Below are positions 1 through 64,000 of a stretch of DNA of 64,000 nt, piece after piece (positions within the stretch are counted from its first letter, which is position 1; each line of letters opens with the position of its first letter). The stretch is from Pedobacter sp. PAMC26386 (GTDB lineage Bacteria > Bacteroidota > Bacteroidia > Sphingobacteriales > Sphingobacteriaceae), in contig CP060294.1 in NCBI GenBank assembly GCA_014302835.1, positions 1,426,001 to 1,490,000 on the forward strand. The letters run 5' to 3'. Under the pieces are notes generated by a model. The model had not been told where the DNA came from. It made no database searches and was given only the letters and a program-made list of their open reading frames with translations. Both the position numbers and the translations under genes were made by a program.

Positions 1-2
1 CT

Positions 3-800
3 GATATAACCAAAAGGAAATATGAGGATTATATGTGGAGCCAAGTATTAAAACCTATGGGCATGACTCAAAGTTTTTTTAATCAGCCTCCTCCTGAAAG
101 TAAAGAAAGGTTGTTAGCATCAGGATATTTATTTGATGGAAAAGAAATGGTTGAAGGAAATTATAATATTTATCCTGAGAAAGCGGCAGCTGGACTTTGG
201 AGTAATCCAACTGACCTGGGCAAATATGTTATTGAAACACAATTGTCTTTGAATGGAAAATCTAATAAAGTCCTTTCTCAAGAGATAACCAAATTAAGAC
301 TCACTCCTTACGTAGATGATGAAAGCGCTTTAGGGGTTTTTATAAAACAAAGAGGAGATGAAAAATACTTTACTCACAGCGGAGGAACTAAAGGATTTAT
401 TTGTGAGTATATCGGAAGTTTTGAAAATGGGAATGGGGTTGTTATAATGACCAATTCCGGAAATCCTGGCATCTCCGGAGAAATTTTTAATAGTGTCAGT
501 ATTGTTTATGATTGGAAAGGCTTTTATAAACCAACCATAAAAAAAACGATTTCATTACCAGATACAGTGATGCAAAAATACATAGGAGAATATATGTGGT
601 ATGGAAAACCTGTATCTATCGTAAAGGAACAAAATGAATTATGGTTAAATGCTCCTGTTAAAAGTAAATTGTTTTTTACTTCTGATCGTGATTTTTATTT
701 TAACGAAAAAGAGATGGACTATAAATTTACCTCAGATTTAAATGGTCTTATAAATGGATTTACTGATACTAATAATAGAAAAGTTGAAAAGATCAAATAA
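3..800 (+). CDS. Serine hydrolase (class C beta-lactamase family), 3' part only
   Basis: The gene runs off the left edge: the frame is open from base 3, before the first Met at 33. The visible part is the C-terminal half of a beta-lactamase/PBP-like serine hydrolase. It has the typical 'VLKPMGMTQSFF' segment before the catalytic-groove region and an HSGGTKGF stretch (about residue 115 from the Met at 33) that matches the KTG/HxG box of this family. About 80 extra C-terminal residues follow, as in serine hydrolases with a DUF3471-like tail. The SxxK and YxN motifs must lie outside the window. These are usually periplasmic peptidases or esterases; the substrate cannot be inferred. Family call firm, function not. 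Confidence 0.8.
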   Translation, partial: DITKRKYEDYMWSQVLKPMGMTQSFFNQPPPESKERLLASGYLFDGKEMVEGNYNIYPEKAAAGLWSNPTDLGKYVIETQLSLNGKSNKVLSQEITKLRLTPYVDDESALGVFIKQRGDEKYFTHSGGTKGFICEYIGSFENGNGVVIMTNSGNPGISGEIFNSVSIVYDWKGFYKPTIKKTISLPDTVMQKYIGEYMWYGKPVSIVKEQNELWLNAPVKSKLFFTSDRDFYFNEKEMDYKFTSDLNGLINGFTDTNNRKVEKIK

Positions 801-810
801 ATTTTTTTAA

Positions 811-855
811 TACAAAAGGCCTCTATGCAAATTGAGACTTTTGTGATCCTGCTGG
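811..855. other. Degenerate tRNA-Lys 3'-end/terminator remnant (possible old att site)
   Basis: An imperfect inverted repeat (814-823 with 834-842) is followed at once by GTGATCCTGCTGG (843-855). This 13-mer matches 12 of 13 bases of the tRNA-Lys 3' end in the window (30640-30652) and its copy at 13368. In all three places a terminator-like hairpin precedes the motif. I infer a decayed distal attachment site of the left island. The match is short, so chance is possible. Confidence 0.35.
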
Positions 856-944
856 TATAATAACGTAACCAGTACCTAATAGGTTGTTAAGATTAATAGT
901 TTTTTACATTCAATTTTGTTCCATCAATTTAAAATAGACAGACT

Positions 945-1043
945 ATGGCAACATTGGAATTTATTACGAAAGAGGATCTTGAAAAGTTCAAATTGGAGTT
1001 GTTTGCTGAACTTAGAAGTGATATCCTTGCATTCTGCTTATAG
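945..1043 (+). pseudogene. Truncated N-terminus of an HTH (excisionase-like) protein
   Basis: A 32-codon reading frame whose first 27 residues (ITKEDLEKFKLELFAELRSD) resemble the start of the intact HTH protein at 21512 (ITEDDLRQFKAELLNEIKD). Similarity stops near base 1020, where the opposite-strand SnoaL remnant begins, so the ORF appears to be cut at a deletion junction. The HTH itself is missing, so no function is expected. Such small proteins sit in mobilizable elements, which fits an old element end here. Confidence 0.5.
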
Positions 1044-1304
1044 GTCATATCCATTACAAGAGAAAAAAATTACCAGCTATAATCGGATTTGAAATTATAA
1101 TATTGTGTACTTGCTCCACAATATTTGATCATTCTATTGTTTTTGTTACTAACAGCCTCTTTTCCCTCTGTTAATTCCCTGCCAGACCCTTTATTTAGGT
1201 TCTTTGCTGATGATGTGATCATCATATAACTCCTCAATAGCATCTGCATTTTTACCTTCATGGCAAAGCTGGACTAATTTTATGGCAACTTCTTAAGTGT
1301 TCAT
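1020..1304 (-). pseudogene. SnoaL-like (NTF2-fold) protein, inactivated by a stop and frameshifts
   Basis: Read on the minus strand from the ATG at 1304-1302, codon 4 is TAA where related proteins have a codon such as CAA (M-N-T-stop-EVAIKLVQLCHEG). After the stop the frame is open through EELYDDHIISKEPK. It then jumps frame near 1192 (GSGRELTEGKEAV), again near 1120 (VEQVHNIIISNPIIAGNFF) and again near 1062 (SLVMDMTYKQNAR). The pieces in order rebuild most of a small Bacteroidetes SnoaL-like polyketide-cyclase-fold protein. The C-terminus is lost at the junction with the HTH remnant. This is a dead gene; the family call rests on the recovered order of segments. Confidence 0.65.
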
Positions 1305-1489
1305 ATAGAATATTGTTTAATTCAGAATGATCTAATTGAATTCCGCTCCAGTAAGGCAGGTATTTAAAATACTCCTATTTTATGAACCCGTATTTTAAAG
1401 AAGGGCGCAGGACTTACCTATTGTAAAGTTTCATGATAATTTATTACATTAGTTATGGACAAATTAATTAGTCTGTAAATCTAATTACA

Positions 1490-2245
1490 TTGAATAAAAA
1501 ACCGAATTATGGTATTGATGCGCCAAGGGTCATCAGGAACCTTCTGCTCATAGGCTTCGCCATCCTTATATTACCTTTGGTATTCCCTATTATTAAAATT
1601 GGTTCTGCATTAATTATTACAAGCTATTTTATGTGGTCAGGCGGTTACTTTATGTTATCGGGATTATTAATGCTTCTATATTCTCTTTACGGAAAATACT
1701 TTCACCGAAATCGCATGTTAAACCTGATCAGATGGTCTGGTCATGAGCAGGTTCTGGATGTAGGGACGGGAAAAGGACTGTTAATGATAGGAGCTGCCAA
1801 AAGACTGACCACAGGAAAGTCTATCGGCATCGATATTTGGAACGCTCAGGATCTTACAGGAAATGATGTGGAAGCAGTTCGCAAGAATGTCAGCATTGAA
1901 GGAGTAGAAGATAATACTGAGATAAAAACAGAGAATGTACTGCAAATGACTTTTGCTGACAATACTTTTGATGTTGTTATCAGCAATTTATGCTTGCACA
2001 ATATTTACAATCAAGAAGGCCGTAAAAAGGCTTGTGAAGAAATAGCCAGGGTGCTCAAGCAAGGAGGCATAGGTATTATTTCGGATTTCAGGCATGTAAA
2101 ACATTACAAAAAGTACTTCGGGCACCTTGGGCTACAAACAAAGTTGATATACTCTTCTTATTTCGCTTCATTTCCCCCACTCACCATCCTGAAAATAGAG
2201 AAACCTTTTAAAGATACGATACGAATAGATATTAATGAGCCCTGA
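1490..2245 (+). CDS. Membrane-anchored class I SAM-dependent methyltransferase, C-terminus altered by an IS
   Basis: 251 residues from a TTG start; no in-frame ATG is well placed upstream. Residues about 16-62 form two hydrophobic helices, then a UbiE-like methyltransferase domain: motif I VLDVGTGKG (about 84-92) binds SAM, and NTFDVVISNLCLHN (about 161-174) is motif IV. The two-helix anchor places the enzyme at the inner membrane, perhaps on a lipid or quinone-like substrate; that is inference. The last codons (N-E-P-stop) lie inside the left end of the adjacent IS3 element, so the native C-terminus has been replaced. The core fold seems complete. Confidence 0.75.
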   Translation: MNKKPNYGIDAPRVIRNLLLIGFAILILPLVFPIIKIGSALIITSYFMWSGGYFMLSGLLMLLYSLYGKYFHRNRMLNLIRWSGHEQVLDVGTGKGLLMIGAAKRLTTGKSIGIDIWNAQDLTGNDVEAVRKNVSIEGVEDNTEIKTENVLQMTFADNTFDVVISNLCLHNIYNQEGRKKACEEIARVLKQGGIGIISDFRHVKHYKKYFGHLGLQTKLIYSSYFASFPPLTILKIEKPFKDTIRIDINEP

Positions 2246-2321
2246 CGTCCCCCCGAAAAACTTGGCCATTCTAAAGTAGAAAAATCGGGCAATTATTGAT
2301 AACTTAAAACAAATAATTGCG

Positions 2322-2588
2322 ATGAAAAAAAGCAAATTTACTGAGGCACAGATCGTATTTGCGATCAAACAATCTGAAACTGGTGTCGCTGTTTCAGAGG
2401 TTTGTAGAAAAATGGGGGTTAGTGAAGCTACTTTCTACAATTGGAAGAAGAAGTATGGTGGCTTAGGGGTGACAGAACTTCGAAAGTTACGACAATTGGA
2501 GGAAGAAAACTCTCAATTAAAAAAGCTGGTTGCTGACCTAAGTTTAGATAAACATATGCTACAGGAGGTGCTGAAAAAAAAGCTCTAA
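2322..2588 (+). CDS. IS3-family transposase OrfA
   Basis: 88 residues. Residues 3-50 form the HTH_Tnp_1 domain (FTEAQIVFAIKQ ... VSEVCRKMGVSEATFYNWKKKYGG) that binds the terminal repeats. Residues 55-85 form a leucine-rich helix for multimerisation. It ends in VLKKKL over an A8-G run (2574-2582). This is a typical -1 slippery site in this family, used to make the OrfAB transposase with the downstream frame. OrfA itself looks intact. Confidence 0.9.
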   Translation: MKKSKFTEAQIVFAIKQSETGVAVSEVCRKMGVSEATFYNWKKKYGGLGVTELRKLRQLEEENSQLKKLVADLSLDKHMLQEVLKKKL

Positions 2589-2599
2589 GGCCAGCTCAG

Positions 2600-3439
2600 T
2601 TGAGAGAGCTGGCCAAGACCTTAATTCAGGACTTTCGCATATCACAAAGACGCGCATGCCGGGTAATCGTCCAAAAAAGAACTACTTTTTTATATCAGGC
2701 AAAACCTAGGGACAACCGAATGTTGACATTGAGGATCAAGGAAATTGCAGAGGTTAGGTTGCGATATGGGATGTGGCGCGTCTTGACTTTGCTGAGAAGA
2801 GAAGGCTAGAAAGTTAACCACAAAAGAGTTCACAGATTATACAAACTTGAGAATCTTAACCTTAGAAGTAAACGACCAAGGCGTAACCGAGCCGGTTCAC
2901 ATCGGCTGGATCGTGAGCCGGCCACCAGTTTACATGAATGCTGGAGTATGGATTTTGTGGCTGATCAGCTCTTCGATGGCAAAAAATTCCGCACATTAAA
3001 TATAGTCGATAATTACAGTAGAAAGTGTATGGATATTTATGCCGATCAGGGAATAAAAGGTGATCAGGTAGTCGAAGTTTTAGAATCTATTCGGATTAAA
3101 AAAGGCATTGTCCCAAAGAAAATAAGAGTAGATAATGGTAGTGAGTTTATTTCAAAAGCATTAGATAAATGGGCATACGACCAGCACGTCATTCTGGACT
3201 TTTCCAGACCAGGAAAACCCACAGATAATGCGTATATTGAGTCTTTCAATGGAAGCTTTCGAGATGAATGCTTAAACACTAATTGGTTCCTCTCGATAGC
3301 AGATGCTAAGGAGAAAATTGCGCTATGGCGTGAAGAATATAATTCATTCAGACCACATAGTTCCTTGGATGGTTTAACGCCGAATGAGTTCATTGAAACC
3401 TTAAATTTAACGCCCGATTCTCTAGTTTTAACTGGCTAG
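2600..3439 (+). pseudogene. IS3-family transposase OrfB with an internal amber stop
   Basis: The OrfB frame is open from the slippery run at 2576 to 3439 except for one TAG at 2807-2809. There the protein reads [17 protein letters not shown]. Relatives have Trp here (GW-VNHKRV), so a single TGG-to-TAG change explains it. After the stop come an intact rve integrase domain with DDE residues ([10 protein letters not shown] about 2948, VDNGSEF about 3130, and the E of [11 protein letters not shown]) and the C-terminal [12 protein letters not shown]. Unless the amber codon is suppressed, no full transposase is made. Confidence 0.88.
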
Positions 3440-3700
3440 TTTTTGGGGAGGGGCTCAGGGCTCAGATTTATATGAAGCCATATAATTTGAAGATATAAAA
3501 TAAATATACGGAGAACGGTAAGAAAAGTTAGAATTTAAAATAGGGCTTTAAAATATCTTCAAAATTGTATGGATAAATTGTTTTTTTGTGGCAAACATGG
3601 CCCTGTTCCTAAATACTTCTCCTGAAATTGATTCATAGATCATTTTGATAAGAAACCTTTAATTGCATCATTAAACATAAAATGCTATTTTTATGAGTCT

Positions 3701-5089
3701 ATGAGTTATCCCTTTTTAAGAGTTTTTACCAGTAAACTGAGAATCCACTTAAAACGATCTTTTGATCGAATCAAAAGCGAGAAACTTAAAAATAATATGT
3801 TGCAAGCAATTCCATTTTGGATTGCATCGATACTTACCGGACTAATCGCCGTAATTTATACCAAATTGTTTCTGCTGGCCGAATCATTGACCAATTATAT
3901 TTTTCATCAATCGGCTTGGCTGTTGTTTTTGTTGATGCCTGTGTGCTTTATTATGGCATGGTGGCTTGTAAACCGTTTTGCCCCTAATTCCAGAGGTAGT
4001 GGTATTCCTCAGGTTATGGCAGCAATATCAATTTCAAGTCCGGTAACAGAAAATAAGGTCAATAAATTATTGAGTTTAAGAATTGCATTGATAAAAATAG
4101 CTTCCAGTTTAGTTATAGCTATAGGTGGGGGTGCTATAGGACGAGAAGGTCCAACTATTCAAATTGCTGCCTCTATTTTTAGAAAAATTAATCAGATATT
4201 ACCTGAATGGTGGCCGAAGGTTGCTAAAAGTAACATGATTATTACTGGTGCAGCAGCTGGCTTGGCAGCTGCTTTTAATACACCCTTAGGCGGGATCGTA
4301 TTTGCAATAGAGGAATTAACTAAAACTCATTTCAGTTATTTTAAAACGGCAATTTTTTCTTCTGTGATTATTGCAGGCTTAACTGCTCAGGGAATTCTTG
4401 GGCCTTACCTCTATCTTGGATATCCTAAGATAGGAGGGCTGTCGGGATTTATTTTTTTGGCAGTTTTGTTGGTGGCAGTGATCTCTGGTTTATTAGGTAG
4501 TGGTATGTCTAAAATTATCCTTTTGATTCTAAGATGGAAGGCAAAACTTAAATTTGAAAGCTTGCGTATCCTATATGTTGGAGGCTGTGCGGTTATACTT
4601 GCAGCAATTGCTGTTTTTTTGGACTATGGAGTTTTGGGCTCAGGAAAAGATCTCATGGGAAAAGTGCTCTTTAGTCCTGATAAATATTCTGTTTGGTACT
4701 CTCCATTGCTTAGAATTATAGGCCCGGTATTTTCCTTTACCACTGGAGCAGCAGGTGGGATATTTGCACCAGCACTCTCTGCCGGAGCAGCTACGGGTTC
4801 AGTGGTGTCGGGATGGTTCGAACTTTCGGAAACCAATACGAATCTACTAATCCTTTCTGGTATGGTTGGTTTTTTAACTGGGGTTACACGCTCGCCATTT
4901 ACTTCGGCAATTTTGGTTCTGGAGATGACCAACCGCAATAGCGTTATCTTTCATCTAATTTTAGCTGGTATGGTGGCTAGTCTTGTTTCTGTTTTGATTG
5001 ACAAACACTCTTTGTATGATCACCTGAAAGTGCAATACATGAAGGAACTAGAAGAGGCTGAGAGGAAAGAAGCTTTAAAGTTGATGTAA
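3701..5089 (+). CDS. CLC-family chloride channel or H+/Cl- exchanger
   Basis: 462 residues with 10-12 hydrophobic helices. All three CLC selectivity-filter motifs are visible: GSGIP (residues 99-103), GREGP with the gating glutamate (147-151) and GGIFAP (about 353-358). The protein ends after the membrane domain with a short charged tail and no CBS pair. It moves Cl- across the inner membrane, often coupled to protons, in acid or osmotic adaptation. An ATG at 3694 is blocked by a stop, so 3701 is the start. It stands alone, about 240 bp after the IS. Channel versus exchanger cannot be settled here. Confidence 0.9.
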   Translation: MSYPFLRVFTSKLRIHLKRSFDRIKSEKLKNNMLQAIPFWIASILTGLIAVIYTKLFLLAESLTNYIFHQSAWLLFLLMPVCFIMAWWLVNRFAPNSRGSGIPQVMAAISISSPVTENKVNKLLSLRIALIKIASSLVIAIGGGAIGREGPTIQIAASIFRKINQILPEWWPKVAKSNMIITGAAAGLAAAFNTPLGGIVFAIEELTKTHFSYFKTAIFSSVIIAGLTAQGILGPYLYLGYPKIGGLSGFIFLAVLLVAVISGLLGSGMSKIILLILRWKAKLKFESLRILYVGGCAVILAAIAVFLDYGVLGSGKDLMGKVLFSPDKYSVWYSPLLRIIGPVFSFTTGAAGGIFAPALSAGAATGSVVSGWFELSETNTNLLILSGMVGFLTGVTRSPFTSAILVLEMTNRNSVIFHLILAGMVASLVSVLIDKHSLYDHLKVQYMKELEEAERKEALKLM

Positions 5090-5184
5090 ACCAGAGACAA
5101 CATTGATGGTTAATACCTTACACTACTCGAGTTTTTTAATTTAATATTAATTCACGCTAGGAATGTTGATTTGGTAACAACTTT

Positions 5185-5547
5185 TCATTCTTTTAGCAAT
5201 CCATTCACGGTTTTGAGCAAATTGTCCAGATCAAATGGTTTGCTGAGATATGCTTCTGCGGTACAATTTTCAGCCAACTCATCAGTAGTTTTATGCGCTG
5301 AAAGTATCAATATAGGAATTTTTGCCCATCTAGGATCTGCTTTTACATCATTACATAACTCCAAGCCATTTCCATCTGGAAGATTAAAATCAAAAATGAA
5401 GAAATCAGGTGATGTTTCTTCAATTGTTATTTGTAAAGATTTAACAGTATAAAATATATTTACTTTCATTTCTTCTTCTTCAAGAAAGTATTGAATAATA
5501 TATGCAATATCTGGATCGTCTTCTACTAAGTACACGCATTTCTCCAT
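5185..5547 (-). CDS. Single-domain response regulator (CheY-like receiver)
   Basis: 120 residues forming only a receiver domain: acidic pair EDD at 9-11, phospho-acceptor Asp in IFDFNLPDGNGLEL (about residue 53), Ser/Thr switch in LILSAHKT, and the conserved Lys in YLSKPFD (about 102). There is no output domain, so it must act by protein contact or as part of a phosphorelay. No histidine kinase is next to it; the nearest is the PAS kinase at 43181. The convergent CLC gene ends about 95 bp away. Confidence 0.88.
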   Translation of the reverse strand: MEKCVYLVEDDPDIAYIIQYFLEEEEMKVNIFYTVKSLQITIEETSPDFFIFDFNLPDGNGLELCNDVKADPRWAKIPILILSAHKTTDELAENCTAEAYLSKPFDLDNLLKTVNGLLKE

Positions 5548-5638
5548 CTCTCCAATTTAATTTACTGAAAATTCAAAAACAAAATTTATTTGGGCAATAG
5601 ACAGATAGCCAAATTGTTGTCGGTTGGGTATGTTTGAT

Positions 5639-5949
5639 TTAAGTTGTAATTTTTTTAAATCGCTGATTGCAGGATTTGCGAATTTCCTCGCATTCCTGAC
5701 AATATTTACGATGTTGCTTTTCAAATTCATTTCCGCAGGAATCGTATATTTAGGTACGGATAAAGCATAGATCATATTTATTAGTTGAGAAGATGTACAG
5801 CAAATTGTAGCACATTGCATATCAAGTTCGGTACTCCTGTCCATCATTTTAATATCTGTTTCTTGTGTGTAGGAAACGGCATAGTGATTACATACCACTC
5901 CGCATTTTAAACAGGTAGCAATACAAGATTTCCATTCGTGATATCCCAT
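5639..5949 (-). pseudogene. Four-helix-bundle copper-binding (Csp/DUF326-like) protein, frameshifted
   Basis: From the ATG at 5949, the first about 58 residues match Csp-type four-helix copper-storage proteins: Cys-rich helices CIATCLKCGVVCNHY and LDMQCATICCTSSQL. The frame then drifts into unrelated sequence. In another frame, from about 5740 to the stop at 5639, the expected second half appears (DSCGNEFEKQHRKYCQECEE). A short deletion near 5745-5765 would explain the break. In Csp proteins the Cys residues line the helix bundle and bind many Cu(I) ions; here half of them are out of frame, so the gene is most likely dead. Confidence 0.65.
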
Positions 5950-6142
5950 AGTTATTGGTTTTATATAGATTATGATCAACAATAGATCTTTCAATTAGTT
6001 TAGATTATTAATAATTTATAATTATACTGGATTGATTTTTAAGATTGGCCAATTTGAGATCATTTCGATCAATAGAAAAATCTCACGTTGGTACTAGAAA
6101 GAAAAGTTCTTTGAAGTACTCTGATGAAGGTGGTTAGCCAGT

Positions 6143-6171
6143 GTTTTTAATCTTTGTATTCGCTATATTTG
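6143..6171 (+). promoter_or_regulatory. Candidate Bacteroidetes promoter for the DUF389 operon
   Basis: TATATTTG (6164-6171) fits the Bacteroidetes -7 box TAnnTTTG exactly. A T-rich GTTTTT stretch lies about 20 bp upstream at the -33 position but is not a clean TTTG. Predicted start near 6178, about 40 nt before the TTG at 6218. Confidence 0.4.
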
Positions 6172-6217
6172 GTATTATGGACTATCTTTTGCTATAATGC
6201 TATAAAAAACAATTAAA

Positions 6218-7564
6218 TTGACAGAGCCTCAACACAAAAAATCGGCAAGAATATTTAGAATTATTAAATTTTCTATAGCAAGGCGTTTTGATCTGCATTT
6301 AGATAAAGCTGATGAAGATGATGTCGCTAAATCCATCAAAAAGAATTCGGATTTTGTAGGGGCGAATCTGTGGACTTTAATCTTCGCTATTCTGATTGCC
6401 TCTATAGGTTTGAATGTAAATTCAACCGCGGTAATTATTGGAGCAATGCTTATTTCACCATTGATGGGCCCGATTATGGGTATTGGACTCGGAGTAGGTA
6501 CAAATGATTTTGAGTTAGTCAAAAAAGGGCTTCGTAATTTATTAATCGCAACCCTGATTAGTATAGTTGTTTCTACTTTTTATTTTTGGATAACCCCACT
6601 ACATGATGCCCAGAGTGAGTTGTTGGCACGAACTACACCCTCTATTTGGGATGTATTTATAGCGTTTTTTGGCGGGCTTGCTGGGATAGTTGCCGGAACG
6701 CGAAAGGAGAAAAGCAATGTTATTCCAGGAGTAGCTATTGCTACGGCTTTAATGCCGCCCCTTTGTACCGCAGGTTTTGGTCTTGCCAACGGTAATCTCT
6801 ACTATTTTCTGGGTGCTATTTATCTATATTTTATTAATAGTATATTCATCTGTATCAGTACCTATTTAATTGTGCGTTTTTTGAAATTTGGTAAGAAACA
6901 TTTTGATGATAGTGAGGCTGAAAAGAAGGTTAGCCGCTACATTATGATTATCGTTATAATAGCTGTATTACCTAGTGTTTACCTTGCCTATGGTATTGTT
7001 GACAAGAGCATTTTTGAGAATAGTGCTAAAAAATTTGTAAATGAACAATTCCAATTCATAAATACTCAGGTGGTCAGTAAAACCTTAAAATATAGCTCAA
7101 AAGGAAATGAAATAGATTTGTTGCTAATTGGTTATGAACTTCCAAAATCAAAGATAGATTCTATTCGGGGCAATCTGTTAAATTACAAATTGAAAAATAC
7201 TAAACTCAATATACGCCAGGGATTGAATGCAAAACAGGAAATTGATTTTTCGCAAATAAAAGCCAGTATACTAGAGGATGTTTTTAAAAAGGACTCTACG
7301 GCTGGGGTTGCCAATCCACAAGTCTCTTTGTCTGAAAGGCCATTGCCTGACATCCGTTCGGAACTAAGGGTGTTATACCCTGAAATGAAAGAGTATACTG
7401 CGGCTAATGTTGTGGTAGAGCGGTTGGATAAACCTATTAAGGATACAATCACTATGGTTGTTGCAGGATTCTCTAAGCCAATGAAAGGTGCCGACCGCCT
7501 TAAACTCAGTCGGTGGCTAAAAACAAGACTAAATGTAGATTCATTAAGATTATTGATCCCCTAA
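6218..7564 (+). CDS. DUF389 family membrane protein
   Basis: 448 residues from a TTG start. The first about 50 residues are soluble, then six or more hydrophobic helices with the family's conserved core (ALLIAS-like IFAILIASIGLN, GAMLISPLMGPIMGIGLG at about 76-93, ATALMPPLCTAGFGLA at about 173-188). After about residue 265 comes a soluble domain. DUF389 proteins are uncharacterised membrane proteins often found near ion transporters. It starts a tight run: 3 bp to the antiporter gene, then 12 bp to MscS. I infer a shared role in ion or osmotic stress; the substrate is unknown. Confidence 0.85.
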   Translation: MTEPQHKKSARIFRIIKFSIARRFDLHLDKADEDDVAKSIKKNSDFVGANLWTLIFAILIASIGLNVNSTAVIIGAMLISPLMGPIMGIGLGVGTNDFELVKKGLRNLLIATLISIVVSTFYFWITPLHDAQSELLARTTPSIWDVFIAFFGGLAGIVAGTRKEKSNVIPGVAIATALMPPLCTAGFGLANGNLYYFLGAIYLYFINSIFICISTYLIVRFLKFGKKHFDDSEAEKKVSRYIMIIVIIAVLPSVYLAYGIVDKSIFENSAKKFVNEQFQFINTQVVSKTLKYSSKGNEIDLLLIGYELPKSKIDSIRGNLLNYKLKNTKLNIRQGLNAKQEIDFSQIKASILEDVFKKDSTAGVANPQVSLSERPLPDIRSELRVLYPEMKEYTAANVVVERLDKPIKDTITMVVAGFSKPMKGADRLKLSRWLKTRLNVDSLRLLIP

Positions 7565-7567
7565 GGC

Positions 7568-8818
7568 ATGAATATTAACGAAATCCTAACTATTACCATA
7601 GTACTGGCTGCTATATTTTCTTATTTTAACCATCGCTTTATCAAATGGCCACCTACGATTGGTATCATGGTAATCACACTGGTGTTGTCAATTCTTTTGG
7701 CTGCGTTTGGAAATAGACATTCTATGTTGTCTGAGAAAGCTGTACAGCTGGTTACCTCTATTGATTTTCAGGATGTGCTGATGAATTTTATGTTGAGTTT
7801 TTTATTATTTGCTGGGGCGATTCATATTGATGCAGGTAAGTTGAGAAATGAACGCTGGCCGATTATTATACTGGCTACAGTAGGTATATTAATTTCCACT
7901 TTTTTAATAGGTGCAATGATGTGGTGGCTGTTCCAGCTTTTTCATCAGCAAATACCATTTATTTACTGTTTACTGTTTGGGGCATTAATTTCTCCAACTG
8001 ATCCAATAGCCGTTTTAGGTATACTTAAGAAAGCGAAGATTCCAGAGTCACTTGAATTAAAGATTTCTGGAGAATCACTATTTAATGATGGGGTTGCCGT
8101 AGTGATATTTATTAGTATTATTGAGGTTGCCCGTTCTGGAAATTTTTCTGCAGCTGCGATGGGGGAGCTGTTTCTGCGGGAGGCAATTGGTGGGCTTGTA
8201 TTTGGTGCTTTACTTGGATATATTGGCTTCTGGGCATTACGTTCCATTGATGATTATAAGGTAGAGGTTATGATTACTCTTGCAATTGTAATGGGAGGAT
8301 ATTATTTGGCAGGTCACCTACATGTTTCAGGGCCCCTTGCTATGGTGGTCGCTGGGATCATCACAGGTAATAAATCAAAACAGGAGGGAATGTCCAGTCT
8401 GACAAGGGATTATCTTGGTAAATTCTGGGAACTTATTGATGAGATCTTGAATGTCGTGTTGTTTTTGTTGATAGGACTGGAAATGTTGATCATTAAGGTA
8501 GATACTATCGTGTTTTTTATAGGTTGTGCTGCAATTATAATCGCGTTGCTGGCCAGGTGGCTATCTGTACTTTTTCCTGTCTTTTTACTGAGAAAACGTA
8601 TTCGATTTGAAAAGCATGCAATCGCCATTTTAACCTGGGGTGGATTGAGAGGAGGGATTTCAGTGGCTTTGGCTTTGTCACTTTCTCCAGAAATGCATCG
8701 GGACGAATTTGTTTTCATTACTTATATTATTGTTGTTTTTTCTATTCTGGTTCAAGGCTTGACTATTGGTAGAGTGGCCAAAAGATTACTCAGACCAGTT
8801 GAACTTCTTAAAAATTAA
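7568..8818 (+). CDS. Na+(K+)/H+ antiporter, CPA1/NhaP type
   Basis: 416 residues with about 12 membrane helices. GESLFNDGVAVV (about 160-171) holds the Asn-Asp ion-binding pair of CPA1 antiporters, and TWGGLRGGISVALALSL (about 356-372) is the conserved Arg-Gly helix. It exchanges Na+ or K+ for H+ at the inner membrane for pH and salt homeostasis. There is no long cytosolic C-terminal regulatory tail. Translation is probably coupled to DUF389 (3-bp gap). A dead nhaA remnant lies in the same island at 11516, so this gene may be the working antiporter. Confidence 0.9.
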   Translation: MNINEILTITIVLAAIFSYFNHRFIKWPPTIGIMVITLVLSILLAAFGNRHSMLSEKAVQLVTSIDFQDVLMNFMLSFLLFAGAIHIDAGKLRNERWPIIILATVGILISTFLIGAMMWWLFQLFHQQIPFIYCLLFGALISPTDPIAVLGILKKAKIPESLELKISGESLFNDGVAVVIFISIIEVARSGNFSAAAMGELFLREAIGGLVFGALLGYIGFWALRSIDDYKVEVMITLAIVMGGYYLAGHLHVSGPLAMVVAGIITGNKSKQEGMSSLTRDYLGKFWELIDEILNVVLFLLIGLEMLIIKVDTIVFFIGCAAIIIALLARWLSVLFPVFLLRKRIRFEKHAIAILTWGGLRGGISVALALSLSPEMHRDEFVFITYIIVVFSILVQGLTIGRVAKRLLRPVELLKN

Positions 8819-8830
8819 AAAGATATTCCT

Positions 8831-9715
8831 ATGAATGTTAGTCGTGCTTATGAAATTATACTGGAAAAAGTTGAGACTTGGTTAATGGATATCATTCGTT
8901 TACTACCAAACATTCTTTTGTCGGCCCTAGTCCTGGTTATTGGTATCTATCTTTCTGCCGGATTAAAAAAAATGGGTGTAAAATTGGTTCGACGATTTTC
9001 AAACCATGTCTCCCTTAATAACCTGTTTGGTTCTATATTATACATTTTTGGAATTGGCATTACCATCTTTTCGGTATTGAGCATCCTGAATCTGGATAAA
9101 GCAGTTACTTCGATCCTGGCAGGTGCAGGTATTCTTGGTCTTGCATTGGCTTTTGCTTTCCAGGATGTTGCAGCTAATTTTATTTGCGGAATCTTTATTT
9201 CCCTTAGGAGACCAATACGTGTAGGAGATATTGTTAAAGTGAAGGATTATATGGGGAAAGTTGAGGACATTAATTTGAGAGATTCTGTATTACGTACTTT
9301 TCAAGGACAAATGGTAATAATTCCTAATAAAGATGTATTACAGAATCCAATAGAGAATTTTTCATTACTTGGAAAACGAAGAATTGATTTGAATATCGGG
9401 GTGTCATATGGAGAAGACTTGGAGCAGGTAAGGGAAATTACATTAAAAGCACTGAAAGATGTACCAAATCTTTCTAAAGAAGACGCTATTACCTTATTTT
9501 ACACTGAATTTGGAGGAAGTTCTATAAATTTTATTGTCAGGATTTGGATCAACTCTGTTGAACAACCAGCATATATGGAATCTTGCAGTGAAGCAATAAT
9601 TTCTATAAAGAAAACCTACGATCAGCATAAAATTGTTATTCCATTTCCAATACAAACACTTGATTTTGGAATTAAAGGTGGTGTCCCTCTAAATCAGGTA
9701 ATGACTAATCCTTAA
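8831..9715 (+). CDS. Small-conductance mechanosensitive channel (MscS family)
   Basis: 294 residues with three hydrophobic helices near residues 20-110. The pore-lining helix carries the Gly/Ala-rich pattern AGAGILGLALAFAFQDVAANF (about 97-117). The MscS beta domain follows (RPIRVGDIVKV, about 129-139) and then the C-terminal alpha/beta domain. It releases solutes on hypo-osmotic shock. Last gene of the DUF389-antiporter-MscS run; it ends convergently against the APC gene with no spacer, the two stop codons being adjacent (9713-9715 and 9716-9718). Confidence 0.92.
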   Translation: MNVSRAYEIILEKVETWLMDIIRLLPNILLSALVLVIGIYLSAGLKKMGVKLVRRFSNHVSLNNLFGSILYIFGIGITIFSVLSILNLDKAVTSILAGAGILGLALAFAFQDVAANFICGIFISLRRPIRVGDIVKVKDYMGKVEDINLRDSVLRTFQGQMVIIPNKDVLQNPIENFSLLGKRRIDLNIGVSYGEDLEQVREITLKALKDVPNLSKEDAITLFYTEFGGSSINFIVRIWINSVEQPAYMESCSEAIISIKKTYDQHKIVIPFPIQTLDFGIKGGVPLNQVMTNP

Positions 9716-11452
9716 TTAAATGATCAGTCTGACACCTCCTAAATCAGATATTCGATGTGAAAAACGGTCGCTAGGTGAGCTAATGAACATAAAATTAATT
9801 GGAATATCCCATTGTTTACTTAATTGCTCGATGATGTCGGGACCAAATTTTCCAGGTATTCTCAGATACTCTATCTTGATATCAGGATAGGCGCGATCCA
9901 ATACGTTTAGATCATTTAAAAAGGATTCAGAAACTTCTTTACCGTCTTGAAGTATTGTTACGATTTTTAGTTTTTTAGTGATTTCATTCTCTTGGACATA
10001 GATCATGACTTTGTTTAATATCGAAATATCATCCCCTTTAGTGAAATATACAAACTCCTGCTCAGTAAGATTCCTCAAACTGCGGTTCAAATGAAGCCTG
10101 CTCATAGCTGCCATCCTTTTCAATGAACTAAAGAAACTATTTACGACTACCAACAAATATTTCAGGATAACATTTCTGCTTAGCAATAAAAATATAAGCA
10201 TAATAGAAGGAATAAAGTATTGCAAAAATACAATGAGGTATTCCGCATGCATAGTGATGTTTCCATAAAGGGCAGCCGTCACTGCAAGTATCGCTAAGGT
10301 TACTGAAAGTATGCTGGCTTTTTCCGGTCTGGGAAGCCTGCTTCGTTTAATTTTAAGTAGGAAATTCCCAAACCCAAAATAGATCATTACCAATAAGAAT
10401 GAAATGGTATATACCCCTGCAAGTGGACCTAATTTACCCTGAGTTATAAATAATACAGAAAGACAAAGTAGATAGAATAGAATCAGTATTCTTGGCGAAC
10501 TACCTTTTTTGTTTTCCTTCAGTAGAAACTGCGGAAGGATACGATCAAGTGTCATACGTTTGATCAGGCCGTTTACACCTACATAGGAGGTTAGCAAGGC
10601 TCCTGAGAGTACTAATACAGCATCAACAGATATAAAGGTAGCCAGCCAGTGACCACCAGTATTTTGTCCAAGATGGGATAGGAGTGCTTCCTTATTATTT
10701 GCTACTTCTGCCAAAGGTAATACCATAACGGCCGTCAGAGCCATTAGAGGATTGATCACGGAAACTGCTACCCACATGTTGCGGAGCGTTTTTCGGAAAA
10801 CTCCTTGTTTTTGTTCTTCAACAAAATTAGCGGAACTTTCAAATCCAGATATACCCAGCATTGCAGTGCTGAACCCAAGAAATAATGCCGTTCCAAAACC
10901 TCCATTAAGAGGCTGTTTAAAATTTAGTTCGGCAATATCCAGTCCATTTTGTAATACATACCATACACCACTTATGATCAGTGTAAACATAGCAATCAAA
11001 TGCAATACAAATATAACCACAGCCACGATTGAAGATTCACTGATACCAGACATAACCAATAACATGAATAGTGTAATCAGTACGACTGTGGCGATCATAA
11101 TGGAAATACTTGGAAATATACCGTGAAGATAATGCATGCCTTCACTGGCAGAGATTACTGCGGTAGTCATGTAAGAAAGTATTGTTAAGCAGGCCGCAAT
11201 GGATGCATTGCTTTTACTGGTCGTGTTCAGAAGAACATTGTACGCACCACCATTTAATGGCAGAGCACCCACCACTTCTCCGTATATTTTGCGAAATATG
11301 AAAAGTACAGCCGCAACAATTAATAGTGCCAGCCATGCATACTGTCCGGCATAAATGATGGTTAATGAAGAAACGTAGAGACAAGATGATGTAATGTCGT
11401 TTCCACAAATCGCTGTTGCGGCCAGCTCATTCAATTTCTTAGGGTGCTGCAT
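9716..11452 (-). CDS. APC-superfamily permease with a C-terminal soluble domain
   Basis: The likely start is the ATG at 11452 (MQHPKKLNELAATAICGND), which gives 578 residues; a longer frame adds 12 unlikely residues. About 12 membrane helices with the APC pattern ITSSCLYVSSLTIIYAGQ and GGAYNVLLNTTSKS at the N-terminal unwound helix. After about residue 430 comes a soluble domain of about 150 residues (FTKGDDISILNKVMIYVQEN ...) that resembles a USP-like fold. The soluble tail suggests ligand-controlled transport; the substrate (amino acid or K+-like) cannot be read from sequence. Confidence 0.8.
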   Translation of the reverse strand: MQHPKKLNELAATAICGNDITSSCLYVSSLTIIYAGQYAWLALLIVAAVLFIFRKIYGEVVGALPLNGGAYNVLLNTTSKSNASIAACLTILSYMTTAVISASEGMHYLHGIFPSISIMIATVVLITLFMLLVMSGISESSIVAVVIFVLHLIAMFTLIISGVWYVLQNGLDIAELNFKQPLNGGFGTALFLGFSTAMLGISGFESSANFVEEQKQGVFRKTLRNMWVAVSVINPLMALTAVMVLPLAEVANNKEALLSHLGQNTGGHWLATFISVDAVLVLSGALLTSYVGVNGLIKRMTLDRILPQFLLKENKKGSSPRILILFYLLCLSVLFITQGKLGPLAGVYTISFLLVMIYFGFGNFLLKIKRSRLPRPEKASILSVTLAILAVTAALYGNITMHAEYLIVFLQYFIPSIMLIFLLLSRNVILKYLLVVVNSFFSSLKRMAAMSRLHLNRSLRNLTEQEFVYFTKGDDISILNKVMIYVQENEITKKLKIVTILQDGKEVSESFLNDLNVLDRAYPDIKIEYLRIPGKFGPDIIEQLSKQWDIPINFMFISSPSDRFSHRISDLGGVRLII

Positions 11453-11515
11453 ATTTAAAGATAAAAATAAATATGAGGAACCGATCAATATAAACAGATT
11501 GTAGCTTGTTTATAA

Positions 11516-11706
11516 TTATGCTTGAGAAGCTTTGGATACTTTTTTCAAAACGATGGTGCCCAAGATTGAGGCAATTATTGAAGCCATTAATATTCCATAT
11601 TTAGCTTGATCCATGAAAGTAGGATTTTAAAAGCTAGCCCGCTGATGAACAGGGACATGGTTAACCGAATTCCTGCCAGTAATGCAATACCGATAAGGTG
11701 CTTCTA
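11516..11706 (-). pseudogene. nhaA Na+/H+ antiporter, C-terminal remnant with frameshift
   Basis: The minus strand reads HLIGIALLAGIRLTMSLFIS, then a frameshift near 11617, then FMDQAKYGILMASIIASIL and a short tail to TAA at 11516. These are the last two helices of NhaA, including the GIGFTMSLFI element, here with G-to-R. No start or upstream part remains; a stop lies just before the fragment. The rest was probably removed when the neighbouring integrase segment arrived or rearranged. Confidence 0.65.
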
Positions 11707-11731
11707 TATCTCTTGATCAGGTAAAGATTAT

Positions 11732-11782
11732 AAAATTGGTTGAAGGAAATAATAAACAACATTATTTCCTTCAACCAATTTT
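11732..11782. repeat. Perfect 22-bp inverted repeat (hairpin)
   Basis: Arms 11732-11753 and 11761-11782 are perfect complements around a 7-nt loop (AAACAAC). It lies between the nhaA remnant and the 3' end of the integrase at 11810. It could be a strong terminator for the integrase transcript (stop at 11810, stem reached about 28 nt later) or a mobile-element end. There is no strong U-run. Confidence 0.8.
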
Positions 11783-11809
11783 GACATCCTGCTATATAAT
11801 TTCGGGCTA

Positions 11810-13123
11810 TTACTTACCAAATAATGCTACTAAGTTTTTCCCTTTTAGTAGACCATTAGAATCAAAAAGAATTTCTTTAGCTGCATGCATTTTCTTCGCT
11901 ATTCTACTTTTTTTGACTCTTGCATACCTTTGGGTTGTTCTGACATTCTTATGTCCTAACATTTTACTTACATCCTCTAATGGGAAATCAAGAACGTTTA
12001 GCATGATGTCGGCGAAAGTATGCCTTGCCAAATGACTATTTAATTCTCTTGATAAACCGCAAATATATGATAGCTCTTTAAGATAGCAGTTGTAGCGATA
12101 GTTGCTATTTACAGGAATCAGACGTTTGTTAATTTTACAGTAGGGGTCGTTACTGTATTTTTTAATGATCTGTTCAACAATGGGCAGAATAGGAACCATT
12201 TCTGTAACTTTCGTTTTCCCGCGCTCTTTAATGAGCCATTTATCATGTGCGGTGCCAACGGTTATAATATGGAGCGGAGATAAATTATATATGTCCTGAT
12301 AAGCAAACGCGGTAAAACATTGAAAGATAAACGCATCTCTCACTTTATCGAGTCTTTCAATCGTAAGTTTATGATGCCAAATATTTTCAACTTCTGATAT
12401 TTCCAGCGGTTGAATTTCAGGTTCATCAGCACCACACCTAAATTTTTCAATTGGGTTCTTAGTTATCCAGCCACATGTTTCGGCAAGTTTCAGTATTTGT
12501 TTGGTGCTCTTGATTTGCTTCATCGCAGCAGCTTCCCCAAGTACTGAACTTCTTTTAACAGTCAGGAAGGTTAAAAAATCCTGTGCAAAGCAATATTTAA
12601 TATCAATGAGTTCCATATCATTAATTTTTTTTTGGTATAAAAGAAATTCTGCAATCTTGTTTTTTGTGGCTTTCCATTGTTTTAGTGTTTCCGGTGATCT
12701 CAACTTCTTTTCTACCAAATCAGAAAACTCTTTAATTTGAAGATCAGCAAGTTCCAATAGACTTATCTTTTTCTTAGCGGTAATTGCGGTTTGCCCTTTT
12801 TTATGGTCGTGAGGCAGATTCCTGTAGATATTTTTTAGTTTTAAGGGAGTGACCGCATCAAAGTTTGACTGTAGTACAGTAAAATATCTTTCTAAATCAA
12901 CTTGCATACGATTGATTAAGGAATTAGTCATTTTAGCGTGTTGTCCCGTTATTACTCTTTTGGTTTTATTATCCCAGTTGTCAACGTGTGCTTTCCTACC
13001 AGTGGACAATTCTTCGTCCATTCCATCAATCGATATTCTGCAAATGATAGGGGCGAGGCCGTTAGCATCTTTCTTTGATTTACGGTGCCAAAATAGAATG
13101 GTTAATGTTTGGTTGCTTTTCAT
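11810..13123 (-). CDS. Tyrosine integrase of the left island
   Basis: 437 residues. The N-terminal Arm-type and SAM-like core-binding regions (about 1-210) precede a catalytic domain with HLARHTF (HxxR, about 373-379), GHKNVRTTQRYARV (second His and the nucleophile Tyr, about 398-411). The first catalytic Arg position reads FTAFAYQD, as in many Bacteroidetes recombinases that lack Arg I. It is probably active. The start lies about 245 bp from the tRNA-Lys 3'-end copy at 13368, the same geometry as the second integrase and its tRNA, so it likely served an older element in the same tRNA-Lys site. Confidence 0.9.
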   Translation of the reverse strand: MKSNQTLTILFWHRKSKKDANGLAPIICRISIDGMDEELSTGRKAHVDNWDNKTKRVITGQHAKMTNSLINRMQVDLERYFTVLQSNFDAVTPLKLKNIYRNLPHDHKKGQTAITAKKKISLLELADLQIKEFSDLVEKKLRSPETLKQWKATKNKIAEFLLYQKKINDMELIDIKYCFAQDFLTFLTVKRSSVLGEAAAMKQIKSTKQILKLAETCGWITKNPIEKFRCGADEPEIQPLEISEVENIWHHKLTIERLDKVRDAFIFQCFTAFAYQDIYNLSPLHIITVGTAHDKWLIKERGKTKVTEMVPILPIVEQIIKKYSNDPYCKINKRLIPVNSNYRYNCYLKELSYICGLSRELNSHLARHTFADIMLNVLDFPLEDVSKMLGHKNVRTTQRYARVKKSRIAKKMHAAKEILFDSNGLLKGKNLVALFGK

Positions 13124-13218
13124 TTTTCAATCTGTTATTAAAACATTTGGTTAAGCCTGGATAAATCCAGTAAACAAATTGTTGCTTTAAGGAATGGCTC
13201 AAATTGAGGCAAGGATAA

Positions 13219-13255
13219 CTGGTGCCCAAATTTACCAAATACAATTGGGCACCAG
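13219..13255. repeat. 11-bp inverted repeat upstream of integrase 1, possible arm or operator site
   Basis: CTGGTGCCCAA (13219-13229) and TTGGGCACCAG (13245-13255) are perfect complements. A further GGGCACCA follows at 13259-13266. Located about 100 bp upstream of the integrase start and 110 bp from the att core. Fits recombinase arm-type or regulator binding sites, but this is inference. Confidence 0.5.
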
Positions 13256-13342
13256 ATAGGGCACCAATCAGATTGATTTTCTTTGCTATGAAATGACTTA
13301 TTATTTTTCTTAAAACGCCTTTTAAAATACATTCTAAACAGA

Positions 13343-13366
13343 AAAGGCGCAATTTCTTGCGCCTTT
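13343..13366. terminator. Terminator-type hairpin next to the tRNA-Lys 3'-end copy
   Basis: Perfect 10-bp stem AAAGGCGCAA / TTGCGCCTTT with a TTTC loop, followed 1 bp later by the 17-bp tRNA copy. The intact tRNA-Lys at 30641 also has such a hairpin downstream of its 3' end (30584-30616), so this may be an old tRNA terminator carried in by recombination. Confidence 0.7.
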
Positions 13367-13367
13367 C

Positions 13368-13384
13368 GTGATCCCGCTGGGATT
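13368..13384. other. attL: 17-bp copy of the tRNA-Lys 3' end
   Basis: GTGATCCCGCTGGGATT is identical to 30640-30656, the 3' end of the tRNA-Lys gene on the minus strand. The two copies are 17,272 bp apart and enclose the mobilization genes and the second integrase. This is the pattern left by a tyrosine integrase using a tRNA 3' end. Confidence 0.8.
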
Positions 13385-13424
13385 TGCACCTAGTGCTAAA
13401 ATCAGCGTTTCAACAGTATGAAGA

Positions 13425-13489
13425 TGGTTTTGAAATTCGACTCCCCGAATAACGCACCTTTTTTTTAATATATTTTAGCCGCAAATGCT
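13425..13489 (+). repeat. Imperfect direct repeat, left copy (flanks the ATPase/ParB/methyltransferase module)
   Basis: About 65 bp from TGGTTTTGAAATTCGACTCC to the TTTTAGCCGCAAATG stretch. It matches 18198-18262 at roughly 85 percent with one or two single-base gaps. A weaker relative (CCCCGAATGACGC) lies at 30520-30535 near the right island end. Confidence 0.7.
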
Positions 13490-13520
13490 ATGTAATAAAT
13501 ATACTAGCTTCTATTAAAAA

Positions 13521-13540
13521 ATCCAAATTATTATTTGGAT
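13521..13540. terminator. Small hairpin downstream of the methyltransferase operon
   Basis: 8-bp stem ATCCAAAT / ATTTGGAT with a 4-nt loop, about 200 bp past the methyltransferase stop. On the minus strand A-rich rather than U-rich sequence surrounds it, so terminator function is uncertain. Confidence 0.35.
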
Positions 13541-13738
13541 GCCATGAAGACTCAATTCTGGTATTTGTATTATGTCTTATTAACCAAGGTTTGCTTTTGT
13601 AATATAGAAAATAGTCCTTTTTGCAAGATCTCTTTGATCATTTTAAATGAATTCTTTCTGATAAAATAAATGCCGAACTCTTTCGGTATTGACCATAACT
13701 AATTGGTATCTCTGACTTCTCAGGATAGTATTTTATAG

Positions 13739-14662
13739 CTAAGCTTGTTTTCTTTTCCTCCTTAATTTATAAATAATATCATTACTATTCATATTTCGTT
13801 TTATTGAAAAATTCAGGGGATCCCAATGCTCAATTTCGGGTTGTTTGAGAGAGGGACTGAAGAATAAAATTTCTTGGCCTAATCTAGATTCGTAAGCAGT
13901 ATGTTTGAACGCAAATTCTTTTTTATCGCATTGTTGATATAAATTTCGAATTTCAGGGACATTATCGTACGAAACGATCCATTTTATATTCTTGATACTT
14001 TTAATTTTTTCACTTACAATTTTATGATTATCATCCTGATAATGATTCATATAAAGGGAGCTGGCCTTAAAGTAATATGGTGGGTCAAAATAGAAAACGG
14101 TATTCTCTTGATTACTATTCTTTTGTATTTTATCTATAAGTTTAATAGCATCCTTTTTATATAATGTTATATCTTTCTTCCGCTTTGAAATCTTTTTTAT
14201 TCTTTCAATTAATTCAGGTTTGTTGAATCTACAATCCATAAGATATTCTCCATCTTGTTTTATTCCACCAATAATTCCTGCATTTATTATTCCTGAGCGA
14301 TTAGTCCTATTCAAAAAGAAAGTTGAAAATCCTAATTCAAGGATATTTGCATTTTTCTTGTTCATTTGAATTTCTCTTTGAAGTCTCCATTCTTGCGGTG
14401 TAATTTCAGTTTCTTCAATTAAATGACATAAAGCTTTAGTCTTATGTAAGACACAATACCAAAATGCATAAATTGACCTGTCCATGTCGTTTATTGTTAT
14501 TTTTTGAACAAAGCCTTCAAATAAAAGAAAAAGAGCAACTGATGCTCCGCCGGAATATGGCTCAACATAATGTCCATTGACATCATTGTCTAAGCATATC
14601 TTAGCTATAAAAGCAGATAGTTTATTTTTTCCTCCTGGGTACCTTAGCGGTGAGTAAAGCAT
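13739..14662 (-). CDS. D12-class (Dam-like) DNA adenine N6-methyltransferase
   Basis: 307 residues from the ATG at 14662; a longer frame upstream only overlaps the neighbour. Motifs in order: RYPGGK (7-12) and EPYSGGASV (34-42) form the SAM pocket, FFLNRTNRSG (115-124) is typical of the class, and the catalytic DPPY sits at 193-196. It would methylate adenine in a short DNA motif. Its ATG shares one A with the TAA of the ParB-like gene (TAATG), so translation is coupled. Last gene of a three-gene operon. No restriction endonuclease is adjacent, so it may mark self-DNA for the ParB/ATPase partners or supply the host's epigenetic mark. Confidence 0.9.
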   Translation of the reverse strand: MLYSPLRYPGGKNKLSAFIAKICLDNDVNGHYVEPYSGGASVALFLLFEGFVQKITINDMDRSIYAFWYCVLHKTKALCHLIEETEITPQEWRLQREIQMNKKNANILELGFSTFFLNRTNRSGIINAGIIGGIKQDGEYLMDCRFNKPELIERIKKISKRKKDITLYKKDAIKLIDKIQKNSNQENTVFYFDPPYYFKASSLYMNHYQDDNHKIVSEKIKSIKNIKWIVSYDNVPEIRNLYQQCDKKEFAFKHTAYESRLGQEILFFSPSLKQPEIEHWDPLNFSIKRNMNSNDIIYKLRRKRKQA

Positions 14663-16221
14663 TAAATTTCTTTTAAATTGTTTGATAACGCATTGAATAA
14701 TGGTTCCAGTGTATTCCAAGCTCGTCTATTAACATTTATGTCTATTGTGTAGTCTATGTTGTGGACAGCAAGGTCTAAGCCATTTTTTACATTATCAAGG
14801 TAATCTGTTATACTTCGTAATTTTGTTGGCTCCGAAATGATCTCTTTTAATTCGTGATTTTTAATATAGTCTAACATAGTCTTAAGACTTGACGCATATT
14901 CTTTATCACCCTCAAATCTTAATATTCTCATGAAATCCGACGGATCTATATCACCTTCGATTGAGTACCTGTTTTTTAAAAAGTCAGCAAGAGTCTTGAT
15001 TTTCGCTAACCCATCATTTTTTCTTTTTTGATTATTTTTCTCATTAAGTTTTACCCCCAAATCTCGTTTGTCTATATAAAAAAATAAAACTTGTTCAAGG
15101 TAGGTACGAATTAAGATTGCAAATGAGTAGTATCTTTCAATGGGCATAAACTTTAATTCATCAAAAAGTAGATCCAGCTTCTCATGTTCAAAAACAAGAT
15201 AGTAATCTCTTGGAATAATGAAATTACTAAGATTGCTTTTCTTTCTAATTTTCTTTCTTGGACTAATTTTGTTCTTTTCCTCTTCTAGATTCTTTCTTTC
15301 AACTACGCCATGGCTTGCAACGTTCTCAATATTATTTTTAACATCGAGGTCAAATATCGGATTTTCTTTTAGCTTATTTACATAAATCACTTTATCTTCT
15401 TCATTATTGAACTCTCTAGAAAAACCGCGCGATTGAATCATTTCATTGAAAACAAACAGCAATCTGTTTTCAAATTCCTCTTTGTCAATGGTTATAATCA
15501 ATCCTCCGTCTTCTGGGTCGAATTCAACACCTAAAAAGTTCCTGGCATCATCAAACTTGTAAAATCTTTCAAGATTTGTAATGTCAAAAGTTGAAATATC
15601 GATAAACTCGCCAGTATCTTTCAAATGAAGTTGCTGAGCTTCATAAAACAAATTATAGGCTTTTAAATAGTTTTTTATATTACCAGAGGTTTCATAAAGT
15701 AACTCGCAAATATCATTAATGACTAAACCATCGTTGTAAAACATATTTGCAACAAAGGCATATTGATTACCGGTTTGCCATCTTTTCAAGGCATCTCCAC
15801 GATGCCTGCTATATATTATCGGGTTTGCTAATAATCTATTTGGGGCAATATGACACCGTAGTTTTTTGTCGATTGGAAAGTTATTTTCGATTATGTTTCT
15901 AGCAAGTGTGTTTGCTTTTGATGGAGGTAGGAATTTTTTAGGATCCTGAAGAAGTTTTAAGGATGCAGTTCTTCTATTCCCTTCTAAGACAATTTTTTTA
16001 TCATGTTCAATACAAATAATTGGTTCTTCACCGATAAAATATCCTTCTTCAGATATTTTTTTTGCGAGTTCATATACCTTTTCATTTTCGATAAGATAGT
16101 GCATGATTTGCGTTTGATTCAAGTTCTTACCTTGATAATTGATTCTGGGATTGTTTAAATCAAGTTGTAATGTGCTAAGGGTGTATTCGAAAGTTTCCCA
16201 TGAAGTGTAATCAATATACAT
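14662..16221 (-). CDS. ParB/Srx-like domain protein, large, of a putative defence operon
   Basis: 519 residues. The N-terminal about 200 residues resemble ParB/sulfiredoxin-type domains: LDLNNPRINY (about 20-29), VLEGNRRTASLKLL (about 78-91, the EGNRR core that binds nucleotide in this superfamily), and a helical HTH-like stretch (about 140-200). The rest is helical with a Lys/Arg-rich linker (about 300-330), and I do not recognise it. Second gene of the operon: 71 bp after the ATPase and one base overlap with the methyltransferase. ParB-like proteins can be CTPases or nucleases; which applies here is unknown. Confidence 0.7.
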   Translation of the reverse strand: MYIDYTSWETFEYTLSTLQLDLNNPRINYQGKNLNQTQIMHYLIENEKVYELAKKISEEGYFIGEEPIICIEHDKKIVLEGNRRTASLKLLQDPKKFLPPSKANTLARNIIENNFPIDKKLRCHIAPNRLLANPIIYSRHRGDALKRWQTGNQYAFVANMFYNDGLVINDICELLYETSGNIKNYLKAYNLFYEAQQLHLKDTGEFIDISTFDITNLERFYKFDDARNFLGVEFDPEDGGLIITIDKEEFENRLLFVFNEMIQSRGFSREFNNEEDKVIYVNKLKENPIFDLDVKNNIENVASHGVVERKNLEEEKNKISPRKKIRKKSNLSNFIIPRDYYLVFEHEKLDLLFDELKFMPIERYYSFAILIRTYLEQVLFFYIDKRDLGVKLNEKNNQKRKNDGLAKIKTLADFLKNRYSIEGDIDPSDFMRILRFEGDKEYASSLKTMLDYIKNHELKEIISEPTKLRSITDYLDNVKNGLDLAVHNIDYTIDINVNRRAWNTLEPLFNALSNNLKEI

Positions 16222-16292
16222 AATTGAGATTTGTTAATTAAGTTTCTTTAGTGAAATTTTTAAGGTATGTATCGGATGATATTAACTATTGA

Positions 16293-17864
16293 TCAAATGT
16301 TTATCTTTTCAATTGTAAGTTTGGCGGCGAATTTATTGTAAATTTTAACAAAATCCTCTATAAATTCATCAAATTGTAACTTATTTGCATAAATCCATGG
16401 GTTTATTACTTTAATTGCATTTGGCCCCCAAACTTTTAGATGCTTATTAAACCACTTCTTTGCTTTTATCCTATCATTTAAAATCTCATCAAGCGCGAAA
16501 TCTTTAAAGCAATATTGTTTGGTGAAATTGGTATTAATATTATCCCACACGGGCGATTCATCATCAAGTTCGTGTAGGAATATAGCCAAAAGTCTCTCTG
16601 GAGAATTGTTTGTTGGGAGTAATACGACATTTTCCAGTAGTTTAACTTTTTTGTAATCCGATTTCTGCGCTCTCACATCACCATCTAAAAATATTATTGA
16701 ATTAGGTATAAGAAAAGATGGTACTTTTCTTATAGACAAATCAATTAAGCTACTGCAACTTAAGGTGCAATCTACAAAATGAAATATAGTTGCCTTCCTT
16801 TTGAGAAGTGCTTTTGTAAATATTAGACACTCTTTATCCTCAGTAAAGGCATCAATTTTTAGATTTTTTGTGCTTTCTATAGTTACATTTAGGCGATGTC
16901 TTATAGTGTCAATGTTAACATCTTGAATAATCTTTATTTTTTGGTTTCTTTTCTCCAAGAAAACAACTTTGATCTGATCGTTAGTCGCAATATTGATTTT
17001 GTTAAGCTCTTGTAATTCACAAGTTTTCTCAAGAATTGTTAATGAATGGGTGGTAAAAATAATTTGTATTTTAAATTCAGATGCAAATTTCCTGAGAGCT
17101 TCAATTAATTTTACTTGTGAGCCTGGGTAAAGGGTAGCATCGATTTCATCAATTGCTAATATTCCCCCTCTATAATTATTCGGATAGTTATCTTTTAGGC
17201 GCTTAAATGATAAGATGGCAAGTAATATTTTGCCAACATTATCTTGTCCCGATGAATTTTGACGCCAATCATAATGTGATGTATTAATTCCTAACGTGTT
17301 TTTATCTGGACTCTCTAAATAGTTTGCAGTCTTAATTTCGTCATTAGAAATTAAGATCTTTTTATGCCATTCCTTGAATAACTTTTCTTCTGATTCTGAT
17401 AGTCTTTGTAAATTGCTCTCGTTCAGTTTAGAATCCTCACCTATAGGCATTAGACGTTTTAAACTTAAAAAAACCACAGGTAATTGAATGTATCCTGAAC
17501 CTTTTGTCCGATTTCCCTTTCTCCAAAATCGAATCTTTTCTTTTCCTCGCTTTATACTTTCAATTATAAACGGATCTTCATTTGATATATGTAAAGTCCA
17601 TTCATGACTCTTAGCAATATCAAAAGTTTCAGATAACTTAAACTTTTCACTAAAAGCAGATTTGAATGACCCGCCGCATAATGGTTTTTCATCTTTCATT
17701 GGATTTAGCGGGTCGTTTATTGTAAAAGGTTGACTCAGAATACCAAGTATTGTTGTTTTTTGAGTTCCATTTTGTCCGGCAATTACTGTTAATTGAGAGC
17801 CCAATTCAATCTCAACATTTTCGAAACCGCGAAACCTTGCTACTTCTGCTTTTTTTATTATCAT
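16293..17864 (-). CDS. AAA/ABC-type ATPase with C-terminal TOPRIM-like region (OLD/PARIS-like)
   Basis: 523 residues. An SMC/Rad50-like ATPase split by an insert: Walker A GQNGTQKTT (30-38), signature-like SSGQDN (204-209), Walker B GILAIDEIDATLYPG (234-248) and switch His in FTTHS (270-274). The C-terminal part has the TOPRIM signs: an acidic TEDKE (341-345) and IIFLDGDVR (390-398, DxD). This order matches OLD-type nucleases and fused AAA15-DUF4435 proteins of PARIS-like systems. Such proteins sense phage and cleave nucleic acid or signal. It heads the operon ATPase, ParB-like, methyltransferase. The subtype is uncertain. Confidence 0.75.
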   Translation of the reverse strand: MIIKKAEVARFRGFENVEIELGSQLTVIAGQNGTQKTTILGILSQPFTINDPLNPMKDEKPLCGGSFKSAFSEKFKLSETFDIAKSHEWTLHISNEDPFIIESIKRGKEKIRFWRKGNRTKGSGYIQLPVVFLSLKRLMPIGEDSKLNESNLQRLSESEEKLFKEWHKKILISNDEIKTANYLESPDKNTLGINTSHYDWRQNSSGQDNVGKILLAILSFKRLKDNYPNNYRGGILAIDEIDATLYPGSQVKLIEALRKFASEFKIQIIFTTHSLTILEKTCELQELNKINIATNDQIKVVFLEKRNQKIKIIQDVNIDTIRHRLNVTIESTKNLKIDAFTEDKECLIFTKALLKRKATIFHFVDCTLSCSSLIDLSIRKVPSFLIPNSIIFLDGDVRAQKSDYKKVKLLENVVLLPTNNSPERLLAIFLHELDDESPVWDNINTNFTKQYCFKDFALDEILNDRIKAKKWFNKHLKVWGPNAIKVINPWIYANKLQFDEFIEDFVKIYNKFAAKLTIEKINI

Positions 17865-18403
17865 GAAAGTAAGGTATATAAATGTCGAGCGGAAAGGTGG
17901 TTATTATTAATTAGGAAAGTGATTTTAGAGCATTTCATTGATAGTAAATTTATAATATTTTCAATATAATAGTAAAATTGGGATAAGCAAAATCTATTTT
18001 TTCAAATGCCAAGGTATTTTGTGGATAAAATAATATTTTATCTGAACAATTGTTTAATCATACTTGATTGTTTATTTAGTAATTCTGCTTTTTATTTCCC
18101 ATTAAAAATTTATATATCACCCAAGGTGTTACCCATTTGGTATTATGAAAAATTCAAATATTTGCAAATAATAAAATTAGGTAATAATATAAGTGGGTGG
18201 TTTTGAATTCGACTCCTCAAATAACGCACTTTTTTTAATATACTTTAGCTTCAAATACCTTGTTAAAAACAAAACCAAATATTTAACAAATGAAAATAAC
18301 TTATTCAATTGTGTAGTATATAGAGAAAACTAAAAATTAGTAAAATAGATAAAAAATTAATTATATTCACTTATCGCTTAAGAAAAACATAAACAAGAAT
18401 CCT
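17865..18403. other. Intergenic region between the ATPase operon and the Hcp cassette
   Basis: AT-rich, 539 bp, divergent promoter space. It holds the right copy of the 65-bp direct repeat (18198-18262). A 66-codon frame at 18006 has no recognisable features and AT-biased composition; I do not call it. I see no clear TAnnTTTG box. Confidence 0.6.
18198..18262 (+). repeat. Imperfect direct repeat, right copy
   Basis: TGGTTTTGAATTCGACTCCT and the following AATAACGCAC, T-tract and TTTAGCTTCAAATAC match 13425-13489. The pair encloses exactly the three-gene ATPase/ParB/methyltransferase module (about 4.8 kb), which suggests the module was added as a unit or can be lost by recombination. Confidence 0.7.
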
Positions 18404-18805
18404 ATGTCGTCATTTAACACCCATCTAAGTTTTAAAGATAACCCTGTGTCTAAATACAGCGTTTTGCAATGCAATTATTCTTTTCATCAATTGCTAGATG
18501 ATAAAAGCAGACCGGCCACGCCCGCTAGAGGTGGTAATATCATGGTACAAATTAGCACTCCACCTGACAATTTTTTATTAAAGTGGATGGTGGATAGCTA
18601 TAAAGTGCGTTCTGGTATGATCACCTTTTACAAAATAGATGAAGAGACAGCATTTCAAAGAGTAGCTTTTATTGATGCTTACTGTGTAGAATATCATACT
18701 CATTTTAGTGCTGTTGGTTCTTCCAGTATGATTACAACCATAATTATAGCGTCAAAGAGTCTATCTATAAATGGTACTGATCACAACAATGATTGGCCAG
18801 CTTAA
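18404..18805 (+). CDS. tssD: T6SS tube protein Hcp/TssD (Bacteroidetes type), orphan
   Basis: 133 residues. The pattern matches Bacteroidetes TssD: N-terminal MSSFNTHLSF, VLQCNYSFHQLLD (about 21-33), the RPATPARGGNI turn (about 36-46), FLLKWMVDSYKVRSGMITFY (about 57-76), then AFIDAYCVEYHTHFSA and the closing TIIIASKSLSINGTDH. Hcp hexamers form the inner tube of type VI secretion and carry or dock effectors. No other T6SS gene is in the window, so it must use a chromosomal apparatus. It is followed by a hydrolase and a lipoprotein, the classic tube-effector-immunity order. Confidence 0.85.
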   Translation: MSSFNTHLSFKDNPVSKYSVLQCNYSFHQLLDDKSRPATPARGGNIMVQISTPPDNFLLKWMVDSYKVRSGMITFYKIDEETAFQRVAFIDAYCVEYHTHFSAVGSSSMITTIIIASKSLSINGTDHNNDWPA

Positions 18806-18817
18806 ACTGTCTTTGAT

Positions 18818-19687
18818 ATGATAAACAAAGGAAAAATCATCTTTGTAAATGGCTATTGGGCTAGTGGTATTGTTGGAAGTCTAATGGCTTCATCTGTACC
18901 GGGTAAAAAATATTGGGGGATTAAAGAAGGTGCTTTTGAAAAAGCTGCGGAACATTTTTTAGGAATTCATGAAAAATCAAATACCCACATATATCTTGAC
19001 GCTTCTTCATTTATGGGGGGAGATAGTAGTGGTGCTGATCGGTTTAATAAAGGAATGAGTGACTACCGAATTTTTGATGCAGCTTATTTTAAACGTTATA
19101 TAGATAATGCCAACAAACACGGTATATACGCTGGTTCAAATATCAGGGCTATAGACAAACTAAATAAAACACATCAGTCAGATTATGACAATTTAACCTC
19201 TGGAATGGATAAAAATCGACATTCATTTTACATCATTACACATAGTGAAGGTGGAGGATATGGCGCAGGATTAGCTAAATTTTTAATTAAAGAAGGCTGG
19301 AAAGTTGATACGGTAATACATCTATCTACAGATGAAGCAGACGACTTTGATACGCCCCCGGAACCAATGACCTATCAATTAGGATTGCAATATTCAGGTT
19401 CATATCATGTACCGGAACGTGATTGGGTGACTGGAAATTATCAAATTAGAACAGGAGTTGATAGGTGGGGGATTGTATTTGATCCTGAAAAATTAGATTG
19501 GGGTAATGTACACGGATTTAGTAAAAATGAACTTGTTTTTGAGTATCTGGAAGATTTAAGGGTGCTGACAATTGGCCATTACACAAAAAATGGCAGGATT
19601 CTTTGGAAACAGGTAGGTAGAACTCCACATCAAAGCCATTTTACCTCGTATAATGGGATTAAATTAAATTATATTTCAAAATACTAA
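18818..19687 (+). CDS. Putative T6SS effector, alpha/beta-hydrolase or lipase-like
   Basis: 289 residues, 12 bp after tssD. The N-terminal KIIFVNGYWASG (6-17) fits an oxyanion-loop strand, and FYIITHSEGGGYGAGLAKFL (137-156) is a GxSxG-type nucleophile elbow with Ser143 after His142. Possible acids lie in STDEADDFD (170-178), and a late His is in TPHQSHF (about 270-276). No signal peptide, as expected for a T6SS cargo. I infer a lipase or esterase toxin delivered with the adjacent Hcp. No exact family is recognised, so substrate and catalytic triad need testing. Confidence 0.7.
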   Translation: MINKGKIIFVNGYWASGIVGSLMASSVPGKKYWGIKEGAFEKAAEHFLGIHEKSNTHIYLDASSFMGGDSSGADRFNKGMSDYRIFDAAYFKRYIDNANKHGIYAGSNIRAIDKLNKTHQSDYDNLTSGMDKNRHSFYIITHSEGGGYGAGLAKFLIKEGWKVDTVIHLSTDEADDFDTPPEPMTYQLGLQYSGSYHVPERDWVTGNYQIRTGVDRWGIVFDPEKLDWGNVHGFSKNELVFEYLEDLRVLTIGHYTKNGRILWKQVGRTPHQSHFTSYNGIKLNYISKY

Positions 19688-19691
19688 AATA

Positions 19692-20141
19692 ATGAAACAA
19701 ACACTTTTAGCTTTATTAGTGATTACTGGAATTATTTCTTTTTTTTCTAGTTGTGAGGGGTGTTTACAGAGAAAATGCTCAATCTGTCCCACTAGTCAAG
19801 AAATTGAAGTAAGAAATAATATCGCTAATGAATACAATTGTGACGTTCGCGTTGGCCATGATGAAAAAGCTGTTTATGATAATAAAACTGACGGTAGTTT
19901 TGGGATAAGTTTAGATTTTACTGCCATTAAATCCACAGAGAAAAATCTTTGTGAAAAAGATAGCGTATACTTAGACTCTCTCTCTAGGGTAATAGCAAAA
20001 AAAATTCTTCCTATCCTAAGTCATAAAAAAAATTACAATAAAATTGGGGTTAGTTATTCAACGGAAAAACATTTTAATGAAAAGATGTCCAGTACTGACT
20101 GCTCTAAAGAATTTGAAATACCAATAAAGGATTTACATTAA
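19692..20141 (+). CDS. Small lipoprotein, putative immunity protein to the hydrolase effector
   Basis: 149 residues. Signal peptide with a lipobox-like FFSSC (about 17-21), then CEGCLQRKCSIC and a mature domain rich in charge with two further Cys. It starts 4 bp after the effector gene and shares its strand. Lipoprotein immunity proteins commonly guard the periplasm or outer membrane against lipase-type T6SS effectors. No sequence family is recognised; the role comes from position and export signal. Confidence 0.6.
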   Translation: MKQTLLALLVITGIISFFSSCEGCLQRKCSICPTSQEIEVRNNIANEYNCDVRVGHDEKAVYDNKTDGSFGISLDFTAIKSTEKNLCEKDSVYLDSLSRVIAKKILPILSHKKNYNKIGVSYSTEKHFNEKMSSTDCSKEFEIPIKDLH

Positions 20142-20180
20142 TAACAAGTCTTTCAGAGTTCATTTAATCCTCTTAACTCC

Positions 20181-20939
20181 ATGCCTAACAAATATTTCAA
20201 ACCGCACGAAATTTTTGACCTAAATCCACATCCTTACGATATAGGAATTTTCACCGGACTAAAAAATGGCTTCGAGGATAATCTTTTCATAAAAAAACTA
20301 TTTACACTGCCTGCGAAGGAATACCCTGCCTTTTATCAATACCATCTAATCTATTATTTATCAAAGGAACAGCTTGGAGAACAAGACTTTTTCACCTTTG
20401 TATGGAGGATAGTATTAAGACGAATCAACTTTCTTGATCATAAAAATCCTTTTAATTCCAATCACGCATTAGATATGGAGATATTGGAAAAACTGTTGTA
20501 TTTTCAAAAGTATCTTCGTTCTATTGACAAATGGAATACCCAAAAGACCTTACCCGAAATCATTGCTGATCAGCATGAGGAAATCAGGAAGCAGCAATCA
20601 GAGATTGTCAGGTTAAAAGAAGAACTAAAAAAAGCCACCACCTTGGAAAAGGATGGCTATATCAATATCAGGGCAGACAGGGCGCATACTCTATACGATA
20701 TTATACATCAGCTACAGAAAGCCAAATTACCAGATGGTTTTGAACTGTTGTACCCAGCCGATCAGATCATCTGGCGCAGAATGATCTGCAAGTTCTTTCG
20801 TGAAGACAATAAAGAGATTAATTTTAATACGATACACCGCTATTTCCCAACTGACGAGAAAAATCTTGGCCGTAAATACAAAGAGATTGATGAGAAGTAC
20901 AAGCTTTTCAAGATCACATTAGCAAAAAAGCGCAGCTAA
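20181..20939 (+). CDS. Hypothetical protein with a coiled coil
   Basis: 252 residues, soluble, not recognised. Residues about 128-158 (QHEEIRKQQSEIVRLKEELKK) form a clear coiled coil; both ends are mixed alpha/beta with many aromatics, and the C-terminus (RRMICKFFREDNKEINFNTI) may bind nucleic acid. It sits between the Hcp cassette and the HTH/mobilization genes, 40 bp after the lipoprotein gene. It could belong to the element backbone; no function is proposed. Confidence 0.55.
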   Translation: MPNKYFKPHEIFDLNPHPYDIGIFTGLKNGFEDNLFIKKLFTLPAKEYPAFYQYHLIYYLSKEQLGEQDFFTFVWRIVLRRINFLDHKNPFNSNHALDMEILEKLLYFQKYLRSIDKWNTQKTLPEIIADQHEEIRKQQSEIVRLKEELKKATTLEKDGYINIRADRAHTLYDIIHQLQKAKLPDGFELLYPADQIIWRRMICKFFREDNKEINFNTIHRYFPTDEKNLGRKYKEIDEKYKLFKITLAKKRS

Positions 20940-21113
20940 TCCGAGCATCTACCTATTGTCTGAATTCACTTTGTCTTGTTTAACAACAACTTATCTTTCA
21001 GCTATTTGAAAGTAAGGTTAACTTGTCGCATCCACTTCTAATTTAACCACACGAAATCTTGTGGTCAATAAACACCAGTTCTATCGCATTTCTTTGAGCC
21101 AAATTCAAAGGCT

Positions 21114-21389
21114 ATGGAAATTATCAACGAACAAGCCCTTAGCCATTGCATCCGTGATGCAGTAAGGGCAGAGCTTAGGCAACATTTCAGAACAGGCAGC
21201 AATCAGCTGCCACAGGAAGAACAGCTGTTATCCAAACGGGAACTGGCCGCTGAACTTGGCATTTCACTGGTCACTTTAACCGACTGGATGAAAAAAGGAT
21301 TACCCTTTTTGCGGTTGCATAAACGGGTGTTTTTTGAACGCAGCAAAGTGCTGGAAATCATGCGAAGGCAAACGACTGATAGTACATAA
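21114..21389 (+). CDS. HTH (MerR/excisionase-like) DNA-binding protein
   Basis: 91 residues. A helical N-terminus (1-35) precedes an HTH_17-type domain: LLSKRELAAELGISLVTLTDWMKKGLPFLRLHKRVFFERSKVLEIMR (about 39-85). Such proteins act as excisionase or transcription factors in Bacteroidetes mobilizable elements. A second, similar HTH gene follows 122 bp later. Its likely job is control of excision or of the mob genes; targets are unknown. Confidence 0.75.
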   Translation: MEIINEQALSHCIRDAVRAELRQHFRTGSNQLPQEEQLLSKRELAAELGISLVTLTDWMKKGLPFLRLHKRVFFERSKVLEIMRRQTTDST

Positions 21390-21511
21390 GCAATAGGCTG
21401 GCCACATAACTAACCGTTTAGCTGGTTATGCAGCTAAATAGTCCTATAGTTATACCGATACACGGTTACACTAAAAAATTATGGTAATCATCAAATAAAG
21501 GAGGAACAAAA

Positions 21512-21772
21512 ATGCAAATAGAGATCATCACCGAAGACGATTTAAGACAGTTTAAGGCCGAATTGCTTAACGAGATTAAAGATATTGTTAAACCACAGGA
21601 AAAAGCTAAGGATTGGCTTAAAAGCGCAGAAGTGCGCAAGATGCTGAACATTTCACCGGGCACATTACAAAATCTGCGTATTAACCGAACATTGCGGCAT
21701 ACCAAGATTGGCGGGATGATGTATTATAAGTTAGAAGACATTACCAGACTATTGGAAGGAGGTTTACAGTGA
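21512..21772 (+). CDS. HTH (excisionase-like) protein
   Basis: 86 residues. N-terminal helix MQIEIITEDDLRQFKAELL resembles the truncated frame at 945, so the two islands once carried related genes. HTH_17 domain: WLKSAEVRKMLNISPGTLQNLRINRTLRHTKIGGMMYYKLEDITRLL (about 35-82). A strong Shine-Dalgarno AAAGGAGG lies 7-8 bases before the ATG, unusual for Bacteroidota. Its stop overlaps the next start (GTGA), so the two are translated together. Confidence 0.78.
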   Translation: MQIEIITEDDLRQFKAELLNEIKDIVKPQEKAKDWLKSAEVRKMLNISPGTLQNLRINRTLRHTKIGGMMYYKLEDITRLLEGGLQ

Positions 21773-22095
21773 CAGAAACCAGCATTCAAAGTAAAACTGC
21801 CAATTATAGCAAATGGATAAGACGCATAGGTGCAGACAGTAGAATACAGGCTACCCATGTCAGCCTGTTTACTGCGCTGTTTGTCCTTTGGCATCAAAGC
21901 GGGTTTACCAGCCCTTTTATGGTGAGCCGGAGAAAGCTGATGGCTTTTTCCAGAATTGCATCTATTGCGACTTATCATAAGTGCATTCGTGAACTGGATG
22001 AATTTGGGTACATCCGTTATCAGCCATCCTACCATCCAATTAAGGGAAGTCTGATCTGGTGGCCGCTCGAACCCGAGCAGCCACCAGATCAATGA
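21769..22095 (+). CDS. Hypothetical small DNA-binding-like protein of the mobilization region
   Basis: 108 residues from a GTG that overlaps the previous stop (GTGA). Residues 40-90 look like a winged helix (VSRRKLMAFSRIASIATYHKCIRELDEFGYIRY), similar to replication initiator or transcription-factor wings in Bacteroidetes elements. It ends at the start of the hairpin-rich oriT candidate. I infer a regulator or accessory transfer protein. Confidence 0.55.
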   Translation: MTETSIQSKTANYSKWIRRIGADSRIQATHVSLFTALFVLWHQSGFTSPFMVSRRKLMAFSRIASIATYHKCIRELDEFGYIRYQPSYHPIKGSLIWWPLEPEQPPDQ

Positions 22096-22359
22096 AAAGG
22101 AGCCGGGAAACCCGGCCTAGTATTTACCCGGATGCTCCTAAAAAGGAGCTATCCGGGTAATGGAAACCGCAGGAAGTAAGGCGAAGCTTTCAGCACGCCA
22201 AACTTATGCGGTTTGTAGGAAGCAAGTTTGTGTATTTGTTACACAAATACTCCCCCAAGCCTGCGGCAAGGGGGAAACTTGCTTCAAGCTCCCGATGGTC
22301 GCATGAAGGGCAGGGCGCATAAACTAAGAGCCGATAAGTCATTTTAAACGTGAGAAACT
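22096..22359. other. Hairpin-rich oriT candidate
   Basis: 264 bp with no gene, GC-richer than its surroundings and packed with stems. Perfect 11-bp outer stem 22219-22229 / 22275-22285 encloses two hairpins: 22232-22239 / 22243-22250 (8 bp, loop TAC) and CCCCC 22252-22256 / GGGGG 22270-22274 with an inner GCC/GGC. Upstream are ACCCGGATGCTCCT / AGGAGC-TATCCGGGT (about 22127-22158) and ACCGCA / TGCGGT around GGCG / CGCC. Immediately upstream of mobC and the relaxase, where oriT sits in related elements; the nick site is not identified. Confidence 0.6.
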
Positions 22360-22773
22360 ATGACCAGTACAAGATCAAACATAGGTCTTAAAGACCCTAT
22401 AAATAAGTCATCTGAACGTGCCAGGAATAAAGGCGGGGCACCACAAAAAAAGATCAAACGTGCCAGTGGCATCCGTGTCCGGCTAAACGCTAAAGAACGT
22501 TTTCTAATTGAATCCAAAGCCCGTATGGCGGGCATGCGGATCAGCGATTGGGTCAGGGCGGCGGCCTTAAAAGCTAAGGTGGTAGCCCGGATCACGGACG
22601 AAGACAGACGCATTTTACACCTGCTGGCAGGTATGGCCAATAACCTGAACCAGTTGACAAAATTGGCGCATACCAATGGAATCATGAGTATTGTAATCAA
22701 GTGCGACCAGTTGTTAACAGAAATTGACCAGACCCTTAGATATTTAAACAGCGATGATGGGGAAAATACCTAA
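22360..22773 (+). CDS. mobC: MobC-type relaxosome accessory protein
   Basis: 137 residues. Basic N-terminus (1-45), then the ribbon-helix-helix-like MobC region: GIRVRLNAKERFLIESKARMAGMRISDWVRAAALKAKVVARI (about 37-78), and the family's LAGMANNLNQLTKLAHTNGI helix (about 89-108). MobC binds oriT and helps the relaxase melt DNA. Its 3' end overlaps the relaxase start by 20 bp. Sits just after the oriT candidate. Confidence 0.85.
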   Translation: MTSTRSNIGLKDPINKSSERARNKGGAPQKKIKRASGIRVRLNAKERFLIESKARMAGMRISDWVRAAALKAKVVARITDEDRRILHLLAGMANNLNQLTKLAHTNGIMSIVIKCDQLLTEIDQTLRYLNSDDGENT

Positions 22774-23740
22774 ATCCGGCAAGAGCTTTAAAGGTTGCGT
22801 GGAATACTGTATGCTAAAAGAAGGTGCAGTGGTACTGGATGCTGATGGTTTGCGTACAGGTGAAGTAAAACACACGATTGCTGACTTTAATATGCAACGG
22901 AAAATGCGCCCCGGCTTAGGGCAGGCAGTAGGCCATATTGCTTTAAACTGGAGCCCGGAGGATGCGTCAAAACTTACTGATGAACTGATAGTGAAGATTG
23001 CTAAAGAATACCTGACAAAAATGAAGATCACAGGCACACAGGTGCTAATGGTCAGGCATCACGATACGGATCACGACCACCTGCATATCGTTTACAACCG
23101 GGTAAATAACGAAGGCAAAACAATCAGTGATTCTAATCAGCGGTGGAACAATGTAAAAGTAAGTAAAGCGCTTACTTTAAAGTACGGTTTCCACATGGCA
23201 AAGGACAAAGACAAGGTAAACCGTCATCGTCTTAAAGGAGCCGACAAAGCAAAATACCAAATCCATGACCAGATCAAAGCCATACTCCCAAAAGTTAAAA
23301 GCATGGATGACTTGCAAAAACAATTGGCTATGCAGGGTATTAAAATGCTGTACAAGTATAAAAACGGAACCAGTGAAGTACAGGGAATCAGTTTCAGTAA
23401 AGGTGAATACAAGTTCAAGGGGTCGGAAATTGACCGTAGTTTGAGCTATGGGAAAATAAACAAAATGATAATTGACCTTGTGCAAGAGCAGCAGCAAAAA
23501 GAAAGAATAGGACAACCTATGAGCCTAGCCGACCAACTTAGGGAAGTTATACAGCAGTCCGAGGATGAACCCCATTATTTAAAGCAGGAACCGCAAACGC
23601 AATACTTGCAGCACGAGCCGCAGACCAATTACCTAGGTACAGTCACACCCGAAATTGATATATCTGACGATGTGGATGACGAGGCTATTTATGGCCGTAA
23701 CCGGAGGCGGCAAGAGAAAGCCCGCACCAATACCAGATAA
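22754..23740 (+). CDS. Relaxase (MobP/BmgA-like mobilization nuclease)
   Basis: 328 residues. The VirD2-type relaxase domain occupies about 1-200: N-terminal MMGKIPKSGKSFKGCVEYCM with the likely catalytic Tyr, and HHDTDHDHLHIVYNRV (about 97-112), the His-triad metal motif. The C-terminal third is Gln/Glu-rich and less conserved. It nicks oriT and leads the strand in transfer. No type IV secretion genes are present in the island, so it is mobilizable rather than self-transmissible. An alternative ATG lies one codon later. Confidence 0.88.
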   Translation: MMGKIPKSGKSFKGCVEYCMLKEGAVVLDADGLRTGEVKHTIADFNMQRKMRPGLGQAVGHIALNWSPEDASKLTDELIVKIAKEYLTKMKITGTQVLMVRHHDTDHDHLHIVYNRVNNEGKTISDSNQRWNNVKVSKALTLKYGFHMAKDKDKVNRHRLKGADKAKYQIHDQIKAILPKVKSMDDLQKQLAMQGIKMLYKYKNGTSEVQGISFSKGEYKFKGSEIDRSLSYGKINKMIIDLVQEQQQKERIGQPMSLADQLREVIQQSEDEPHYLKQEPQTQYLQHEPQTNYLGTVTPEIDISDDVDDEAIYGRNRRRQEKARTNTR

Positions 23741-23787
23741 GAAATTAATGATTTTTAAACATCAACATTTAAAGGAAGGAACATCAT

Positions 23788-24210
23788 ATGAGCAATCAAC
23801 AAACACCTGAAAAAACAATTATAGACGAAGTCGTTGAAACTTTAATCAAAAAGACAGATTTTTTGGAAAAGGAACTGACCGCTAAAAATGTAACACTTTT
23901 GGCAAAGGAAGAGCAAACACAAGCCTTAATTACTGACTTTAAAAACAAATTTGGCAACATGGTCATCCAAGCCCCGAAACCGGATTTGTCGGAAATCAAT
24001 ACATCACTGAAAAAAGGTCTGGATGCTATCAACGAGAATATGGAAAAATGGCCAAAGCCCCTTAAAAAAGAATATCGCTTTTTATTCTTCTCCGAACAAG
24101 TTCGGAGCGTGGAATACGTTAAGGCTGTTTTGACCAGAATAATCTTGTTTTTACTGGCTTTGGTTTTTATGATCTTTGCTTATCGGCTGCTGAATAACCA
24201 TATGAAGTAA
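23788..24210 (+). CDS. Hypothetical protein with a C-terminal membrane helix
   Basis: 140 residues. A helical coiled-coil-like region (1-100) is followed by one membrane helix (about 115-133, TRIILFLLALVFMIFAYRLL) and a short tail. A Shine-Dalgarno-like AAAGGAAGG precedes the ATG. It is 47 bp after the relaxase in the same direction. Similar small tail-anchored proteins follow mob genes in Bacteroidetes elements; its role is unknown. Confidence 0.55.
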   Translation: MSNQQTPEKTIIDEVVETLIKKTDFLEKELTAKNVTLLAKEEQTQALITDFKNKFGNMVIQAPKPDLSEINTSLKKGLDAINENMEKWPKPLKKEYRFLFFSEQVRSVEYVKAVLTRIILFLLALVFMIFAYRLLNNHMK

Positions 24211-24423
24211 AATTTGCAAATCACTTGATTGGTTTTGGCAATGACCGGGCAAACAGAGGGAGCGATAACTTCAAACCCTTTGTCACTCAAACAACGAAGT
24301 TTTGGAGCTTATCCTCAGAACTTACACCAATCTCACATCTCAACAAGTGCCCTTATACCCGTATGGCCACCGTTATTACTAACAGGACAGCCATCCATAT
24401 AAACATAAGCAAGCGACCGACCA
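24211..24423. other. Non-coding tail beyond the guide array
   Basis: 213 bp between the membrane protein gene and the last guide. A 68-codon plus-strand frame at 24225 has no features and overlaps guide sequence, so it is rejected. On the minus strand this is where array transcription would end, but I see no strong terminator. Confidence 0.5.
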
Positions 24424-24502
24424 TTGTATAATACTTAGATTATGTCGTTTCAATGCGGGTTAGCAACAGCAGACCCCACATGCTGTATAATCTGTAAACT
24501 AT

Positions 24503-24550
24503 TTTAGCGAGTACATTATAATCTCACTCTACGGCTGTACAAGCAGCCTC
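24503..24550 (-). ncRNA. Guide RNA unit A (most distal)
   Basis: Both hairpins present, one change in hairpin 2 (GTGAG/CTCGC). TACAGC at 24487-24482, guide from 24481 (ATGTGGGGTCTGCTGTT), one mismatch in 17 from the unit B guide. A second TACAAT at 24428-24423 leads to GGTCGGTCGC. Confidence 0.72.
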
Positions 24551-24716
24551 AATTATCTTTTTCAAGAGTGTTGATGTAATAGAATCTATGCCGAATATTA
24601 CATTTTTTGATGATAGCATAAGCGTGCGCCAGCCATTGTATTTTAGTTTAAAATTAACCTTTTCGATTAAAGGCCAGTAAACAGCAGACCCCAAATATTG
24701 TATAATTTCAAACTAT

Positions 24717-24764
24717 TTTAGTGAGTATATTATAATCTCACCCTTCGGCTATACAAGCAGCCTC
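24717..24764 (-). ncRNA. Guide RNA unit B
   Basis: Both hairpins keep pairing (GGCTG-CTTGTA-TAGCC with a G-U). TACAAT at 24702-24697, guide from 24696 (ATTTGGGGTCTGCTGTT). A second TACAAT at 24640-24635 leads to GGCTGGCGCACG. Flanks and guide closely match unit A. Confidence 0.72.
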
Positions 24765-24899
24765 AAATATGATATTAGGTAATATGAGCATTAACAAAGC
24801 CGCCTCTAAAATTCGAGGAAGCACCACGCGTTGTATATGTACGAGAGAAGATCATCTGTTGTATTATTCTTAATGAACGTATTCTCTTCTATATGAATA

Positions 24900-24948
24900 T
24901 TTAGTGAGTAAACTTTCTTTCTCACCCTACGACTGTACAAACAGCCTC
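24900..24948 (-). ncRNA. Guide RNA unit C
   Basis: Hairpin 1 is GGCTG/CAGTC (one G-U pair). The spacing to the first TACAAC (24863-24858) is longer than in other units (about 40 nt); guide from 24857 (AGATGATCTTC...). A second TACAAC at 24835-24830 leads to GCGTGGTGCTTCC. Confidence 0.68.
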
Positions 24949-25043
24949 AAATAATTTGAGCAATGCCCTTTAAACTTTAAATCCGTAGCAGCTAATTACA
25001 CGTATACCAATAGAGCCCATAACGGTTGTACCACCTGTTTAGA

Positions 25044-25092
25044 TTTAGTGAGTATATCCATGATCTCACTTTGCAGCTGTACAAGCAGCTTC
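25044..25092 (-). ncRNA. Guide RNA unit D
   Basis: Hairpin 1 has compensating changes (AGCTG/CAGCT), so pairing is kept: evidence for RNA structure. TACAAC at 25030-25025, guide from 25024 (CGTTATGGGC...). Upstream on the minus strand GGTGGTTTATC matches the repeat 5' half. Confidence 0.72.
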
Positions 25093-25240
25093 TTATTTTT
25101 TAGATAAACCACCTATCTTTTTACCTTGGTTAAAAATACAATAAGCATACCCCGGCATTGTATGTTTCTTAAGTGAAGCCCAACACTGTAATATTCTCCC
25201 AATAATACAAGAGATCCCATCAATTGTATCACTAATTAAA

Positions 25241-25289
25241 TTCAGTGAGTGCATCTTTCGCCTCACTCTATGGCTGTACAAGCAACCTC
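25241..25289 (-). ncRNA. Guide RNA unit E
   Basis: Hairpin 1 has one change (GGTTG/CAGCC, G-U pair); hairpin 2 intact. TACAAT at 25228-25223, guide from 25222 (TGATGGGATCTC...). A second TACAAT at 25162-25157 leads to GCCGGGGTATGC. Confidence 0.7.
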
Positions 25290-25387
25290 CTTTTTTTATT
25301 TAAAAATCGGTACCGCAACAAAGTCGTCACGTCCCTGCTTTGTATATTTTACAGCAAGACCCACCCATTGTAAATACTATCGAACAA

Positions 25388-25436
25388 TTTAGTGAGTACA
25401 TAATTTGTCTCACCCTGCGGCTGTACAAGCAGCCTC
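25388..25436 (-). ncRNA. Guide RNA unit F
   Basis: Both hairpins intact. TACAAT at 25372-25367, guide from 25366 (GGGTGGGTCTTGC...). A second TACAA element at about 25346 precedes another variable stretch (CAGGGACGTGACG...). The repeat half 25442-25466 abuts its 5' side. Confidence 0.75.
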
Positions 25437-25441
25437 TAAAA

Positions 25442-25869
25442 CTTTTCAAATTGACATAAACCACAATCCACACTTATTTCAGGGCATAGTCTCCAATTGT
25501 ATATACTTTTCAAATTGCTGTAAACCACAACGCATATACCTTAACCTGTCTTATCCATGCTGTTGTACATACCCTTCAAATTGCGATAAATCAAAACTTC
25601 ATTCAAAGTTTTATTGTGTTTAAGCAATTATACATCCATTATGAAATATTTAGTGAGTACAAATCCTGTCTCACCTTACGGCTGTACAAGCAGCCTCTAT
25701 AATTTTTAAAATAACCTTTCAAATCGTCGTAAACTACAATAGCATCAGTTTGGGCGACACTACCAGAAGTTGTATATATGCCTTCAAATTGTTATAAACC
25801 ACAATAAAAAGAATAAGATGAAAAACGAAACCGCGGTGTAATACCCATCAAATTGCGATAAACGATAAT
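25442..25869 (-). CRISPR. Degenerate CRISPR-like repeats interleaved in the guide array
   Basis: Six related repeats of up to 35-36 nt lie at 25442-25466 (partial), 25496-25530, 25562-25596, 25711-25740 (partial), 25769-25804 and 25835-25869. Minus-strand pattern: TTGTGGTTTATCGCAATTTG, then AAGGGTATATACAAC. Where two full copies are adjacent, the gaps are 28-31 nt and unrelated in sequence (25467-25495, 25531-25561, 25741-25768, 25805-25834), as in spacers. The repeat 3' end equals the TACAAY before guides of the scaffold units. No cas1/cas2 is present, so these are not being acquired by a classical adaptation module here. Confidence 0.65.
25649..25697 (-). ncRNA. Guide RNA unit G
   Basis: Both hairpins intact. 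TGTATAAT at 25634-25627; guide from 25626 downward, nearly the same as unit H for its first bases. A truncated 36-nt-type repeat (25711-25740) runs directly into it on the minus strand. Confidence 0.75.
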
Positions 25870-25923
25870 TTTATTCAAGTTTTTTTTATTGAGTTTAAGC
25901 AATTATACATCCATTATGAAATA

Positions 25924-25972
25924 TTTAGTGAGTACAAATCCTGTCTCACCCTACGGCTGTACAAGCAGCCTC
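25924..25972 (-). ncRNA. Guide RNA unit H (nearest the dCas12f gene)
   Basis: Scaffold with hairpin 1 GGCTG/CAGCC and hairpin 2 GTGAG/CTCAC. On the minus strand TGTATAAT (25909-25902) follows, and the variable part starts at 25901 and reads downward. About 58 bp around it, including the guide start TGCTTAAAC, recur in unit G, so H and G are recent duplicates. Confidence 0.75.
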
Positions 25973-25984
25973 CATTATCTTCAG

Positions 25985-27082
25985 CTATTCAACAATGACC
26001 TGAATACCCGCTTTTTCAGCCTTGTAGTTTATTTTATCTTTCAGACTGTAATAACTCCAATTTTGCAGCAGGAACAGGTCTTGCTTCGCTATTTCCTCTT
26101 TCTGTTCCTGATTAACCAAGATTAAAGTGGCAGCCTCATGTTTTACGCAAAGATCAATTAGCTTCCGGCTGTACACATGTAACTTATATTCCACATATCT
26201 TTTTTCCTGATACTGGTAATCTTCCAGACATTTCTTTTTTCGTTTAGTGCCATGACCGCCACGGTTAAAGGCAACTGCTTTTTTTACCCTGTGAATAGCC
26301 GCCTGTATCGCTAACCTCCGATGTAAGAACTCTTCCTTATTTCCAATGGTATGTTCATCACTTCCAATTTTAACAGTAACCGGATGTTCGATAGATAGGG
26401 AAGCTTCCGCAATAACAGAAGTGTCTAATTGATGCTGTTCTTTTTCAATTTGAATGGCCGCCAGTAAAAACACTTTACCCTGATCTAACTGGATATGGCT
26501 GGCACAAAGTTTTAAAGTACCATTCAGAATCCTGTCTAACATGATTTTTTTATCCGATTTATCTTTTCCTAAGTAAGTTCTGAACGGAATTTGGAATAGC
26601 TTAAAACAAAAATTCTTATTGTCAGGTGTACGGCTTAATTTTGAAATCACTTCTGAACCAAAAGGCAGAGGGATATTTTTCTTATAATTTCTTAACGACT
26701 TTTCACCTTTCCAGTAAGCGACTTTTTCTTTATTAAAATAGGAAATAAGGGTATTGTTTAAGTTGCTTAGGATATTGGTAGGGATTTGCCCTTTAAAGTG
26801 ATTAGAAAGAACCCGGTAAGTGGTGTTTTGCCGGGACGATTTTAAAATTCCATTTTCTTCTTTTTTTTCGTCAGCAATTTTAAGCTTGATTTCTTCGGTT
26901 AAATAAAAGAAGTCCTTGACCTGTTCCTGCACAAAATGATGGCTCATAATCATGTTAGCGGAACGAAAGCAAATCCATTGCCAATTATAAAGCTGGTCTT
27001 TTGCCTGTTTGATCACTTCTTTATCATCAGAATCAATGAGTAACTGAATTTTGCGGGTGATAATCATGGTATTGTTTTCCAT
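25985..27082 (-). CDS. Nuclease-dead Cas12f/TnpB-like RNA-guided protein (dCas12f-like)
   Basis: 365 residues. The layout follows Cas12f/TnpB: N-terminal helical region (QLYNWQWICFRSANMIMSHH, 30-49), a WED/REC-like middle, and a RuvC-like C-terminus. There, EFLHRRLAIQ ... GGHGTKRKKKCLEDY (about 251-289) is the bridge/lid helix pattern, and NWSYYSLKDKINYKAEKAGI (341-360) is the segment before RuvC-III. Catalytic positions are lost: RuvC-I Asp region reads ASLSIEHP (227-234), RuvC-II Glu region reads LILVNQE (320-326), and the protein ends before the zinc ribbon and RuvC-III Asp. It cannot cut DNA. It starts 4 bp after the sigma gene and is followed by the guide array, so I infer RNA-guided sigma recruitment. 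Confidence 0.82.
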   Translation of the reverse strand: MENNTMIITRKIQLLIDSDDKEVIKQAKDQLYNWQWICFRSANMIMSHHFVQEQVKDFFYLTEEIKLKIADEKKEENGILKSSRQNTTYRVLSNHFKGQIPTNILSNLNNTLISYFNKEKVAYWKGEKSLRNYKKNIPLPFGSEVISKLSRTPDNKNFCFKLFQIPFRTYLGKDKSDKKIMLDRILNGTLKLCASHIQLDQGKVFLLAAIQIEKEQHQLDTSVIAEASLSIEHPVTVKIGSDEHTIGNKEEFLHRRLAIQAAIHRVKKAVAFNRGGHGTKRKKKCLEDYQYQEKRYVEYKLHVYSRKLIDLCVKHEAATLILVNQEQKEEIAKQDLFLLQNWSYYSLKDKINYKAEKAGIQVIVE

Positions 27083-27086
27083 AGCC

Positions 27087-27893
27087 TTAGATTTTTACTT
27101 TTTTAATTTTGGTACAGGCATTTACAAACACTCTTTGGATATAGCCTTGATTTAAATTTAATGCCGTAGCAATCTCTTCAAAACTGTATTGGAGTTCATA
27201 GCGCATGTGTAGAATAGACGATTGTTCTTCGCATAAATCTCCTTCAAACTTAAACCTATTGGTTTTTCCGACTGTGGTAAGTTTTTGGGTATTCGTCAGA
27301 ATTGCCTTAAGGCATTCCAGTGTTTTTTCAACTTTTCTGGCCACCTGATAATCTGATATGCCGCCAATATGCCACGCTATACGGTCATAATTAAAAGAAT
27401 ACTTTAAGCAAAGCTGAATAAATAATTGCTGGCCATCTGTCAGGTTAGGAATTACGGCTTCTAACTGATTCCATTGTTTTTTCATTTCATCTTCTAAATC
27501 CTGCTGAAAGAAAATATCAGGATCATCTTCAAATTCAGGATTGTAACCTACCATAAACTCCTGATAGTTCTCTATCTCATCCAGCCGGAGCATATTGCGC
27601 TGAAATTTGTTATTTGAAGTTTTAAAATAGGCTTTGAAGCCATCGGTAGTCAACTTTTTGACAAAAGTCTCGATGTGTTCGGGGGCGCTTATCCTTTTTC
27701 TGATTAGCCACAGTCTAAGGAAAGCTTCATTAACTATACAGTCCGCATTCACATCGTCTTTAATATATCTTACACCCCTATAGTATAAAGACGGATATAA
27801 GCGATGGTAAAAGAACTCAAGTCCTTTTTCATTACCTTCCTGAAATTTGCTGAAATAATACTGCTGTTCGGTTAATATTTGATTCCTTTTCAT
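27087..27893 (-). CDS. ECF-like sigma factor paired with dCas12f
   Basis: 268 residues. Sigma2 region at about 25-92 (GLEFFYHRLYPSLYYRGVRY, then DVNADCIVNEAFLRLWLIRK) is the core RNAP-binding part. Unusually, two sigma4-like HTH segments can be read: LPNLTDGQQ-type VIPNLTDGQQLFIQLCLKYS ... IAWHIGGISDYQVARKVEKT (about 147-191) and EEQSSILHMRYELQYSFEEI (about 222-241) with NLNQGYIQRVFVN. It ends 4 bp before the dCas12f ATG, so the two are co-translated. No anti-sigma gene is near. Recruitment by dCas12f-guide RNA would replace promoter -35 recognition; that is inference from context and recent reports of dCas12f-sigmaE systems in Bacteroidota. Confidence 0.82.
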   Translation of the reverse strand: MKRNQILTEQQYYFSKFQEGNEKGLEFFYHRLYPSLYYRGVRYIKDDVNADCIVNEAFLRLWLIRKRISAPEHIETFVKKLTTDGFKAYFKTSNNKFQRNMLRLDEIENYQEFMVGYNPEFEDDPDIFFQQDLEDEMKKQWNQLEAVIPNLTDGQQLFIQLCLKYSFNYDRIAWHIGGISDYQVARKVEKTLECLKAILTNTQKLTTVGKTNRFKFEGDLCEEQSSILHMRYELQYSFEEIATALNLNQGYIQRVFVNACTKIKKVKI

Positions 27894-27912
27894 ACTCGTA
27901 TTTTATACGAGT
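27894..27912. promoter_or_regulatory. 7-bp hairpin or operator directly before the sigma start codon
   Basis: ACTCGTA (27894-27900) and TACGAGT (27906-27912) are perfect complements with a 5-nt loop. On the minus strand the stem ends right at the ATG (27893-27891), so it could hide the ribosome site or bind a repressor. The divergent XRE gene product is a candidate binder. Confidence 0.55.
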
Positions 27913-28244
27913 CTTATTGGAATGTCCACCTAAAAAATAAGGGAGAGACACTACCTCCAATCCGTTCCCGGGGTCTAACTCCCATAAACATGATTTTCAA
28001 CGATAGTGCCCACTCCCTTATCGTGCAAATATAGCACAATATGGTACGTGGGCATAATTTATCGCTCTCTAGTTTATTTTTATTGTTAGACTTGGGAACT
28101 CGAGACTCTTTTTTATACCTTTTAAATTCTATTAATTTTTTTCTACCTTATATCATAAATCAAACATACAAATTAAAAACATTATATGCAAATCGTTCTT
28201 ATTTAAATTCATAATTACATCCATATTATTATTCTTTTTGGTTG
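27913..28244. other. Divergent intergenic region between the sigma factor and XRE regulator
   Basis: 332 bp, no gene. Structured half (27930-28030) holds GGGAG and CTCCC blocks on the minus strand (27951-27956 region, 27988-27993, 28013-28018) that could fold the sigma leader. The other half is AT-rich promoter DNA for the XRE gene. Confidence 0.5.
28026..28033 (-). promoter_or_regulatory. Candidate -7 box for the sigma-dCas12f operon
   Basis: On the minus strand TATATTTG matches TAnnTTTG exactly; a good -33 TTTG is not seen. Predicted start near 28018 would give a leader of about 125 nt containing GGGAG/CTCCC-type pairs and the hairpin at 27894. Confidence 0.4.
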
Positions 28245-28772
28245 ATGTCGAAGAGAGCTAAAATTTACGAAGCAGATGGGATGAAGCAGATAATTGGTGA
28301 GAGATTAAAAAACAAACGCCTATTATTAGAATATTCATTAGGTGATATATCTGATATGACCGACTTTTCAAAATCTACAGTAATTAATTTGGAAAAAGGT
28401 ATTGCTACTAATCTGGATTATTATATTGGGTATGCTAAGGCGATTGATTTTAAGCTTCCAGAACTATTTAACGTTCCGGTTGTATATAAGCCAAAATACG
28501 AGCTTTCGGAAGATAAAAAGAACAGGATTTTCTTGTCAAAGAAAATAAGAGTTCTTTTTACAAAACATGATTTCTTTAAAAACAGCGTAACTGTAGATGA
28601 TATTATCATACATTTTGAAAAACAAAAAGAACTTACACGTACGCCAAAACTAAGTACCGATATCTCTAGAATATTGCTTAATTGGGTCGAGGATGGAGTT
28701 TTATATGTCGTAGAGAAAAGAGGACGTACTAATGTCTATCGTAAAATAAATAGCCCAGTTATCTTGAAATAA
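28245..28772 (+). CDS. XRE-family HTH protein with a C-terminal winged-helix-like domain
   Basis: 175 residues from the ATG at 28245 (an upstream TTG would add one). HTH at about 15-72: IIGERLKNKRLLLEYSLGDI, then FSKSTVINLEKG. The C-terminal half (about 95-170) reads like a small winged helix: VTVDDIIIHFEKQKELTRTP ... ISRILLNWVEDGVLYVVEKR. A similar two-part design is seen at 55739. It is divergent from the sigma-dCas12f operon and could repress it through the 27894 palindrome; this is inference. Confidence 0.7.
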   Translation: MSKRAKIYEADGMKQIIGERLKNKRLLLEYSLGDISDMTDFSKSTVINLEKGIATNLDYYIGYAKAIDFKLPELFNVPVVYKPKYELSEDKKNRIFLSKKIRVLFTKHDFFKNSVTVDDIIIHFEKQKELTRTPKLSTDISRILLNWVEDGVLYVVEKRGRTNVYRKINSPVILK

Positions 28773-29087
28773 TGTCAATGGGCTACTTTCCCTACGCACA
28801 TTGCGGCTTGCGAAACCCCAACACCCTTTGCCTTCCCGCCGTTCTCGCTTTTAGCATTTACGGAAAGGTCTACACTGGTTTCTGCTATTAAAAGGAAGGC
28901 AGTGCGATTCTTAAGGGAAATGCCTAACGTTCCATTCCTCTGCCACTATCCAGTGCTACCTACGAGTTTGAGCTTTTCTTTGCTCGAGTCTACTAACCAG
29001 AATAGAAAGAACTGCCTAATATTTTTAAATATTAGGCAGTGAAAGGTGAATATTTGGGTTATTTGTTGTTTCAGAATTGCAGGAAAT
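28773..29087. other. Intergenic region between XRE gene and integrase 2
   Basis: 315 bp, GC-richer than the neighbours, without a credible ORF on either strand. It resembles leftover DNA of Bacteroidetes mobile elements but I cannot name it. The last part has the hairpin at 29011. Confidence 0.5.
29011..29040. terminator. Strong hairpin, probable terminator of integrase 2
   Basis: Perfect 13-bp stem ACTGCCTAATATT / AATATTAGGCAGT with a TTTA loop, about 48 bp past the integrase stop on the minus strand and also downstream of the XRE gene. Could serve both directions. Confidence 0.7.
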
Positions 29088-30392
29088 TTATATGGCCTGC
29101 TGGTATTTCTCCCTTAAAAGGGCTACATCAGCACTTATTTTGGCTTCCGTAACTTCACCTGCTTTAACATGTTGGCTTACGAATTTTTGCATCAGCGGAG
29201 CCATATCCTCACTTACTTTGTTATCGAGTACTTTAGCATATAACTGTGTAGTCCGTATATTGGTGTGTCCGAGCATTTTAGAAACACTTTCGATAGGTAC
29301 ACCGTTCATTAAGGTTACCGTGGTTCCAAAAGTCCGCTTTGCGATCCGGTTACCCAATATTTTATGAACGTCTGAAAGAACTGCAATTTCAACCAAATAT
29401 TCGTTCATCTTTTGATTGCTGGAAATTGGCAAAGCCTTATTTTTATTTAGGCAGGAAGGGTGATCTTTGTATTGATCAAGGATGCTTGCTGCTACCGGTA
29501 ATAACGGTACGGCTACTCTGGTATCTGTCTTTTTCCTGTAGGTAAATATCCACCGTTCCCCGTCAACCCCAATACCAATATCGGTTAGTTTGAGTTTTTG
29601 AACGTCAGCATAGGAAAGTCCGGTATAACAACTAAACAGGAAAAAGTCACGTACCTGCGATAATCTAGCGGTGGTAAGCTGTTTTTTAGTGATCTTCTGT
29701 AATTCGTCTGCGGTTAGATATTCCCGATGTACAGGTTTGGATTTTAGTATATGTCCGAAGAAAGGATCAGTGTTGATCCATTTATATTTCCGGCAGATGG
29801 TAACTATTTTTTTGAGGTTTTTAAGGTGTTTATTTGCCGTATTGGTGTCGTTATCCTTAGCCGTATGCAAATAGAAGTCAAAACAGTCGATAAACTCGTG
29901 GTCTATGCTTTTTACGTTAAAATCCTTTTTGTTGTATTTTTCAGCAAGATAATCTTTAACATGTCTTTCCAGTACCTCAAACCTTTTGAGTGTTCCCGAA
30001 GCATATTCGTCTTTCTCCACCAACACTTTCATTTTTTCATTGTGGATTTTAATAGCCTCTAATATGGTGTGCGATTTTTCTTCTTTGCCTAAGTATTTGC
30101 ATTTAACACTATCGGCAGTTATTTCGGCTCTATCCACGCTTAGTAGGGTATGGGCTGCATAAACCTCTGCTTTTACACTTTCCAAATAAGCATTCAGGGT
30201 TTTAACATCCTCTTTTGTGCCGATTACTTTTCCTGACTTTGCATTCCACTTTTCAGGCTCACAGCACCTGCTTGTTGACATTTCCGAACGGATGCCGTCT
30301 ACTGTAATTCTTAAAAAGATAAAATAAGCATCACCTTTTTTGTAGTTCTTTGGTCTTTTCAAAAAGAAAAGCACGCTAAAATTAGTCTTCAT
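29088..30392 (-). CDS. Tyrosine integrase of the 17-kb island, non-canonical active site
   Basis: 434 residues from the ATG at 30392 (MKTNFSVLFFLKRPKNYKKG); eight upstream codons are unlikely. Arm-binding and SAM-like domains precede the catalytic domain (TARLSQVRDFFLFSCYTGLSYADV, Arg I replaced by Ser as in IntDOT-like enzymes). The expected HxxR box reads RIAKRTF: His to Arg and Arg to Lys. The later GHTNIRTTQLYAKV keeps the second His and the Tyr nucleophile. It lies about 250 bp from the tRNA-Lys gene, as expected for the island's integrase. Activity is uncertain because two catalytic positions differ. Confidence 0.85.
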   Translation of the reverse strand: MKTNFSVLFFLKRPKNYKKGDAYFIFLRITVDGIRSEMSTSRCCEPEKWNAKSGKVIGTKEDVKTLNAYLESVKAEVYAAHTLLSVDRAEITADSVKCKYLGKEEKSHTILEAIKIHNEKMKVLVEKDEYASGTLKRFEVLERHVKDYLAEKYNKKDFNVKSIDHEFIDCFDFYLHTAKDNDTNTANKHLKNLKKIVTICRKYKWINTDPFFGHILKSKPVHREYLTADELQKITKKQLTTARLSQVRDFFLFSCYTGLSYADVQKLKLTDIGIGVDGERWIFTYRKKTDTRVAVPLLPVAASILDQYKDHPSCLNKNKALPISSNQKMNEYLVEIAVLSDVHKILGNRIAKRTFGTTVTLMNGVPIESVSKMLGHTNIRTTQLYAKVLDNKVSEDMAPLMQKFVSQHVKAGEVTEAKISADVALLREKYQQAI

Positions 30393-30583
30393 AATGATAA
30401 CATTAAGGTTAAACAAAATTAGCTTTGCAGTTCGATGTACACAAGATATTCAAATATTGAACTGGTTGAATATCAGTTTGTTAATTCAAATTAGGGGAGT
30501 TTGATAAGATCAAGAACAACGCCCCGAATGACGCTCATTTTATATGTGATTTATTGCATATTTTGACATATCCACCAAAAACA

Positions 30584-30616
30584 AAAGCCCTGCAATCATT
30601 TGATTTGCAGGGCTTT
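30584..30616 (-). terminator. Terminator after tRNA-Lys
   Basis: 12-bp perfect stem AAAGCCCTGCAA / TTGCAGGGCTTT with a 9-nt loop, 25-57 bp beyond the 3' end of the tRNA-Lys gene on the minus strand. Confidence 0.75.
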
Positions 30617-30639
30617 AAGTCTTTTTGATACTGTTGTTT

Positions 30640-30656
30640 GTGATCCCGCTGGGATT
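30640..30656. other. attR core at the tRNA-Lys 3' end
   Basis: GTGATCCCGCTGGGATT, identical to 13368-13384. Covers the discriminator base, the acceptor 3' strand and part of the T arm of tRNA-Lys, a common target of tyrosine integrases. Confidence 0.8.
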
Positions 30657-30713
30657 CGAACCCAGGACCACTACATTAAAAGTGTAATGCTCTACCAGCT
30701 GAGCTACGGAATC
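30641..30713 (-). tRNA. tRNA-Lys (anticodon TTT)
   Basis: 73 nt. Acceptor GATTCCG / CGGGATC plus discriminator A, D arm GCTCAGCTGGTAGAGC, anticodon stem TTACA / TGTAG with loop CTTTTAA (TTT), T arm CTGGG-TTCGAAT-CCCAG. CCA is not encoded. The gene is intact although its 3' end is the island's att site. Confidence 0.95.
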
Positions 30714-30874
30714 ATTATTCTTTTCAGAACAATACTCTAAGCGTTTCCGTTTAAAGTGATGCAAATATAGGAGTAGGATACGTATAGTGCAAATAATAAT
30801 TACAGTTATCTTATAGTAGCCTGATTCTAAGCCTGATTAATTGCATTTAAGGTTAATAAACTGTTAATTTAAGG

Positions 30875-30914
30875 TAATAAAGGAGGTTTATGTACATTAA
30901 AACCTCCTTTATTA
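30875..30914. terminator. Bidirectional terminator downstream of the OPT gene
   Basis: Perfect 15-bp stem TAATAAAGGAGGTTT / AAACCTCCTTTATTA around a 10-nt loop, 5 bp past the OPT stop codon on the minus strand. Confidence 0.85.
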
Positions 30915-30918
30915 TTAC

Positions 30919-32985
30919 CTATTTGATAATGTCTTCTGCTTCATTTTTCTTTTTAGAGATGTTGTATAAGACAAATCCCATGAAAAGGAAGATTAAAACG
31001 CCAAGCAGTTCATAACCACCAGCACCAAACCAGCGGGTAAATAACGGCTGCACATCTATTTTGCTCAAATTGCTCCGTACAGATGGAATAACCATTAAAA
31101 TTGCGACGACAACTCCAGCCAATGCACCACCAGCAACGAGACCTGTTGCAAAGAGATTGCCTGGGCCTAATTCTTCTTCCTCCGGTGTTTTTACTTTCTT
31201 CCGTTCTTTCCAGTCTACAATTCCTTTAATTGCACCACCTACAAAAATTGGTAGTGTAGTGGATAAAGGTAAATAAGCACCTACAGCAAATGATAAAGCA
31301 TTGATACCACATAATTCTATAGTGATCGCGATAAATACACCAACTAATACATATTGCCAATCCAGGTTAAAAGAAAGCATACCCTTAATTAAGGTCGCCA
31401 TTAATGTAGCTTGTGGAGCAGAATATAGTTCAGTACCAATAGCGTGTTTGATGCCCTGTGCCAGCATTTCTGGAGTAGGGGTATCCAATATACGAACTGT
31501 AAGTCCGATGACGATTGACGAAACGATAACGCCTATAAATAATGCGATTTGCTGATACCTTGGTGTTGCACCAATGATATAACCTGTTTTAAGATCCTGA
31601 GACGTTGCACCTGCATTTGCTGCCGCTATACAAATCATACCGCCTACAACTAAAGCCATAGGCTCATAAACCTTACCTGTCCAGCCAACAGCGATGAAAA
31701 CAAGACAAGTCCCCATAATTGTTGCGATAGTCATTCCAGAGATAGGATTGTTGCTGGATCCAATTAAACCTACAATACGACTTGAAACTGTAACGAAGAA
31801 AGCACCGAACAGAACAACCAGTACGCCAATCAGTAAGTTACTTAAGATTCCGTTACTTGGTATTTGTGGTAAAACAGCAACGAGGATGATCAGAGCCAAA
31901 CTACCAACACCAACAACTTTAAGTGAAAGATCACGGTCAGTTCTTTTGGTATCAGCTACGGTTTTTCCTTCTTTAATAGAGCCAAGACTATCTTTAAATG
32001 AAGATATAATAGTGGGAATAGTTTTTAATAAAGTGATAAATCCACCGGCTGCTACTGCTCCGGCACCAATTTGTTTCACATAGGCTTGATAAATCGCTAA
32101 CGGATAATCAGAAAAAGTTTGTGTAGCAGGGTTCCATCCTACAGAACCACCAGCTTTGGTGATATCAGCAAGTAAACCCAGTTTTACCAGCTGATGTGCT
32201 GCTAATGCAGGATCAATTAAGGTTGCTAATAATGGAATAAGTCCTAACCATGCTAATACACCACCTGCAACTAATACTCCGGCAATTTTTGGACCGATGA
32301 TATAACCAACCCCCATATATTCTGGAGTAATTTCACCGCTGACCTGAGCAGAAGGCAAAAATTTATTCGCTTGTGTCGTTACCCAGGTTGGTGCTTCTGC
32401 AATCACATGGAAAACTTTCTGCATCAACGCGTAAATCATTGCAAAACCCAGCCCCCAAAAAGCTGTACGTGCAAACGATCCGCCTCTTTCTCCAGCTTTA
32501 AGTACTGATGCACAGGCTGTTCCTTCTGGGTAAGGTAGTGTATCGTGTTCTTTGACAATCAATGATCTGCGCAAAGGAATCATCATCATGGTTCCTAATA
32601 CTCCACCAAGAATAGCAAGAATCAGAATGGTCATGTAGTTGAAAAAGGCTTCTCCTGAACTTTGTCCGCCAATATCTGTACTGAGAAACAAAAAACCTGG
32701 AAGAGTAAATACAACTCCTGCGGCAATGGACTCACCGGCCGATCCTGTGGTCTGAATAATATTATTCTCCAGTATGGTCGTTTTAAAAAACTTTTTTCCC
32801 AGCGTGATAGCTAGTACGGCAATTGGTATTGACGCTGAGACAGTTAATCCTGCTTTTAAGGCGAGATATACAGTGGCGGCGCCAAATATGATCCCGGCTA
32901 TACATCCTAATAAAATGGACTTGATTGTAAATTCTGCTACATTACTTTCTGCAGGTATGAAAGGCTTAAATTCTTCTTTAATCAT
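30919..32985 (-). CDS. OPT-family oligopeptide transporter
   Basis: 688 residues with about 15-16 hydrophobic helices. OPT pattern: N-terminal FTIKSILLGCIAGIIFGAAT with YLALKAGLTVSASIPIAVLA, NNIIQTTGSAGESIAAGVVF (about 73-92), LPYPEGTACASVL (about 145-157), and NPISGMTIATIM (about 425-436). OPT proteins import peptides or metal chelates with protons. It is monocistronic with its own strong terminator. Substrate unknown; homologues in Bacteroidota are annotated as oligopeptide transporters. Confidence 0.9.
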   Translation of the reverse strand: MIKEEFKPFIPAESNVAEFTIKSILLGCIAGIIFGAATVYLALKAGLTVSASIPIAVLAITLGKKFFKTTILENNIIQTTGSAGESIAAGVVFTLPGFLFLSTDIGGQSSGEAFFNYMTILILAILGGVLGTMMMIPLRRSLIVKEHDTLPYPEGTACASVLKAGERGGSFARTAFWGLGFAMIYALMQKVFHVIAEAPTWVTTQANKFLPSAQVSGEITPEYMGVGYIIGPKIAGVLVAGGVLAWLGLIPLLATLIDPALAAHQLVKLGLLADITKAGGSVGWNPATQTFSDYPLAIYQAYVKQIGAGAVAAGGFITLLKTIPTIISSFKDSLGSIKEGKTVADTKRTDRDLSLKVVGVGSLALIILVAVLPQIPSNGILSNLLIGVLVVLFGAFFVTVSSRIVGLIGSSNNPISGMTIATIMGTCLVFIAVGWTGKVYEPMALVVGGMICIAAANAGATSQDLKTGYIIGATPRYQQIALFIGVIVSSIVIGLTVRILDTPTPEMLAQGIKHAIGTELYSAPQATLMATLIKGMLSFNLDWQYVLVGVFIAITIELCGINALSFAVGAYLPLSTTLPIFVGGAIKGIVDWKERKKVKTPEEEELGPGNLFATGLVAGGALAGVVVAILMVIPSVRSNLSKIDVQPLFTRWFGAGGYELLGVLIFLFMGFVLYNISKKKNEAEDIIK

Positions 32986-33150
32986 TATAAAAAAATATGG
33001 TTTAAAGGTATCTTTTTTTACCCACCTAACAAGGCTAAACGTGAATAAACCGTGTATTTTAGTGTTTGAGTGAGTGTAAATCGTACAATTAGGGAGGTGA
33101 AATAAAGTAGAGACAGAAGTGGTTTAGTTCATCGGAGAGGTATTTTATTC

Positions 33151-33158
33151 TAACTTTG
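33151..33158 (+). promoter_or_regulatory. Candidate -7 box TAACTTTG, almost leaderless
   Basis: TAACTTTG fits TAnnTTTG and ends 6 bp before the ATG at 33165, so the transcript would begin at or next to the start codon. No clear -33 TTTG is seen. Confidence 0.35.
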
Positions 33159-33164
33159 TTTTTA

Positions 33165-34022
33165 ATGAATAATATATTAATCATATTAATCCTGTTCGTT
33201 ACCAGTCTTGCAAATGCACAGATAAAACCCTTTTACAACTGGAAGGGGAATAATCTGCCTCTATACGCAAAACCCGATACGAATAGTACGATTTTGATCA
33301 ATATACCCAAAAGTGGTGCGGTGCAACCGATTCATCATCAGGTAAAATTACCTGCTTTCAATATTATCTTAAGTTATTTTGGAAGCACTTCAAAGCCTGA
33401 AGGGGGAGATGTATATGATACTGGCGGCACTTTTTACACAATGCCTGGAATCTGGGTAAAGGTGATTTATAAGGGCCAGGCAGGATTTGTTCCCGACCTG
33501 TTCTTGTCTAGTCTGCCCGACTTGGCAGTACACAACGCTAAGAATTTTGAGTTTGAGGATATAGCTGCCGGATATATGGCCGGACTGTTTGGCGCACCGG
33601 TAGCTCAACAGAAACAAGAACTGCCAAAACAAAATAAGGAAGAAATTAACTACACTAAAACTTACCGTTACAAGAATGGAAATTATCTTTTAGGAACTTT
33701 TAGTTATTTTGAAGAAGGCGGGGTTGGGGGTGAAACCTATACACTTTTTTTTAAAGGATTAAAGAAGCATGAAGCCATTCTTGTATTATTGAAATTAACT
33801 TCATTTGATTCAATTAGTAATGATCAGCTTAAAAAGCTTAAAAAACGGATAATTACACATAGCCCATATGACCAGTTTAGCTGGTGGTATAATAGTAATG
33901 CCCCTAAGGAAGGTATACCAGAACTTGAATTTTTCTATTATCAGGAAGGTGGAACAACAAATGCCAGTATTAATGAAACAAAAGACGGAGTAACTATTAC
34001 TTATAGTTTTGGTGGTTGTTAA
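33165..34022 (+). CDS. Exported SH3b-like protein
   Basis: 285 residues from the ATG at 33165; an upstream TTG would add three residues. Signal peptide (about 1-20, ending TSLANAQ). Residues about 25-125 look like a bacterial SH3 domain: LPLYAKPDTNSTILINIPKS, then GIWVKVIYKGQAGFVPDLFL, the usual 'GxxGWV' end. The rest (about 150-285) is not recognised; it contains repeated aromatics and a LVLLKLTSFDSI-like strand. Likely periplasmic cell-wall or protein binding. First of three co-directional genes with the exported protein at 34096 and the TPR protein. Confidence 0.7.
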   Translation: MNNILIILILFVTSLANAQIKPFYNWKGNNLPLYAKPDTNSTILINIPKSGAVQPIHHQVKLPAFNIILSYFGSTSKPEGGDVYDTGGTFYTMPGIWVKVIYKGQAGFVPDLFLSSLPDLAVHNAKNFEFEDIAAGYMAGLFGAPVAQQKQELPKQNKEEINYTKTYRYKNGNYLLGTFSYFEEGGVGGETYTLFFKGLKKHEAILVLLKLTSFDSISNDQLKKLKKRIITHSPYDQFSWWYNSNAPKEGIPELEFFYYQEGGTTNASINETKDGVTITYSFGGC

Positions 34023-34095
34023 TATTATTGGATTTAATCGCAGAGTTTGAATTTTATCCAAAACAAACAGGACTTATTTTAAAAATAAGATACAA

Positions 34096-35523
34096 TTGAA
34101 GAATTCGATACTCATATTCCTTCTTTTTATTAGCTGTTTGGTAAAAGCACAGATGAAAAAAGTAAATATAACTGCTGTAAATAAATGGACTTGTACAAGC
34201 TGCGATACCCTGATCTTGAAACCTGGTAAACCCATATTTGTTTTTTACAACATACATGCAGTATATGATCAAAACGAATTTCGTTATATAAAACAGTTAA
34301 AAGCAAGTGATCTTACCGATTCTTCTGCTAATTATAAGTATCAATTGTATACTGTTCCCTTTGCAAAGCGGGAATGGAATGAACTTCAAAAACATTACCC
34401 TAATAACAAATTCAATTACAAATACATCTTTAAACATACCTATATCAAAGTGCTAAACAGTAGTTTGGAGAAGATAAATATGTTAACCTTATCAGATGAG
34501 GATACAGGTTTTATCTATTGGAGTGGTAAACCGGGGGATAAAGTCATTAAAAGGAAAGAAATGTATCAGCTAACCGAGCTGATAGCAAAATATAGAAAGG
34601 TGAAATTCCGTTCTTCCTATATGTTAAAGTATGAGCAGGATTCGACTGCTATAGCCGATCACAAAACAGTTTTTAAACCAACCAGGGAGGCAGCCAGACA
34701 GGCAATGTACTTTGCTGTTAACCTAAAGTTTAAAAATCATTATTTACCACTTCAATTATTCAATCTCAAAGATGTTAAAGAGATGGTGCTAACTAATGTT
34801 ACGCATAGAAATAAAAATATCCAGTTAGACTTTAACAGTAAAGGACAAATCGTTAAAATGCTGGATGATCGTGGTGCAGTATCAATTGAATATAAGGACG
34901 ATGCCCCTCATTTTTTCACAGAGCCTTCTCAGCAGAATCAGGAATTTAACTATTCAGGAGACACCCTGTTTGTAAATAATAAGTGGAATCGTAAACTTGA
35001 TCAATACACACTTGTAGGAAATTTTTACTTTAAAACGAAATCTTACTTGCTTTATGATCCGGCTCCTTTTAAAAAAGAATTGGTTTTGGGTCGTAATGAA
35101 TTGATTAAGCGGATTGATCATAGTACGGAACTTATTTTGCAAACTAATCATTCAAATGCTGATGAACTGGATATGCTTACAAGACCAGATGCTCAGGATC
35201 AGGATGTACCAATGGTCACGTATGTGAGTTCAATAGATGGGACTGTACCGCTAACCATTAAGTATAAGACGTATTACGATAATCAATATACCGAATTAAT
35301 TGAAGAACGGTTTATGGATGGTAAAGGAAACCTGATTTTAAATAAAACAATAGGCAGTATCAGACGACATCACGTTTTTAAAATGAAACAAAACAGGCCT
35401 GTCAGTCTATCTATTAAATATCAGGTACTATCAGATGATGGGAAAACTGTTATCGATGAATTAAGTTCGAAAGATACAAAGCCTGAAATGATCAATTTTA
35501 GCTATAAATATTATAATGATTAG
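34096..35523 (+). CDS. Exported protein of unknown function
   Basis: 475 residues from a TTG; the next Met is only codon 22 and would remove the signal peptide (KNSILIFLLFISCLVKAQ), so TTG is preferred. The mature part has many Tyr/Lys-rich beta strands and no Cys pair except CTSCDTL near the N-terminus. No family is recognised. It ends 2 bp before the TPR gene, so the two are probably co-translated; the SH3b gene precedes it by about 73 bp. Probably periplasmic. Confidence 0.6.
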   Translation: MKNSILIFLLFISCLVKAQMKKVNITAVNKWTCTSCDTLILKPGKPIFVFYNIHAVYDQNEFRYIKQLKASDLTDSSANYKYQLYTVPFAKREWNELQKHYPNNKFNYKYIFKHTYIKVLNSSLEKINMLTLSDEDTGFIYWSGKPGDKVIKRKEMYQLTELIAKYRKVKFRSSYMLKYEQDSTAIADHKTVFKPTREAARQAMYFAVNLKFKNHYLPLQLFNLKDVKEMVLTNVTHRNKNIQLDFNSKGQIVKMLDDRGAVSIEYKDDAPHFFTEPSQQNQEFNYSGDTLFVNNKWNRKLDQYTLVGNFYFKTKSYLLYDPAPFKKELVLGRNELIKRIDHSTELILQTNHSNADELDMLTRPDAQDQDVPMVTYVSSIDGTVPLTIKYKTYYDNQYTELIEERFMDGKGNLILNKTIGSIRRHHVFKMKQNRPVSLSIKYQVLSDDGKTVIDELSSKDTKPEMINFSYKYYND

Positions 35524-35525
35524 AT

Positions 35526-37841
35526 ATGAATACGATAGATGACTTTCAAGCCTTACATGATCAGGGCAATTATGAGGAATGTATTGAAAACGTAAACATA
35601 TTTCTGCTTTTTAATCCTCAAAACATAGAAGCTTTACTGCTTAAGGCGAAGTGTGAATATAGACAAGCTGATTCTTGCGAGGATGACCAAGATGCAAAAT
35701 TAGCATTATACGGCAGCGCATATCATAGTTTTGAAGTTATACTGAACATCCGTCCTACAGAAGAAGAAGCAATGTTATTTGCAGCCTATATCAATATCTA
35801 TTTTACGAAAGTGAATTTGCCTGAGGCCAAAGTTTATTGTGATATTCTTGCCTTATCAGATGATGAAAATAGAAAATTGGCAGCAATTAATTATAGGCAG
35901 CGGGTCCATTTTCTAATGGACAATATTGAACTTTCTCTGGAAGATATAGATACACAAATTAAACTCAATCAGACTCTTTATCAGCATAACCGGAGCGCAT
36001 TGGACCGGGAGGTGAGCTTCCTTTATCTCGAAAAGGTCAATCTGTATTTGTGGAACAGAATTGATCCTGTGAAAGTATTTGAAACCTTCAATGACGGAAT
36101 AGTTTATCCTCATAATGATGCGTTGACCTATGGTCATATCGCTAATTTAGCCCTGGATCATGAGGAACTTGAAGTAGCAGGAAAAGCAGCCTTACTTGCC
36201 TTTCTAAATTGTGATAATGAGCCGCATTATGAACTTTCAGATCTTTATCATAGAATAAGCAGATTAAACAGAATTGGGCAGCTCAACAAGTCTTTAGTGC
36301 ATAGTATGTTGCTTGCATTACAGAAGTTTCCGGAATCTTTAGGAACCGATATTACAGAGACTATAAGCATTGCCAGTCATTATAGTATTGTATATCCCGA
36401 CTGGGATGTCCCGCTTAGTTTTGCTGGGGTGTTTTTGTTTGATGAAGGAAGTTATGAGAAGGCGCTGGTTTATCTTGAAAAGAGTCTGGAGTTAGGAGGA
36501 ATGGCTCAGGGATTACAACGTTATATTGAAGCAAGCTACCGTGTAAATGGAAAATTACCAGTTATAGAGAAATGGCCTCAGGATTCTGCGATAGCCTATT
36601 ATAACGCAGGATGCGATATTTCCAATCAAACCTTAGTGAATATCTGGAATGAATCAATTGGTCTTGATCTGGCCAGAATTATGGCGAAGTTCTATGAAAT
36701 TTCTTATCAGATTTTTCATGATTACTTTTATAATAACCTTGGAGAAAGTATGGTCAATCATGTACATACTTTTGCTAAATGCTGTAATAATTACGGTATT
36801 GTACTTGACGAACTTCGGGAGCATGAAAAAGCGGTTGAGGTTCATCAGCTTGGTTATTCTTTATCTCCATTTTGGGAGCAGCTGATTGGTTGGGGAATGG
36901 CGCTTAAAAATATGGGAAGATTTGAAGAGTCTATTGAGATTTTTAAAGTAGCTGATTCATATGAAATAGACTATATGTCGTTTCCAAGAGCTTTAAGAAT
37001 AAGAGGTGGGGTATTGGATATGACTTGTAAATTGGGACTTAAAGACGAAGCCCGGGTACTTTTAAATAAGATAACAATTGATTACGATGAGTTCTTAGAA
37101 GTGAATAGAGCCAAATTAACCAAGCAGGAGCTATTTGAATTGAGTGAGGAGTATATTGTAGTCCAGAATATAAGATATGATTTACTCCGAGAAGAAAGCT
37201 CTGTAGATGTTGTGAAAATATGGCACGAAGAATTAGTTAAGAATCCCGATGACAATTCTGCGTGGTTTATGCTGATGCAAGAATACTTTCAGCTAAAAGA
37301 TTACAGTCAGTGCATCGCTTGTGCAGATAATTATCAAGCAGTAAAGAAGGATGCTATACAAATTGAGTCACACTGTAAAATACATTTTATGCGTGGTATG
37401 TCTCACCTTACTTTGGGTAATTATACTAATGCAATCAATAATTTTGAATCTTTAATTGAGTCTCTTAAAAAGCTTTACGGAGGTGACGACAGTGAGTTAT
37501 GTATTGTTTACCGTCATTCTGTGCATTGCTGTTACATGTTGAAACAATGGGATAAATGTATTTCGTATGCATTGCAACATGTCGCCTATTATAAAAAAAA
37601 TAAATGGATGTGGGATCATGAATTAGTAGAAGTGAGTTTACATTATGCAGATGCTTGTTATGCTATCGGATCAGAAAAAGAAGCACGCGGAGCACTCCGG
37701 AATATTTTGAAATTTTTTCCAGATAACGAAGATGCGCAAAGAAGAAAGCAGGAGTGGAGAGTTAAAGGTGGTTTGTTCTATTTTCTTCATGTAATTTCCT
37801 CAGTTTACTATTCTTTTTTCCATAAAGGAAGTAAAAGATAA
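35526..37841 (+). CDS. Large TPR-repeat protein
   Basis: 771 residues, cytoplasmic (no signal peptide). TPR-like helix pairs recur: DQGNYEECIENVNIFLLFNP (about 12-31), then GSYEKALVYLEKSLELGG (about 310-327), MGRFEESIEIFKVADSYEID, and LGNYTNAINNFESLIESLKK (about 630-649). It is probably a scaffold that binds partner proteins. Its last 80 bp overlap the convergent APC gene at 37762, an unusually long convergent overlap. No partner domain is recognised beyond TPRs. Confidence 0.75.
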   Translation: MNTIDDFQALHDQGNYEECIENVNIFLLFNPQNIEALLLKAKCEYRQADSCEDDQDAKLALYGSAYHSFEVILNIRPTEEEAMLFAAYINIYFTKVNLPEAKVYCDILALSDDENRKLAAINYRQRVHFLMDNIELSLEDIDTQIKLNQTLYQHNRSALDREVSFLYLEKVNLYLWNRIDPVKVFETFNDGIVYPHNDALTYGHIANLALDHEELEVAGKAALLAFLNCDNEPHYELSDLYHRISRLNRIGQLNKSLVHSMLLALQKFPESLGTDITETISIASHYSIVYPDWDVPLSFAGVFLFDEGSYEKALVYLEKSLELGGMAQGLQRYIEASYRVNGKLPVIEKWPQDSAIAYYNAGCDISNQTLVNIWNESIGLDLARIMAKFYEISYQIFHDYFYNNLGESMVNHVHTFAKCCNNYGIVLDELREHEKAVEVHQLGYSLSPFWEQLIGWGMALKNMGRFEESIEIFKVADSYEIDYMSFPRALRIRGGVLDMTCKLGLKDEARVLLNKITIDYDEFLEVNRAKLTKQELFELSEEYIVVQNIRYDLLREESSVDVVKIWHEELVKNPDDNSAWFMLMQEYFQLKDYSQCIACADNYQAVKKDAIQIESHCKIHFMRGMSHLTLGNYTNAINNFESLIESLKKLYGGDDSELCIVYRHSVHCCYMLKQWDKCISYALQHVAYYKKNKWMWDHELVEVSLHYADACYAIGSEKEARGALRNILKFFPDNEDAQRRKQEWRVKGGLFYFLHVISSVYYSFFHKGSKR

Positions 37842-39231
37842 TTCCAATGGCCATCCAGATAAAAAGGCGTATCCAGCTTTCAATAGGTAAACCTATCATC
37901 AGACAAACACATACCGCGATTCCTAAGATGGGGATAAGCGGTACAAACGGTACCTTAAATGATCTTGGGATTTCAGGATTTGTACGTCTTAAAATAATGA
38001 CACCCAGTGCCACCAGTGAAAAAGCAAATAAGGTTCCTATACTTACCATGTGGCCCAAATCAGAAATAGGGACTAAACCGGCAAGTAAACCGACAAACAC
38101 AAGGAAAAATAAATTGCTTTTCCAGGGAGTTTTAAAACGTGGGTGAATATTACTGAAAAATCCGGGTAGTAATCCGTCTTTTGACATACTGTAGAAAACA
38201 CGGGACTGACCTAAGAGCATGACCAGGATAACCGAGGTATATCCAGCAAGAATGGCTATGATTAGCGCGCTGTTTAAAAAGTGATAACCAGTAACGGCAA
38301 ATGCTGTAGCAGCAGGGCTTGCATCACCTTTAAATGCGGTGTAAGGAGCCAAGCCGGTCATTACATAAGAGAAGGCCACGTATAGTATAGTGGCAACTAA
38401 TAAGGAGCCTATGATACCAATCGGCATATCCTTCTGTGGATTCTTAGCCTCCTGAGCGGCTGTAGAAACGGCATCGAAGCCAATAAACCCGAAAAAAACA
38501 ACTGCAGCACCTCTGACAATACCAGACCAGCCGAAATGTCCAAATTCGCCGGTGTTTTCGGGAATAAACGGACTATAATTATCTGTATTAATGAAAGACC
38601 AGCCAAGGGCGATAAAAAGAAGGATAACACTGATTTTTAGAATCACCAGTAAGTTATTAATTGTCGCCGATTCTTTTGTTCCTTTGACTAGAACAAGAGA
38701 GAGTACGATCACAATAAATACCGCTGGCAGGTTGATAATTCCACCTTGTAATGTGGTTCCGTTAGCGAGTTTTACAGGATCAAACGGAGAACTGGTTAAT
38801 TCTGCTGGCAAATGAATATGCAATTGTGCAAGTAGTTTGGTCGCGTAACTAGACCAGCTTACAGCAACTGTTGCAGAAGCCAGTGCATATTCAAGTACTA
38901 AGTCCCAACCGATTATCCAGGCCATAAATTCACCTAGTGTGGCATAAGTATAAGTATAGGCTGAACCAGCTACGGGTATCATGGAAGCATATTCTGCGTA
39001 ACAAAGGGCGCAAAATGCACAGGCGACTCCAGCAAGGATAAAAGATAGAATTACTGCCGGACCAGCGTTTTCAGAAGCGACAATACCTGTAAGCGAGAAT
39101 ATACCAGCTCCAACTATGGCACCGATACCTAGTGCGATCAGATTATATGGACCCAGAGTTCTGGTAAGTCCATTTTCACCATTGTATTTTTGCTCCTCTA
39201 TGAGCAGGTTTATTGGTTTCTTGAAAAGCAT
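37762..39231 (-). CDS. Amino acid permease, APC superfamily, cationic type
   Basis: 489 residues with about 12-13 membrane helices. NLIALGIGAIVGAGIFSLTG (about 29-48) is the substrate-binding unwound helix 1, and ALCYAEYASMIPVAGSAYTY (about 75-94) helix 3 of the CAT subfamily; FFGFIGFDAVSTAAQEAKNP (about 235-254) is helix 6. It imports basic or branched amino acids across the inner membrane. The 3' end overlaps the convergent TPR gene. Confidence 0.9.
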   Translation of the reverse strand: MLFKKPINLLIEEQKYNGENGLTRTLGPYNLIALGIGAIVGAGIFSLTGIVASENAGPAVILSFILAGVACAFCALCYAEYASMIPVAGSAYTYTYATLGEFMAWIIGWDLVLEYALASATVAVSWSSYATKLLAQLHIHLPAELTSSPFDPVKLANGTTLQGGIINLPAVFIVIVLSLVLVKGTKESATINNLLVILKISVILLFIALGWSFINTDNYSPFIPENTGEFGHFGWSGIVRGAAVVFFGFIGFDAVSTAAQEAKNPQKDMPIGIIGSLLVATILYVAFSYVMTGLAPYTAFKGDASPAATAFAVTGYHFLNSALIIAILAGYTSVILVMLLGQSRVFYSMSKDGLLPGFFSNIHPRFKTPWKSNLFFLVFVGLLAGLVPISDLGHMVSIGTLFAFSLVALGVIILRRTNPEIPRSFKVPFVPLIPILGIAVCVCLMIGLPIESWIRLFIWMAIGIIFYFLYGKKNSKLRKLHEENRTNHL

Positions 39232-39413
39232 ACTTAATTTTTGATGGGATTAGCGCAGGTATAATTTGAATTGTTCAGGGAGGCAAATGTATAAATATTA
39301 TATTTAAACTACTAAAATAGTAGTCTTTATTATCAAAGATAGAATTCTCTTGAAATTGTAAAGGATTTAGCTGGGATATGATTTGTCCTTCCTTATTCTA
39401 TTTAGATAGAATT

Positions 39414-40601
39414 CTATTGGTAAAAGACTTCAAAGTCTTTTGCCAGATAATTTTCAGGAAATTCTCTGTTGATCAGAAAGTGAGCAGCAGTTTTACCGAT
39501 CGCTTCTGAACACATTGCCGAATAGCCGTTACAGCCACTTGCAACAAATAACCCGGATTGATTTGTTTCGCCAATATAAGGTCTTCCGTGCACTGAGCGA
39601 TTAATGATACACCGTTTAGTCAGGTACTCAACCGGTTCAATATTTGGTAATATCTTTAAGAGTTCTTGTTTTAATCTATTGATAAACTGATCACTATTGC
39701 CACTCCTAAACCACTGCTGCACCTGTCCAATGGTGTCAAAGTAGAAATCTTCAGGCATATTACAACCCATTTTTATATAATAATGACCATCAGGATACTG
39801 GACAGGCCGAATCAGGTAGATTCCTTCGGTAGTACCATTATCAATTTCATATAACAGAGAAGGAAGCTGTGCAAGTTCTTGTGCCTGTTCTGGCGTCAGC
39901 CTTGCTAATAAGATAATTTCGTTTTTCAGCTTTAATTTTAATTTCTGAGTGGATAGATTGAAAAAATTTACAAACGATCCGGCTGCTAACAAGATTTTAG
40001 ATGCGTGATAAGTATTGCCTTCATGAGATTTAACTGTAAAGCCTTGTTTGTGATAAGTGATATCTAAAACGGTATCATTTAAATTCGCGCCCTTATTTTT
40101 CTCAAAAATTGTTAATTGTGCTTTTAACAGGAGGCGTGGATTAATAAGGCCTGCCGGAGATTTTTCTAACAAGCCGTGTGAACTATCCGGAAAATTATAA
40201 GAATTGAAATCCCTGGTAATTCCAGATCCTTTTGAATAAGAAGTATAAGCTAGGTTGAACTGGCTAGCCAAAAATGCCGCCTTGTTTAGGTACTCGTCGG
40301 CTCCGGAAGGATTGACATAGAGACAGCCTACTGAGTGATGAAAATCTATACCGCTTTGTTCCTGAATAGTCTGGTACTGTTTGACTGATTCAAGATTTAA
40401 TCTTGTCCATACTTTATCTTTGCCAATGATCCGCTGAACTCGTGCCTGATCATAATGACTGGCAAAAACAATAGATTTATCATAGTCCAAAGGTTCATCA
40501 GGGCCAATAATGGCAACTCTTTTATGGCTGTAGGATAGGTGTTTAGCTGCCGATGTGCCAACTAAACCTTTACCAATAACAATGATGTCGAATTCACTCA
40601 T
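39414..40601 (-). CDS. FAD-dependent oxidoreductase (DAO family, sarcosine-oxidase-like)
   Basis: 395 residues. N-terminal dinucleotide fold FDIIVIGKGLVGTSAAKHLS (about 4-23, GxGLVG), then the DAO domain with a late FAD-contacting stretch GLFVASGCNGYSAMCSEAIG (about 348-367). DAO enzymes oxidise N-methyl or D-amino acids, giving H2O2. No neighbour fixes the substrate: it is alone between the APC permease and the decayed serine hydrolase. Confidence 0.8.
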   Translation of the reverse strand: MSEFDIIVIGKGLVGTSAAKHLSYSHKRVAIIGPDEPLDYDKSIVFASHYDQARVQRIIGKDKVWTRLNLESVKQYQTIQEQSGIDFHHSVGCLYVNPSGADEYLNKAAFLASQFNLAYTSYSKGSGITRDFNSYNFPDSSHGLLEKSPAGLINPRLLLKAQLTIFEKNKGANLNDTVLDITYHKQGFTVKSHEGNTYHASKILLAAGSFVNFFNLSTQKLKLKLKNEIILLARLTPEQAQELAQLPSLLYEIDNGTTEGIYLIRPVQYPDGHYYIKMGCNMPEDFYFDTIGQVQQWFRSGNSDQFINRLKQELLKILPNIEPVEYLTKRCIINRSVHGRPYIGETNQSGLFVASGCNGYSAMCSEAIGKTAAHFLINREFPENYLAKDFEVFYQ

Positions 40602-40650
40602 GAATTAGGTCTTGATTTTTGTATCACTACTTTGATTTCAATATAACCAT

Positions 40651-41470
40651 TTATTTCATTTCAATATCAACTATGGCTTGACCTTTTTCTTTAAGATATG
40701 CTTTGATAAGATCGGCATAGAGTTTCGGACCATTGTCTGAGTTGGTATAAATGATAATTCCGTTGCCAGATTTGGGAAGTAGAAAACAAATAGAATGTGC
40801 ACCCGGGTCATCTCCGTCATGAGAAATAGCATATTCTCCATCGCCTAACTGATCATAGATAAACCAGCCCAAACCAATATAACGATTGTTTTTTGTTTTT
40901 GTCTGATGACTAAATACTTGTGATGCTATTATTGGGGATAATCCTTCAAGATTCATTGCAGAAATTAAGAATTTTCCGTAATCTGCAATGGTTGTTTTCA
41001 ATAAGTCTGCGCCACTTGGAGTGGTATTCCTTTCAAAAAAGTGCATTACCTTTGTCGTCGTGCGGAATAGCGAATCTGGATTCATCCATGTTTTTATCCC
41101 TGGTAAGGGGAGTGTCGTTCATTCCTAATGGTTTAAAAATAAGCTCGTCAGCCAGTTGGTTTAAAGGCTTGTGAAATTTAGCTTCCAATACTCGACGCAG
41201 ATATTCGAAGCCTTCACCCGAATACTGGTATTTTGTACCAGGATCAAATTGAAAGACAAGTTTACGGTCTTTCAATTCGGAACGCCAGTTTGGAAAACCA
41301 CTTTTTTGAGTGAGAATATCTAATGTTGTGAGTTTTTTGCTGCGTGGGTCGGCTTTAATATCCGGGTCAGTCCAATATTTATAAAGAGGTTCGTTTAAAT
41401 CCCATTTACCGGTGCTAACAAGTTTTAAAGTTAACATTGTAGCCACTGTTTTTGTAAATAGGGTCCTCAA
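40651..41470 (-). pseudogene. Serine hydrolase (beta-lactamase family), frameshifted and truncated
   Basis: The N-terminal piece (41470 down to about 41040) reads TKTVATMLTLKLVSTGKWDL, DILTQKSGFPNWRSEL, YQYSGEGFEYLRRVLE (a YSG/YxN-type box), then FKPLGMNDTP. It meets a stop after DDKGNALF at a run of six T on the minus strand (near 41035-41040). One base fewer would join it to the second piece (ERNTTPSGADLLKTTIADYG ... ISHDGDDPG), which ends at 40651. The SxxK Ser is also missing where the gene joins the NTF2-like gene. So this is a decayed serine hydrolase; the homopolymer could be a sequencing error but the missing start is not. Confidence 0.75.
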
Positions 41471-42038
41471 AGACTGGAGTTCCAATTTCGACTTCCTGAT
41501 GATCATAACTTATACCCCTCAGAAATTTCCATTCACCTTTTTGTAAAGTCCAGACATGGGTGAATTTCGCCCTGCTGCCAAAATGCTCAACTTTGTTGGA
41601 ATCTATTACGTAAAAACGATGAATACCGCTTTGAATTACGCCATAAACTACTCCAATTTTTTCAAGAGGATAAACTTGCAAACTGCCCGGTTCTAATACG
41701 CTTTTAGATTTATACTTTGAACTACATACATTGTCCTTTATACTTTTGACAAAGGCCTCTTTAGTCGAAGTAACCCCCGCTATATCATGATAAAACTCAA
41801 AATTATCACTGACCAGATTTTCAAATGTGAGTATACTACAGGTATTAAAACCTACATTGAATAAAAGACTATCTTGGGTTTTTAAAGTTCGATAAAGGGG
41901 AGAGGTACTATTGAGCTGTGCATAGCTGATAGAACAGTTTAAGAAAATCTTTGATAAGACGATGGCTATCAATGATTTTTTGAATGGTTTATCGTGACTG
42001 GCTTTGTCATATTGTGTGATTGAAAAGATCATATGCAT
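41415..42038 (-). CDS. NTF2-like (DUF4440-type) domain protein, 3' end fused into the hydrolase remnant
   Basis: 207 residues. Probable signal region (about 20-40, IAIVLSKIFLNCSISYAQ). The NTF2-like core is visible at about 65-165 (NVGFNTCSILTFENLVSDNF near the start, ending AKFTHVWTLQKGEWKFLRGI), a fold for small-ligand binding or dimerisation. After SYDHQ the sequence turns into a different frame of the serine hydrolase. The last about 35 residues are therefore not native. A deletion joined the two genes; the NTF2 domain itself looks complete. Confidence 0.6.
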   Translation of the reverse strand: MHMIFSITQYDKASHDKPFKKSLIAIVLSKIFLNCSISYAQLNSTSPLYRTLKTQDSLLFNVGFNTCSILTFENLVSDNFEFYHDIAGVTSTKEAFVKSIKDNVCSSKYKSKSVLEPGSLQVYPLEKIGVVYGVIQSGIHRFYVIDSNKVEHFGSRAKFTHVWTLQKGEWKFLRGISYDHQEVEIGTPVFEDPIYKNSGYNVNFKTC

Positions 42039-42171
42039 TTGATTTGAAAATGCATATGCTAAGTAAGTGCCATGTTGTTAATGTTTTGTTTTATGGTTGT
42101 TTATGTGTTTGTTGGTAGAGGATTGTGTCCGATTGTGGCACGCCAGGTGTTCAGATTCGTACAGTAAGGAA

Positions 42172-42834
42172 TTAAATAATAGATTTGATTATACGGGGTT
42201 TGCGTGCGGGCGTTTTTCTGATTAATAATAACCTAAGCTGATCTAAATCATCTTGCAATCCATTAATTAACTCAATTAGTAATTCTACAGTATTTTCATC
42301 CTCATTTAATAATTTCAAGTTTTCAGGCGCCGGAAGTTTAAATTGTCTTTTCAATACAAGAGGAATTTTGTAGCTTTTAGCAGTTAAAGCACAGGCATAG
42401 AGATATAAGCACTCAATAAATCCAGTCAAAGCCTTTTCATAATGTAACTTTAGGTTTTTATAATTCTTAGACTGCTTAAAGACCATCCTGTATGGCTCAA
42501 ATCGGGTAGCTTGTAGCAAAATTGTCCCATCTTCAAAGTCATCTTCTTCATCTATTCCAAATCTTAAAGCTAATTCAAGCTTGAATTTCATGAGCTTTAA
42601 TTCTGCGCCCAGACAATTTTGAACAAATGGATCTTCTATTTTCTGGAAAAAGCCTTCTTCACCTAAATATTGTTCCCATGCATTTTTAAATTCTTTAGCG
42701 TATGATTTCATGGCTTTTTTAAATGTGAGATAGTATATATATTCATACAGATCTGAATGCATATAAGTGACTAATACACCTAGGCCTCTGACACATTTAT
42801 TCAGATCGAATGGGTCGTTTCTTGATATTTTCAT
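42172..42834 (-). CDS. Hypothetical all-helical protein
   Basis: 220 residues, no signal peptide. Helices with many Phe/Tyr/Leu (YEYIYYLTFKKAMKSYAKEF, CLGAELKLMKFKLELALRFG) and a Glu-rich segment near 100; the C-terminus is basic (RKTPARKPRIIKS). I do not recognise it. Codon use and composition match neighbours, so it is likely real. Confidence 0.55.
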   Translation of the reverse strand: MKISRNDPFDLNKCVRGLGVLVTYMHSDLYEYIYYLTFKKAMKSYAKEFKNAWEQYLGEEGFFQKIEDPFVQNCLGAELKLMKFKLELALRFGIDEEDDFEDGTILLQATRFEPYRMVFKQSKNYKNLKLHYEKALTGFIECLYLYACALTAKSYKIPLVLKRQFKLPAPENLKLLNEDENTVELLIELINGLQDDLDQLRLLLIRKTPARKPRIIKSII

Positions 42835-43180
42835 TTAAATTTTACCAGTGTGTTTATATGATTATTAAATTTACTTATAATTTAAATTGTTTCACGATAA
42901 ATATGTCACAAGTCGTGTATTTTATTTGTGATCTAAGTATATTTATACTTAGAAAATCATCTTTATTAAGTGGGCGAAATCACATTCTATCATTGCTACT
43001 GATGTTACTAAAGAACAAATGTGGAATCTATTTGCGGATGAAAATTGTAGGGTATTCTTTAAATTACGCAATTCTATTTAAAACGCAAGTTGTTTCAGGT
43101 CTGTATCAAGGTGAAATAAAAGTTAAAGGTTGCCTCAGGAACCTTATCTTTGGTAAGTTATCTAAAACTACCTTTTTTTG
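42835..43180. other. Intergenic region before the PAS histidine kinase
   Basis: 346 bp. An overlapping plus frame at 42810-43181 has no protein features and is rejected. A 20-bp palindrome CTAAGTATATTTATACTTAG (42933-42952, 9-bp arms) is a possible operator. Confidence 0.45.
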
Positions 43181-45217
43181 ATGATTCCTTCAAGTGAACA
43201 ACTTTTTCAGTCTGTATTTAATTTTGCTACGCTTCCAATGCTCGTGGTTAATGCAAATAATACAGCTTTTTCCATAATAGCGTACAATAAGCAGTATACA
43301 ATTATAAGTAATACCCTGAATACGGAGATTACAGGCTTCGGGGTTAATGAGGTTTTTAAATCTTTAGCACCAGCTAGAGATTTAACCTTATTTCTTGATA
43401 GCCTGATCTTATCAAAGGAAAATAAAGAAGTCATTCAACTTCCTTATTTTCAATTTATGACAGGTGGTTCTTCTATGAAAGATAGCTATTGTATAGAAAT
43501 TATACCGATTTTAAATACAGCTAATGAAGTAGCACATCTATTGACCGTATGGCATAGTGGTAGTAATGAGGGGTATATAGAAATTTTGCCAGTCACAAAA
43601 ACACAGCTAAGGGAAGAAATTGCTATAGTAAACGAGCAAATTGAAGGGAGTAGTGAACAGCTGGAGACGGCTGCTGAAGAATTAGAAGCCATTAATGATG
43701 AATTGATCCAAACACAGGAAGACTTGAACAAACTGAGTCAGGAACTGGAAAAAAAGGTTAATTTAAATGGCGATGGGGCTGTTAAAAAAGTAGAAGTAGA
43801 GACTCAGCGCGACAGACTAAAGCGGTTTTTAATGCAGGCTCCTGCTGGTATTTGTGTACTGGATGGGCCGGAGTTTGTATTTGAATTGATTAATCCGTCT
43901 TTTCAGGAACTATTTCCGAATCGTGATCTGTTGGGCAAAGCGTTTATAGACGCTTTACCAGAAATTAAAGGACAGTTAATGTGGGATATTTTGCAGGATG
44001 TATATACGACCGGAGAGACTTTTCAGGGAAGTGAGATGCTTATTCCGCTTGCAAATGAAGAAAGTGGAAGTGCTGAAGAACGCTATTTTAATTTCATCTA
44101 TCAGGCTAGGTTTGACTCTCAGACACAGATAGATGGTATATTATTGTTTGTCTATGAGGTTACTGATATGGTGTTAGTCAGGCTGGAAGTTGAAGAAAAT
44201 GAACAACGTTTCAGTTTGCTCTTGAATGCAATCCCGCAGATGGCATGGACAAATACTATTGATGGTGAAATTAATTTTTACAACGAGCAGTGGTATAGTT
44301 ATACTGGAATTAATTCGGAGGAAGACCATAAAATAGGTTTGCAGCAAATGATGCATCCAGAAGATCTTAAACATCATATAGAACGGTTTAAATCTATCCT
44401 GGAAAGTGAAAATAGTGGTCATTATGAGGCACGCCTGAAGGATGAGCATGGTGATTATAAATGGTATTTAATACGGATGCAACCCATTAAAGATGATGAA
44501 GATGCAGTGTTACTTTGGATTGGCACTGCAACTGATATTAATGATCTGAAAATTTTGCAACAGCAAAAAGATGATTTTATCAGCATTGCCAGTCATGAAT
44601 TAAAGACACCGGTTGCTTCATTGAAAGCTTCGATGCAGTTATTAGACCGTATGAAGCATAACTCATCTGAGAAAATGCAAAGTTTGATAGGGCTGGCGGG
44701 GAAAAGTGTCGAGAAAGTTAGCGGGTTAATCGATAATCTGTTAGATCCAAATCAACTAGCAGAAGGAGGGATCTCGCTAAAAAAAACATCCTTTAATCTC
44801 TTTGGATTAGTGGAAAGTTGTTGTTCTCATTTGTTTGGAGGAGAACAAGCGAATATTAAAATTACCGGAGACAAAGATTTAGTGGTTACTGCGGATAAAG
44901 AACGTATTGACCAGGTTATCGTTAATATGTTAACGAATGCCATGAAATACGCACCTGAAACAAAAGAGATTCTAATTAGTATTGAGCAAATTGAACATAC
45001 AGTTAAAGTGGCTATTAAAGATCACGGACCTGGAATTCCAGAGGAGAAGATACCGTATTTGTTTGACCGCTACTATAGAGTAGAAGAGTCTAAAAAACCA
45101 GGCCTTGGCCTGGGGCTTTATATTAGTTCAGAAATTATCGGTAAACATGAGGGGAAAATCGGTGCAGATAGTGAAGTTGGCACAGGCAGTACGTTTTGGT
45201 TTATTCTCCCGCTTTAA
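43181..45217 (+). CDS. Multi-PAS hybrid-type sensor histidine kinase (soluble)
   Basis: 678 residues from the ATG at 43181 (TTG one codon earlier). N-terminal PAS-like domain (about 8-125), a coiled coil (about 140-205, IVNEQIEGSSEQLETAAEEL), a second PAS (about 218-340), a third PAS (about 345-470: FSLLLNAIPQMAWTNTIDGE), then HisKA with the phospho-His in DDFISIASHELKTPVASLKA (about 464-483) and HATPase_c (DKERIDQVIVNMLTNAMKYA, GLGLGLYISSEIIG). No membrane helix is seen, so it senses an internal signal. No adjacent response regulator; it may signal to the single-domain regulator at 5185 or elsewhere. Confidence 0.9.
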   Translation: MIPSSEQLFQSVFNFATLPMLVVNANNTAFSIIAYNKQYTIISNTLNTEITGFGVNEVFKSLAPARDLTLFLDSLILSKENKEVIQLPYFQFMTGGSSMKDSYCIEIIPILNTANEVAHLLTVWHSGSNEGYIEILPVTKTQLREEIAIVNEQIEGSSEQLETAAEELEAINDELIQTQEDLNKLSQELEKKVNLNGDGAVKKVEVETQRDRLKRFLMQAPAGICVLDGPEFVFELINPSFQELFPNRDLLGKAFIDALPEIKGQLMWDILQDVYTTGETFQGSEMLIPLANEESGSAEERYFNFIYQARFDSQTQIDGILLFVYEVTDMVLVRLEVEENEQRFSLLLNAIPQMAWTNTIDGEINFYNEQWYSYTGINSEEDHKIGLQQMMHPEDLKHHIERFKSILESENSGHYEARLKDEHGDYKWYLIRMQPIKDDEDAVLLWIGTATDINDLKILQQQKDDFISIASHELKTPVASLKASMQLLDRMKHNSSEKMQSLIGLAGKSVEKVSGLIDNLLDPNQLAEGGISLKKTSFNLFGLVESCCSHLFGGEQANIKITGDKDLVVTADKERIDQVIVNMLTNAMKYAPETKEILISIEQIEHTVKVAIKDHGPGIPEEKIPYLFDRYYRVEESKKPGLGLGLYISSEIIGKHEGKIGADSEVGTGSTFWFILPL

Positions 45218-45248
45218 ATAATTCTTCATATAAAGGCTTCATATCAGC

Positions 45249-45425
45249 TTATGATTTTTTGATGATACGAGGGTATTTCTCTTCCTTACCCCAAATACTA
45301 TACAATACATAGTTCCATAGGTATGAAGGCATTTCCTTTTGATCTTCTTCACCCCATTCAGATTTTGCTGATGCACTAACGAAGTCTGCAAAATTTTGTT
45401 TACAGGTTAAAGTTTATGAGTAAAG
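45249..45425 (-). pseudogene. C-terminal remnant of a small unknown protein
   Basis: The minus strand is open for about 58 codons (NFADFVSASAKSEWGEEDQK, then MPSYLWNYVLYSIWGKEEKY) to TAA at 45249, preceded by a stop and with no start codon. It looks like the tail of a small gene. Family not recognised. Confidence 0.35.
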
Positions 45426-45460
45426 TATAAAGTTTATTTATAAAATAACTTTTTACGCAT

Positions 45461-46216
45461 TTAAATATCAAAAATATCTTTTAATGCGGGTCCGAAGCTC
45501 CGGCTTGAATTGAGCTTTGTGTTTTCATGATCATTCATGAGAAAAAAGAATGCCCCATTAAAACCTCTTTTGATCTCTTTAATCAGATCAGAATTGATAA
45601 TTGTACTTCTGTTAATTCTTACAAAATGATCCGGTAGCTTTTCCGCTAGAGAGGTGATGGTAAAATCTGTCAAGTTCCTTTTTCCATCAACGGTATTGAG
45701 GAATACATATTTCTCTTCTGCATCAATATAAACCAGATCCTGAATCTTGATCAATAGGATTCTGTCACCAATTTTAACGGTAAGTGTTTTAACTTCCTTT
45801 TTGATTTTAAGTTGTCTCATCAACAGATCGAGCGGTATCGTATAATCCGGATCGGGAAGATGGTTTTGCAACCGGTTAATTGCTTTGGCCAATCTTTCAT
45901 CCTCTATTGGTTTAAGCAGGTAATCAATAGATTCTTCCTCAAAAGCTTTTACTGCATATTGGTCATAGGCAGTCGTGAAAATTACTTTTGGCGGTTTTGC
46001 CAGACGGCTTAGCATTTCAAATCCGTTTAAAACGGGCATCTCTATATCCAGAAACACAAGGTCTGGATTTAGCTTTTCTATTTGTGACAAGCCTTCGGCA
46101 CCATTAGCTGCTTCTCCAATAATACGAATAGATTCGTGAGGGGCAAGTAGCCTTTTAAGTCGTTTTCTGGCCAGCTCTTCATCGTCTATTATAATAGTAT
46201 TCCAGTATTTATCCAT
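45461..46216 (-). CDS. LytTR-type response regulator
   Basis: 251 residues. Receiver domain (DDEELARKRLKRLL near the N-terminus; phospho-Asp in DLVFLDIEMPVLNG, about residue 55; KPI about 103) and C-terminal LytTR DNA-binding domain (KTLTVKIGDRILLIKIQDLV ... VRINRSTIINSDLIKEIKRG, about 138-225). Its ATG overlaps the end of the histidine kinase gene by 8 bp, so the two form a two-component pair. Likely controls the upstream TonB receptor and TPR genes or exported sugars or peptides; the trigger is unknown. Confidence 0.92.
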   Translation of the reverse strand: MDKYWNTIIIDDEELARKRLKRLLAPHESIRIIGEAANGAEGLSQIEKLNPDLVFLDIEMPVLNGFEMLSRLAKPPKVIFTTAYDQYAVKAFEEESIDYLLKPIEDERLAKAINRLQNHLPDPDYTIPLDLLMRQLKIKKEVKTLTVKIGDRILLIKIQDLVYIDAEEKYVFLNTVDGKRNLTDFTITSLAEKLPDHFVRINRSTIINSDLIKEIKRGFNGAFFFLMNDHENTKLNSSRSFGPALKDIFDI

Positions 46217-47309
46217 TTCTAAAAGGAATGATGATTTTTATTTGTTTAACGGGTTGATTGATAATTTGCAATTCATAATCATGGTTATAAAGCAATTGAA
46301 GTTTCTCGTAAGTACTTTGCAAGCCATATCCGGTTTCCAGTTCATCAGGAAAAGGGATGCCATTGTCAATAACAGAAATTATAATTTTATCTGTTTTTCG
46401 TATTTCAATACGAAGCAGGGCATGATCGGCTACATCTTTTAATCCGTGTTTTAATGCGTTTTCAACCAGCGGTTGTATAAGGAATCGTGGGATTTTATCA
46501 TTCGATAGCTCTTGATCAACGGCAATGACAAAATCAATCCGGTCTCCAAATCTCACTCTCTCTATGTCAAGATAAGTACTTACAATCTCCATTTCTTCCT
46601 GTACAGTAACCAGGCTCTCCTGATTTTGATTAATACTATACCTGAATAATTTGGAAAGTTGAATGGTCATCCGCTCAGCCTTATCTGGATCTTCATGAAT
46701 TAAACTGGCAATTGCATTTAAAGAGTTATAAAGAAAGTGAGGATTGATTTTTGACTGTAAGGTAGCTAGTTCTGCCTGTGTTTTCATTTGGCTTAACTGT
46801 AGCATGTTGATATTCTTCTCTCTCAACTTTGCATTCATTACTCGCTTTTGTGTTGTATAAACATGAATGATAGTACAGACAATGACTACAACAACAATGC
46901 TGAAACGGGCATCTTCAAGATGGAAGAAATGATATTCCTGATTAAAAACCAATGCTTTGATCAGGTATATCATTTCTATAGCAACTAACATTCCAATGAT
47001 ACTTGATAGATAATATACGATTAGAGAAAGCCATCCCTTTTCAGGACTCAATTTTAATGTTCTTTGAGAAACGAATATGCTGTTGACGATGCAGAATGCA
47101 ATAACCATGCTGAATAGCGCCTGGGAAATAAGCCCCCTCATTCCAATCCATTGTCCTTTAAATGCACTAATTAATAGAGAAAGCATGATACCTATTCCCA
47201 ATCCTGCTGCCAGGTTAAACAGATTTAGCCTAAGCCAGCTGATATGTTTAAAATTATTCAGACTTTTTTCCGGATGCTGATCGTTGTCGCAATTATCTAT
47301 CCTATTCAT
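46209..47309 (-). CDS. LytS-like sensor histidine kinase (HisK_5-type)
   Basis: 366 residues. Four membrane helices (about 35-165), then the His_kinase domain with the phospho-His in INPHFLYNSLNAIASLIHED (about 188-207) and an HATPase at about 285-360 (IQPLVENALKHGLKDV). The gene starts 1 bp from the TPR lipoprotein-like gene and overlaps the LytTR regulator by 8 bp. It senses membrane or envelope signals through its helices. Confidence 0.9.
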   Translation of the reverse strand: MNRIDNCDNDQHPEKSLNNFKHISWLRLNLFNLAAGLGIGIMLSLLISAFKGQWIGMRGLISQALFSMVIAFCIVNSIFVSQRTLKLSPEKGWLSLIVYYLSSIIGMLVAIEMIYLIKALVFNQEYHFFHLEDARFSIVVVVIVCTIIHVYTTQKRVMNAKLREKNINMLQLSQMKTQAELATLQSKINPHFLYNSLNAIASLIHEDPDKAERMTIQLSKLFRYSINQNQESLVTVQEEMEIVSTYLDIERVRFGDRIDFVIAVDQELSNDKIPRFLIQPLVENALKHGLKDVADHALLRIEIRKTDKIIISVIDNGIPFPDELETGYGLQSTYEKLQLLYNHDYELQIINQPVKQIKIIIPFRNG

Positions 47310-47310
47310 A

Positions 47311-47961
47311 TTATTTACATTGTGTTAATAATGCCTTGGCAGATTCTGCTCCCCAGTTAGGTTCTATAGTATTTGCGGGCTTAAATATAGCAAATTTTGC
47401 TACTGCTGATTCTAAAATTGGTTTGGCTTTTCCTTTTCCGCCGCCAAAAGCCTCGGGTGTATAAAAAGTATCCTGACCCTGGATTAGATAAATACGTGGA
47501 TTTTCAGGATTAAGTGCTTTTGCTTTTTCTAAAGACTCAGCAGAATCGTTGATAAAATACATTCTTGATCTTGGATCAATCGTCATTTTCATAAATTGAA
47601 GTGCACCTTTTAATGCATATATTTCACTGTTATTTGCTTTTAAGGCATCGGCTTTATCAATTTCCTGTAGTGCTTTGTCCCAGTATTGATCTTTTAGGTC
47701 TTTATCGGCAGTATTGAATCCTGCATAAAGATTACAATAGGCTGCATAATAAGAGGGAGTCCACTCTTTAGTCTCTACCGAGGCTATGCGTTCAAAATAA
47801 TTTTCAGCCTTTATATAGTCTTCAGCGTTCTTAGCCGTAGCAACCTGGTCTAGACCATTTTTTATAGCTTGTGTGAATTTTGGATTAATGTCTTGGGCAA
47901 AGCAGCTGTTTAGACCAATAAGTACAAAGATGAATGTGAGTGAGTTTGTTAAATTTTTCAT
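47311..47961 (-). CDS. Exported TPR-like protein
   Basis: 216 residues. Signal peptide (FIFVLIGLNSCFAQD, with a Cys that may be a lipobox variant). TPR-like pairs at about 45-60 (EDYIKAENYFERIASV) and 90-170 (DKALQEIDKADALKANNSEI; SLEKAKALNPENPRIYLIQG). Follows the TonB receptor gene by 58 bp and precedes the LytS gene by 1 bp, so the four genes likely form one operon. Probably a periplasmic partner of the receptor. Confidence 0.7.
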   Translation of the reverse strand: MKNLTNSLTFIFVLIGLNSCFAQDINPKFTQAIKNGLDQVATAKNAEDYIKAENYFERIASVETKEWTPSYYAAYCNLYAGFNTADKDLKDQYWDKALQEIDKADALKANNSEIYALKGALQFMKMTIDPRSRMYFINDSAESLEKAKALNPENPRIYLIQGQDTFYTPEAFGGGKGKAKPILESAVAKFAIFKPANTIEPNWGAESAKALLTQCK

Positions 47962-48019
47962 GTTGTTTTTATGTTTACGGTGATTAAATGATGATTTTAT
48001 TTTGATTGATTATCGTTGT

Positions 48020-50128
48020 TTATCTGACAAACGTGTTATCACCTATAGTGATCATTATTCCGATCAGAAAATCTCTTTTTGCGGCAGGTACAAGAGCTTG
48101 TCTGTTTAACCCGTTAGCACTATACTGGTAACCATATACCTGATTAAAGCCAGGTACGTTGTTTACATTCAGATAAAGGACTGAAAACTGCTTGAAAAGA
48201 TGGGTAAGGTAACTTACGTTTATGCTCAAACTATTGAAACTTTGTGTTTTGTCAGCAAGGTAGACTGGGTTATTCGGGTTTACATAAGGTCTGCCTGAAG
48301 CGAAGGTGTATGTCCCTCCAAATTGCGTATTCAGGGATTCAATAAAGTGTTTGTAAACTACGGAGACAGTATGTTTGGCTGCAAAAGAGGGGGTAGCCAT
48401 TATTGGAAAATCTCTGAAATTCCGCTTGGTATCCAGGAATGAATAGGATACCCAGTAGTCTGCATTTTTGATGGTTTTTTTGTCTCTCCAAAATAGTTCG
48501 AAACCTTTAGCGTAACCACTGCCTGTATTGTCAGGAGTCCCGTTATTTAATTTAGTCAGGCGGTTATAGTCTTTATAATATCCTTCAATTCTGAAATTCC
48601 GATCAGGCGTATTGATTTCATATTTAAGGATAAAGTGGTCGGCTTGTTCAAATCCAAGTGGCTTAATAATTAGATACTCATCTTCTGGGTTTTGGTAAAA
48701 GCGTCCATAAGCAAAAGATATTTGTGAATGTGCACTTGTTTTTAAACCTAAAGATGATCTGGGAGCCAGGTTATATTTTTGCAGATAAGAAGAGTACTCA
48801 GCTCTCATACCTAAGCGTATCACAATTTTGTCGGTCAGGAACAGGTCTGTTTCTGCAAAACCTGAACTAACCTGATCATCATACTTTCTTGAAAGCCCAT
48901 TTAAACTTTCCAGTCTTCCGGTATTAAAAGTCTCAGCACCGAATTTGAAATTAGATAACTGGCTGAAAGATTTCGTGAGGGTCACTTTTCCTTCTAATAG
49001 ATGATCCTGACGACTATATTCGTTAATTGTCATCAGCCCTGCATCACGGTCTTTATTATAGGCTACGCCTGTTTCTAGTTTCCATCTATCTCCAAAGTAT
49101 TGCTTATAGGTAGAGTTGACATATATATTGAGATTATGGTTACTGAAGTATTTTGGAACGGAAGGGGTATCAATATTAGCACTATAAAGGCTAAGATTAG
49201 TTCTGCTATAGGAGGCATAAATCTTAAACATACCCGTTGCAGAAGTTTTCCATTTGTACTGAATATTGCCGCCCAGTTGCTCTGGTGCTTTTACATAATC
49301 ATGGTTTTGTTTAATGATACTATAGATAGGCGAAAGATTGTAATAATAACCTCCTACCGTAATTGAGCTGTTTTTGAACCGTATATTCTGATCAATACCG
49401 CCGCCAACTGTTAATATTGATATACCTGTGGTCGTTTTTTCAGGTAGATCAGTACTTTCTAAAACCAGTGCTGAAGATAGTGCTTGTCCATATTGTGCAG
49501 AATATCCGCCAGCAGAAAAAGAGGTGCCTTTAAATAGAAATGCTGATAAACGTCCTCTTGATGCCTGATCAGGAACGGTTGCGTTGAATGGGCTTTTAAC
49601 CAGCATTCCGTCAAAATAAGTTTTTGTCTCTGAGGCAGATCCTCCTCTTACAAACAACCCGCTTTCTGAAAAGGAAGTTTGTGCACCGGGTAATGTTTGC
49701 AATGCAGCAAATATATCTGCGCGAGATCCGGCAACGGTAGCAATATCAAGTGAATTGAGTATTGCTCCTTTTTTTCCGTCACCGGCGATAAAGGAACCTG
49801 CACTGATACTTACGGTTTGCAGTACATTTAATGCTTCTTTAATAGTGAGATTAATGGCAATGTTCCCATGATCAAGGTTGACCTGAACGGAATCTTTATC
49901 AAAGTTTAAAGCAGAGAATTGTAAGATTCTCATACCTGTTTCTGTAGTTGTGAAAGCGAATCGTCCTGTACTATCAGTTGATGTCCCATCATAACTGCTT
50001 TTTAGACTGATATTGGCATTGGCTACAGGTATACCTTTGGCTGTTTTAAGAACGCCAGATATTTTAATTTGTGCTTTGGCTAGAGTGAAACAAAAAACGA
50101 AGAGTAGTGTTAATTTAAAAGATTGCAT
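48020..50128 (-). CDS. TonB-dependent outer-membrane receptor with carboxypeptidase-like plug extension
   Basis: 702 residues. Signal peptide (about 1-19, LLFVFCFTLAKAQ), a carboxypeptidase-regulatory-like domain (about 20-100: GVLKTAKGIPVANANISLKS), then a TonB plug (about 120-220: GAQTSFSESGLFVRGGSASE) and a barrel of about 480 residues. No TonB box is obvious. First gene of the TonB-TPR-LytS-LytTR operon, which suggests uptake of a scarce nutrient under two-component control. Ligand unknown. Confidence 0.88.
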   Translation of the reverse strand: MQSFKLTLLFVFCFTLAKAQIKISGVLKTAKGIPVANANISLKSSYDGTSTDSTGRFAFTTTETGMRILQFSALNFDKDSVQVNLDHGNIAINLTIKEALNVLQTVSISAGSFIAGDGKKGAILNSLDIATVAGSRADIFAALQTLPGAQTSFSESGLFVRGGSASETKTYFDGMLVKSPFNATVPDQASRGRLSAFLFKGTSFSAGGYSAQYGQALSSALVLESTDLPEKTTTGISILTVGGGIDQNIRFKNSSITVGGYYYNLSPIYSIIKQNHDYVKAPEQLGGNIQYKWKTSATGMFKIYASYSRTNLSLYSANIDTPSVPKYFSNHNLNIYVNSTYKQYFGDRWKLETGVAYNKDRDAGLMTINEYSRQDHLLEGKVTLTKSFSQLSNFKFGAETFNTGRLESLNGLSRKYDDQVSSGFAETDLFLTDKIVIRLGMRAEYSSYLQKYNLAPRSSLGLKTSAHSQISFAYGRFYQNPEDEYLIIKPLGFEQADHFILKYEINTPDRNFRIEGYYKDYNRLTKLNNGTPDNTGSGYAKGFELFWRDKKTIKNADYWVSYSFLDTKRNFRDFPIMATPSFAAKHTVSVVYKHFIESLNTQFGGTYTFASGRPYVNPNNPVYLADKTQSFNSLSINVSYLTHLFKQFSVLYLNVNNVPGFNQVYGYQYSANGLNRQALVPAAKRDFLIGIMITIGDNTFVR

Positions 50129-50308
50129 GGCGTTATATATTTAATTATAGAACGAATATGCTTGGTTATTTATCGGATGCAAGGGCAAAGCCGATGAGTG
50201 GTAGGATTGGTAGGATAAGTGGTAGTTTCCTGCAAAAAAACGACTAAATTTCGGTACGATTCAACAATGACCTGAGAGTGTGTCGTTGCGGTGTAAACCT
50301 ATATTCAT

Positions 50309-51346
50309 ATGAAAGCAGAAACGTTAAGTTTTAAATATCAATTAGAGAAGAAAGTACCCAGACTGGGACCAGGTGGTATTACCCGGGGTGCTTCGGTACA
50401 TGAATTTCCTGTTTCAACTGGAATTGCCGGGGTTTCTATGCGTTTGGAGGCTGGTGGAATGCGTGAATTACATTGGCATGCTAATGCAGCTGAATGGGCA
50501 TATGTGATAACTGGTCATTGCCGTACAACAATTATTCATCCGGACGGCACATCTTATATTGATACATTCGGACCGGGTGATACCTGGTATTTTCCTAAAG
50601 GGTATGGGCACTCTATTCAAGGAACTGGTCCCGGTGAATGCCATTTTATCCTGATTTTTGATAATGGTGATTTTTCTGAAGATCATACTTTTAGTGTGAC
50701 AGATTTTATCGCGAGTGTGCCGAAGGAAATTGTTGCCCAAAATCTAGGTATCTCTTTGGAAGAGGTGAAGCTATTGCCAAAAAAGGAAGTGTACTTTTCA
50801 TTAGGTGAGATCCCGGATGATTCTTCTATTACTTCGGCAATACGCCCATATCCGGAATTAACTAGCAAACATCGTTATCCTTTGGAAGCACAGCAACCAA
50901 GAAGAATTCCCGGAGGAGGGACACAACGCTTGGTTACTTCTGCTGAATTTCCGATGAGTACGACCATGTCCGGGTCAGTTATTGAGTTACAGCCAGGAGC
51001 TTTGAGAGAAATGCACTGGCATCCTAATGCAGATGAATGGCAGTACTATATTTCCGGAACAGCAGAGATGAGTGTTTTTCTGGCTGAAGGGACAGCAGTT
51101 AAAGAGAAGTTTGAAGCTGGCGATGTTGGCTATGTACCAATGGGAGCGGGGCATTATATAAAGAATACAGGAACTGATGTTTGCCGGGTGTTAATCGGGT
51201 TCAATAGCGGACATTATGAGGCAATTGATCTGAGTGAATGGCTGGCTGCTAATCCAACGGCTTTACTTCAGGGAAATTTTGGAGTTAATAGAGAACTTGT
51301 TGAAAAATTTCCTTCGGAAAAAGTATTTATAAAGCCGGCAGATTAA
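50309..51346 (+). CDS. oxdC: Bicupin oxalate decarboxylase (OxdC family)
   Basis: 345 residues with two cupins. Metal ligands: HWHANAAE (55-62) with YGHSIQG (about 99-105) in domain 1 and HWHPNADE (about 234-241) with GAGHYIKN in domain 2. The lid before domain 2's linker reads SEDHT ([12 protein letters not shown]), where the Glu matches the proton donor of OxdC (SENST). It converts oxalate to formate and CO2 with Mn. No signal peptide. The 3' end overlaps the arsenite pump gene by 20 bp convergently. Start at the ATG of 50309. Confidence 0.85.
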
Positions 51347-52424
51347 AGTATTTCTTTCTAAACCAAAAAGCCAGGTTTACCAACGCAATAAGCGCAGGTA
51401 CTTCTACTAGAGGTCCGATTATTCCTGCAAACGCTTGTCCTGAATTAATGCCGAAAACGCCTATGGCAACCGCTATAGCTAATTCGAAATTATTACCCGT
51501 GGCCGTAAAAGCTATTGCAGTACTTTTTGAGTAATCTGCTCCAAAGTATTTACCGACAATGAAGCTAAGTGTAAACATGATGGAGAAATAGATGATCAAT
51601 GGCAGGGCAATACGGATAACGTCAAATGGGATTTGAACAATTAAACCACCTTTAAGACTGAACATGACTACAATGGTGAATAGTAAAGCGATTAATGTAA
51701 TGGGTGAGATTAAAGGCACGAATTTGGTCTGGAACCACTCTTCTCCTTTGACCCGAAGTAAGGTGTATCTGCTGATTACGCCTAAAGCAAATGGGATCCC
51801 TAAGTAAATCGCAACGCTTTCTGCAATTTGTTTAATGGTAATATGAACTGCTGAACCCTTTAGACCAAAATATGGGGGCAGTACAGTGATGAAAATGTAA
51901 GCGAAAAAACTGTATAGCAGTACCTGAAAGATACTATTCAGTGCAATAAGACCTGCTGCATATTCCCGGTTGCCGTCTGCGAGTTCATTCCATACTACAA
52001 CCATGGCAATACATCTTGCTAAACCAATTAATATTAGCCCCACCATATATTCAGGATAATCTCTTAAAAAGATAATTGCTAAAAAGAACATTAGTAATGG
52101 GCCAATTACCCAGTTCAATAGTAATGAAATACTTAGAACTTTAGTGTCTTTGAATACTTCAGCCATCTTTTCATACTTAACTTTAGCCAATGGTGGGTAC
52201 ATCATTAAAATTAAACCAATAGCCAATGGAATATTAGTTGTTCCATTGGAAAAGGAGGTGATGATGCCAGCAGAGGAAGGAAAGAAATATCCGGTTCCAA
52301 TACCAATTGCCATTGCAAGGAAAATCCATAAGGTTAAGTAGCGATCCAGGAAGCCAAGTTTCTTTCTATCGGTGGCAGGGGTACGGTTGTTAGCACTCAT
52401 TGTTCTGTTTAATGATATAGCCAT
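51327..52424 (-). CDS. acr3: Arsenite efflux permease Acr3
   Basis: 365 residues with ten membrane helices. ACR3 motif [20 protein letters not shown] near helix 3-4 and [20 protein letters not shown] (about 128-147) with the key Cys in ARCIAMV. It exports As(III) from the cytoplasm by proton or membrane-potential coupling. Fourth gene of the ars operon, 37 bp after arsC. Start could be the Met at codon 1 or the second Met (codon 9, MSANNR). Confidence 0.92.
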
Positions 52425-52461
52425 TTCTTTATAAAGCTTTATAAAGAAATAGCTATATTTT

Positions 52462-52881
52462 TTAATGAATTAGATTGTCTTTGACAAATTTTGAAGAATA
52501 GACTCTGATCATTTCACGTACTTTTCTGAATTCTTTCATAATTTCTTCTTCTGATCCTGTAGCTTTTGCAGGATCAGGGAAGTTGTAATGCAGTTTAGCT
52601 GCTTTAGTTGGGAAATATGGGCAGCTTTCTTTCGCATTGTCACAAACGGTAATTACATAATCGAAATCAATACTTGCATATTCATTTACATTGTTTGAGG
52701 TATGCCCTGATATATCTATTCCGCTCTCTTTCATTACCTGAATTGCCTTTGGATTTACCCCATGGGTTTCAATTCCGGCGCTATAAATTTCTGCTATATC
52801 GCCTGCAAAATATCTTAAAAAGCCTTCTGCTAATTGACTGCGACAGCTATTGCCTGTACATAATACTAATACCTTTTTCAT
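52462..52881 (-). CDS. arsC: Arsenate reductase ArsC (thioredoxin-coupled LMW-PTP type)
   Basis: 139 residues. P-loop CTGNSCRS (8-15) holds the nucleophile Cys8 and Arg14; a second pair CDNAKESC (about 79-86) supplies the resolving and redox Cys residues, and NFPDPAKA (about 99-106) the general acid Asp. Reduces arsenate to arsenite with thioredoxin, for export by Acr3. Third in the ars operon, 12 bp after DUF6428. Confidence 0.92.
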
Positions 52882-52893
52882 AAAGAGATTAAT

Positions 52894-53463
52894 TTAACAA
52901 CAGCCAGAACCTGGTGTGCAGGATTGACCTTCATCAGTTAAGTTGAACAATTGTATTTTCGGCTTTTCGCTTTTAACTTCTGGCGTACAGCATTCCTCAC
53001 CAGTAGCTGTTATTCCGCAACTGCCACCTCTTCCAATCGCTTTACATTGCGTAAAATCAGGGTTGAGATCCACTACGAGATTTTCGCCGTTTACAGTAAT
53101 ACTGCCAGGATACATTTGCCGGGTATCGTAAGCTGAATTGCCAAATTCTATCTTCACTATTCCCAGAGGATTAAGAGGTAAGGATCTCTCTACCAGATCA
53201 ACAATATTTAGTGCTTTATGTACCTGCATGGCTCTTTCACTATCCCTAACTTCGGGTTCCCATAACTGTACAATAATTTCAGTCCATGAATTCATGACTC
53301 CACCACAATCTACTGAAACGATAGGTGCCTGTTTGATTTCAGTGATATGATAAGAGGCGTCTACCCACTTATCGGTTGCGTATTGAAATTGCAGTGTCAG
53401 GTTGGGATGTTGCTCCAATGTTGTTTTAAAGGTGTTCCAGTTTGTTAATTCTGTTGTGTTCAT
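52894..53463 (-). CDS. DUF6428 protein of the ars operon
   Basis: 189 residues. N-terminal about 140 residues match DUF6428, with a conserved SVDCGGVMNSWTEIIVQLWE (about 49-68) and EFGNSAYDTRQMYPGSI (about 106-122). After that a Cys-rich tail appears: CKAIGRGGSCGITATGEECC and the last residues SCTPGSGCC. The tail may bind arsenic or a metal. It lies between arsR and arsC. Function unknown; Cys tail suggests metalloid binding or ferrying. Confidence 0.75.
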   Translation of the reverse strand: MNTTELTNWNTFKTTLEQHPNLTLQFQYATDKWVDASYHITEIKQAPIVSVDCGGVMNSWTEIIVQLWEPEVRDSERAMQVHKALNIVDLVERSLPLNPLGIVKIEFGNSAYDTRQMYPGSITVNGENLVVDLNPDFTQCKAIGRGGSCGITATGEECCTPEVKSEKPKIQLFNLTDEGQSCTPGSGCC

Positions 53464-53501
53464 AATATTGCAATTTAACGATTAATAAAGGTAAAAAAAT
53501 G

Positions 53502-53846
53502 CTAACAGCAGTTAGGTTCACCTTTGTAGGATCCTAGAAAAGCACCTAATTGTAATTCTAATTGTTTCCATACAATTGGGTTAATGCAGTAGCAGACGCT
53601 AACACCTTCAATTGTGCCCTGGATAATGCCTGCATTTTTAAGTTCCTTAAGGTGCTGAGATATTGTTGCCTGGGCTAAACCAAGTTCTTCCACCAAATCA
53701 CCGCAAATACAGGTGTTTGATTTCAGTATCCTTTGGAGGATAGCTATGCGAGCGGGATGAGCCATTGCCTTTAGCAATTGAGACAACTGGTTTTGCTCAT
53801 CTGTAAATATTTCAGTTTTTGTAAGTCCCATAATTATATATTGCAA
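53502..53846 (-). CDS. arsR: ArsR/SmtB-family repressor
   Basis: 114 residues from the ATG at 53846. Winged helix at about 20-90 with the sensor Cys pair near the start helix (SNTCICGDLVEELGLAQATI: Cys-Ile-Cys) and tail Cys (PNCC at the end, CYCINP). As(III) binding releases it from the ars promoter. Heads the operon arsR-DUF6428-arsC-acr3. The upstream Lrp gene is 67 bp away on the same strand. Confidence 0.92.
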   Translation of the reverse strand: MQYIIMGLTKTEIFTDEQNQLSQLLKAMAHPARIAILQRILKSNTCICGDLVEELGLAQATISQHLKELKNAGIIQGTIEGVSVCYCINPIVWKQLELQLGAFLGSYKGEPNCC

Positions 53847-53913
53847 TATTACGATGTATTAATTTGATAAACAAATTAATTTTATATAATTGATCAGTAA
53901 GAATTATCCAGGT

Positions 53914-54384
53914 TTAAAGATTAAGATAGAATGCGGTTTCACGTTTGATTTCTTTTAAAACAAAACTGCTGCTCAATGTGGAGATGTTAGACAAAGAGGA
54001 GAGGTGGGTAACTACGAAGGTATGGTAATCATCTACATCATCTACAACGATCTTTAAAAGGTAATCCTGCCCACCTGCAATACATAATACTTCCAGAACT
54101 TCTTTAAATCGGATAACGGCTTCTTCAAAATTCTTCAGGGTTTCGATAGATTGCTCTTTGAGTGTGACTGTACATAATACTAATAAATGCTTACCTAACT
54201 TTTCCCGGTTAACTAAGGCTACGTATTTTTCAATATACCCTTCTGTTTTTAGTCTTTTAATCCGCTCATGAGTAGGTGAAACACTCAGACCAATCTGGTG
54301 AGCGATATCTTTTGTACTTAATGAAGAATCCTTTTGGAGAATATTTAAGATACGGGTGTCTAGTTTGTCTAATTTATCAATCAT
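53914..54384 (-). CDS. Lrp/AsnC-family regulator
   Basis: 156 residues. HTH at about 5-60 (LDTRILNILQKDSSLSTKDI, LSVSPTHERIKRLKTEGYIE) and RAM ligand domain at about 70-145 (VLEVLCIAGGQDYLLKIVVD). Divergent from the histidine decarboxylase gene with a 162-bp gap, so it likely controls that gene in response to histidine or another amino acid. The arsR operon lies 67 bp downstream of it on the same strand. Confidence 0.9.
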   Translation of the reverse strand: MIDKLDKLDTRILNILQKDSSLSTKDIAHQIGLSVSPTHERIKRLKTEGYIEKYVALVNREKLGKHLLVLCTVTLKEQSIETLKNFEEAVIRFKEVLEVLCIAGGQDYLLKIVVDDVDDYHTFVVTHLSSLSNISTLSSSFVLKEIKRETAFYLNL

Positions 54385-54546
54385 TGTATTTTACTGAAAT
54401 TGGATTCAGTAAGCCACAAATATGATGTTTTTTTCTGTAAAGTAACTCCTGGACAGTGATTTTTACTAAATATGATATAATCAAAGAAAATAATATTGTA
54501 TGTGTCTAATTTTGAAGAATTAAATACCATATATAGATACCATCAA

Positions 54547-55689
54547 ATGAAAACACAATTGAACACTCAGGATAACGATCGTCTGAGTACTTATATGAAA
54601 ATGGCTGAAGAACGCTCAAAATACTTCATCGGGTATCCTATAGCACAAGATTTTGACTATTCGGAGCTTTATCCGTTGCTTAAGCTCCCTTTAAATAACG
54701 TTGGAGATCCATGGGTAGAATCTACTTATGATTTAAATTCCCGTTCTCTGGAGCTGGAAGTATTGGAATTCTTCGCTGAATTATTCAATGCACCAGTAAA
54801 AAACTGGTGGGGATATGTAACCAATGGTGGTTCTGAAGGTAATTTGTATGGTTTGTATGTAGCAAGAGAACTATATCCAAACGGGATAGTTTACTATTCT
54901 GAAGCAACTCACTATAGTGTACAAAAGAACATTCAGTTACTTAACCTGCGTAGTATTGTAATCAGAACGCAGGCAAATGGTGAAATGGATTATGAAGATC
55001 TGAATGCAATGGTGCAAATGCACCGTGATCAGCCAGTAATTATTCTTGCCAATATCGGTACCACGATGATGGAGGCTAAAGATGATTTACAACAGATTCA
55101 GCAGATTCTGCGCAGACAAGCGATTAAAAACCATTATATCCACTGTGATGCAGCCTTAGCGGGTACGTACAGTGCTTTGCTTGACCTTAAACCAGGATTT
55201 GATTTTAATAATGGGACGGATAGCATGGCTATTAGCGGTCATAAATTTATTGGTTCACCAATTCCTTGTGGACTGGTATTAGTGAAGAAGAATTATAAAG
55301 ACAGAATAGGAAAAGCTATCCCTTATATTGGTACAGTTGATACTACCATTACAGGTAGCCGTAATGGTCACAGTCCGATTTTTATGTGGTATGCGATTAA
55401 GAAACTAGGTAAAGAAGGATTGAAGCAGCGTGCCTTGGAGTGCCTGGAAATTGCGGCTTACACAGTTAAAAGTCTGAATGATATTGGTGTTAAAGCCTGG
55501 ACCAATCCATCTGCACTAACTGTTGTATTTCCTGCTCCTTCAATTGCACTGAGACAAAAATGGCAGATTGCAACTGAAGACGGCAATAGTCATGTGATTT
55601 GTATGCCTGGTGTTAGTAAAGAACAGATCGATCATTTTGTTGCTGATCTAAAAAAAGATTTAGTGACAAAAGCACCAGTTATTGGTTAA
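54547..55689 (+). CDS. hdc: Pyridoxal-dependent histidine decarboxylase
   Basis: 380 residues from the ATG at 54547; a TTG at 54496 would add 17 residues, but a TAATTTTG box (54507-54514) lies inside that extension, so the ATG is preferred. PLP group II decarboxylase: NGGSEGNLYGLYVARELYPN (about 92-111), HCDAALAGTY (about 199-208, Asp contacts PLP), and SGHKFIGSP (about 231-239) with the PLP Lys. Makes histamine from histidine. Next to the divergent Lrp regulator. TAATTTTG has no clean -33 partner. Confidence 0.85.
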   Translation: MKTQLNTQDNDRLSTYMKMAEERSKYFIGYPIAQDFDYSELYPLLKLPLNNVGDPWVESTYDLNSRSLELEVLEFFAELFNAPVKNWWGYVTNGGSEGNLYGLYVARELYPNGIVYYSEATHYSVQKNIQLLNLRSIVIRTQANGEMDYEDLNAMVQMHRDQPVIILANIGTTMMEAKDDLQQIQQILRRQAIKNHYIHCDAALAGTYSALLDLKPGFDFNNGTDSMAISGHKFIGSPIPCGLVLVKKNYKDRIGKAIPYIGTVDTTITGSRNGHSPIFMWYAIKKLGKEGLKQRALECLEIAAYTVKSLNDIGVKAWTNPSALTVVFPAPSIALRQKWQIATEDGNSHVICMPGVSKEQIDHFVADLKKDLVTKAPVIG

Positions 55690-55704
55690 TAACTTATCTT
55701 GTTG

Positions 55705-55738
55705 ATCGAGGCAGGGAAGGTGAATTTCCTGCCTCGAT
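55705..55738. terminator. Bidirectional terminator between hdc and the XRE gene
   Basis: Perfect 11-bp stem ATCGAGGCAGG / CCTGCCTCGAT with a 12-nt loop, followed by a T-run (55738-55748), placed between convergent genes. Confidence 0.85.
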
Positions 55739-56341
55739 TTAGTTTTTTATGAGGTCAATATCTTTTATATCGACCCTGCTGTAAACAAGTACTTCCCGGT
55801 TACCATCCTCACCATCCTTTTTCTTCAGTTTTCTTTTCGCAGATTTTAACTTGTTCTTTTGAACGAGGTAATTCAATTTCTGGGAAATCTCTTTGCTGGT
55901 AAAGTCTTTATTATCCTCTTTACAAGCTTCTTTTACTTCCCATACATAGACAGATTTTTCAAACAGAGAACTGGGTACTAGTTTGTGTTCAATATAGTAG
56001 GCGTCTTTTCTTTCGGCTTTAGTCTCCGTGAAATATTCTGGGTTCCCTAGATATGACTCGTAAAACTCCAGTAGTAAAGGAGCTTTTCTGATCTGGCTGG
56101 TGATTTCAAAATTCAGATTTAGGATTTGAGCTCCTTGTAATTTAAACCCGGTACCAATTTTATCTGCTGTTTCTCCGGTAATATTTCTGGTGCCGTTGAG
56201 TAGCGCGTATAGGTGGCTATCAGATATTTTAGTGAACTCGGCAAGGCCACTGATCTCTAGGCCAGCTATTTCCATGATCTTAAGCAAACGCTCTTTGATT
56301 GCTGTGTTATATGCAGCAGTATTTTTATCGCCCATTTTCAA
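55739..56341 (-). CDS. XRE-family HTH protein
   Basis: 200 residues. HTH_XRE at about 15-70 (LLKIMEIAGLEISGLAEFTK, SDSHLYALLNGTRNITGETA) and a C-terminal half (about 120-200) with FEKSVYVWEVKEACKEDNKD and TSKEISQKLNYLVQKNKLKS, a likely winged helix. Architecture recalls the regulator at 28245. Alone, before a 719-bp intergenic region and the SusCD operon; target unknown. Confidence 0.7.
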   Translation of the reverse strand: MKMGDKNTAAYNTAIKERLLKIMEIAGLEISGLAEFTKISDSHLYALLNGTRNITGETADKIGTGFKLQGAQILNLNFEITSQIRKAPLLLEFYESYLGNPEYFTETKAERKDAYYIEHKLVPSSLFEKSVYVWEVKEACKEDNKDFTSKEISQKLNYLVQKNKLKSAKRKLKKKDGEDGNREVLVYSRVDIKDIDLIKN

Positions 56342-57060
56342 ATGGAATAAATAAATAGTCCTAAAAATTATTCAAATAATTTGTATTCTAATTTTATAGT
56401 CGTATATTTACTATACAATATTTCTTAAATAGAAATCACGATAATATGGAGAGACATAATCATAAATATTTTGCAATGCTCTATTTCTAAGGTTTGATAT
56501 CTTAGTTCTTTTGGATAAAAGTAGTCTTGCTGGCCATAGTGGAGGACGGGTCAATAGGTTTGTTGGATACATAGAACCTTACTCAAAACTCTTTATCTGG
56601 CTTTATTTGGCCAGAATTAATTCCAATGTGTGTTGGTTTGTTAAATCTTAATATGCTTAATTCGGTCGAAAATACTCGTTATATTATTCAATGTATTGAA
56701 GGGTCTACTACAGTATGCATAATTTTAACCTCTTGAAATTTATTTAAACAGGGTTTTTAAAGAGCAATATTTTCATTGTTTTTTGTTGCTGATAATTAAT
56801 TCAATTTAAACATTTTGATTTTTAGGTCCGTGTAATTATGGATTTTAAATTAATCCGCTTATTCATTGGAATAAGCTTAGTGGATATGCTTTTTCACAGA
56901 ATTCTGATAAACCATAAATATATCCCGTAACATGAATGTAAACAACATGAAAATCATTGAACCGCCTGATTGATGAATGTAATATAGCTAAGTAGCTTTT
57001 CCTTGCGCTGAAATGGGGTAAGGAGATCAACCAATTACAAATTTAATTAACGAAATAATT
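56342..57060. other. Long intergenic region upstream of the TlpA-SusC-SusD operon
   Basis: 719 bp, AT-rich, no credible ORF on either strand, no strong hairpin and no clear TAnnTTTG near the operon start. Room for a long leader or several promoters. None of the variable stretches in the guide array match it by eye. Confidence 0.55.
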
Positions 57061-58443
57061 ATGAAAAAATTAACGATAAAAATCGTCTTGGCAATGCTTT
57101 GCCTAAATTTTAATACTTATGCGCAACAGGATAAATCTGTTGTTACGGAGAAAACCGGTCTGCAAATAGGGCAGAAGGTACCTGATGTTTTGCTATATAA
57201 TATTCATAACTATAAGACTAAAACAGCAAAGCTTTCGGATTTTAAGGGGAAGTTACTGATTCTGGATTTTTGGGCCACCTGGTGTAGTCCTTGTGTGACA
57301 ATGTTTCCAAAAATGGATTCATTACAGCGGAAATTTGAGGGTAAACTGCAGTTTTTGTCTGTGACTTATCAAAGTGCTAAGGACGTATTGCCTTTTCTGG
57401 TCCGTTTTGAAGAACTACAGAAAAATAAACTTACAATTCCAACAATTGTTCAGGACAAGGAGCTGAATGCGATGTTCCCACATTTACAATTGCCGCACTA
57501 TGTTTGGATAACGCAGGATGGTATCGTTAAGGCGATTACCGGAGATAAGGAGGTAACTGAAGCGATTATAGCTGAAAGTTTATCTGGTAAAGCTATGAAC
57601 CTTGCAGTGAAAGCTGATGTGGCAAGCAAAAAGACTTACGACCCCATGGAACCACTTTTAATGAATAATAATGGGGGGGACGGAAAGAATCTTTTATACC
57701 ATTCCATTTTCACTGGTTATAGTGAAGAGTTAGGTGGCGGTGGATCTGTGGGGCCGCATATTAATGAGAAAGGCATGCGGCTGTGTGAATTCAATAGCAG
57801 CATTCCATGGTTCTATAAGCGTGCTTATGGTGATGGAAGTTTGAAATTTTTCAATAACAATGTTGTTCAGCTTAAAGTTAAAGATCTGGACAAACTGGAG
57901 AGTGAAGGGGAAGGTGCACCAGTGCTCAAATGGATGCAGAAGGGAAATGTATTCAGCTATGAATTATTTGTTCCTACTTATATGGCCAGCCAGTTTTTTG
58001 AGATTATGAAAGGAGATTTGAAACGGATTTTTCCTCAATATACTGCAAAGATAGAAATACAGAAGGTTAAATGCATGGCACTGACACGTATATCTAAAGA
58101 GGATAGGATTAAAACAAAAAATCCTGAATCCAGATCGTATATGGATGCTGATCTGCTTGGGATGAAGCTAATAAATATTTCCTTAGATGCTTTTGTTGAT
58201 CGGTTACAAGCATACTATTTCCAGGGAGCATCTATGCCAGCTATCAATGAAACCCATTACAAAGGCAAAGTTGATTTAGAAATCAAAGGGAATCCGGGAG
58301 ATATTAATAACCTTAATAAATCACTCTTGCCCTACGGGCTGAAATTTAAAGAGGTGAAACGAAAAACGGAGATACTGGTTATCAGAGATACAAAAAACAA
58401 GCCTGTAACGAATAAACAGAATTCTAAACAGCTAGGACGTTAA
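57061..58443 (+). CDS. Exported TlpA/thioredoxin-like protein, SusC partner type
   Basis: 460 residues. Signal peptide (about 1-21, KIVLAMLCLNFNTYAQQ). TlpA-type thioredoxin domain at about 32-180 with active site WCSPC (about 78-82) in LILDFWATWCSPCVTMFPKM. After about residue 185 comes a DUF-like region (MNNNGGDGKNLLYHSIFTGY ... LMGMKLIN) common to SusC-linked redox proteins of Bacteroidota. First gene of the TlpA-SusC-SusD operon, 3 bp before SusC. Likely keeps periplasmic proteins reduced or folds cargo; substrate unknown. Confidence 0.8.
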   Translation: MKKLTIKIVLAMLCLNFNTYAQQDKSVVTEKTGLQIGQKVPDVLLYNIHNYKTKTAKLSDFKGKLLILDFWATWCSPCVTMFPKMDSLQRKFEGKLQFLSVTYQSAKDVLPFLVRFEELQKNKLTIPTIVQDKELNAMFPHLQLPHYVWITQDGIVKAITGDKEVTEAIIAESLSGKAMNLAVKADVASKKTYDPMEPLLMNNNGGDGKNLLYHSIFTGYSEELGGGGSVGPHINEKGMRLCEFNSSIPWFYKRAYGDGSLKFFNNNVVQLKVKDLDKLESEGEGAPVLKWMQKGNVFSYELFVPTYMASQFFEIMKGDLKRIFPQYTAKIEIQKVKCMALTRISKEDRIKTKNPESRSYMDADLLGMKLINISLDAFVDRLQAYYFQGASMPAINETHYKGKVDLEIKGNPGDINNLNKSLLPYGLKFKEVKRKTEILVIRDTKNKPVTNKQNSKQLGR

Positions 58444-58446
58444 ACT

Positions 58447-61400
58447 GTGGAAAAATTCATCTATGTATTCTTGAGTTTACAAATACTTGCATTTGTTAGT
58501 ATTGCTCAACAGCCTTTAAGAGGTAAAGTCTTGTTAGCAGAAGATCATTCATTATTACCCGGGACAATAATCAAACTGGATCAGTTTGATAAAACCTATG
58601 TTAGTAATGATAATGGAGAATTTACCATTCCTGCCCCAAATGGTTTACATGTTTTTCATTTCAGTTATATAGGTTATAAAACGAAAGAAGTTCTTTTAAA
58701 TCTTCCGTATCAAGACAACCTGATCGTCTATTTAGAAAGAGAAGAAAATGAGCTTAAAAATGTAGTGATCAGTACAGGTTATCAAAAGATAACACAAGAG
58801 AAAGCTACAGGTGCTTTTTCAGTTATCAGTAACAAGTTATTTGATAGGAGTGTGGGTACTGATGTGCTTGGTCGTCTGGCAGATGTAGTGCCCGGTCTGA
58901 TTTTTAATAAAAACACTGTTATTGCACAAAAACAAAATAGTATAAGCATACGCGGGCAAAGTACGCTCTTTGCAAATACGAAGCCATTGATCATCATTGA
59001 TAATTTTCCTTATGAGGGTGATATCAATGCGATTAATCCAAATGATGTAGATAACATTACTATTCTTAAAGATGCAGCAGCTGCTTCTATTTGGGGGGCA
59101 AGAGCTGGGAATGGCGTCATTGTAATCAGCACTAAACAGGGGAAATATAAGCAAGCCCTGAAGATTAGCTTTAGTGCTAATGTAATTACAGGCGCGAGGC
59201 CCGATCTTTTCTATGAACCTAAGATGTCATCGGCAGATTATATCGGAATGGAGCAGAAGTTGTTTAGCCAGGGCTTCTATAAGAACGCAGAGCAGTCATT
59301 AATAAATGCACCGTTAACGCCAGTAGTTGAATTGCTGATTGCAAAAAGAGATGGGAAAATAGATGTGAATGAAGCTGATCGTCAAATTGAGGCACTCAAG
59401 AGTGAAGATATAAGACGAGATATCAGCAAATATCTATATAGGAATAGTTTTAACCAGCAATATGCTTTAAATATAATGGGAGGTGACGATAACCAGCGTT
59501 TTACCTTGTCAGTAGGTTATGATAATAACAAAGCTGTTTCAATAGGGAATGGATATAAAAGACTCACTTTAAATGCGAATCATGCCTTCAAAATATTAAA
59601 GGATAAGATGGAGGTTGTGACCGGGTTTTACTATACAAATAGTAAAACGGAGAACAACAGCAATGGAAGTAATGATATTAAGTTCAATAATTCAGCTATT
59701 TATCCGTACGCCAGATTAGTTGACGATTTTGGTAATCCTATAAATATTGCCAGTAATTACAGGCAGGCTTTTTTAGAGTCTTCTTTGCAAAAAGGTTTCT
59801 TAGATTGGAGTTTCAGCCCGTTGAACGAGATCAATCAGGTTAAAAATGTAAATAACACCAATGATTACAGGCTTAATTTTGGTGTAAATTATAGATTATT
59901 CCCTACGTTAAAAGCTGAGATTTTATACCAGTATACCAAAAGCAATGCATATAGCAATAATCTGCATTTGGCTGATAGTTACTATTCACGGAATCTAATT
60001 AATAGCTTTACAACAATAAATAAGGATGGTAGTCTAATCAGAAACATTCCTTTAGGCTCTATAGCTGATAAAAGCTATTCGGAGATCAGTCATCATAATT
60101 TCAGAACGCAGTTGAATTTTAATCAGAGTTGGGGAAATCAGCATCAGCTGACTGCATTGGGTGGTTATGAAGTCAATGATATGAACAGCCAGGGTAATTC
60201 CTTCCGGCTATATGGTTATGACAATGTTCATTCGATAAGCAGACCTGTAGATTATGTTAATTTGTTCCCTCAGTCTTATGCTAAAAACAATTTTTTGCAG
60301 ATACCAAATAATGAAAAGGGGAATGATTTAACAGATCGTTTTTTGTCCTTTTATGTGAACGCAGCTTATACATGGAGACAAAAGTACGCTCTGTCTTTGA
60401 GCGGGAGGATAGATCAGAGTAATCTTTTTGGAGTAAAGACTAATCAGAAAAGTATTCCTTTATACTCGGCAGGTATGGCGTGGAATATTGATCAGGAACA
60501 GTTTTATAATTTAACCTGGCTTCCTTATTTGAAATTTAGGTTTACCTATGGTTATAATGGAAATATTGATAAAAGTATTTCAGGTTATACAACTGCTGTC
60601 TATAATTCGGGAGGTGGTACATATACAGGCTTACCTTATGCCTCTATTGTAAATCCACCAAATCCTGAACTGAGATGGGAAAGGGTTCGAATTGTTAATG
60701 TGGGGCTGGATTTTGGAGGGAAAGGAAGTTCTTTCTCTGGAACTATAGATTTATACCGAAAGTACGGTATGGATTTGATTGGAGACGCATCATTTCCTAG
60801 TTCTACAGGTGTTTCTGTTTTTAGAAGCAATACAGCAAGTACAAGATCTAATGGGCTTGAATTCACCATTAATAGCCGGAATATTAATCGGGAAATTAAA
60901 TGGGACACGAATGTTATTTTTAGTTATAATAAGGAGATAGTTAGCAAATATGAAGTTGAAAATGTTGCCAGTAATTACCTATATGGTGGTGTTGGTGGTG
61001 CTTATCCTTTAGTTGGTAAACCCCTGTACGCGATGTACAGCTATAGATGGGCTGGTTTAAATGCTAAAACTGGCGAAGCACAAGGATACCTGGATGGAGA
61101 TGTTAGCAATGATTATAACAGAATTGTTCAAAGTGCTACTCCTGAAAATCTTGTTTATAATGGGCCATCCCGACCAGCATATTTCGGAGCAATTAGAAAT
61201 ACTATTTCTTATAGAAATCTCTCTATTTCTGCAAATGTGAGTTTCAGATTAGGTTATTATTTTAGACGTAACTCTGTGAATTATAATAACATTCTGAGTG
61301 GTACAGGGGGGCATGGAGATTTTGGTATACGTTGGCAGAATCCTGGTGATGAAAAGATTACTCAGGTACCTTCATTGCCAATAACCAGGGATTTCAATCA

Positions 61401-61650
61401 AAACAACTTTTATGCTAACTCAGAAGTTTTGGTAGAAAAAGGAGATCATTTTCGTTTGCAGGATATAAGAATCAGTTATGATTTTTCGAAAGAAAACTTC
61501 AAATATTTGCCGTTTACACATGCTCAGGTTTTTGTTTATGCCAATAACATAGGTTTGATCTGGACTGCGAATAAGAAAAATATGGATCCAGATTATCAAT
61601 TAATGCCCTTACCACGAACTATTGCTTTTGGTTTAAAAATTGATTTTTAA
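58447..61650 (+). CDS. SusC/RagA-family TonB-dependent outer-membrane transporter
   Basis: 1067 residues from a GTG. Signal peptide, CarboxypepD_reg-like domain (about 23-100: GKVLLAEDHSLLPGTIIKLD), then the SusC signature STGYQKITQEKATGAFSVIS (about 110-129), a TonB plug (about 120-230: SIRGQSTLFANTKPLIIIDN, ILKDAAAASIWGARAGNGVI) and a long barrel. Pairs with SusD at 61661 to import a glycan or peptide. No sigma/anti-sigma genes precede it. Ligand unknown. Confidence 0.92.
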   Translation: MEKFIYVFLSLQILAFVSIAQQPLRGKVLLAEDHSLLPGTIIKLDQFDKTYVSNDNGEFTIPAPNGLHVFHFSYIGYKTKEVLLNLPYQDNLIVYLEREENELKNVVISTGYQKITQEKATGAFSVISNKLFDRSVGTDVLGRLADVVPGLIFNKNTVIAQKQNSISIRGQSTLFANTKPLIIIDNFPYEGDINAINPNDVDNITILKDAAAASIWGARAGNGVIVISTKQGKYKQALKISFSANVITGARPDLFYEPKMSSADYIGMEQKLFSQGFYKNAEQSLINAPLTPVVELLIAKRDGKIDVNEADRQIEALKSEDIRRDISKYLYRNSFNQQYALNIMGGDDNQRFTLSVGYDNNKAVSIGNGYKRLTLNANHAFKILKDKMEVVTGFYYTNSKTENNSNGSNDIKFNNSAIYPYARLVDDFGNPINIASNYRQAFLESSLQKGFLDWSFSPLNEINQVKNVNNTNDYRLNFGVNYRLFPTLKAEILYQYTKSNAYSNNLHLADSYYSRNLINSFTTINKDGSLIRNIPLGSIADKSYSEISHHNFRTQLNFNQSWGNQHQLTALGGYEVNDMNSQGNSFRLYGYDNVHSISRPVDYVNLFPQSYAKNNFLQIPNNEKGNDLTDRFLSFYVNAAYTWRQKYALSLSGRIDQSNLFGVKTNQKSIPLYSAGMAWNIDQEQFYNLTWLPYLKFRFTYGYNGNIDKSISGYTTAVYNSGGGTYTGLPYASIVNPPNPELRWERVRIVNVGLDFGGKGSSFSGTIDLYRKYGMDLIGDASFPSSTGVSVFRSNTASTRSNGLEFTINSRNINREIKWDTNVIFSYNKEIVSKYEVENVASNYLYGGVGGAYPLVGKPLYAMYSYRWAGLNAKTGEAQGYLDGDVSNDYNRIVQSATPENLVYNGPSRPAYFGAIRNTISYRNLSISANVSFRLGYYFRRNSVNYNNILSGTGGHGDFGIRWQNPGDEKITQVPSLPITRDFNQNNFYANSEVLVEKGDHFRLQDIRISYDFSKENFKYLPFTHAQVFVYANNIGLIWTANKKNMDPDYQLMPLPRTIAFGLKIDF

Positions 61651-61660
61651 TTATATAGAT

Positions 61661-63052
61661 ATGAAAAACAGACTACATATAGGGTTTTTATTGATGATGA
61701 TGTCGTTTTATCTTACTGCTTGTAAAAAGGATTTTTTAGATAAAAAACCTAATAAGGCTTTGTTAATACCTGAAACATTACAGGATGTAAAATTACTTTT
61801 GGATAACAGCGGAGTGGTATTTAATATTTCTCCAGGTCTTAACGTGATTAGTGCAGATGAATATGTTACTGAGGAGTCTACGCTATTAGCATTGGATAAT
61901 TATGAACGCAACAGCTATTTATGGGAAAAAGAAGTTTATCCAGGTACGGATGGAGTAGGTGATTGGGATATTCCTTATCAGCAGGTTTTCTATGCGAATA
62001 TAGCTTTGGAAGCACTTGATAAGCTCAATCCACCCATGAAAGATAGAAAGGAGTGGAGCAGACTTAAAGGAATTGCACTTTTTTATCGTGGATTTGCATT
62101 TTATAATCTTGCCAGGTTGTTTGCTGTAAAATATGATAAACAGACGGCTGACCAACTCCAGGGAATCCCGCTTCGGTTAAAATCAACGATCAATATCCCT
62201 TCGATAAGAGCAAGCTTACAGGATTCTTATCATAGAATAATTGAAGATATAACCACTGCAAAAGGACTACTATCTCCTAACGAGCAGATTAAAACTCGTC
62301 CAGATAAAAAGGCTGCCTTTGCATTATTAGCAAGAGTATTTTTAAGTATGGAGGAATATACAAGTGCAGGTAGTTATGCAGATTCCTGTCTTAATTTGCA
62401 AAATGAGCTAATTAATTACAATACAATCGATGGCTCTGGTGCTGGTATACCTTTTCCTGCGGCCTTACCTACAGGGAATCAGGAGATACTTTTTTTCTCA
62501 AGTTGTATACGTTATGAATTTCCAACCTTTAACCCCGATATAGTTATTAATCCAATGATTTATAAAACATATGAGGATAATGATTTAAGGAAATTGCTGT
62601 TTTTTGGGGATTTTTATGAAGACGGGAGAATGACTTTTAGAGGTACTTATACCGGAAGTAATAATGGAGCACTTTTCAGTGGTCTGGCCACAGATGAAAT
62701 GTATTTAATTCGTGCTGAATGTTTCGCAAGAGAAAATCGGGTCGTAGATGCAATGGCTTGGCTTAATAAACTATTAATAACAAGATGGAGAAAAAATACC
62801 TATCTTGATAAAGTAGCTTCAAATAACACTGAGGCTTTACAAATTATATTAAGTGAACGAAATAAAGAGTTAATAACAAGAGGGCTAAGATGGGATGATC
62901 TAAAGCGGTTAAATAAAGATCCTATTTATGCTACAGAACTTGTAAGGAATATAAATGGCAAATTATATAGGCTAGAACCGAATGATTTACGTTATGTGTT
63001 TCCAATTCCAGATAATGAAATAGCTCATGGAATGATTCAAAATCCAAGGTAA
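61661..63052 (+). CDS. SusD/RagB-family surface lipoprotein
   Basis: 463 residues from the ATG at 61661 (TTG at 61640 unlikely). Lipobox FYLTACKK (about 18-25) then DFLDKKPNKALLIPETLQDV, the SusD start. TPR-like helical core (GIALFYRGFAFYNLARLFAV; KKAAFALLARVFLSMEEYTS) and C-terminal NKELITRGLRWDDLKRLNKD with the family's final FPIPDNEI. It is shorter than some SusD relatives but complete. Binds ligand at the surface for SusC. The gap to SusC is 10 bp. Confidence 0.9.
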   Translation: MKNRLHIGFLLMMMSFYLTACKKDFLDKKPNKALLIPETLQDVKLLLDNSGVVFNISPGLNVISADEYVTEESTLLALDNYERNSYLWEKEVYPGTDGVGDWDIPYQQVFYANIALEALDKLNPPMKDRKEWSRLKGIALFYRGFAFYNLARLFAVKYDKQTADQLQGIPLRLKSTINIPSIRASLQDSYHRIIEDITTAKGLLSPNEQIKTRPDKKAAFALLARVFLSMEEYTSAGSYADSCLNLQNELINYNTIDGSGAGIPFPAALPTGNQEILFFSSCIRYEFPTFNPDIVINPMIYKTYEDNDLRKLLFFGDFYEDGRMTFRGTYTGSNNGALFSGLATDEMYLIRAECFARENRVVDAMAWLNKLLITRWRKNTYLDKVASNNTEALQIILSERNKELITRGLRWDDLKRLNKDPIYATELVRNINGKLYRLEPNDLRYVFPIPDNEIAHGMIQNPR

Positions 63053-63056
63053 GGAA

Positions 63057-63083
63057 AGAGCCGGTGTTTTTAATACCGGCTCT
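63057..63083 (+). terminator. Terminator of the SusCD operon
   Basis: Perfect 9-bp stem AGAGCCGGT / ACCGGCTCT with a 9-nt loop, followed by a GTTT run, 4 bp after the SusD stop. Confidence 0.85.
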
Positions 63084-63114
63084 GTTTATCATGTATTAGT
63101 GTTTACAAAAACAA

Positions 63115-63396
63115 CTATTTTGGACGATAGCTCCCTTTATACCTCAATGGTGTACTTGAAGTATTATAAGGAGTTTCACCCGGTTCAGGGGCACTATTAA
63201 ACTCAAATTTACAAACGATATTAGCATTGTATTTGCATTCATAATTTGGATTTTCTGGTATCCATTCTCCAGTTGTATAATTATAACCATAAACATTTAA
63301 CAACTTCTTATCAGTTTTAAATGCACTTTGAGTAAAAACGATACTTAACCCTAATAGCATAGCTATTACAGGTAAATTGAATTTTAAATTTTTCAT
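63115..63396 (-). CDS. DUF6520 family small exported protein
   Basis: About 93 residues from the ATG at 63396 (MKNLKFNLPVIAMLLGLSIV); the longer frame adds 29 unlikely residues. Signal peptide to about 24, then the DUF6520 pattern with Cys residues ECKYNANIVCKFEFNSAPEP (about 53-72). The family is exported and small and usually sits beside a MauE-like gene, as here (63480). Function unknown. Confidence 0.75.
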   Translation of the reverse strand: MKNLKFNLPVIAMLLGLSIVFTQSAFKTDKKLLNVYGYNYTTGEWIPENPNYECKYNANIVCKFEFNSAPEPGETPYNTSSTPLRYKGSYRPK

Positions 63397-63479
63397 TACT
63401 TTAAGTTTAATTGTGAAATTTATTATCTGTTTTTTAACAATGCACCCTGAAACTATTCCAGTACGCACAAGTATTGTTC

Positions 63480-63914
63480 TCATCTCTTCATCTTACCTCC
63501 GCTTTGAATTTGATACTGAAATAATAAACCAAGAATTGAAAGAACCAGAAAAAACACATTAAACCATAAATGCTCCTGCCACCCTAAGTTTTCCAATACA
63601 CCGCCACATGAACAGGGGATATGGTCATAGTACTCCAGCAAGACCAGAGTACCATATCCAGTAAATGTTGTCATAAGCAGGACGGATAGAGTCAGCCCTA
63701 GTAAACGACGACTCCTGATCATTAATAAAATAACGGCTAACAGCTCTATCCCAGGTAAGAGATACAACAAGGTTCCCACCAGGTATTGCGGAAATACTTG
63801 CATACTAAGCTGTTTTCTGAAATCTTCAGAATCAGCCAGTTTACTAAATGCGGCATAAACAAAAAGTAAAATTATAGCACCACAGATCACTTCTATAATT
63901 AGTGATTTTTTCAT
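63480..63914 (-). CDS. MauE/DoxX-like membrane protein
   Basis: 144 residues with four membrane helices. MauE-type core: YAAFSKLADSEDFRKQLSMQ (about 20-39), LPGIELLAVILLMIRSRRLL (about 53-72), then a periplasmic loop HIPCSCGGVLENLGWQEHLW (about 98-117) with a CxC pair. Such proteins help redox maturation or sit with DUF6520 in Bacteroidota. Lies about 84 bp upstream of the DUF6520 start on the same strand, so the two are likely one transcript. Confidence 0.82.
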   Translation of the reverse strand: MKKSLIIEVICGAIILLFVYAAFSKLADSEDFRKQLSMQVFPQYLVGTLLYLLPGIELLAVILLMIRSRRLLGLTLSVLLMTTFTGYGTLVLLEYYDHIPCSCGGVLENLGWQEHLWFNVFFLVLSILGLLFQYQIQSGGKMKR

Positions 63915-64000
63915 GATATCTTTCTTTAATTAAAGATACCAACTAAGTGACCCGACATAAATCACTAAATGACTTGTGCTTACGATTTCGAATTAGGTGA

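Follow-up and report, generated by a model that had tools for sequence, protein, structure and literature searches.

A nuclease-dead Cas12f and sigma factor locus with a multi-guide array on a Pedobacter island with mobilization genes, and guide matches to structured leaders in related genomes

The window analysed here, that is the whole stretch of 64,000 nucleotides from Pedobacter sp. PAMC26386 (contig CP060294.1, positions 1,426,001 to 1,490,000), carries on its minus strand a sigma factor gene followed, after a gap of 4 bases, by a gene encoding a 365-residue protein. Both ORFs are open and lie at the places given by the initial annotation. The genes and the features surrounding them are the following.

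25985..27082, minus strand: nuclease-dead Cas12f relative, 365 aa (ORF, PDB and PADLOC matches)
27087..27893, minus strand: ECF-type sigma factor gene, 268 aa (ORF, Pfam, ECF profiles, PDB match)
27894..28241, minus strand: leader of the sigma-dCas12f operon, with a target-like element starting at 28015 (leader comparison)
28242..28772, plus strand: divergent gene with a weak helix-turn-helix match (HTH_3, E 0.0015, below the curated cut-off)
22360..23740, plus strand: mobilization genes, MobC/NikA-like and MobA relaxase (profile matches)
29088..30416, minus strand: tyrosine integrase of the island (profile match)
30640..30713, minus strand: tRNA-Lys, likely the integration site (17-bp direct repeat 30640-30656 with 13368-13384)

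The 268-residue protein was compared with Pfam and ECF profiles. A sigma-70 region 4 match (E 9e-7) and a weak region 2 match (0.03) were obtained with Pfam, and the ECF profiles matched in two stretches. Since the Pfam region 4 match (residues 220-265) stands behind an ECF match covering residues 28-198, the protein sequence suggests a second region-4-like part at 220-265. In the PDB the protein matches the RpoE chain of entry 9n9q (E 6.8e-38), in agreement with the ECF-like assignment. The 365-residue protein gave as best PDB match the 'Nuclease-deactivated Cas12f' 9n9c (E 1.2e-138), residues 3-364 being aligned to residues 3-364, followed by the 'Cas12f Effector' 9nzo (7.5e-40) and the 'Cas12f Nuclease' 9nzr (8.4e-40); the PADLOC Cas12f profile matched with 8.1e-50. 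Profile searches therefore place it in the Cas12f family, as had been proposed. Where 9nzo has GVDLG, the aligned residues of the window protein are EASLS, and the glutamic residue of IQME stands opposite a five-residue gap; we take these residues of 9nzo to be those of RuvC-I and RuvC-II. The Asp and Glu positions of the RuvC catalytic residues are consequently not kept. The same alignment stops at residue 414 of 506, so that the C-terminal part is lacking and the protein is shorter than the Cas12f nucleases aligned to it. These data agree with the predicted loss of both catalytic residues and of the C-terminal end and, as judged from the alignment, the protein would not be a nuclease-active effector of type V-F.

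Entry 9n9q is among the PDB entries containing the 9n9c protein. Because relatives of both proteins are thus found together in one solved entry, the locus belongs, almost certainly on sequence grounds, to the known dCas12f-sigmaE kind. Relatives of dCas12f were found in 96 of 399 genomes of the family, and the genome studied here, a single 4.8-Mb contig, carries one copy. A sigma ORF of more than 200 aa directly precedes dCas12f at 22 of the 24 Pedobacter loci tested, a set without L284; the two exceptions are L076 and L080. In plasmid and phage collections only distant matches were detected (21 and 2 records, respectively, all below 60% identity).

The locus stands between the tyrosine integrase beside tRNA-Lys and the MobC/MobA genes, on an island of about 17.3 kb; its two ends are marked by a direct repeat of 17 bp, one copy lying at 13368-13384 and the other at 30640-30656, the end of tRNA-Lys. 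In P. cryoconitis, a 98%-identical dCas12f lies near MobA (85%), MobC (77%) and a piece of integrase (55%). No cas1 or cas2 was found among the profiled ORFs of the island. PADLOC profiles for PD-Lambda-5 A and B matched at 13739-17864, adjoining an AAA ATPase gene, and this region is likely, from its profile matches, a defence module on the same island. A second tyrosine integrase (11810-13123), located just outside the repeat at 13368, belongs perhaps to a neighbouring element.

Downstream of dCas12f, an array of repeats extends on the minus strand from 12 bases after the stop codon to about 24370. A scaffold profile detected eight copies in the window, the first starting at 25972.

25917..25972, minus strand: scaffold 1 (tracrRNA-like), then CRISPR-like repeats; candidate guides start at 25834 and 25768 (repeats, profile)
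25642..25697, minus strand: scaffold 2 (tracrRNA-like), then CRISPR-like repeats; candidate guides start at 25561 and 25495 (repeats, profile)
25381..25436, minus strand: scaffold 3; candidate guides start at 25366 and 25338 (profile)
25234..25289, minus strand: scaffold 4; candidate guides start at 25222, 25184 and 25156 (profile)
25036..25091, minus strand: scaffold 5; candidate guide starts at 25024 (profile)
24893..24948, minus strand: scaffold 6; candidate guides start at 24857 and 24829 (profile)
24709..24764, minus strand: scaffold 7; candidate guides start at 24696 and 24634 (profile)
24495..24550, minus strand: scaffold 8; candidate guides start at 24481 and 24422 (profile)

About 16 candidate guides can be recognized, behind a TACAAY-like end; some of the first stretches after the scaffold in units 3, 4, 7 and 8 may be loops instead of guides. 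In an alignment of 30 scaffolds chosen from 65 listed, two helices were paired in 98.7% of cells, and at 7 of 10 pairs both partners had changed. None of 500 shuffles scored as high and structures slid along the alignment reached at most 47% pairing. On this covariation, the locus is predicted to encode a structured guide RNA, in line with the guide-RNA-like array announced after the stop codon. Units 1 and 2 contain short CRISPR-like repeats with a spacing of 64-66 bases and two spacers each; the ten candidate repeats scored for repeat-antirepeat duplexes gave z values of -3.0 to +0.8, and such pairing is therefore only moderately supported. A search of the array and of eight leader loci against Rfam gave nothing at the curated score.

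The number of scaffolds at 20 other loci of the genus was 0 (one locus), 1 (nine), 2 (seven), 3 (one), 5 (one) and 10 (one). Sixteen of these loci thus have one or two, which sets the multi-guide form apart; together with MobC/MobA, the integrase and the 17-bp repeat, the eight scaffolds confirm a many-guide form on an island with mobilization genes. The two P. cryoconitis loci have ten scaffolds and 1, respectively, and one locus of Pedobacter sp. V48 has 6. The last six units of the window occur in the same order in P. cryoconitis, where guides such as 25338 and 24422 are unchanged over at least 20 bases while nearby bases have changed. At loci of about 57% identity (L086, L088, L096, L097 and L098), the scaffolds lie upstream of dCas12f instead of downstream, and at L086 one short CRISPR-like repeat is matched nine times in that upstream part.

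The initial annotation had supposed that the element could rewire host promoters. Across all search types (BLAST, patterns and receptor regions), no convincing target of the 16 candidate guides of the window was found in the own genome, and such rewiring remains a hypothesis. A BLAST search with the whole array gave none. Patterns of five window guides, with 2-3 mismatches allowed, gave four hits outside arrays, three of guide 25024 and one of guide 24422 (L269), all discarded as lying in coding frames. A scan of the 2.5 kb preceding each of the 100 Plug matches of the genome gave guide-match counts equal to those of shuffles; it may overlook operons in which another gene stands ahead of the receptor. 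A match of guide 24696 (L161, 18/20; best of 60 shuffles 17) was also discarded, being inside the coding frame of another gene. The window itself contains, at 55739-63052, an HTH regulator gene, an intergenic region of 719 bp and TlpA-like, SusC and SusD genes, an operon of the same type as those matched in relatives. It was rejected as a target, no guide reaching p <0.05 against shuffles in the intergenic region. These negative results raise the question of whether the array has largely decayed, most guides being relics without targets here and the locus having little effect in this host. Several units look degenerate and the spacers of the CRISPR-like blocks differ between the window and P. 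cryoconitis, whereas the conserved order of six units, the unchanged guides and the open dCas12f and sigma frames speak for maintenance. We regard decay as a minority possibility, of the order of one chance in three or slightly less, and it is compatible with activity of the system overall.

Guides were then compared with the leaders of sister sigma-dCas12f operons, the leader set consisting of the 330 bases before sigma at 22 loci and the guide set of 163 loosely defined candidates from 25 loci (L080, which has no scaffold, contributes no guides). With at most 2 mismatches of 16, 17 matches from 14 guides were obtained. Shuffled guides gave a mean of 0.90 and a maximum of 3 in 40 rounds, and reversed guides, reversed leaders and the opposite strand gave 0 matches each. 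A G stands at -1 in 17/17 leader matches, the G content of the leaders being 17.5%. Since about five kinds of site account for all 17 matches, these are not independent of one another. Three guides of the window are among them: guide 24696 matches the L066 leader at 16/16, guide 24481 matches the same leader at 15/16 and guide 24634 matches the L079 leader at 14/16. Only one match is within a genome (G197, L068 guide to L067 leader, 14/16), the other 16 being between genomes. When 3 mismatches are allowed, the L066 leader is also matched by guides of L065 and L066 (G284), and a P. cryoconitis guide matches, at 13/16, the element at 28015 in the leader of the window operon; at this level G is at -1 in only 14 of 23 matches, and chance is thus mixed into them.

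Guides recurring across species were also searched as patterns in 16 Pedobacter genomes, with backward patterns as control. For TACTATGGTTTTTCGCA at no more than 1 mismatch, 11 hits were found against 1 in the backward control; they comprise three arrays, seven leaders and one coding frame. In G341 and G254, which have this guide in their own arrays, its 17 bases also occur without mismatch outside the array. The pattern of guide 24634 gave 32 hits against 1 backward, of which five of the 30 non-array hits were inspected; it matches a sigma-dCas12f leader (L079) and the leader of an ECF sigma gene at 16/18, and three 2-mismatch hits (L324, L327, L334) were discarded as coding. That of guide 25768 gave 22 hits against 5, three of its 20 non-array hits being inspected, with 15/17 to a P. 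cryoconitis SusC leader. The guide CGCTATGGGCTCTATTG of G378 has two sites in G378 with one mismatch (16/17), and guide 25024 matches in its first 17/17 bases, with G at -1, both G378 sites and one G284 site; at 2 mismatches this search is close to its control (41 hits vs 22 backward). Guide 24422 matches a P. cryoconitis leader at 22/24, in a 3-mismatch search which gave 5 hits, fewer than the 12 of the backward control, and one further guide pattern gave 3 hits vs 4. A spacer of the P. cryoconitis CRISPR-like block matches from its first base, at 25/29, a site 216 bp before a SusC gene, with a BLAST E of 0.23, the same as that of a chance hit in the scaffold. In the single search with a free start, the best non-array match outside the scaffold starts exactly at the first base after TACAAC. 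A within-genome guide-site pair of G284 reaches 17/18, and the 25/29 and 22/24 pairs of P. cryoconitis are likewise within one genome. Among the named within-genome pairs of relatives, G is at -1 in 7/9 (T in L103 and L111), and among class-A receptor sites in one of seven. Sites L102 and L270 of other genomes were discarded as coding, and L125, L245, L252 and L124 as not leader-like as far as seen.

Profiling of the genes behind the matched sites revealed SusC-type receptors at L293, L296 and L292, a thioredoxin-like gene at L296, a DUF6166 protein at L294 and an ECF sigma at L323, where the gene after it looks FecR-like. Sites L268 and L323 are leader-like, but the genes behind them encode a DUF6166 protein and an ECF sigma instead of SusC. 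Several matched sites have a divergent helix-turn-helix gene before them. A similar small ORF (63-74 aa) was seen about 131-355 bases after the class-B leader site at L116 and L136, in two genomes. Altogether, control of structured leaders as a class, those of sister sigma-dCas12f operons among them, looks a better description than rewiring of host promoters.

The anatomy of these leaders was examined at 22 chosen sites. The common layout is often a divergent helix-turn-helix gene, then the guide site and an inverted repeat. A G is at -1 in 18/22 (exceptions L064, L103, L106 and L110). The best inverted repeat beats the best of 15 base shuffles at 15 sites; the seven others do not. At 19/22 (not at L071, L109 and L255), the distance from the guide start to the beginning of the 3' arm of the best repeat is 62-93 bases; in class A, L109 excepted, the 5' arm precedes the guide by about 35 to 22 bases. 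At 8/22, four or more T in a row are found within ten bases after the inverted repeat. In the window leader, an inverted repeat (28021-28013 / 27945-27937) is likewise followed by a T-run. An attenuator-like alternative is seen in the leader RNAs of L126, L116 and L118, where either a segment upstream of the guide site or one downstream of it can pair with that site.

In several classes, the guide overlaps the inverted repeat in part of its 5' arm, and we considered that guides could act on RNA: as copies of this arm of the hairpin, they would anneal to the 3' arm in the leader RNA and cause antitermination with no DNA targeting. A G next to the target, a motif which reportedly characterizes dCas12f-sigmaE in a preprint abstract that also places the transcription start at +46, was found in all 17 leader matches and fits DNA targeting, not RNA pairing. 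Moreover, matches extend past the arm, and in class A (L067, L072, L103, L106 and L110) the guides and the arms do not overlap. RNA antitermination is accordingly judged very improbable.

TAnnTTTG is the consensus of the Bacteroidota-type promoter box. It was found upstream at 7/22 sites, four of them class B, whereas base-shuffled sites gave a mean of 0.84 and a maximum of 4 of 500. At all 7 sites having one, the box lies 14-22 bases upstream of the guide start, a position at which binding could occlude a promoter start. TldR proteins repress by RNA-guided binding, and dCas12f with its guide could similarly block the start from a conventional promoter, the sigma factor having another task. 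This repression is unlikely, though less so than antitermination: 15 of the 22 sites have no such box, and the presence of the sigma ORF directly before dCas12f at 22 of 24 loci, like that of relatives of both proteins in 9n9q, speaks against it.

We therefore favour, with a probability of about 0.7, a complex of sigma, dCas12f and guides that is brought to DNA upstream of genes and recruits RNA polymerase. The relatives in 9n9q and the mostly G-flanked guide matches in related genomes support the RNA-guided transcription which the initial annotation had put forward. In the proposed mechanism, guides would bring the sigma-dCas12f complex to DNA upstream of genes, where sigma would recruit RNA polymerase. 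Counted from the base adjacent to the target, the guided start would fall some 46 bp away, in the loop between the arms of the inverted repeat. RNA made from a conventional upstream promoter would form the terminator-like hairpin; the guided transcript would not contain the 5' arm and could thus escape it. This proposal would explain the inverted repeat around the guide site in leaders. With many guides, one island could activate several uptake operons and sister sigma-dCas12f operons. More tentatively, and at somewhat less than even odds, guides of Pedobacter islands activate other dCas12f-sigma, ECF sigma and SusC-type operons, as a transferable network with hairpin-bypassing starts. The locus would then be a natural multi-guide form of RNA-guided gene activation, whose target class is the structured leaders of nutrient-uptake and regulator operons. 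If guides do activate sister elements, RNA-guided activators would constitute a transferable network with its own wiring rules, and the system could offer a compact natural template for multiplex bacterial activation.

Three known systems can be compared with this locus. TldR is derived from TnpB and represses, whereas the window system couples a sigma factor. Like the locus described here, these exapted TnpB proteins are RNA-guided regulators on mobile DNA (PMC13418256). Type V-F CRISPR-Cas12f shares with the window the protein family, a tracrRNA-like scaffold and repeat-spacer blocks of 64-66-base period, but the window protein has no nuclease residues, no cas1/cas2 is among the profiled island ORFs, and guides match chromosomal leaders of relatives. 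The closest system is dCas12f-sigmaE of Bacteroidota (PDB 9n9c, 9n9m, 9n9o and 9n9q), to which both proteins are related over nearly their whole length; as in those systems, the guide RNA is downstream and a G lies beside the site in most matches. Unlike them, as far as they are known from PDB names, the window has eight scaffolds, about 16 guides and CRISPR-like blocks, its guides match leaders of sister sigma-dCas12f operons, and the locus is on an island with mobilization genes at tRNA-Lys. Measured against the same PDB names, what goes beyond the known dCas12f-sigmaE kind is the expanded guide locus together with guide matches to structured leaders.
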